Shown piece by piece: positions 1-20,210 of a DNA stretch of 20,210 nt. The stretch spans positions 1 to 20,210 of the IMG/VR virus record IMGVR_UViG_3300035698_002950. One strand, written 5' to 3'. The stretch comes from a virus. The notes under the pieces were generated by a model. It worked only from the letters and a program-made list of their open reading frames with translations, made no database searches and was not told the DNA's origin. How positions within the stretch are numbered: position 1 is the stretch's first letter; every line of letters starts with the position of its first letter. The position numbers and the translations under genes were made by a program.

Positions 1-328
1 AGCCGACGAGCCTCCCATTGGAGGGGGTGCTCGATATAGCCGCTACGGGATAGTCCGTGTCTGTGGGGCGGATACGGCTGTTGTGTATGAGTGGGTATCC
101 CACTTCGTCACCGACGATGAACCGAGGGTCAACCAACACCCGGTCCGATGTGACTGGGTCGATGTAATACCCATCTACATCACGGGGCAGCGGGACGCCT
201 GCGAGAGACAAGACCTTGCCACCGTTGTGGCGCACGGCCAGGGCGGGGACGCCGTCGCCACGCCGCCCATCCGCATCGTGTGGGATGCGGCGATCGCTGC
301 GAGGGTTGAGCCGGCCATCGGCTACCAT
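1..328 (-). CDS. Partial phage protein of unknown function (3' end outside window)
   Basis: This reading frame stays open from an ATG at 328 to the left edge, giving 109 codons without a stop. Its ATG shares one base with the TGA of the upstream gene (TGATG), the coupling seen throughout the minus-strand series. The visible protein begins MVADGRLNPRSDRRIPHDAD and is polar, rich in Asp, Arg, Gly and Pro, with no signal peptide or membrane segment in the visible part. It contains short hydrophobic stretches such as KVLSLAGVPLP that would suit beta strands. I do not recognise the family. As the third gene of a short unit beyond the tail-fibre gene, it may encode an accessory virion or fibre-associated protein, but that rests on position only. 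Confidence 0.6.
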   Translation of the reverse strand, partial: MVADGRLNPRSDRRIPHDADGRRGDGVPALAVRHNGGKVLSLAGVPLPRDVDGYYIDPVTSDRVLVDPRFIVGDEVGYPLIHNSRIRPTDTDYPVAAISSTPSNGRLVG

Positions 329-717
329 CAGGCTGCAGAGCCATGCTTGATGAAGATCACAGTTTGCACTTTCGTGGGGTCGCCCGTCTGTTGGCTCTTG
401 CCGTAGATCGCGTCTTCGCGAGCGTAGAAGTTTCGGTATTCACCCATGCGGATCGCGCCGTCTTCGTCGACTGCAGCATCAGCCTCGTTGATGTAGCCCG
501 GCCCGTCAGCGGCCACGTCTGCGACCGTCCCAAGGAGGGTCTGGATCGTGCCGGTGCCGCCGGTGATGGATGCCTCGACATGCACGACGTGCCCAAAGGT
601 CATCATGCCGACAAGCGGGATCACCCACTCGTCGGACGCGCCGGGAGAGTCCTCGGTGACGGTGAAGGCAAGCATGCCGCCATCCATAGCGATCGGAGCG
701 CTGACGCTGTAGCTCAT
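328..717 (-). CDS. Hypothetical phage protein with SGGTGTI-like motif
   Basis: A 129-residue protein beginning MSYSVSAPIAMDGG. The ATG lies one base after the upstream TAG, with AGAGGA about eight bases before it. There is no signal peptide or transmembrane segment. The N-terminal half alternates hydrophobic and polar residues as in a beta-rich fold. Residues 52-58 read TGGTGTI, closely matching SGGTGTI at residues 152-158 of the gene just upstream, so the two may share a small structural module. The C-terminal half is acidic and includes a Tyr/Arg-rich stretch (MGEYRNFYARED). The family is not recognised. A minor virion or decoration role is plausible from its place beside tail genes but is not shown by sequence. 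Confidence 0.7.
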   Translation of the reverse strand: MSYSVSAPIAMDGGMLAFTVTEDSPGASDEWVIPLVGMMTFGHVVHVEASITGGTGTIQTLLGTVADVAADGPGYINEADAAVDEDGAIRMGEYRNFYAREDAIYGKSQQTGDPTKVQTVIFIKHGSAA

Positions 718-718
718 G

Positions 719-1459
719 CTAGATGTCCTCTGAAAGTGCCGGCCCGAAGCTAAGGAAGCCAGAGACGGTGAGATTGTTCAGGCCGTCGTCAGCGTGGCCG
801 CCAGCGAGGACGTGCGCGGCCACCCGGGAGTACCCGGCGACCGTGATTCGGCGAGTGTCGCCACGAGCGAGCACCGCGTAGGGCTCTCCTAGGGCATCCC
901 ATTGCGTGGGGGCCGTAGAGCCTGCCCGAGCGTTGGGGAGGGCGTACAGTTGGACGTAGCAGCTCGTGGCGTCTGCCACAGCAGCAATGGTGCCTGTGCC
1001 ACCGCTGACGCTTGCCTTGATGGTCCGCAGTCCACGGATCCGGAGAGCGTAGGTGTGGACGCGCCCGAAGCTGTCGGCGGTCTCTACGATGTCAGAGCTG
1101 GCCAGGCCAAGGGCCACTAGAGATGCGTCGATGAGCACCTTGAAGGCGTCGACTACCGCATCAGCGCTACCTTCACCCGCCGCGACCTCTGCCTCAGAGC
1201 CGTTGACGTAGATCCGGTAGGTCGTCCCCGCGTCGTAGACCGGCACGGAGATGTACGCCGCGCGAGAATTTGGTACCTCTTGTGGCGAAACACGTACGAA
1301 GGCGAGCATGGCGGCGTCGCACTGGAAGCCGGCGTTCGCCAGAACGGGCGGCTCGTCGATTATCGTGGTCAGCTTTCCGGCCTTCCAAGCAGGAGAACGG
1401 CCGCCAGCAAGCGCGGTAACTTCTGTGGCTACAAGATAGTCGCTCATGCTATGAATCAT
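719..1459 (-). CDS. Hypothetical phage virion protein, first gene of a short minus-strand unit
   Basis: A 246-residue protein if the ATG at 1459 is used; a second in-frame ATG at 1447 would remove four residues. Neither has a convincing ribosome binding site, and both touch a perfect palindrome (1447-1463). Residues about 75-120 read as a module of the type DxGTxYRIYVNG followed by an Ala-rich helix ending in LIDASLV. It resembles a repeated module in the cement-like head protein encoded at 14284-15435. Residues 152-158 (SGGTGTI) recur in the next gene downstream. No signal peptide or membrane segment is visible. It is probably a structural or accessory virion protein. A 91-bp divergent interval separates it from the plus-strand lipoprotein gene, so it likely starts its own transcript. 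Confidence 0.75.
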   Translation of the reverse strand: MIHSMSDYLVATEVTALAGGRSPAWKAGKLTTIIDEPPVLANAGFQCDAAMLAFVRVSPQEVPNSRAAYISVPVYDAGTTYRIYVNGSEAEVAAGEGSADAVVDAFKVLIDASLVALGLASSDIVETADSFGRVHTYALRIRGLRTIKASVSGGTGTIAAVADATSCYVQLYALPNARAGSTAPTQWDALGEPYAVLARGDTRRITVAGYSRVAAHVLAGGHADDGLNNLTVSGFLSFGPALSEDI

Positions 1460-1463
1460 AGCA
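1447..1463. promoter_or_regulatory. Perfect 17-bp palindrome over a start codon (operator A)
   Basis: TGCTATGAATCATAGCA has eight-base arms around a single central base. It covers the ATG of the 719-1459 gene and lies in the interval facing the lipoprotein gene. The minus-strand core ATGATTCATAG resembles ACGATTCATAG at 16671-16685 and ACGATTCGTAG at 16940-16950. An operator for the RHH protein encoded at 16763 is the simplest reading. As RNA the same bases could form a seven-bp stem with an AUU loop around the start codon, so a translational role is also possible. Confidence 0.5.
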
Positions 1464-1481
1464 CGATGCTACGGATAGGCG

Positions 1482-1497
1482 CGATTCTGGTAGCGCG
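1482..1497 (+). promoter_or_regulatory. Degenerate operator-like element facing the lipoprotein gene (A')
   Basis: CGATTCTGGTAGCGCG matches the CGATTC-GTAG-CGCG blocks of the element at 16941-16955, with two bases inserted after CGATTC and one A missing before CGCG. It is oriented towards the plus-strand lipoprotein gene, 53 bases before its ATG. GGTAGCGCGT (1489-1498) also recurs exactly at 16662-16671, next to element B. Chance similarity cannot be excluded for this degenerate copy. I found no convincing -35/-10 pair nearby. Confidence 0.3.
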
Positions 1498-1550
1498 TTG
1501 GGCGGCACAGCTACGGCTTGGGTGCGCTAGGCTCTGGGCTGGAGGTCGTG

Positions 1551-1868
1551 ATGCGGTGGTTGGTCTTGGCGGTGGTTGCGGTTGGGTGCGGGGAGTCGGA
1601 GCCCGTGGGGTCGAAGTACGACGAGGGTGCCACTCGGTTGACTTACACGTGCACGGGGGAGAACGACGAGACACACGAGTTCAACGTGACGCTAGAGGAT
1701 GGATCCGTCGCGCCCGTCGTGATGTGGGCTTCAGGGAACGACTACGACCCCACTTGGCGCCTACGCATCTCTGACATCGAGGTCAGAGATGGGCGTCCCT
1801 TCCTGCGGTGCTCGCAATACCACGAGTACACCGAGTTCGAGATCGTCGTAGCCAACGACTCAGAGTGA
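1551..1868 (+). CDS. Small secreted lipoprotein, probable phage moron
   Basis: A 105-residue protein on the strand opposite to its neighbours. The ATG at 1551 is chosen because GGAGG lies at 1541-1545, five bases upstream. The N-terminus MRWLVLAVVAVGC is a short hydrophobic signal ending in a lipobox-like AVGC, so Cys13 would be lipidated and the mature protein anchored in a membrane. Ala at -3 is less usual than Leu. The mature part is acidic, probably beta-rich, and has two further cysteines (Cys34 and Cys87) that could pair outside the cytoplasm. The gene lies between minus-strand virion genes, overlaps the tail-fibre stop convergently by nine bases and has its own upstream interval. Lysogenic conversion or superinfection exclusion is the leading inference; an outer-membrane spanin is less likely because no partner is seen. 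Confidence 0.75.
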   Translation: MRWLVLAVVAVGCGESEPVGSKYDEGATRLTYTCTGENDETHEFNVTLEDGSVAPVVMWASGNDYDPTWRLRISDIEVRDGRPFLRCSQYHEYTEFEIVVANDSE

Positions 1869-3032
1869 GGCGATGGTGTGCTTGACTCGTGCGCCAGTGA
1901 AGTGGATGCCGTCAGCTTGCGTGGGGATGTCTGCCCGCAGCGAGTAGGTGTAGGTGTCGAGGTCGACGGTGTGGCTGAAGGCTTGCACTCCCTCGAAGTC
2001 AGCGGCGCCGGGCGTGATTGTATTTGTGGCGAGCACAGTGAAGCCCGATGTTGCCAACGTGTGCCGCACCACCTGCATCGTGATGGTTGACCCAGCGCCG
2101 AAACCCTCACCCGTGAACCGCAGCTCGGAGAGGGCCGCGCCATGCGGGACAGCGAGGTTGGCGTACAAGGACAGGTCAGTTCCTGCTGACTTGACGCCAC
2201 TCGTGGTCGGGAGACTGATGGAACCCTCACGCACGAAGGCGGTGCCCGCCACCGATGCCCACCGCGTCCCCGCATTTGCCACCGAGATCGACCCGTCCAT
2301 CTCAATGTCACCCGTGAGGGCCAGCGACCCGCCCGCATTGATCGACACGTCGCCAGTCACATCCACCGTCAGCACGTGCGGGGTAGCCTCCAGCGCCCAA
2401 TCGCTGCCCAGCTTCCCAGCCCGTAGTAGGTTATCGGCGCTGAGCCGGCCTGCCACGAGGCTGCCACGGTCCCTAAGGTCGGTGGCGACATTGGATGGCG
2501 TCGCCGGCCCGAGCAAGAACTCAGCGAGATCCACATCGCCCGCGGACAAGGTTGGCCGGCTACCGCCCTCCACACCCTCGCGGATCACGATTCCTGCAGT
2601 GGTGGCGACGACGATGTACCAGGTGTCGAGGGTCGCAGCACCGCCATGCGTGGGGTCTACCGAGCCACCAACCAGCGCTGCCAGTTCGTAGGATGTGCCG
2701 TCGATCCACGCGATGCAGGCCAGCGCGGCAACTGTCCAGTCATCGGCGTCGACCCGCGTGATGGTGACCAGGCCGGCGTTGGCGTTGCCGTCTCGTAGGA
2801 TGCAGTCGCGGTTGAAGAACCGGGACTGGATCTTGTTGAGGTAGCCCAGCCAGTTGCCTACATGGTTCATCCACCAGTTGAACGTCTGGCGGGCTGGCTT
2901 CTCGTTCCCGCCGTTCCAGCCGTTGTCCTGCTTGCTCCCGCCTGGGTCGGCGACGGCTCCGACGGTCTCGACGCCCGAGGAGTCCTGCGCCCACCGCGCG
3001 TCCTTCAACGGCGTGAAATCATACTTGCCCAT
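1860..3032 (-). CDS. Tail-fibre-like protein
   Basis: A 390-residue protein from the ATG at 3032, which overlaps the upstream stop as TGATG. The N-terminal ~60 residues include a Gly-Gly-Ser-Lys-Gln stretch, GWNGGNEKPARQTFNWWMN and a WLGYLNKIQ segment. This layout is common at the start of phage tail-fibre and collar-fibre proteins, where it attaches the fibre to the baseplate. Residues roughly 200-310 are Gly/Ser/Ala/Thr-rich with short beta repeats (VDVTGDVSINAGGSLALTGD), consistent with a fibrous shaft. The last ~100 residues look like a compact beta domain that could bind the receptor. As the last gene of the tail series it sits where receptor-binding proteins normally lie. No fibre-assembly chaperone follows directly. 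Confidence 0.72.
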   Translation of the reverse strand: MGKYDFTPLKDARWAQDSSGVETVGAVADPGGSKQDNGWNGGNEKPARQTFNWWMNHVGNWLGYLNKIQSRFFNRDCILRDGNANAGLVTITRVDADDWTVAALACIAWIDGTSYELAALVGGSVDPTHGGAATLDTWYIVVATTAGIVIREGVEGGSRPTLSAGDVDLAEFLLGPATPSNVATDLRDRGSLVAGRLSADNLLRAGKLGSDWALEATPHVLTVDVTGDVSINAGGSLALTGDIEMDGSISVANAGTRWASVAGTAFVREGSISLPTTSGVKSAGTDLSLYANLAVPHGAALSELRFTGEGFGAGSTITMQVVRHTLATSGFTVLATNTITPGAADFEGVQAFSHTVDLDTYTYSLRADIPTQADGIHFTGARVKHTIASL

Positions 3033-3595
3033 CAAAACACCTCTGCAAAAACTCCGGCATCGAAGCCGAGAGCGGTAGGGTCTTCCAAGAAGCCGAACGA
3101 GTCGGCCATCGATTCTGTCTTGAGCAGCGCCACCCCAGCAGGGCGAACGAGTTCGATGAAGCGAGCCACACGAGCGCGCTCGGCAGGCGTCATCTCCACG
3201 ACCCGCTCGAACTGGATCTGCCCCCCCGCGGGGAACATGGTCCAGTGCGTGACGTCGGACGGCGCGGAGGTGTCAACCGCCACACGCAGCACGTCCTCAA
3301 CATTGCAGTCCGCCGAGATGGCGAAGAGCTTGATCTTGATGAAACGCCGGTAGTTATCGTCGAAAAGCGAGCCCCGAGGCTCGTCCACCCATGCCCCGAT
3401 CCGGTCGAGCATGGCGTTTTGAGCATGGTCAAGGTGTCGGCTGATGTACAGGTCGAACAGGTCGGTCTCCAGTCGCTGGAACGACACCATGAGTGCCGAC
3501 ACCAGGCCCGCGACCCCCGCTCGCCTCTTGTCCTGGGAGAGCAGCAAGTCGTGTGCGATGCCAACGACGTCGACCTCATTGACGATGGTACTCAT
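3032..3595 (-). CDS. Baseplate wedge protein, DUF2612 / tail protein I-like
   Basis: A 187-residue protein whose ATG overlaps the gpJ-like gene's stop (ATGA). Its middle reads LDRIGAWVDEPRGSLFDDNY and then RRFIKIKLFAISADCNVEDV. This fits DUF2612-type proteins, which follow gpJ in simple contractile tails and correspond to tail protein I of P2 or gp48 of Mu. In those systems the J and I proteins form the wedge arms linking hub to fibres. The order gp25-like, gpJ-like, this protein, then fibre supports the assignment independently of the motifs. It has no membrane segment or signal. Confidence 0.8.
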   Translation of the reverse strand: MSTIVNEVDVVGIAHDLLLSQDKRRAGVAGLVSALMVSFQRLETDLFDLYISRHLDHAQNAMLDRIGAWVDEPRGSLFDDNYRRFIKIKLFAISADCNVEDVLRVAVDTSAPSDVTHWTMFPAGGQIQFERVVEMTPAERARVARFIELVRPAGVALLKTESMADSFGFLEDPTALGFDAGVFAEVF

Positions 3596-4731
3596 GCGGG
3601 CACCGCAGTCGTGGTTGCGCGCACCACCTCCGTCGCAGCTGGCTCGTAGAACGCGGCGCCATCAATGGTGATCACCGCCGACGCTACCCCGGCCACATCG
3701 TCCGCCACTCCGTACAGAGCAATGGTGCTGACGGACTGGCCAGGCTTCAGGCCCGCCAAGAGGGAATCAACGGCCCGGATCAGGCTCGCTTCGACCTCGG
3801 ACAAGGCGTAGCCCGGCGCCAGGGTGATCGTGAAGACCACGGGCACCGTCACTTCGGTGGCGACGCTGTAGGCAACGTCCTTGGGCCTGCCGTCAGGCGC
3901 GACCACCACGCCAGTCTCGTCTCCGATCATCTCGATGCCGAAGGGCGCGAACTGGTACATTGCCGCCCACACTTGCTCTTTGCGCTCGGTTGTCGACGGG
4001 TCTGGGTAGACCACCGCCAGCATCGACGAGCCAGGCATCGCGATCCCAAGCACGGTCCGTGGCGAGCTGTCAGGGTTGTCGAGCACCAGTGCTGACTCTA
4101 CGAAGCTGAGCGCGAGCAGTGCTGTGCGAACGGCCTCGAGGCTATGGCCAGACGCGCCGCGCAAGCGTGTCTCTCGACGCAGCCTGAGATCTTCATCGCG
4201 CTCAGTCTCGCGACCGGGCGCCGCCGCCAAGCTCGTCACGCCATCCCAGCCAATGACGGGAGAGGCGATGGTGTCGATCTCGCCTGCGTCGGCCTCTACG
4301 GGCCCCTTCTCCACGCACGCTACCGAGCCCTGCCCTGGGATGGTCACGCTGGCCTGCAGGGTCCACAACTTCCCGACGCCGTAGACCTGCTTGCCAGCAG
4401 CCACGATGGTCCCAGACGTGCCCGTGAGTTGCACCTTGGCCACAGACGACGTCGCTCCGATGCGGGACAGGCCGAGCATCGCAACCAAGCTGTCGAGCTG
4501 CGTCCCGGCGGCGTTGTTCGGGTCGCCAGCATCCAAGATGGCCTGCGTGAGCTCGGACAGCGCGCCCAGTCGATTCGCCTGGATGGCCACGATCTCGGAC
4601 AAGATCACGTCCTCGGACCAGTCCACCGTGTCGCCGTACTCTGCCGCGACAAACGCCTCAACATCGGCGCGGATCAGGGTGAGCCAGTCGTTCGAGCGGA
4701 GCGCCTCGTATCCGTTTGCTGTGATGGGCAT
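3592..4731 (-). CDS. Baseplate wedge protein, gpJ-like
   Basis: A 379-residue protein from the ATG at 4731, one base after the upstream TAG, with AGAGG a little upstream. It has the hallmarks of the Baseplate_J family (P2 gpJ, Mu gp47). These are an N-terminal helical part with GTQLDSLVAMLGLSR at about residues 80-95, a beta domain with GTIVAAGKQVYGV, the ETERDEDLRLRRETRLRGAS stretch near the middle, and a C-terminal segment predicting LxPGQ-type turns (LLAGLKPGQSVSTIAL). Such proteins form the inner wedge of the baseplate around the hub. Length is typical. It overlaps the next gene by four bases (ATGA). Confidence 0.9.
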   Translation of the reverse strand: MPITANGYEALRSNDWLTLIRADVEAFVAAEYGDTVDWSEDVILSEIVAIQANRLGALSELTQAILDAGDPNNAAGTQLDSLVAMLGLSRIGATSSVAKVQLTGTSGTIVAAGKQVYGVGKLWTLQASVTIPGQGSVACVEKGPVEADAGEIDTIASPVIGWDGVTSLAAAPGRETERDEDLRLRRETRLRGASGHSLEAVRTALLALSFVESALVLDNPDSSPRTVLGIAMPGSSMLAVVYPDPSTTERKEQVWAAMYQFAPFGIEMIGDETGVVVAPDGRPKDVAYSVATEVTVPVVFTITLAPGYALSEVEASLIRAVDSLLAGLKPGQSVSTIALYGVADDVAGVASAVITIDGAAFYEPAATEVVRATTTAVPA

Positions 4732-4732
4732 G

Positions 4733-5137
4733 CTAGGTGAACCTCTGGATGGTGAAGAGCCAAGGGGCTGTGTTCGCCGCGTTTCCGACGCCCGTGGCCA
4801 CGGTGAGGCCCAGCTCTGCGCCAGAGCTGAGCAGCACATGCCCAGTCACCTCCACAGTGCGTGACGCCGCGTCGTGAGTGGCATCCCAGGAGACAACCCG
4901 AAGTACTCCAGGGCATGTCTCTACGGCGACACGCGTGCGCCCGCTGATCGTAGCGAGTGGCGGAGGACGCTGGCTGATCCAGCCGAGGAAGTCCAGCCCC
5001 TTGGATTGGTCGAGGAACCACTCGCCGAGGTGTGTCCTCAATCGGCGCTCGATGCGCTGCACCACGAGGTTATCGCCAGTGACGCGGCGAAGAGGGAAGG
5101 CGATGTCGCCGTTGATGGTGCGCAGGTCGATGGGCAT
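4733..5137 (-). CDS. Baseplate wedge protein, gp25-like (lysozyme-like fold)
   Basis: A 134-residue protein from the ATG at 5137, overlapping the spike gene stop as TGATG and preceded by a GGGGGAG ribosome binding site. The stretch RRLRTHLGEWFLDQSKGLDF is the recognisable core of the T4 gp25 / P2 gpW family (GPW_gp25), which joins sheath to baseplate wedge and helps start sheath polymerisation. The C-terminal half alternates hydrophobic and polar residues as beta strands (RTVEVTGHVLLSSGAELGLTV, shown only in part by the family motif). Its position between spike and gpJ-like gene is the standard order. Despite the fold name, gp25-like wedge proteins are structural and need not be enzymes. Confidence 0.85.
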   Translation of the reverse strand: MPIDLRTINGDIAFPLRRVTGDNLVVQRIERRLRTHLGEWFLDQSKGLDFLGWISQRPPPLATISGRTRVAVETCPGVLRVVSWDATHDAASRTVEVTGHVLLSSGAELGLTVATGVGNAANTAPWLFTIQRFT

Positions 5138-5766
5138 CACTCCCCCTTCGCTTTGGTGGCGGCCACGTTTGCGCCAAAAGTAGGCGGCAAGATCACGGGC
5201 ACAGCGGCGGCCACCGTCAGCAGCAAGGCGTACAAGCGCTCGATCTCTGACGTCACCAGCGGAGCTGTAGCCAGTGGCACCGCGGCGATCCCGCCAAGCA
5301 TCACAGACGGGCCGCGGATCACGATGCCGGCGAACGCTGCAGCAGCTGCGACGTTTGCGTTGGGGGGCCCGGCGCCCACCGTGCACGGAATGAAATGCCC
5401 GTCGACCAGGTCGAAGCGTCTTGCGGACGTCGGCGGCGCGCCCACTGCGCGGCTCGCGCGGAAGGCGTCCGTCTCGCGGTCGGCGAAGATCACGAAGCCC
5501 GCCGTCCCTGCGACCAATGGCCAGGTGATCGAGTACGCGCCGCCGCCGGGAAAGCACACAGGTAGATCGAGGGGCGGCACTGGCACCGGCACAAGCGCGT
5601 CGACGTCCGGGTCGTCGCGAAGCAACGGCGACGCCATCTGCACCACCGCGCGGAGGGTGGTCGGGTTGTAGGACACCACAACCGCAGGCCCGCCCACACG
5701 GATCTTGCCGAGGGTGTCCGCTTGCCACAGCGCGTGTACGTCGCCAGTTCGGGGGGTGTCACTCAT
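5137..5766 (-). CDS. Baseplate spike protein, Gp138 N-terminal-domain type
   Basis: A 209-residue protein starting at the ATG at 5766, which overlaps the hub gene by four bases. Residues about 25-95 form an OB-like region. It includes VVVSYNPTTLRAVVQMASPL, a run of Val/Pro (ALVPVPVPPLDLPVCF), then PGGGAYSITWPL and AGFVIFADRETD. This Pro-rich strand, then PGGG, then FADR arrangement is typical of the Gp138 N-terminal domain found in simple trimeric tail spikes. Spikes of this class cap the hub and puncture the outer membrane. The C-terminal part is Ala/Val-rich and short, with no obvious His-x-His iron-binding tip or lysozyme domain. Confidence 0.78.
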   Translation of the reverse strand: MSDTPRTGDVHALWQADTLGKIRVGGPAVVVSYNPTTLRAVVQMASPLLRDDPDVDALVPVPVPPLDLPVCFPGGGAYSITWPLVAGTAGFVIFADRETDAFRASRAVGAPPTSARRFDLVDGHFIPCTVGAGPPNANVAAAAAFAGIVIRGPSVMLGGIAAVPLATAPLVTSEIERLYALLLTVAAAVPVILPPTFGANVAATKAKGE

Positions 5767-6587
5767 GCGCGTCCCTCCGGCTTGCCCAAGATCTGTACGT
5801 AGAACTCTCGGTCCCAGCCTGAGTCGCCCACGAACTCCACATCGCCAGCCACGTAGATCCCACTGAAGCTCTCGCTCTCGAGGACGAATCTCCGCCCGGG
5901 GCGCATGCCAGCGTCCAGCAGTGCGGTGATCTGCACCCCTTTGTCTGTCTGGGTGGGCGCTCCGATCAAGTTGCCAGTCAGCGCCGAGAACTTAGGGGCG
6001 ACCTCTGGCAATGCCGCGCCTCGAGGGGTCATGCACAGAGAGCCGTCTCGCACGAACCACTGAGCTTGGATCGCGCCCACGAGCTGATCAAGGAGGCCTC
6101 GCGCTGTGCCTACATAGGTGATGCCCTGCGGTAGCGTCTGAGCTGTCGGGATGGTGATCACTCCTCGAGCCCACAGCGTCTGCGCCAAGACCTGGCCGAT
6201 CACGACCTCGTACGAGGTGCCGGTCACCACCGAGATGGACACCAGCCGCTGCATCCCAGCGCCACCATCCGCGGCGTGGATCTCCAGGATCCGGTCACCG
6301 CCAGAGCGAGAAACCCTCACCCCATCCTTGACGATGTCCCCCGCGAAGACCTGCCTGGCCGCTGTCGACTCATACCCAGCCAACACTCGGATCGAGGCCT
6401 TGGGGATCTGGGCCAGCGCAATGGTGGTCGGCGAGGGGTTGTACAGCTGCACCACCGCCTCATTGGGTGTCGCGCTTGCCGAGTGCTTCACTCGAAAGTT
6501 CAATCGCAACGTCTCGAAACGCTGCCCTACAGAGCCAGCCACCCCGAGTTCAAGCGCTACCTTCCGGCCAACGAGTCCGGGAATCAT
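5763..6587 (-). CDS. Baseplate hub protein, gp27/gpD-like
   Basis: A 274-residue protein. The ATG at 6587 is chosen because GGAGG lies four bases upstream and the start overlaps the plug gene's stop as ATGA; the frame is open further upstream but without a good start. The N-terminal third reads as hub beta-barrel (LRLNFRVKHSASATPNEAVV, then LYNPSPTTIALAQ and VLAGYES). The C-terminus ends in a short domain with GRRFVLESESFSGIYVAGDVEFVGD. This resembles the compact hub proteins of small contractile tails, related in fold to P2 gpD and T4 gp27. It would form the trimer that closes the tube and carries the spike encoded next. Confidence 0.75.
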   Translation of the reverse strand: MIPGLVGRKVALELGVAGSVGQRFETLRLNFRVKHSASATPNEAVVQLYNPSPTTIALAQIPKASIRVLAGYESTAARQVFAGDIVKDGVRVSRSGGDRILEIHAADGGAGMQRLVSISVVTGTSYEVVIGQVLAQTLWARGVITIPTAQTLPQGITYVGTARGLLDQLVGAIQAQWFVRDGSLCMTPRGAALPEVAPKFSALTGNLIGAPTQTDKGVQITALLDAGMRPGRRFVLESESFSGIYVAGDVEFVGDSGWDREFYVQILGKPEGRA

Positions 6588-6901
6588 GACGCCTCCACCA
6601 CGCGCAGCGTCGACGCGATGAGGGCGGGCAGCTCGGACACTGGCACGTAGATGAGCTCTGGACCGTGGGCCACGTAGAACTCGCCAGCAGGGCGACGGTC
6701 GATCCCATGGCCATGCAGTGGAAACCAGCCCACCGACAGCCGACGGCCAAACACGATCGTAACCTCGTCCGCGTCGTACATGTCGAGGTACCACGCCGCC
6801 TGGCGGTCGTTGTACCGCAGGCGAATCACCACCTCAACATTGTCCAATGTCATCCGATAGCGGTGACTTGGCAGGTCCAGAATGGGAAGGCGCACCGCCA
6901 T
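6584..6901 (-). CDS. Baseplate plug protein (Pam3 gp18-like)
   Basis: A 105-residue protein whose ATG shares one base with the upstream TGA. The segment VVIRLRYNDRQAAWYLDMYD fits the small plug domain known from cyanophage Pam3 and related simple myophages, where residues around an aromatic WYLD core pack against the hub. The rest includes TIVFGRRLSVGWF and ends in a short acidic tail. In those phages the plug gene sits between the Dit-like or tail-terminal protein and the hub, exactly as here. No enzyme motif or membrane segment is seen. The family assignment comes from motif recollection and position. Confidence 0.68.
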   Translation of the reverse strand: MAVRLPILDLPSHRYRMTLDNVEVVIRLRYNDRQAAWYLDMYDADEVTIVFGRRLSVGWFPLHGHGIDRRPAGEFYVAHGPELIYVPVSELPALIASTLRVVEAS

Positions 6902-7455
6902 CAGGTGGCCTCCTCAGCTGCGCCAAAGAAGAAGTCGCCGATCGCCGCTGCCGCAGACGTCTTGCCAGTGGTGGTGGGCACCGTGGGCGCCTGCGTGCCC
7001 GCGTCGGCCTCGTCCGGCATCCCGGAGCCAGCCTTGGCGGATGGCACCCGAGCCGGGATCACTACGGCCACTGGTGTCGCGAATGCGATCTGATCGAAGG
7101 ACAGGTCGTATCGGCGCCCCATCATGACTGTCTGGCTTGTGGGGTAGCCCGTCAGCAAGCAGTTCAGGATCGTCCCGTCTCGCACTGTGTCGACTGCGAT
7201 CAGCCTGCCTACGGCGGTCGACAAGAACGCGCGCGCCTCCTCGACCGCTTGAGGGCGCGGCACCGTCAGCTGCACCGGAGTGAACAGGGCGCCCACGATG
7301 GTGAAGCGCAGGGGCTCCTCTTGCGCGTGGTCGGAGACGGGCGACCCCACCTCCACAGGATGGGATGTCACGCGGATCCGGGAATCGTAGCGGATCTCCT
7401 GATAGCCGTCGATCTTCAACACAAGGCCATCGTCGCGGGTGAGTAGGGCGCTCAT
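6901..7455 (-). CDS. Dit-like distal tail / baseplate ring protein
   Basis: A 184-residue protein whose ATG at 7455 overlaps the tape-measure stop (ATGA). Features of the Dit-like N-terminal domain of phage tail proteins are PVSDHAQEEPLRFTIVGALF near residues 40-58 and the segment RAFLSTAVGRLIAVDT. A middle stretch reads GRRYDLSFDQIAFATP. These proteins form the first ring after the tail tube and seed the baseplate. The C-terminal ~50 residues are Ala/Thr/Pro-rich, of low complexity, and probably flexible. Its place directly after the tape measure is the expected position for a distal-tail protein. Confidence 0.75.
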   Translation of the reverse strand: MSALLTRDDGLVLKIDGYQEIRYDSRIRVTSHPVEVGSPVSDHAQEEPLRFTIVGALFTPVQLTVPRPQAVEEARAFLSTAVGRLIAVDTVRDGTILNCLLTGYPTSQTVMMGRRYDLSFDQIAFATPVAVVIPARVPSAKAGSGMPDEADAGTQAPTVPTTTGKTSAAAAIGDFFFGAAEEAT

Positions 7456-9143
7456 CGGACACCGCCACGAGCAGGCGCTGCAGCTTGGCGGTTCTGGCTT
7501 GCAACGTAGGCCTCAAGCTCTTGAGCTCGCATGCCTGTGGCGTTGACGTTCGTGACCTGACTGCTTGTGCTGCTGTTGTTCACCGTGGAGCCACCGCCAC
7601 CAGCTGACAGGCGATCGGCTGCCAAGTCCGGGGGAGACAGGCGCACAGACGTAGAGCTGACGGGCGCCTCGCTAAGGCCTTCGAGACCGCCTGCCAGCCC
7701 ACCACTCACATACTCGCCAAGGCCAAGGGCGCCACGCAAGACCTTGTAGCCGAGGTTGCCAACGGCCTCGACGGCGCCCTTGATGCCCTTCCAGATCCCC
7801 AGGAGTGTTTTGCTGTCGTCGATGATGTCGTATAGGACCGACCCGGCGCCGACGAAGGCGTCCCTCAGGCCCTGGAGCGCAGCAGGCCCGACCACTCCAG
7901 CGAGCTTGAAGAGCGCGCGAAACACGCGCAACCCGTTCTCGAACTGGCGAGCCAGCGAGCCCATCACCGAATCCTGCTCCTTGAAGCGATCGATGAAGCG
8001 ACCAAGCAGGGAGTCGCCGCCCTGCAGCGCGGTGTAGATGTCCTGCAAGACGAAGAACCAAAACCCGAAGGTGGCAGCCACCGCAGCCACCGCAACGGCC
8101 ACCCAGCCAAGGGATACGCCAGCCGCCGCGGCCGCTATGGAGCTTGCAACCCAGAGGTTCCGCAGCGACATCACTAGTGGGATGATCTTGCCCAGGGCCA
8201 GGACCACCGCGACGGCAGCCCCACCACCCAACAGCCCCTCGTAGAGGCCCTCATATCCACTCGTGCGCCTGATCAGCAGGTCGAGCCTCTCGAAGGCCTC
8301 ACGCAACGCATCCACAGGGCCCTTGAGCCGCTCTACCCACGACTGCATGCCCGAGCGCATCAGCTCTGCGTTGGCCATGCCCCAGTCCCGAATGCCATTC
8401 ACGACGTCCTGCACAACCGGAGCGAGCGCCACCCCGAGCGTGTTGCGGAGCCCTTGGCCCATCTGCATCAGCTGACGCCAGCTGCGGCTCAACGACGAGC
8501 TCGCGGCCACGGCGTCGTCACTCATGACGACACCCATGCGCTCAGCTTCGTCCCCCATGCGCTCCATGCCCGCAGACCCGAGCTGGAGCATGGGCAGCAG
8601 CTTGTTGCCTACGTCGTCGCCCAAGATGCGGACCGCGGCGGTGAGCGCCTTGTTCGGGTCGGTCGCGGCGGCGATCTTGTCCGCGAACAGGTCGAGCAGC
8701 TCTGCGGGCTTCTTCCCCCGGAGTTCGTCAACCTTGACCCCGACGAGCCCGAAGTCGTCGATGAACGACTGCATGCCGCCCTTCGCATCCTCGGCCCGGT
8801 CGGCCAGGGTGCCCAGCACGTCAGCTACATCACCGCCATCTGCGCCGAAGGCCTCGAAGGTCGCCACCATGCGCTGGTATTGGCGCTGCGTCACGGCGAG
8901 GGCGCGGCTTCGGCGCTCGATGGACTCGGCGTCCCGACCTGTGGCGAGGGCCTGCGCGGTGAGCGCAGCGGTGCCAGCCGTGAGGCCAGCTACGAACTTC
9001 GCACCTAGCTTCACAGCGCCTTCAAAGGACTTCTTCACTTCGTTCGTCTGCTTTTGCACCTTCTCGAGGCCGGCCAGCGTCTTGTCGACGTCCTTCACAC
9101 CGAAGGCGACCAAGAGCTTGCGGATGACCTTTTCGCTAGCCAT
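7452..9143 (-). CDS. Tail tape measure protein
   Basis: A 563-residue protein. The ATG at 9143 is chosen because AGGAAGG lies just upstream; the frame extends 13 codons further without a better start. Residues 1-60 are Lys/Glu/Val-rich coiled coil. Then come long Ala/Leu helices including LGTLADRAEDAKGGMQ and ADKIAAATDPNKAL, as in tape-measure N-terminal regions. Around residues 320-400 are hydrophobic segments (AAVAVVLALGKIIPLVMSL and a Val/Ala-rich pair) that could insert in the host membrane during DNA delivery. The C-terminus is Gly/Ser/Asn-rich. It overlaps the chaperone ORF by eight bases. Tail length scales with this protein, and 563 residues implies a fairly short tail (inference). 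Confidence 0.92.
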   Translation of the reverse strand: MASEKVIRKLLVAFGVKDVDKTLAGLEKVQKQTNEVKKSFEGAVKLGAKFVAGLTAGTAALTAQALATGRDAESIERRSRALAVTQRQYQRMVATFEAFGADGGDVADVLGTLADRAEDAKGGMQSFIDDFGLVGVKVDELRGKKPAELLDLFADKIAAATDPNKALTAAVRILGDDVGNKLLPMLQLGSAGMERMGDEAERMGVVMSDDAVAASSSLSRSWRQLMQMGQGLRNTLGVALAPVVQDVVNGIRDWGMANAELMRSGMQSWVERLKGPVDALREAFERLDLLIRRTSGYEGLYEGLLGGGAAVAVVLALGKIIPLVMSLRNLWVASSIAAAAAGVSLGWVAVAVAAVAATFGFWFFVLQDIYTALQGGDSLLGRFIDRFKEQDSVMGSLARQFENGLRVFRALFKLAGVVGPAALQGLRDAFVGAGSVLYDIIDDSKTLLGIWKGIKGAVEAVGNLGYKVLRGALGLGEYVSGGLAGGLEGLSEAPVSSTSVRLSPPDLAADRLSAGGGGSTVNNSSTSSQVTNVNATGMRAQELEAYVASQNRQAAAPARGGVR

Positions 9144-9354
9144 GTTTCGCCTTCCTCTCTTGCTCTCGACGCTGGATTGCATCGGATGCCTGTCGCGCGT
9201 CTAGGTCGATCCAGGTGTCGTAGATGTCGCGGAATGCCCAGTGTCGGCGCACCTCGGTGGGGCTGACCTTGTAGGCCACCGCCACGCGGTACAGGTGCGG
9301 GTTGTGCATCCGCTTTGCCGCCCGCCACATGGGCATGGCGGCTGCTTCGCTCAC
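9136..9354 (-). CDS. Tail assembly chaperone, second ORF (also reachable by -1 frameshift)
   Basis: A 72-residue ORF that can start at a GTG overlapping the first chaperone's TGA (GTGA), with GGAG five bases before it. It reads MWRAAKRMHNPHLYRVAVAY, then KVSPTEVRRHWAFRDIYDTW, and ends in a charged Arg/Glu/Lys tail. The frame is open far upstream, beyond the slippery heptamer at 9405-9411. A -1 slip there would join it to the first 120 residues of the upstream ORF, giving about 209 residues. That layout, just before the tape measure, matches gpG/gpGT-type tail chaperones. Independent GTG initiation and frameshifting may both operate. Confidence 0.72.
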   Translation of the reverse strand: MSEAAAMPMWRAAKRMHNPHLYRVAVAYKVSPTEVRRHWAFRDIYDTWIDLDARQASDAIQRREQERKAKHG

Positions 9355-9764
9355 ACCTTCTCCGCCATCTTCTTTGCTTCCTCCAAGGAGGTAATGGGCA
9401 GCGGCAAAAAAGCGTTGTGCAGCACGACCTCTTTGAGGGCCATCCAGCACTCGGTGTAGTTGCCTTTGTAGGCATCGCCGAAGACCACCGGAGAGCCCAG
9501 GGGCTGGCCGTCTCGCGTGGTGTGGAGCAAGATCCGGGCTGCCAGCTTGGGCAAGTCGATCTTGTCCAGCGCAGCGACCACCTGGAGCGCGTCGATGGTC
9601 TCGCCGTTGCCGCCCATCAAGCCAGCCAAAGCAGGAAGCCCCAACTTGGTCAGCTCGCAGGACAGCGCGAATCCCTCGCCGCCAGAGTGGAAGGACACCT
9701 CGTATAGGTGCGCAGCGCCCTTGGCGTCGGAGAGGCTGAACGTCGCGTCGTGGGCCGAATCCAT
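9351..9764 (-). CDS. Tail assembly chaperone, first ORF
   Basis: A 137-residue protein whose ATG overlaps the tube gene stop (TGATG). It is soluble, with FSLSDAKGAAHLYEV near the N-terminus, a Leu/Ala-rich middle with GLMGGNGETIDALQVVAALD, and FGDAYKGNYTECWMALKEVV near residues 95-113. Lying between tube and tape measure, it fits the short chaperone that coats the tape measure before tube polymerisation. A heptamer T TTT TTG spans the codons for Phe119 and Leu120, 17 codons before the stop, so some ribosomes may shift into the next ORF. The family is inferred from position, size and the frameshift layout more than from a named motif. Confidence 0.75.
   Translation of the reverse strand: MDSAHDATFSLSDAKGAAHLYEVSFHSGGEGFALSCELTKLGLPALAGLMGGNGETIDALQVVAALDKIDLPKLAARILLHTTRDGQPLGSPVVFGDAYKGNYTECWMALKEVVLHNAFLPLPITSLEEAKKMAEKV
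9405..9411 (-). other. Predicted -1 ribosomal frameshift site (T TTT TTG)
   Basis: On the minus strand the first chaperone ORF reads GCT TTT TTG with the TTT codon at 9410-9408. The heptamer T TTT TTG allows both tRNAs to re-pair one base back, and the -1 frame is exactly that of the second chaperone ORF, open to 9136. About a dozen bases downstream lies CCTCCTTGGAGG, a small self-complementary element that could form a weak hairpin. This layout is established for lambda gpG/gpGT-type tail chaperones. Efficiency here is unknown. Confidence 0.6.
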
Positions 9765-10216
9765 CAGACCACCCCGACGGGAACGATCGCCGTGCCGCGG
9801 TCGAACGTCGGCGAGGGCAGGCCGATCCGAACGGTGATCTCACCACTCGTCTTCTTCGCCATCATGGGCAGGTCGGTGAGGAACACCCCGGCCACGCAGT
9901 AGCAGAGGTCGCCTGTCGCCAAGTTGGTGTAGCTGAAGACGAGCGGAGGCACGCGGCCGACTGTCTTGAGCGCCAGCTTCTGGGCCGTGATGTACTTGGC
10001 GATGATCGAGTAAGCGAAGCTGTTCTGCTTGATGACGATCTCGGCGATGAAGTTGTCGTCGTTGCTCGAGTCGAACGTGGGCACGCCATCTGCCGACACA
10101 GACATAGTCACCATGTCGCTGTTGGGCTGGATGTCGATGGCGTCGGACTCGCCGAACTCTTTGACCTCGATTGCGCCGAGGATCAGATGGCAGCCGGCAA
10201 GAGAGTGGTTTCGCAT
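9764..10216 (-). CDS. Tail tube protein, DUF3277-like
   Basis: A 150-residue protein starting at the ATG at 10216, four bases after the sheath stop, with GGAGG nine bases upstream. It opens with SLAGCHLILGAIEVKEFGES, then VTMSVSADGVPTFDSSNDD, and KQNSFAYSIIAKYITAQ near the middle. These are typical of DUF3277-type tube proteins paired with DUF3383-type sheaths. It would form the inner tube through which DNA passes. The C-terminal half contains FSYTNLATGDLCYCVAGVF and a beta-rich end. Position directly after the sheath and before the chaperones is standard. Confidence 0.85.
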   Translation of the reverse strand: MRNHSLAGCHLILGAIEVKEFGESDAIDIQPNSDMVTMSVSADGVPTFDSSNDDNFIAEIVIKQNSFAYSIIAKYITAQKLALKTVGRVPPLVFSYTNLATGDLCYCVAGVFLTDLPMMAKKTSGEITVRIGLPSPTFDRGTAIVPVGVV

Positions 10217-10220
10217 GGGA

Positions 10221-11285
10221 TCAGGCCTCCGCTGCGATCGGGTCGCGGCTCAAGTAGACGTCGAGGTCGAAGAAGATGGCGTCGGTCTGCGTCTGGGCGC
10301 GAACCGTCATCCGAAGCCTTTTGGCTGCAGTGTCGGCAATGGTGATCTCCTCACCATCGGCGGAGTAGTCATCGAAGTGACCGACCTGCAGACCTTGAGC
10401 ACCAAGTCGCCGCAAGGGCGCCAAGCAAAGCTCTTGGCCAACCGGGTTGACTGGCACCTTTAAGCCGAGCGCTGAGCGCTGCACCTTCACGTCCGCCAGC
10501 GCCTCGCGGGCGCGAGATCGGAGCCAGTCCGCGGTAGTCAGCTCGTAGACGGGCCGCCCCGTGAGGGTCACGCCGTCCATGACGAAGAACGTCGAGGAGC
10601 CGTACGCGAGGCCCACGTTGCAGTTGTTGCCAACAACAAAGTTGCGCTGCGTTTCCGTTAGGGCGGGAGGGGTCACACCCTTGACGGTCAGCGCCGCTGG
10701 GGCGCTGCGTTCATCAGGGTTCCATGCCAGGTAGGCCGCAGCGTAGCCCTCTGCGTGCCCAGCGCCATCTACCGAGTTGTAGAGCACGGTCGTGCGCTCG
10801 TTGGTGGTGATGGCCGCGAACGATGCGGGCTGGCTTGCCGTCAGCCAGTCTGCGAGGCTGCTCTGCACAAATAGGCGCCGAAGTCCTTCTGCTTCGATCG
10901 CGTTGCTGAGCGGAGCGATGTCAGACGCTGTTCGGGACAGCATGCACACGCCGTACACGGCGGGGTCAGCGGCCACGCAGGCGGCGTAGCCCGTGGCCCA
11001 GGTCTCCGATGCCGCGGTGTCGACCTGTCCAAGCTTCACGCGCTTGAGGCGTGGCGCCTGGCTGAACATCGTCGTGAGGATGTTCTTGGTACCAGTCGTG
11101 ATCTTGCCAGCCACCACAGCGGCTGCAGCCTCGGTGGGATTGTTGATCGTGAGGATGCGGGCGCCCAGGTCGTCCGTGTCGACGTCCACCAAAAGTAGGA
11201 TGTCACTGAAGCTCACTGCTGGAGTGGGCTGCGCCTGAAGGAAGATTTCTATTGTGATGGATCGGCTGGCGTGGTCTGCGCTCAT
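10221..11285 (-). CDS. Tail sheath protein, DUF3383-like
   Basis: A 354-residue protein starting at the ATG at 11285, overlapping the neck gene stop by four bases. It shows the DUF3383 pattern. The N-terminal part is a compact beta-rich domain (SITIEIFLQAQPTPAVSFSD), a central domain has TTVLYNSVDGAGHAEGYAAA and AYLAWNPDERS, and the C-terminal part has VYELTTADWLRSRAREAL and LKVPVNPVGQ. It is shorter than T4 gp18, as expected for minimal contractile tails without extra surface domains. It forms the contractile outer layer. A Mu-type FI sheath is the main alternative family, but the role is secure from neighbours and motifs. Confidence 0.87.
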   Translation of the reverse strand: MSADHASRSITIEIFLQAQPTPAVSFSDILLLVDVDTDDLGARILTINNPTEAAAAVVAGKITTGTKNILTTMFSQAPRLKRVKLGQVDTAASETWATGYAACVAADPAVYGVCMLSRTASDIAPLSNAIEAEGLRRLFVQSSLADWLTASQPASFAAITTNERTTVLYNSVDGAGHAEGYAAAYLAWNPDERSAPAALTVKGVTPPALTETQRNFVVGNNCNVGLAYGSSTFFVMDGVTLTGRPVYELTTADWLRSRAREALADVKVQRSALGLKVPVNPVGQELCLAPLRRLGAQGLQVGHFDDYSADGEEITIADTAAKRLRMTVRAQTQTDAIFFDLDVYLSRDPIAAEA

Positions 11286-11797
11286 GCGATGCTCTCGTCG
11301 TAGGGTGTGGACTGGACGCCGACCTCCTGGTCAACCTCCACAGATTCCGCGGGCACGAACGCCTCTGCAGTGGTGCGGCGTCGGTAGGAGATGTCGAGCT
11401 CTTGTAGGCATCGGGGCTCGGTCGCCGTGTCGATGAAGCGAGACACGTCCGTCAAGCCGCCATTTAGCTCGACCGACAACCCAGCCGCGAAGAGGTACTC
11501 GGACGCCAGCGGGCCAGCGAGGCGGATCATGGCCTCGCCGAGCTCATTGATGGCCACCTCGCCGTAGGCGTTGAGGCTCACAGTGCCGCGATGTTCGCCG
11601 TCGACAGCCACCATGTCGGAGTCGAGGAAGAAGACACCAGCGCCGCCGCTTGGCACGCCGTGGAGGGTCACTTTGTAGGTGACGTAGGGCAAGGCAGGGC
11701 GGGCCTGGTCTTGGTCGGCAGCAATGACTGTGGTCACGCCAGCGGCGGTTAGCCACGTGTAGAGCACAGTCTCGATGTCGCGGCGGGTGCTGATCAC
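11282..11797 (-). CDS. Neck / tail terminator protein (LIC_12616-like)
   Basis: A 171-residue protein. It begins MISTRRDIETVLYTWLTAAG, then RPALPYVTYKVTLHGVPSGG, followed by VSLNAYGEVAINELGEAMIR, and near the end CLQELDISYRRRTTAE. This pattern of a short N-terminal helix, an RP-x-LPYVTYK strand and an NxYG motif fits the LIC_12616 / neck-terminator family that caps the tail tube and contacts the head-completion proteins. Position between the head-closure protein and the sheath agrees. The last ~25 residues are acidic and probably flexible. Confidence 0.75.
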   Translation of the reverse strand: MISTRRDIETVLYTWLTAAGVTTVIAADQDQARPALPYVTYKVTLHGVPSGGAGVFFLDSDMVAVDGEHRGTVSLNAYGEVAINELGEAMIRLAGPLASEYLFAAGLSVELNGGLTDVSRFIDTATEPRCLQELDISYRRRTTAEAFVPAESVEVDQEVGVQSTPYDESIA

Positions 11798-12138
11798 TCT
11801 TGCACCCGCAGCACGAGCGCTCGGGTGTGCTCGATGAGGGGGTGGCTGTCGTCCACATGCACGACCTCGTACCAGAGGCCCTTGATCTGCACATGGTCTG
11901 CAGCCGTGCCCAGGTGCTGATCGACCACGCGCAACGCGTCCTCAGCCTCGAGGTACAGCTTGCGGCCATCCTGGTGCCGCTGGCCCTCCTCAAGGGACTC
12001 CCGGTCGCGGCCTTTCATTGGCTGCACGGAGGCGACCACTGTGGAGTCGATGGACGCACCATCGACGTAGCGGCCCAACACATAGGACCCCACGGCAAAG
12101 CGTCGACGAGTGTACTCTTTGGCTCCAAGAAGACTCAT
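11794..12138 (-). CDS. Head closure / head-tail connector protein
   Basis: A 114-residue protein with ATGA overlap at its start. The arrangement RRRFAVGSYVLGRYVDG, SVQPMKGRDRESLEEGQR, ADHVQIKGLWYEVVHVDD, ending ALVLRVQE is typical of small beta-barrel head-closure (stopper) proteins, which sit below the adaptor and keep DNA in the capsid until ejection. In comparable phages this gene lies between the DUF4054/adaptor group and the tail terminator. The exact family name is uncertain. It is compact, with no membrane segment or Cys-rich motif. Confidence 0.7.
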   Translation of the reverse strand: MSLLGAKEYTRRRFAVGSYVLGRYVDGASIDSTVVASVQPMKGRDRESLEEGQRHQDGRKLYLEAEDALRVVDQHLGTAADHVQIKGLWYEVVHVDDSHPLIEHTRALVLRVQE

Positions 12139-12569
12139 CGCACCACCTCATAGTCGATGGACTGCCGCAGTCTTCCAGTGTCGATGAGGGGATTCTTGCT
12201 GCCCTTCTTCTTGATCGTAGAGGGTGCGTTCGGTGGGTCTTTCAGTGTCCGGATCTTGCGCTGAACGTCAGCCACTGCAACCACACCCAGGCGGTTCAGG
12301 GCCGCGTCTGGGCTCTCGCCCTTAATCACCGCATCAACCGCCTTCTCAAGCATCGCTGCGTACTTTGGTGCGCCCTCGTCTGCGGTGCTCCGCAGGAATG
12401 AGCGCTCGGGCACGTGACCGTCTTCCGTGCCGAATTCGTTAGCTGCGGCGTACGTTGCCAGCTCAGAGCCTTGCTCTGCACGAACGCCCACCATCACAGT
12501 GGGAACGCCCAGGGCACGCAGACTCTTCGCCAGGTCACCAGCGCCCATGTCTTCGTCGATTACCCTCAC
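12135..12569 (-). CDS. Head-tail connector, HK97 gp10-like / virion morphogenesis protein
   Basis: A 144-residue protein. The GTG at 12569 is chosen because it overlaps the DUF4054-like gene's TGA as GTGA, the same junction type used elsewhere here. It contains VMVGVRAEQGSELATYAAAN then EFGTEDGHVPERSFLRST, the strongest motif, and ends PLIDTGRLRQSIDYEVVR. NEFGT-x-PxRSFLR and a C-terminal DTGRLxxSIxxxV are widely seen in gp10-like and Mu gpG-like proteins that complete the head-tail joint. Length is typical. The central part is Lys/Ala-rich and helical. Confidence 0.78.
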   Translation of the reverse strand: MRVIDEDMGAGDLAKSLRALGVPTVMVGVRAEQGSELATYAAANEFGTEDGHVPERSFLRSTADEGAPKYAAMLEKAVDAVIKGESPDAALNRLGVVAVADVQRKIRTLKDPPNAPSTIKKKGSKNPLIDTGRLRQSIDYEVVR

Positions 12570-12925
12570 GCGCTCACCCACCGTGGAGTGATCGCCGCCA
12601 GCCTCGACCGACGGCCAAGGTAGCGCTGACCGTAGGTGGTCGTGCGAAGGAAGTCGTCCGCGTCGCCGCGGGCGGTGTTGCCATACGTCCGCGTCAGGTC
12701 GCCGTCGCGCTGGGACAGGAGTTGCCCAGGCTGAGCGACGGCGCCCGCCACAGACGTGCTCTGTACATAGTGGGCGGCAAACCACACCATGCCGTCATCA
12801 AACGCCGAGCCCCACGCGGCTGCGCTGTGCTCGGCGATCGCCAGCCCCAACTCGACCTCCACCACAGCATCCGCCACACTCGAATGAGCGGGCACGATTT
12901 CGCGGTAGCGGTCGAGCGTAGACAT
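12566..12925 (-). CDS. DUF4054-like head-tail connector / adaptor
   Basis: A 119-residue protein from the ATG at 12925, overlapping the previous stop as TGATG; the frame runs open far upstream within the capsid gene, but those residues are antigenic noise of another frame rather than real coding. It begins MSTLDRYREIVPAHSS, then VELGLAIAEHSAAAWGSAFD, MVWFAAHYVQSTS and LRTTTYGQRYLGRRSR. An N-terminal helical bundle with W-x-x-A and AAHYV, followed by a Gly/Asp/Thr-rich loop and TTYGxxYLxRR, is characteristic of DUF4054 proteins that follow the capsid gene in this type of phage. Confidence 0.83.
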   Translation of the reverse strand: MSTLDRYREIVPAHSSVADAVVEVELGLAIAEHSAAAWGSAFDDGMVWFAAHYVQSTSVAGAVAQPGQLLSQRDGDLTRTYGNTARGDADDFLRTTTYGQRYLGRRSRLAAITPRWVSA

Positions 12926-13155
12926 CAGATGCCGTATTCGACGATGGAGCCGTTCAAGATCAGCCCGGCCACGGTGTCCCCGTATTGCTTGCTGTCCTTG
13001 ATGGCCTTCCAATCCTTCGCATCGACAGACACCTCGGCTGGCGCCTCGCTGGGGAGGCCCTGGGAGTCGCCCAGGATGACCTTGCCCAACATGAGCCGGG
13101 AGCGAGTGGTGTTGCGAATCTGCACAGTCGCGGCCTCTGCCGCAGCGCCCGCCAT
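12925..13155 (-). CDS. Small conserved-type phage protein of unknown function
   Basis: A 76-residue protein starting at the ATG at 13155, overlapping the capsid stop as TGATG; a GTG one codon earlier is also possible. It begins MAGAAAEAATVQIRNTTRS, continues MLGKVILGDSQGLPSEAPAE, then VDAKDWKAIKDSKQYGD, and ends in a hydrophobic strand. Short proteins of this type often follow the major capsid gene in contractile-tailed phages, but I cannot name a function. A role in head completion or decoration is possible. No membrane segment is seen. Confidence 0.72.
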   Translation of the reverse strand: MAGAAAEAATVQIRNTTRSRLMLGKVILGDSQGLPSEAPAEVSVDAKDWKAIKDSKQYGDTVAGLILNGSIVEYGI

Positions 13156-14273
13156 CACGACTGCGCCGTAGCGAACTGGATCGCGTTGGCGCCCACGTCG
13201 CGCATGACCACGCCACCGATTGCGGCGAAGTACACGACTTGGTTGGTGAAGGGCCCGTTCTGCCAGATCGGCATCGCGGTCGGGGGCTGGACCATGACGA
13301 ACGCCGTCTTCTGGATCGAGCTGTCGTAGGCGAACATCGCGTCTTGGCTCGCGCCAGCGGGGCCAACACCCATGAACTCGTCGATGCCGACGACCTCCTT
13401 GATGTGCTGCTGCCCCTTGAGGAAGAACTCACCGATCGTGATGTCCGATGACGCGCCATGACGCGTCTGGAACAGGTAGTTCCGCTGACGCAGGCTCATG
13501 GCCATCCGATCCGGCTTGAGGGCGCCACCACTGGTCACTTCCGCGCGGTTCGCGAAGCGGTTGAGATCCGCTACAACAGCGTCAGCCGTGGCGGTCCCGT
13601 CGTAGTTGACGCTGGCCACGCCCTTCGCGAGCGAGGGGTAGTCGAGCAGGCCGTACATCTTCGACGCCTTGTTGCCGTTGAACGCGATCTGGTTGATCCG
13701 CGCCTCAATGGCTGCCACGGCGTCGCGGCTGTCCTCGGCGAACTGGTTGCGGCCCTCGAAGCTGTCGGAGGCGAGCTCGAAGAAGTTCGTCTCCACGGCT
13801 GCGGCGATGTAGATCACCGGGTAGCGGTCCTCCACCTTCGAGCTGGAGATCACCGGGACCTGACCGCCCCGCATGACCTCGGCCTGCCCAGCAGTGAGAC
13901 TGCGACGGACGAGGTGGCTCTTGGCACCCAAGGGCACCCGGGAGTCCATTGGCAGGATCATCTCGTAGTTGTTCGGCCGGCGAGGCTCCGTCAGGATCTC
14001 CTCGTAGGCAAACTCGAAGTCCCGGCTAAACGCGCCGGCGGCGTCGTTGCGCATGCCCCTGTCGGCCACCATTCGCTGGATGGAAGCTGCGTCTTCACGC
14101 TTCCGCCAGCTGTCGATCCAGTCAGTGCGCGATGCGACCAACTCTCCCGACACTGCATCAAAGCGCGTGCCGTTGCCACGAGAGAGCGCAAGGCCCTCAC
14201 TCACACGCGACTGGATGGCGCCTCCGTTCTGGAGAGCCTCACCGGTGCGTGCATCAATCACGAGTCCGTTCAT
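13155..14273 (-). CDS. Major capsid protein (DUF2184/DUF6260-like, HK97-fold expected)
   Basis: A 372-residue protein. The ATG at 14273 is chosen because a strong TGAGGAG lies six bases upstream; the open frame continues 50 codons further but overlaps the preceding gene. Residues about 50-80 form an alpha-helical N-arm (WRKREDAASIQRMVADRG). The central part contains FFELASDSFEGRNQFAEDSR and IEARINQIAFNGNKASKMYG, followed by GLLDYPSLAKG. A C-terminal domain has MAMSLRQRNYLF, QHIKEVVGIDEFMGVGP and IGGVVMRDVGANAI. These are typical of major capsid proteins that accompany DUF2213 proteases and DUF1073 portals. Whether DUF2184 or DUF6260 is the better family cannot be settled by reading. The strong separate ribosome site fits the large copy number needed. 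Confidence 0.9.
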   Translation of the reverse strand: MNGLVIDARTGEALQNGGAIQSRVSEGLALSRGNGTRFDAVSGELVASRTDWIDSWRKREDAASIQRMVADRGMRNDAAGAFSRDFEFAYEEILTEPRRPNNYEMILPMDSRVPLGAKSHLVRRSLTAGQAEVMRGGQVPVISSSKVEDRYPVIYIAAAVETNFFELASDSFEGRNQFAEDSRDAVAAIEARINQIAFNGNKASKMYGLLDYPSLAKGVASVNYDGTATADAVVADLNRFANRAEVTSGGALKPDRMAMSLRQRNYLFQTRHGASSDITIGEFFLKGQQHIKEVVGIDEFMGVGPAGASQDAMFAYDSSIQKTAFVMVQPPTAMPIWQNGPFTNQVVYFAAIGGVVMRDVGANAIQFATAQS

Positions 14274-14283
14274 GGTTCGCTCC

Positions 14284-15435
14284 TCAGATGCGGATGCGGA
14301 CAGCTGCGACGCCGTCCTGTGCGTTGTTGGTGCCCTCGGTCTCCCACTGGGCCTTGGTGCGTGCCAGGGCCACGCGGGTCGAACTGGGCGAGCCGTAGAG
14401 CTGGCCCTTGGTCGCGCCCGCAAGCTCGACGTAGACTAGGCCGCTTGCGGTCACTGCGCCGTCATGGGCGACCCAGACAGGAGCGTCAGTGTGCGCAAGC
14501 ACGCCAGCGTTCCCGGCGAACTGGCCGACACCACCGATGGTGGCCGGGGCTTCGTCACGAGCGTGCGCGGCAATGCCGGCGAACGCACGGTTCAGCGAGG
14601 TCAGGATGCTGGGGCCCGTGGTGCTCGCCAGCGAGATCGCCGGAGCGCTGGCGCCGCCGGAGATGTGGTTCACCTCGATGTCGAACTCGAGCCCCGTGAT
14701 CTCCGCAGTGGACGTCAGGGTCGTAGCGCCACCAACCACGTCGACGGTGTTCGCGGGCAGCTGCGCATTCAGCGCAGTCGCCAAGGCCGTCAGGGTGGCG
14801 GCCTGGCTGGTGGCCGAGGTGACTTCGGTACTGGCCAGCAGCACGCGTTCTGCGCCGCGCACCTCGTAGATGGCTGCGCCAATGATCGCGGATGCGACGT
14901 AGGCGATGGTCGCGGTCTTGACCTGGGCGGTCAACTGCGCCGAGCTCGCCAGTGCACATAGCTCTTCAGCTTGGCCAGCGTCGTAGCCACGCGACAGGAC
15001 CGCACACCCGAAGGGGACGGGGTCTGCCGAGAGTGCGGATTGGGTGACAGCGAGCGTCACCTGCGCGTCCACGCCGGTGATGAGCACGTCGTCGCCGGGG
15101 TAGAGGGCGGTGAAGGTCACCACCGCAGACGCGGTGGTCGCCACGCCCTTGCCACGTGCGATGGGGTCGGCGTTGATGGCCGCGGCGATGCCGGTCGCGA
15201 TGTTCGTGGTGTTGTTGTCGGCCGCGGTGAAGCTGACCCCGCGACCCGCCACAGTGACGCCGTAAACGCGCGACAGGGTGCCAGTGTCGACCGTGAGGGT
15301 CTGAACCTTCACGCGCTGAGGGTCGGAGTTCAGGTAGCTCTTCTGACGGTTGCTGCCGTCCGAGCGTACGATCATTCCGGGCAGACCCTGACGGGCCGAG
15401 CGACGGACCTCGTGGGCCTGGAAGCTGGTATTCAT
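14284..15435 (-). CDS. Head decoration / structural cement-like protein with two repeats
   Basis: A 383-residue protein whose ATG overlaps the protease stop (ATGA). Its N-terminus (SARQGLPGMIVRSDGSNRQK) and the VPFGCAVLSRGYDAGQAEEL segment near residues 139-158 resemble gp24-type structural cement proteins, which stabilise the capsid. It is unusual in holding two Ala/Thr-rich modules, at about residues 45-132 and 175-257. Each pairs a strand region with a helix ending in INAD or LNAQ. A similar module appears in the gene at 719-1459. The gene lies between protease/scaffold and major capsid, the normal cement position. Repeats could mean surface-exposed decoration domains (inference). Confidence 0.7.
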   Translation of the reverse strand: MNTSFQAHEVRRSARQGLPGMIVRSDGSNRQKSYLNSDPQRVKVQTLTVDTGTLSRVYGVTVAGRGVSFTAADNNTTNIATGIAAAINADPIARGKGVATTASAVVTFTALYPGDDVLITGVDAQVTLAVTQSALSADPVPFGCAVLSRGYDAGQAEELCALASSAQLTAQVKTATIAYVASAIIGAAIYEVRGAERVLLASTEVTSATSQAATLTALATALNAQLPANTVDVVGGATTLTSTAEITGLEFDIEVNHISGGASAPAISLASTTGPSILTSLNRAFAGIAAHARDEAPATIGGVGQFAGNAGVLAHTDAPVWVAHDGAVTASGLVYVELAGATKGQLYGSPSSTRVALARTKAQWETEGTNNAQDGVAAVRIRI

Positions 15436-16043
15436 GCAGCACCTCCAGCGGCCTTGAAGGCCTCATCTTTTCGTTTGAATTGAGCGGCGGTTGGCGAGAG
15501 TTTGGGCTCTTTGCCCTGGGTATCGTCGACGTCGGTACGGGTCGCGGCGTCGCCCTCGCCCCATGCGCTGCGGCCAGCCTCCCGACCGTCCGCGCGCCTC
15601 GCCATGTCGGCGCGGATCACAGCCAGCAGGCCAGGCACCATGGACACGTCGGCGGTGTCGACTCGCGTCTTGGCAATGGCCAGCTCGAGGGCAGCGAGGT
15701 CGAGGCCGTCAGTCTTGACGTCCACAGTCTTCGCAAGCGTCTGGAGCTCGGTGAGTGCCTCGGAGTCCTTGAGGTCCTTAGCGGCCTTGTCAGCCCTCTC
15801 GGCTGCGGCCTTCAGGTCGGCGTTCTCCTTCGCCATCTTCTCCATGTCGGCCTTCATGGTCGACACCGCCTTATCGGCGTCCTTCTTCTCTTTCTCAAGC
15901 GTGCCAACATACTCGTCGGTGTACTTGCCAGCGTCAGCCTTCAAGGCCTTCACAGCTTGGAAGCCAGCCTCAAGGGCTGCGTCTTCGTTGTCGGTGCGCT
16001 CAACGCCGGCCAGGGCCAGCAGACGCACGAGATTTGGTTTCAT
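15432..16043 (-). CDS. Nested scaffolding protein (internal in-frame start)
   Basis: Within the protease gene, ATG codons occur back to back at 16046 and 16043, and GAGG lies five bases before the second. Starting there gives a 203-residue product that lacks the protease domain and begins MKPNLVRLLALAGVERTDNE. It consists mainly of a Lys/Glu/Ala coiled coil (for example EKEKKDADKAVSTMKADMEK) and a basic C-terminal tail that could bind capsid protein. This matches the established C/Nu3 plan of lambda, where scaffold is translated from inside the protease gene. The internal start is a prediction; abundance relative to the full-length protein cannot be judged from sequence. Confidence 0.6.
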   Translation of the reverse strand: MKPNLVRLLALAGVERTDNEDAALEAGFQAVKALKADAGKYTDEYVGTLEKEKKDADKAVSTMKADMEKMAKENADLKAAAERADKAAKDLKDSEALTELQTLAKTVDVKTDGLDLAALELAIAKTRVDTADVSMVPGLLAVIRADMARRADGREAGRSAWGEGDAATRTDVDDTQGKEPKLSPTAAQFKRKDEAFKAAGGAA

Positions 16044-16652
16044 CATGTCCTCTCGTTGTGGTTGCTTTGCCTGCCCGGCGGGGGGCATGACCTGCCAGTC
16101 GGTGACGACAGCCTCTTCCGCATCGACGCGGATTGCTGCCTCGGGGCCAGCACGTCCCACCTCAACAATCGCGAGGTGGTTCGACTCACAGCCGACCTGC
16201 GCAGCGTCGTAGCGCCCATACATTGGGTGCACGCCCGGTCGAGGGTCGAGCAGCACGTCGTAGCCGACAGACAGCTCGCGCTTGCCCGCGAGCACGGCCC
16301 GGATCGCGTCCTCGCGACGCACCGCCATCGAGACGCGAACGAAGCCACCCTGGGACGTCTCTTCGACTGACGCCTCGCCATCGACGTCGCCCACGCCGTA
16401 CTTGTCGACGTTCTCGCTGTCGACGAAAACAGGAGGGTGGTCGAGCGTCACAGATGAGCGGGGAAGCGTACGAGCCGTGTCCTCCACCGCCTTGCGCGTG
16501 ACAAGCTCTCGGCGGATCGTGCCGTCCGCGTTCCGGTATTCAAGGATGCCTTCGCGCCGCGCATAGCCCTCGACGAGCAAGGCGCCATCAGACTTACGGC
16601 GCCAATTGCGCAGTAGGGGGCCGCCGGAATCGTAGCGTCGAACGAGGTTCAT
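15432..16652 (-). CDS. Prohead protease, DUF2213-like, with C-terminal scaffold region
   Basis: A 406-residue protein from the ATG at 16652; the frame is open 16 codons upstream but only to a TTG. The protease half (about 1-195) holds SSVTLDHPP with probable catalytic His72, KRELSVGYDVL with probable nucleophile Ser128, and CESNHLAIVEVGRAG with His159. ELSxGY and NHLAxVxxGRAG are signatures of DUF2213 and related herpes-like prohead proteases. The C-terminal half is Lys/Glu/Ala-rich coiled coil and resembles a scaffold. The protease would cleave the scaffold and possibly the capsid during maturation. Ribosome binding at 16652 is weak. Element B (16671-16685) lies 18 bases before the start, so transcription of the whole series may be controlled there. 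Confidence 0.87.
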   Translation of the reverse strand: MNLVRRYDSGGPLLRNWRRKSDGALLVEGYARREGILEYRNADGTIRRELVTRKAVEDTARTLPRSSVTLDHPPVFVDSENVDKYGVGDVDGEASVEETSQGGFVRVSMAVRREDAIRAVLAGKRELSVGYDVLLDPRPGVHPMYGRYDAAQVGCESNHLAIVEVGRAGPEAAIRVDAEEAVVTDWQVMPPAGQAKQPQREDMMKPNLVRLLALAGVERTDNEDAALEAGFQAVKALKADAGKYTDEYVGTLEKEKKDADKAVSTMKADMEKMAKENADLKAAAERADKAAKDLKDSEALTELQTLAKTVDVKTDGLDLAALELAIAKTRVDTADVSMVPGLLAVIRADMARRADGREAGRSAWGEGDAATRTDVDDTQGKEPKLSPTAAQFKRKDEAFKAAGGAA

Positions 16653-16670
16653 AGTCCATAGGGTAGCGCG

Positions 16671-16685
16671 TCTATGAATCGTAGA
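16671..16685. promoter_or_regulatory. Operator-like palindrome in front of the minus-strand series (B)
   Basis: TCTATGAATCGTAGA is a 15-bp near-palindrome with one mismatched pair. Read towards the protease gene, the minus strand is ACGATTCATAGACGCG (16682-16667), identical at 15 of 16 bases to element C in front of the portal gene. It lies 18 bases upstream of the protease ATG and near a possible RHH promoter, so one protein bound here could govern both directions. Binding by the RHH protein is inferred from position. Confidence 0.55.
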
Positions 16686-16710
16686 TATGTGCAGTCGCAA
16701 AATTCCGGGC

Positions 16711-16716
16711 TACAAT
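16711..16716 (+). promoter_or_regulatory. Candidate -10 box for the RHH gene
   Basis: TACAAT matches the sigma70 -10 consensus at five of six bases, 46 bases before the ATG at 16763. The hexamer 17 bases upstream (TGTGCA, 16688-16693) is only a weak -35, so an activator or alternative promoter may be needed. Element B ends three bases before that -35 position, which would suit autoregulation. Confidence 0.35.
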
Positions 16717-16762
16717 TGGACACAGTCCCCCTCATTGCAACCATTCATCCTGGGTCGAGCAC

Positions 16763-16930
16763 ATGGCCAAAGAACCGACATCACCCGTTCACACCCGGCT
16801 GCCCAAACGGCTCATTCAGCGCGTCGACGCCGTTGCCAAGCGTGGCACCCGTACACGCTCGATGCAGCTCACTCGCTGGATTCTCGAAGGACTAGAGCGC
16901 GACGAGCGCGACCCGACGCGGTACGATTGA
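16763..16930 (+). CDS. Ribbon-helix-helix transcriptional regulator (55 aa)
   Basis: A 55-residue ORF that short-ORF cutoffs would miss. It reads MAKEPTSPVHTRLPKRLIQR, then VDAVAKRGTRTRSMQLTRWI, then LEGLERDERDPTRYD. A short strand (VHTRLP) followed by a helix (KRLIQRVDAVAKR), a turn, and a second helix (RSMQLTRWILEGLERD) is the Arc/CopG ribbon-helix-helix plan, in which paired strands of a dimer read the major groove. Its size and basic N-terminus fit that class. It lies in the divergent interval between the protease and portal genes, and palindromic elements of similar sequence flank it at 16671-16685 and 16940-16955. It probably regulates both structural transcripts and perhaps the distant 1447-1497 interval; that regulon is inference. 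Confidence 0.78.
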   Translation: MAKEPTSPVHTRLPKRLIQRVDAVAKRGTRTRSMQLTRWILEGLERDERDPTRYD

Positions 16931-16932
16931 CA
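16927..16932 (+). promoter_or_regulatory. Candidate -35 box (TTGACA) before the portal gene
   Basis: A perfect TTGACA overlaps the stop codon of the RHH gene. No good -10 hexamer lies at the usual spacing: TAGACG at 16948-16953, 15 bases downstream, is the nearest and is poor. If used, the promoter would be overlapped by element C and give a leader of only a few bases, so repression by an operator-bound protein would be direct. The match may also be chance. Confidence 0.3.
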
Positions 16933-16955
16933 CGAATACACGATTCGTAGACGCG
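16932..16955. promoter_or_regulatory. Operator-like element in front of the portal gene (C)
   Basis: ACGATTCGTAGACGCG at 16940-16955 repeats element B with one change, in inverted orientation relative to it. An inverted pair ACGAAT (16932-16937) and ATTCGT (16943-16948) overlaps its left half, and another ACGATT lies at 16923-16928, 17 bases upstream of the core, so several half-sites cluster here. The portal ATG follows eight bases later, with GAGG at 16955-16958 as ribosome binding site. Confidence 0.5.
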
Positions 16956-16963
16956 AGGCTCGC

Positions 16964-19174
16964 ATGGGTATGTTCGACTGGTTCACCCCCGCCACTCCAC
17001 CCCAACTGCTGGGGCCCCAACTCCCCGACGATGCAGCCACCAACTCCACCCTCAGGCAGCGGCTCGACTCGGTCTTCAACCAGCTCACGGGCATGGGCGG
17101 TGCTGGCGACAAGGGTGCGGCCAACGATGTCGACATATTTCGCGTACCCCTCGACCACGTCCGCCTGACCAGTCTGTGGGAGTACAACGGCATCGCGAAC
17201 CGCATCGTCTCCCTGCTGCCTGACGAGGCCGCCCGAAAGGGCTGGTCGGTGCCTGAACTCGCCGCCGAGGAGCAGCAACTCTCCATCCACCACCAGGTGC
17301 ACGAGGCGATGACTTGGGCGCGCCTGTACGGTGGAGCCATTGCTGTGCTCGTCACCGAGGATGACGTGCCTGGGGCATTCCATGGTGACCCCACACAGTG
17401 GCTCGCCCAGCCCCTTGACCTCGACCGCGTTGGGAAGGTCCATGCGCTGCAGGTCTTCGACGCCCTCGAGGCTCAGCCTGGCCCACCCCACAGGGACCTG
17501 ATGAGCCCCTTCTACCGGCAGCCCGCCTACTGGGACGTCGTCATCGGGGCGCGGCCCCTACGCGTGCACGCCTCCCGGGTCCTGTACTTCCGGGGCGCCA
17601 AGCGCGCGCCTCACAAGCGCGAGAGCTACCGGCTCATGCCCGACAACTCCGTGCTGCAGACCGTGTGGGATGAGATCGGCCGCCTGTGCTCCACCATGCA
17701 GTCAGGCGCTGTCCTCGCAGCCGAGATCCGTGAGTCCGTGCTCAAGGTCGACGGCCTGGCCAACGTGGCCACTGGCGACCAGCAGTCTGCCCTCACCGAG
17801 CGCGTTCGCCTCATGGCCCGCGCTAAAGGCATGCTGGGGATGATCCTGCTTGGGCCTGGTGACGAGTACAGCAACCGAAGCAACCCGCCCACCGGATTCA
17901 AAGAGCTCTCTGGCGAGGCGCGCACCATGCTCGCCGGCGTCGTGGGCTGGCCACAGATCGTGCTGTATGGCGAGGCGCCCGGGGGCATGTCCACGGATGG
18001 GGCCAGCGGCTGGCAGCTGATGGACCGGATCACCAGCACCTACCAGGAGAGACATCGCCCACTCCTCGAGCGCGTCTACGGTGCCTGCTACGCCGCCCAA
18101 GACGGCAGCACCAAGGGGCAGCGGCCCGACGACGACTACCTCACCTTCCTCTCCCTCGACGAGCCCACCGACAAGGAGAAGGCCGAGAGCCGGAAGATTG
18201 TCGCCGAGAGCGACGTCCTGTACATCTCCGCGGGCGTGATCGACCCCTCCGAGGTGCGGGAGAGCCGATTCGGTGAGGAGGGGTGGCAGGTCGACCTTCG
18301 GACGCTCGATGCCTTCGAGGACGAGCCCGGCGCAGACTTCGCGCCAGTGCCCGACGTGCCCGACGTGCTCACCCCCGGAGCGCCCGACGTCCAGGCCACC
18401 GCGCTCAACGGCTCGCAGATCACCAGCGCGCTCAACATCCTGTCACTGGTCGCCACCCGGCAGCTCCCCCGCGAGACCGGCGTGTCGAGCCTCGCGCGCT
18501 TCTTCACGCTCAGCGTCCAGGAGGCCGAAGGCATCATGGGCCCCGTGGGCGCCACCTTCTTCGTCGAGCCCACCACCGCAGACCCCTCCCAGGTCGCGCA
18601 GGTCACCGACGCCCTGCATCGCCTTGACGCGGCTCTCGTCGAGCGCTGCCGTCGCATCGACGAGGCCATCGCTCAGCACGCCGGCACCGTGATCCTCATT
18701 CCTGCGCCCACGCCCGCCATCCCAGACAGCGCGCCACTCATCACGCGCGAAGAGCATCCCCACATCACCGTCCTGTACCTGGGCAAGACCCAGCCAAAGG
18801 ACCACGCCGAACTCATTGAGATCCTCACCGACGTGATGCGTGGGCGCGACCCAGCCCAAGACCTCCGTGAGGGGCGCCTGACCACCTTCCCCGACGGCCA
18901 CAACGGCACGCCGCTTGTGTTCGAGTACGACCACTCGTGGGCGCTCAACGACCTGCATGAGAGTCTGTTACGGCGCCTGGCTCACCTCATCAGCGCCAAG
19001 CAGTACCCGAGCTACCGGCCACACCTCACGCTCGGCTACCTCCCACAGTTGACACCTGACGAACGCGCTGAGCTGGTCGCCACCGAGGTCGAGGGGCCCA
19101 TCGTGCCGCTCTCCGAGGTCGTGTTGCTCGCAGGTGGGCAAGAGATCGCTCGCGTACCTTGGGGTGGCGCGTGA
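16964..19174 (+). CDS. Portal protein fused to a C-terminal 2H phosphoesterase (Acb1-like) domain
   Basis: A 736-residue protein from the ATG at 16964 with GAGG five bases upstream. Residues about 1-440 read as a DUF1073 (Phage_portal_3) portal: LWEYNGIANRIVSLLPDEAA, EAMTWARLYGGAIAVLVTED, MLGMILLGPGDEYSN and GVVGWPQIVLYGEAPGGMST. The portal ring is the DNA channel at one capsid vertex. Residues about 465-530 hold a segment often seen at the end of such portals (LNGSQITSALNILSLVATRQ and SVQEAEGIMG). From about 575 to the end is a 2H phosphoesterase-like domain with two H-x-T motifs, His600-Ile-Thr602 (HPHITVLYLG) and His687-Leu-Thr689 (YRPHLTLGYL), 87 residues apart. T4 Acb1, which destroys CBASS cyclic nucleotides, uses the same catalytic pair. 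Anti-CBASS activity is an inference; RNA 2',3'-cyclic phosphodiesterase activity is the main alternative. Confidence 0.85.
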   Translation: MGMFDWFTPATPPQLLGPQLPDDAATNSTLRQRLDSVFNQLTGMGGAGDKGAANDVDIFRVPLDHVRLTSLWEYNGIANRIVSLLPDEAARKGWSVPELAAEEQQLSIHHQVHEAMTWARLYGGAIAVLVTEDDVPGAFHGDPTQWLAQPLDLDRVGKVHALQVFDALEAQPGPPHRDLMSPFYRQPAYWDVVIGARPLRVHASRVLYFRGAKRAPHKRESYRLMPDNSVLQTVWDEIGRLCSTMQSGAVLAAEIRESVLKVDGLANVATGDQQSALTERVRLMARAKGMLGMILLGPGDEYSNRSNPPTGFKELSGEARTMLAGVVGWPQIVLYGEAPGGMSTDGASGWQLMDRITSTYQERHRPLLERVYGACYAAQDGSTKGQRPDDDYLTFLSLDEPTDKEKAESRKIVAESDVLYISAGVIDPSEVRESRFGEEGWQVDLRTLDAFEDEPGADFAPVPDVPDVLTPGAPDVQATALNGSQITSALNILSLVATRQLPRETGVSSLARFFTLSVQEAEGIMGPVGATFFVEPTTADPSQVAQVTDALHRLDAALVERCRRIDEAIAQHAGTVILIPAPTPAIPDSAPLITREEHPHITVLYLGKTQPKDHAELIEILTDVMRGRDPAQDLREGRLTTFPDGHNGTPLVFEYDHSWALNDLHESLLRRLAHLISAKQYPSYRPHLTLGYLPQLTPDERAELVATEVEGPIVPLSEVVLLAGGQEIARVPWGGA

Positions 19175-19893
19175 CCCGCCCCGTCTTCCCCGTCCCCGTC
19201 GAGCGGCGCTACCGGACCTTCCTGCATACCCGGTGGCGCAGCTGGCACGCCCAGCTCACCAAGCAGCTCCCGCCCAGCCGCACCGATGCCCGCGCTGTCG
19301 AGGGGGCACGCCAGGCCTTCACCCTCCCAGCTCCGCCGCGGCTGCGAGACCTGAGCCCCCTTGCCGTGCAGGTCGATGTGTGGGCCACCGACGCCATCGT
19401 GCGCGAGGTCCAGCGCCTGGCCACCATCGACGTGCGGGGGACCGCCAAGCGCAGTCTGAAGGACGCGCACACCGCCTGGGTGCGTACCAACATCGAGCTG
19501 ATCACCAACGCCGAGGCCGACCTGCTTGACCGCCTGGCGCCCATGGTTGAGGAGGCCGTGGCCAAAGGGCAGACCGCCACCGAGCTGGCCAAGCTCATCT
19601 CCGACCGGCTCTCTGTCGCACTGTCTCGGGCCAACACCATTGCGCGCAGCGAGATCGGGACGCTCAACAGCCAGATCAGCGCGGCCCGCATGCAGGGGGC
19701 AGGCTTCACGCACTACGAGTGGAGCACCTCCGACGACGAGCGCGTCCGGCCCTCCCATGAGGCCCTCGACGGCACCGTCCGAGCCTGGAGCGACCCGCAC
19801 CCGCGCGAGGGCCATCCCGGCCATGCCGTGAACTGCCGGTGCGTAGCCCTGCCTGTGGACGCGCCCGAGGGCCCGCCCGAGGAGGCGCCGTGA
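19171..19893 (+). CDS. MuF-like minor head protein
   Basis: A 240-residue protein. The GTG at 19171 is chosen because it overlaps the portal TGA as GTGA; an in-frame TTG four codons earlier is less likely. The C-terminal half (about 105-228) carries the Phage_Mu_F pattern: NTIARSEIGTLNSQISAARM, THYEWSTSDDERVRPSHEAL and finally HPREGHPGHAVNCRC, with the family's conserved His and Cys residues. MuF proteins enter the head with the portal and help early capsid assembly or DNA ejection. No toxin domain follows, since the protein ends soon after the MuF motif. The gene directly follows the portal, as is usual, and is coupled to the next small gene. Confidence 0.9.
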   Translation: MTRPVFPVPVERRYRTFLHTRWRSWHAQLTKQLPPSRTDARAVEGARQAFTLPAPPRLRDLSPLAVQVDVWATDAIVREVQRLATIDVRGTAKRSLKDAHTAWVRTNIELITNAEADLLDRLAPMVEEAVAKGQTATELAKLISDRLSVALSRANTIARSEIGTLNSQISAARMQGAGFTHYEWSTSDDERVRPSHEALDGTVRAWSDPHPREGHPGHAVNCRCVALPVDAPEGPPEEAP

Positions 19894-19985
19894 CCTACCC
19901 ACCCAATGATGGCGCTCTCTTCGGGGCCCTCTTCACGCTGGCCATCGCCCTCACCCTGCTCTTGCACTGGCTGCTCGCCTCATGA
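19890..19985 (+). CDS. 31-residue single-span membrane peptide
   Basis: A tiny ORF starting at a GTG that overlaps the MuF stop (GTGA) and ending in a TGA that overlaps the next ATG (ATGA). The protein reads MTYPPNDGALFGALFTLAIA and then LTLLLHWLLAS. A nine-residue polar start is followed by about 20 hydrophobic residues, enough for one membrane span, with almost no tail. Tight coupling on both sides argues that it is translated. It is too short for a family match by eye. A holin-like or membrane-modulating role is possible but unsupported; it might also serve only to keep ribosomes moving into the terminase gene. Confidence 0.55.
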   Translation: MTYPPNDGALFGALFTLAIALTLLLHWLLAS

Positions 19986-20210
19986 CCAACGCCGCCCTCG
20001 ACGCCACCCTGCAAACCCTCGAGGCCGAGCGCACACGCCGCCTGGCCGCCCGTGCCAACACGTCCCTTATCGACTGGGTCAAACTCACCTCCACCAACGA
20101 ATACGACGCAGGGTGGGTCCACACCGAGCTGTGCGAGACCCTCGAGTGGTTCTCCGCCGAGGTCGCGGCCAAGCGCTCCCCACGTCTGCAGATCGCCATG
20201 CCTCCCCGGG
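19982..20210 (+). CDS. Terminase large subunit, N-terminal part (truncated by window)
   Basis: The first 76 residues are visible. They begin MTNAALDATLQTLEAERTRR and contain DAGWVHTELCETLEWFSAEV, followed by the basic, hydrophobic lead-in SPRLQIAMPPR at the right edge. In TerL proteins the MPPR-type strand runs directly into the Walker A loop, which here would lie just outside the window. The helix with GWVHxEL followed by PRLxIxMPPR is a known pattern in large terminases that precede or follow DUF1073 portals. The ATG overlaps the small membrane peptide gene. TerL powers DNA packaging and cuts the genome; a DUF1073-type portal and MuF neighbour fit. Its place after, not before, the portal is unusual. 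Confidence 0.83.
   Translation, partial: MTNAALDATLQTLEAERTRRLAARANTSLIDWVKLTSTNEYDAGWVHTELCETLEWFSAEVAAKRSPRLQIAMPPR

Follow-up and report, generated by a model that had tools for sequence, protein, structure and literature searches.

A predicted lipoprotein gene facing the tail operon of a contractile-tailed phage, probably a moron

What is a small plus-strand gene (ORF 1551-1868) doing among the minus-strand tail genes of a contractile-tailed phage? The window analyzed here is the whole virus record, 20,210 bases. The phage is encoded by minus-strand genes that run leftwards from about 16,700, and PHROGs recognizes a head maturation protease, capsid, sheath, tape measure, baseplate hub, and baseplate wedge. 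At the right end, on the plus strand, are a portal gene, a head morphogenesis gene, and the start of a terminase-like gene ("terminase-like" is our own reading). These diverge, across a 260-base interval (16700-16964), from the minus-strand protease, capsid, and all the tail genes. The C-terminal part of the portal protein (gene 16964-19174, plus strand, 736 aa) has two HxT-type motifs, and residues 599-702 weakly match the RNA-ligase/2H-phosphoesterase-like family phrog_755 (E = 0.0011). Judging by these resemblances, a phosphoesterase-like domain fused to the portal might act against cyclic-nucleotide defense.

Because a search of 2.9 million viral contigs with five tail and head proteins gave one close relative (41% identity over 55 fiber residues), we place this phage far from known ones. 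Among those contigs the DUF2612-like, 719-1459, sheath, and capsid genes had no direct relatives, and the fiber had one. When phage records were searched with tblastn, baseplate J matched 187 records, and the sheath and fiber matched none. No lysogeny genes were recognized in the 20-kb record.

As originally predicted, ORF 1551-1868 runs against both of its neighbors. Upstream and divergent from it is a minus-strand gene without an assigned function (719-1459); downstream is a minus-strand tail-fiber-like gene (1860-3035), which has a weak baseplate/tail PHROG match and an N-terminal FNWWMN stretch in common with locus L002. The ORF occupies a 400-base gap; elsewhere the minus-strand tail genes overlap in a chain that has no other gap of this size. 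It is convergent with the fiber gene, and the 3' ends of the two overlap by 9 nt (stops at 1866-1868 and 1860-1862). The interval between the ORF and the divergent gene is 91 nt long (1460-1550) and is the presumed promoter region. Scans of the plus strand around the ORF found no sigma-70-like promoter and no terminator, high-GC host promoters being outside the range of the scan. An imperfect palindrome at 1444-1466 (11-nt arms, 10 of 11 positions paired) was considered as a candidate operator and rejected; with 5 such repeats in the window versus 5.5 per random sequence, it is not above chance. On the far side of the divergent gene, the products of 328-717 and 719-1459, both on the minus strand, are weakly alike (E = 0.016) around a GGTGTI stretch, and from that resemblance they are possibly duplicated virion or fiber-associated proteins.

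Several features indicate that ORF 1551-1868 is a coding gene. It has 105 codons, and a Shine-Dalgarno sequence read directly from the letters, GGAGG at 1541-1545, lies 5 nt ahead of the ATG, which agrees with the ORF length and good spacing claimed in the original prediction. The G+C content by codon position is 0.58/0.44/0.80, resembling that of the other genes of the phage. The other five frames over the same stretch all contain stops, the +2 frame having one. With a codon table built from ten other genes, the ORF scored 0.11, whereas a base-composition null gave −0.41 (standard deviation, 0.11), so that the ORF is about 4.6 standard deviations above the null; the highest of 5,000 null draws scored −0.02. 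By codon score the ORF ranked 24th of 120 ORFs, directly under the phage's genes, in a ranking for which the codon table included both neighbors and in which three short or shadow ORFs were among the higher ranks.

The product begins with MRWLVLAVVAVGC, a minimal lipoprotein signal of 12 residues with one charge (R2), followed by Cys13. The window has 810 start codons that open at least 60 codons, and four of these passed a PROSITE-like lipobox rule. Two of the four belong to this gene (ATG1551 and GTG1548), and the other two, by eye, have no lipoprotein-like signal; ORF 1551-1868 is thus the only one among the 810 starts to combine a lipobox with a signal-like start. The lipobox-like Cys13 that had been predicted therefore satisfies the rule with its charge in place. 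In PROSITE the lipobox Cys usually falls at residues 15 to 35, so Cys13 is closer to the start than is usual; an upstream start, TTG1518, would place the Cys at residue 24 and has no Shine-Dalgarno sequence. We regard the product as a predicted lipoprotein that, from its sequence, would be cleaved by signal peptidase II and lipidated.

The mature part has 93 residues, a net charge of −13, and the two further cysteines that had been noted, Cys34 and Cys87. Its highest 19-residue hydropathy is 0.67, and thus there is no second membrane segment. AlphaFold2, run on the single sequence, gave strands only, with a mean pLDDT of 46.7. A Foldseek search of the PDB with this model returned 83 matches, none at an E value of 0.001 or better, the model being too weak for such a search. 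From the model, the mature domain is probably all-beta, and it probably has a single disulfide.

The original prediction did not recognize the family, and neither did any search that we made. The mature part had no homologue in any sequence collection searched, and the protein had none among the viral contigs or the phages. The whole protein matched no family in Pfam, PHROGs, NCBIfam, or PADLOC; the Pfam-A search extended to E values of 10, at which HMMER filters drop most matches above about 0.1. A match of a fragment to Pfam DUF6023 (E = 0.15) was at chance level, and nothing among the PDB sequences was below E = 0.69. Across 84,980 species genomes there was one match, to a bacterial lipoprotein (genome G001) whose resemblance is confined to the signal and the few residues that follow, and plasmids gave one match at E = 0.5. 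We rejected a match at E = 0.003 among 188 genomes of the phylum of genome G001, which is not significant over 188 genomes and whose opposite strand, by eye, encodes a sugar-nucleotide-enzyme-like protein. The style of the signal (VGCGESEP) recalls Myxococcota, and this resemblance may be taken as the sole hint at the host.

If the protein has no relatives, does its position? A portal-family search of G001's phylum matched 8 of 377 genomes and gave 9 loci; repeated at the class level, it yielded no further genome. One locus (G308) was set aside because it lies among housekeeping genes and by eye is not phage, and three end early, two near the portal (G029 and G341) and one inside the hub (G179:C8). 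Four extend past the last tail gene (G045, G278, G179:C99, and G088), and a fifth, G343, stops 1.27 kb past the fiber. Two of these loci, and a third found by a hub alignment described below, encode opposite-strand lipoproteins with 3' ends abutting a tail gene, at distances of −4 nt (L009), +1 nt (L024), and +2 nt (L103). GGAGG precedes all four inner starts in the window, L009, L024, and L103, and the mature parts of the four lipoproteins are mutually unrelated.

In L009 (genome G278) the lipoprotein gene (8843-9214, plus strand, 123 aa) converges with a large minus-strand tail gene (9211-11364), the two stops sharing one CTAG; its mature part, of which 116 aa were scanned, contains Cys. L009 also has a second plus-strand lipoprotein gene (6066-7013) about 2 kb from the tail-abutting one, with a collagen-like product (PF01391, E = 1.7e-21). 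A plus-strand membrane protein gene (8302-8835), with a weak match to the PADLOC "2TM effector" (E = 0.014), ends 7 nt before the tail-abutting gene and may be cotranscribed with it. In L024 (genome G045) the lipoprotein gene (15227-15724, plus strand; 136 aa from the inner start, Cys-rich) ends 1 nt from a minus-strand fiber gene (15726-17729), and the N terminus of that fiber has the same style as the fiber in the window. YadA head repeats, a motif of bacterial adhesins, are also present in this phage fiber of L024 (PF05658, E = 1e-23). Because the L009 and L024 lipoprotein genes are located at the junction of a plus-strand region with the tail genes, they may belong to a plus-strand operon.

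L103 (IMGVR_UViG_3300017565_000075) is a contig of 69% G+C in the reverse arrangement. Its lipoprotein gene is on the minus strand (6778-7398), its stop is 2 nt from that of a plus-strand gpV-like gene, and a gp25-like gene lies past its start; both names are our own reading of the sequences, with no family search behind them. The window counterparts of these flanking genes (5137-5766 and 4733-5140) share 4 nt, and the L103 lipoprotein gene therefore looks inserted into a compact tail module. Such adjacency was shown for the L103 pair only; no relative was seen with the window's own flanking pair (719-1459 and 1860-3035) minus the insert. The L103 product begins MRWMMLAALVGLVGCG and continues with a collagen-like stretch, a feature also of the L009 6066-7013 product, and a domain that contains Cys and matches DUF7481. 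The first 14 to 16 residues of the window and L103 products are alike (blastp-short E values of 0.0003 to 0.0006), and the mature parts are unlike.

How often would such an arrangement be expected? A lipoprotein gene directly follows the last tail gene in three of four portal-derived loci (three of five with G343), and in two of four (two of five) it is also opposite and convergent. In the third case, G179:C99 (L011), the last tail-like gene is followed by a gene for a 151-aa lipoprotein on its own strand. G088, with same-strand membrane genes after the fiber, is a miss, and G343, in which the 1.27 kb past the fiber holds no flagged lipoprotein, is a probable miss. By the same rule, 13 of 173 background genes encoded lipoproteins, and of the 44 genes in close convergent pairs 2 did so; the sample was 20 stretches of the same four genomes, three of which had no readable bases. 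A second gene caller gave 36 convergent pairs, of which 4 included a lipoprotein; 3 of the 36 had stops no more than 10 nt apart, and one of these three had a lipoprotein. At 7.5%, the binomial chance of at least 3 of 4 is 0.0016 and of at least 2 of 4 is 0.03, but because the comparison was chosen after the pattern was seen, these figures describe a small sample and prove no pattern.

Wider scans found the arrangement rarely. An alignment scan with baseplate J gave 24 loci, 4 with flagged lipoproteins (L002, L031, L036, and L044), all on the late strand and at least three of them near lysis-type genes; among the genes listed for these 24 relatives there were no opposite-strand lipoproteins. 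A hub alignment scan gave 53 loci in 42 groups, many with little sequence past the hub; flagged lipoproteins were found at 4, of which three have it on the late strand and only L103 (1 of 53) has it opposite. When convergent opposite-strand ORFs were counted automatically across 55 GC-rich loci, 14 rows resulted, of which 2 were flagged lipoproteins (the window and L009). We do not use this count as a clean statistic because it includes several shadow-like ORFs and three copies of one locus and because it missed L024 and L103, which came from gene tables rather than from this filter. Among the literature titles and abstract openings consulted, we found no description of opposite-strand lipoproteins lying stop to stop with tail genes, and we make no claim that the layout is unpublished.

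Because four phages carry unrelated, opposite lipoprotein genes packed stop to stop, we view these as cargo genes rather than as an accident of one contig. That layout, the orientation of lambda bor, and the statement in an excerpt of PMC7067206 that moron loci characteristically lie antisense to lytic genes are our reasons for concluding that ORF 1551-1868 is, on balance, probably a lipoprotein moron: a self-contained gene that was inserted into the tail operon in the reverse orientation. The original proposal of a moron thus gains support from the three loci of similar layout and from bor. The same excerpt gives lom and bor as expressed in lysogens. A promoter in the 91-nt divergent interval would transcribe the gene independently of the late promoter, so that it could be expressed while the minus-strand late genes are off, as in a prophage. 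The product would then be exported by Sec, cut by signal peptidase II ahead of Cys13, and lipidated on that Cys. In E. coli, Gly at position +2 is not known to act as an inner-membrane retention signal, and the outer membrane is consequently the likely address. There the acidic domain would alter the cell's contact with the outside, in the first place with other phages and otherwise with predators or host factors.

A narrower form of the moron reading gives the lipoprotein a role in superinfection exclusion or receptor masking, like that of Ltp, Llp, or Cor: once anchored, the domain would bind the phage's own receptor, fiber, or injection machinery and block related phages. This was the first guess because the fiber gene adjoins ORF 1551-1868, and the lipoprotein gene is next to the fiber in L024 as well. 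However, the expected tracking of the fiber held in those two phages and not in the others, since the L009 gene is beside a large tail gene and the L103 gene is between gpV-like and gp25-like genes. In addition, the product has no family match, none of the PADLOC defense families matched, and Ltp is located in a lysogeny module, not among tail genes (excerpt of PMC3952083). We therefore hold this more specific role to be possible but tentative.

Another reading makes the product a lysis lipoprotein encoded after the tail genes, either an outer-membrane (Rz1-like) or a one-piece spanin. Rz1-type and one-piece spanins are likewise small phage lipoproteins encoded near the end of the late operon, and in the IMG/VR relatives L031, L036, and L002 small lipoprotein genes past the fiber are close to lysis-type genes. 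Those genes are codirectional with the late genes, whereas ORF 1551-1868 is opposite, and no holin, endolysin, or inner-membrane spanin partner was recognized in the window. A one-piece spanin needs a second transmembrane segment, which the hydropathy maximum of this product does not provide. We consider a spanin much less likely than a lipoprotein moron.

Less likely still is a periplasmic inhibitor carried as cargo, such as an MliC-type lysozyme inhibitor. The size, lipobox, two Cys residues, and beta content (from a low-confidence model) resemble those of MliC, but the family model PF09864, which matched 6 of 14 control genomes, found nothing in the record at E values up to 10. As the whole protein also has no Pfam match, we dropped this identity. 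That the ORF is a chance open frame in GC-rich DNA, or a relic, would fit the many long spurious ORFs in the window, the absence of homologues, and a codon score under those of nearly all phage genes, but it is highly improbable given codon statistics far above the null, an intact signal with its lipobox, the GGAGG, and the exact fit into a tail operon that has no other large gap.

A broader idea can be put forward, though we think it rather doubtful at present. In a set of GC-rich, poorly known myophages, exchangeable, unrelated opposite-strand lipoprotein genes might dock recurrently at the 3' end of a tail gene, with stops packed tightly so that the late operon is undisturbed. Each would change what the lysogen displays on its surface, perhaps in keeping with the specificity of the tail or fiber gene next to it. 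For this ORF alone the result is modest. However, homology searches are poorly suited to finding small lipoprotein morons, each of them an orphan, and if position and orientation (opposite strand, stop to stop with a tail gene, lipobox) identify them, surface-altering prophage cargo could be found systematically in phyla with almost no studied phages.

Among known systems, Ltp of Streptococcus thermophilus phage TP-J34, a superinfection-exclusion lipoprotein, is likewise phage-encoded and a proposed moron; apart from its site in the lysogeny module, it differs in serving a Gram-positive host (excerpt of PMC3952083), and our product has no sequence match to it. Lambda bor has the same kind of layout, being also a small lipoprotein gene opposite the late genes and just past the end of the late operon (beyond Rz). 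Unlike the gene in the window, bor follows lysis genes rather than a fiber gene and is separated by a 31-nt gap instead of having overlapping stops; the product has no sequence match to the Bor family (Pfam-A, 0 families). Bor is an outer-membrane lipoprotein that confers serum resistance. ORF 1551-1868 is like bor in its layout, and its product would probably work like Bor by bringing a small domain to the host envelope.

Follow-up and report, generated by a model that had tools for sequence, protein, structure and literature searches.

Ribbon-helix-helix regulators and the late genes of viruses

The P22 repressor Arc is a protein of 53 amino acids that controls the ant region and not the head or packaging operons. 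SvtR is a 6.6-kDa ribbon-helix-helix (RHH) protein of an archaeal virus that represses itself; it binds its own promoter and shows its highest affinity at the promoter of a virion-structural gene (PMC5569661). It is thought to delay structural gene expression (PMC5569661). RelB, another RHH protein, recognizes 6-bp hexads that are paired in 12-bp palindromic half-sites (PMC2812701). The literature searched, which included few subscription journals, held no description of RHH control of tailed-phage head or packaging operons and contained archaeal virus cases only.

The virus record analyzed here is a 20,210-base fragment, and the whole of this stretch is called the window. Its layout was confirmed to be the one claimed by an earlier sequence-only reading: an RHH-like gene lies between two matching sites, named B and C, and the head/tail and portal/terminase units point outward from it. 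A third site, named A, was found at the start of another leftward gene. The arrangement is like SvtR in that a tiny viral RHH protein is paired with a small number of sites in the genome that encodes it. However, for SvtR the site of top affinity is some 80 nt away from a single tail-fibre gene promoter, whereas the window belongs to a tailed phage, and its three sites, to which binding is predicted, are located directly where whole late units start.

The 55-aa product of the gene between B and C is also similar to Arc-like phage repressors (PHROG 3431 and 228), and the profile similarity runs along nearly its whole length at weak significance (E 0.007). The operator sequence of Arc differs from the window sites. 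As in RelB/relO, 6-bp hexads are found in a palindromic arrangement (PMC2812701). RelB is an antitoxin with a toxin partner and uses two abutting palindromes, whereas each window site has one palindrome and no toxin gene is located beside the RHH gene, the neighbours of which are the head protease and the portal. We propose, at a probability of roughly 0.6, that the sites are palindromic operators at late promoters and that the 55-aa protein is the repressor that binds them, a reading drawn from sequence analysis.

Three palindromic sites at the starts of transcription units

The leftward unit begins with the head maturation protease (15432..16652, minus strand; PHROG 530, E 1.3e-50; PF09979). 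The rest of this unit (1860..15435, minus strand) encodes major capsid, tail terminator, sheath, tape measure, baseplate hub, baseplate wedge/J, and fibre-end proteins, and the conserved protein after the protease (14284-15435, minus strand) had no family match and is kept in relatives. The first gene of the rightward unit encodes the portal (16964..19174, plus strand; PF06381, E 5e-57). The portal C-terminus contained a 2'-5' RNA ligase/phosphoesterase-like domain (PF13563, LigT-like, E 1.6e-11). The portal gene is followed by a Mu F-like minor head protein (19159..19893, plus strand; PF04233, E 7.3e-24) and by the N-terminus of a probable large terminase, which is cut by the contig end (19982..20210, plus strand). 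The terminase assignment came from weak tblastn matches (1e-4 to 3e-4) to regions upstream of the portal in related loci, and this product had no PHROG match.

Site B (16667..16691, minus strand) carries the 16-mer ACGATTCATAGACGCG at 16682-16667, and site C (16931..16955, plus strand) carries the 16-mer ACGATTCGTAGACGCG at 16940-16955. Direct sequence checks agreed with the sequence-only reading on the coordinates and strands of both 16-mers, on their opposite orientation, and on their one-base difference. The distances to the start codons were likewise as described, with 14 nt (16666-16653) between B and the protease ATG (16652-16650) and 8 nt (16956-16963) between C and the portal ATG at 16964. 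The palindromic core said to be common to both sites was recovered by inspection: TCTATGAATCGTAGA in B (16671-16685, plus strand) pairs at 6 of 7 arm positions, and the imperfect palindrome TACACGATTCGTAGA in C (16937-16951) pairs at 5 of 7. The inverted repeat exceeds the earlier 16-mer, and its two 25-nt arms (16667-16691 and 16931-16955) match at 80%. A half-operator, GAATCGTAG, was also located at 16627-16635 within the first protease codons, and site B contains the same 9-mer at a distance of 49 bp.

The window was scanned with the palindromic core TCTAYGAWTCRTAGA, and site A was detected as GCTATGAATCATAGC at 1448-1462. The further copy near a gene start to which the sequence-only reading had pointed as a check was thereby found. 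The full site (1444..1466, minus strand) is a 23-bp near-palindrome with perfect 8-bp arms at 1447-1463; this inner part, TGCTATGAATCATAGCA, is a perfect 17-bp palindrome and the longest perfect odd one in the window. Site A abuts the ATG at 1447 of the leftward gene 719..1447 (minus strand), which is the first gene of a third unit and is possibly structural, with no significant family match. The true start of this gene is uncertain because a second in-frame ATG, at 1459, sits inside the palindrome.

Near site A, a rightward ORF (1551-1868) with a lipoprotein-like start (MRWLVLAVVAVGCG) and no family match lies between the leftward late genes, and its product might act at the host envelope. 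A gapped look-alike of B and C, GCGATTCTGGTAGCGCG at 1481-1497, faces this ORF and may be due to chance.

The motif was well above chance in the window. ACGATTCRTAGACGCG, allowing up to three mismatches, was expected 0.29 times per shuffled window and was observed twice, both times with zero mismatches. The 13-mer CTAYGAWTCRTAG occurred twice in the window and never in 200 simulations. For the palindromic 15-mer TCTAYGAWTCRTAGA with up to two mismatches, three copies were counted in the 20-kb window, whereas 200 order-2 Markov simulations averaged 0.02 copies and never gave more than 1; because the consensus was derived from B and C, A is the sole independent support among the three. In 3.19 Mb of related phage DNA, the same 15-mer was found 0.05 times per 20 kb, and the 1.66 Mb of this DNA with GC of at least 60% contained no match. 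The B/C level of 15/16 identities was reached by 0.2% of random 60-mer pairs from the window. The three sites thus resemble each other, are dyad-symmetric, stand at gene starts, and exceed chance, as in an operator set, and the site module is real and non-random. Since the sites are dyad-symmetric, their binder should be dimeric. A DNA search with the single 16-mer returned eight single-copy matches, which were taken as chance, and none of the eight loci matched any window protein. The DNA search for the B/C pair gave no match.

The symmetry can be read in two further ways. RNA hairpins in the 5' leaders could govern translation, with no role as DNA operators. The RNA hairpin at site A masks the ATG (-15 kcal/mol, z -4.1), but neither B (z -1.5) nor C (z +0.6) forms a convincingly more stable fold than its shuffles, and the common symmetry centres on a 1-nt spacer, so that we consider this reading quite improbable. 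Rfam and tRNA searches gave no matches. In the second reading, the centre YGAWTCR, which is matched by all three sites, would be recognized by the host CcrM/GcrA system (GANTC methylation), which would make the elements promoters under control of the host cell cycle. The window contains 51 GANTC sites, a number not above expectation, and the conserved CTA/TAG flanks are left unexplained; of all the alternatives, we give this one the least credence.

The 55-aa protein between sites B and C

The gene at 16763..16930 (plus strand) encodes a candidate regulator of Arc/RelB-like RHH type. Its profile matches were weak but concordant, comprising the NCBIfam RelB-like (E 0.0022) and HicB-like (E 0.017) families, the Arc-like PHROG 3431 (E 0.007), and the repressor PHROG 4738 (E 0.007). 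RHH or repressor families were the top named matches in three libraries, and all RHH profile matches were weak and fell under the curated cut-offs where such cut-offs exist. A homolog was found on L260, another high-GC viral contig (42%, E 7e-7), and this homolog matched the repressor PHROG 4738 at 5e-5. An AF2 model from a shallow alignment showed a short N-terminus followed by helices at 13-27 and 32-49 and no strand (pLDDT 73); the model is of a monomer, and the RHH strand pairs only in the dimer. PDB sequence and fold searches (Foldseek; shallow alignment) gave no convincing RHH match. Several independent weak profile matches and the repressor-like homolog favour the RHH identity proposed by the sequence-only reading. 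The protein is probably an RHH regulator, as judged from these matches.

The L260 homolog (4866-5162) has TCGTATACGA upstream, which contains the same TCGTA/TACGA half-sites in a different arrangement and may have arisen by chance.

Autoregulation is usual for such regulators. The 55-aa gene has no full operator directly in front, where only ACCATTCAT at 16740 was detected, and site B, about 78 bp upstream of the gene start, could serve as the autoregulation site. The lack of a clear site directly in front would also suit a different dimeric phage regulator, such as a CI/Cro-like repressor or a late activator, encoded outside the fragment. Helix-turn-helix regulators also typically use palindromes, and the window is merely a 20-kb fragment. 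However, the RHH gene is placed exactly between B and C. An activator would be the less fitting version, because only 0-18 bp separate the sites from the start codons, hardly enough for a promoter in between. We judge such a different regulator unlikely, and the possibility that other DNA-binding proteins are encoded outside the 20-kb fragment was counted against the RHH repressor reading.

Promoter-like features and the divergent late units

Each of the three sites precedes the leading gene of a transcription unit by 0-18 bp. Their gene-strand sequences are CTATGATTCATAG (A), CTACGATTCATAG (B), and ACACGATTCGTAG (C), and GATTC is common to all of them on this strand. At the same position, they contain the -10-like hexamers TATGAT (A), TACGAT (B), and CACGAT (C), and TATGAT at A follows TGC, an extended -10 form. 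No sigma-70 promoter and no -35/-10 pair were found around B and C, and no -35/-10 pair was seen by inspection at A. We infer that TAYGAT/CACGAT may serve as the -10 element. Transcripts would then start about 7 nt downstream, so that those from B and C would have short leaders and the one from A would be almost leaderless, and a binder sitting on the dyad would cover the -10.

These features would also fit -10-type late promoters that are read by a sigma factor or polymerase of the phage or by a host polymerase that the phage has appropriated; the RHH gene would then be an unrelated neighbour. All three sites share their orientation to the gene and their near-start position, no -35 was seen, and the 16 nt common to B and C extend beyond the palindrome to where transcription probably starts (AGACGCG). 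Dyad symmetry is needless for a promoter, yet A is a perfect 17-bp palindrome. Furthermore, the GACGCG extension is missing at A, and no sigma or polymerase gene was recognized within the 20 kb. Pure promoter elements are therefore also an unlikely explanation in our view, comparable to a regulator encoded elsewhere.

The arrangement of the late genes was compared to related loci. Portal and protease were co-directional in all 160 related loci that allowed both genes to be located, several of them near-duplicates, and were divergent in the window alone. The break between the divergent units holds the RHH gene and sites B and C. The closest phages, L124 (portal 43%, capsid 44%), L110, and L123, were all co-directional, and in L184 (38%) only the portal was visible. 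The window has the gene order portal, Mu F, and probable terminase (16964-20210), unlike the relatives, in which the order is terminase, portal, Mu F, and protease. Single-query protein searches with portal or capsid in viral and genome collections gave no close relatives, alignment-based scans gave portal relatives of up to 43%, and a search of 369 genomes of one class gave distant matches only. No relative with the divergent portal, RHH gene, and protease arrangement was found. The operator motif was not detected in the scanned parts of the nearest relatives (portal about 40% identical), an absence that is no test of operator conservation because these relatives are without the divergent break.

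An arrangement unique among the compared loci, with an RHH gene flanked by a 25-nt inverted repeat of 80%, might instead mark a rearrangement junction of the late operon, at which B and C are recombination repeats bounding an invertible segment or a cassette. However, site A, the third copy of the palindrome, is roughly 15 kb distant, stands at one gene start, and has no partner flanking it; both B and C have internal symmetry, and no recombinase was recognized in the fragment. This origin of the repeats appears highly improbable.

Under the RHH repressor reading, A, B, and C would be operators composed of the hexads CTAYGA/TCRTAG around a central W, and they would overlap the -10/start regions of three late transcription units. 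The 55-aa protein would bind them as dimers or paired dimers and block RNA polymerase. The head/tail genes would be repressed via B, the portal/terminase genes via C, and the third leftward unit via A, until late infection. Both the identity of the binder as the RHH protein and the repressive effect are inferred. We extend this reading tentatively, with the odds slightly against it, to a usually single packaging-head operon that has been split divergently and an Arc-like repressor that jointly times the virion genes with three operators.

In most descriptions, phage late genes are turned on by activators, antiterminators, or phage-directed polymerases. If the proposed control is true, the window would hold an uncommon minimal timing circuit, in which one repressor-operator set acts over head, packaging, and a further unit, and the whole module would take about 300 bp. 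The rearrangement would then show how a conserved operon can be split, with a regulator positioned at the break.
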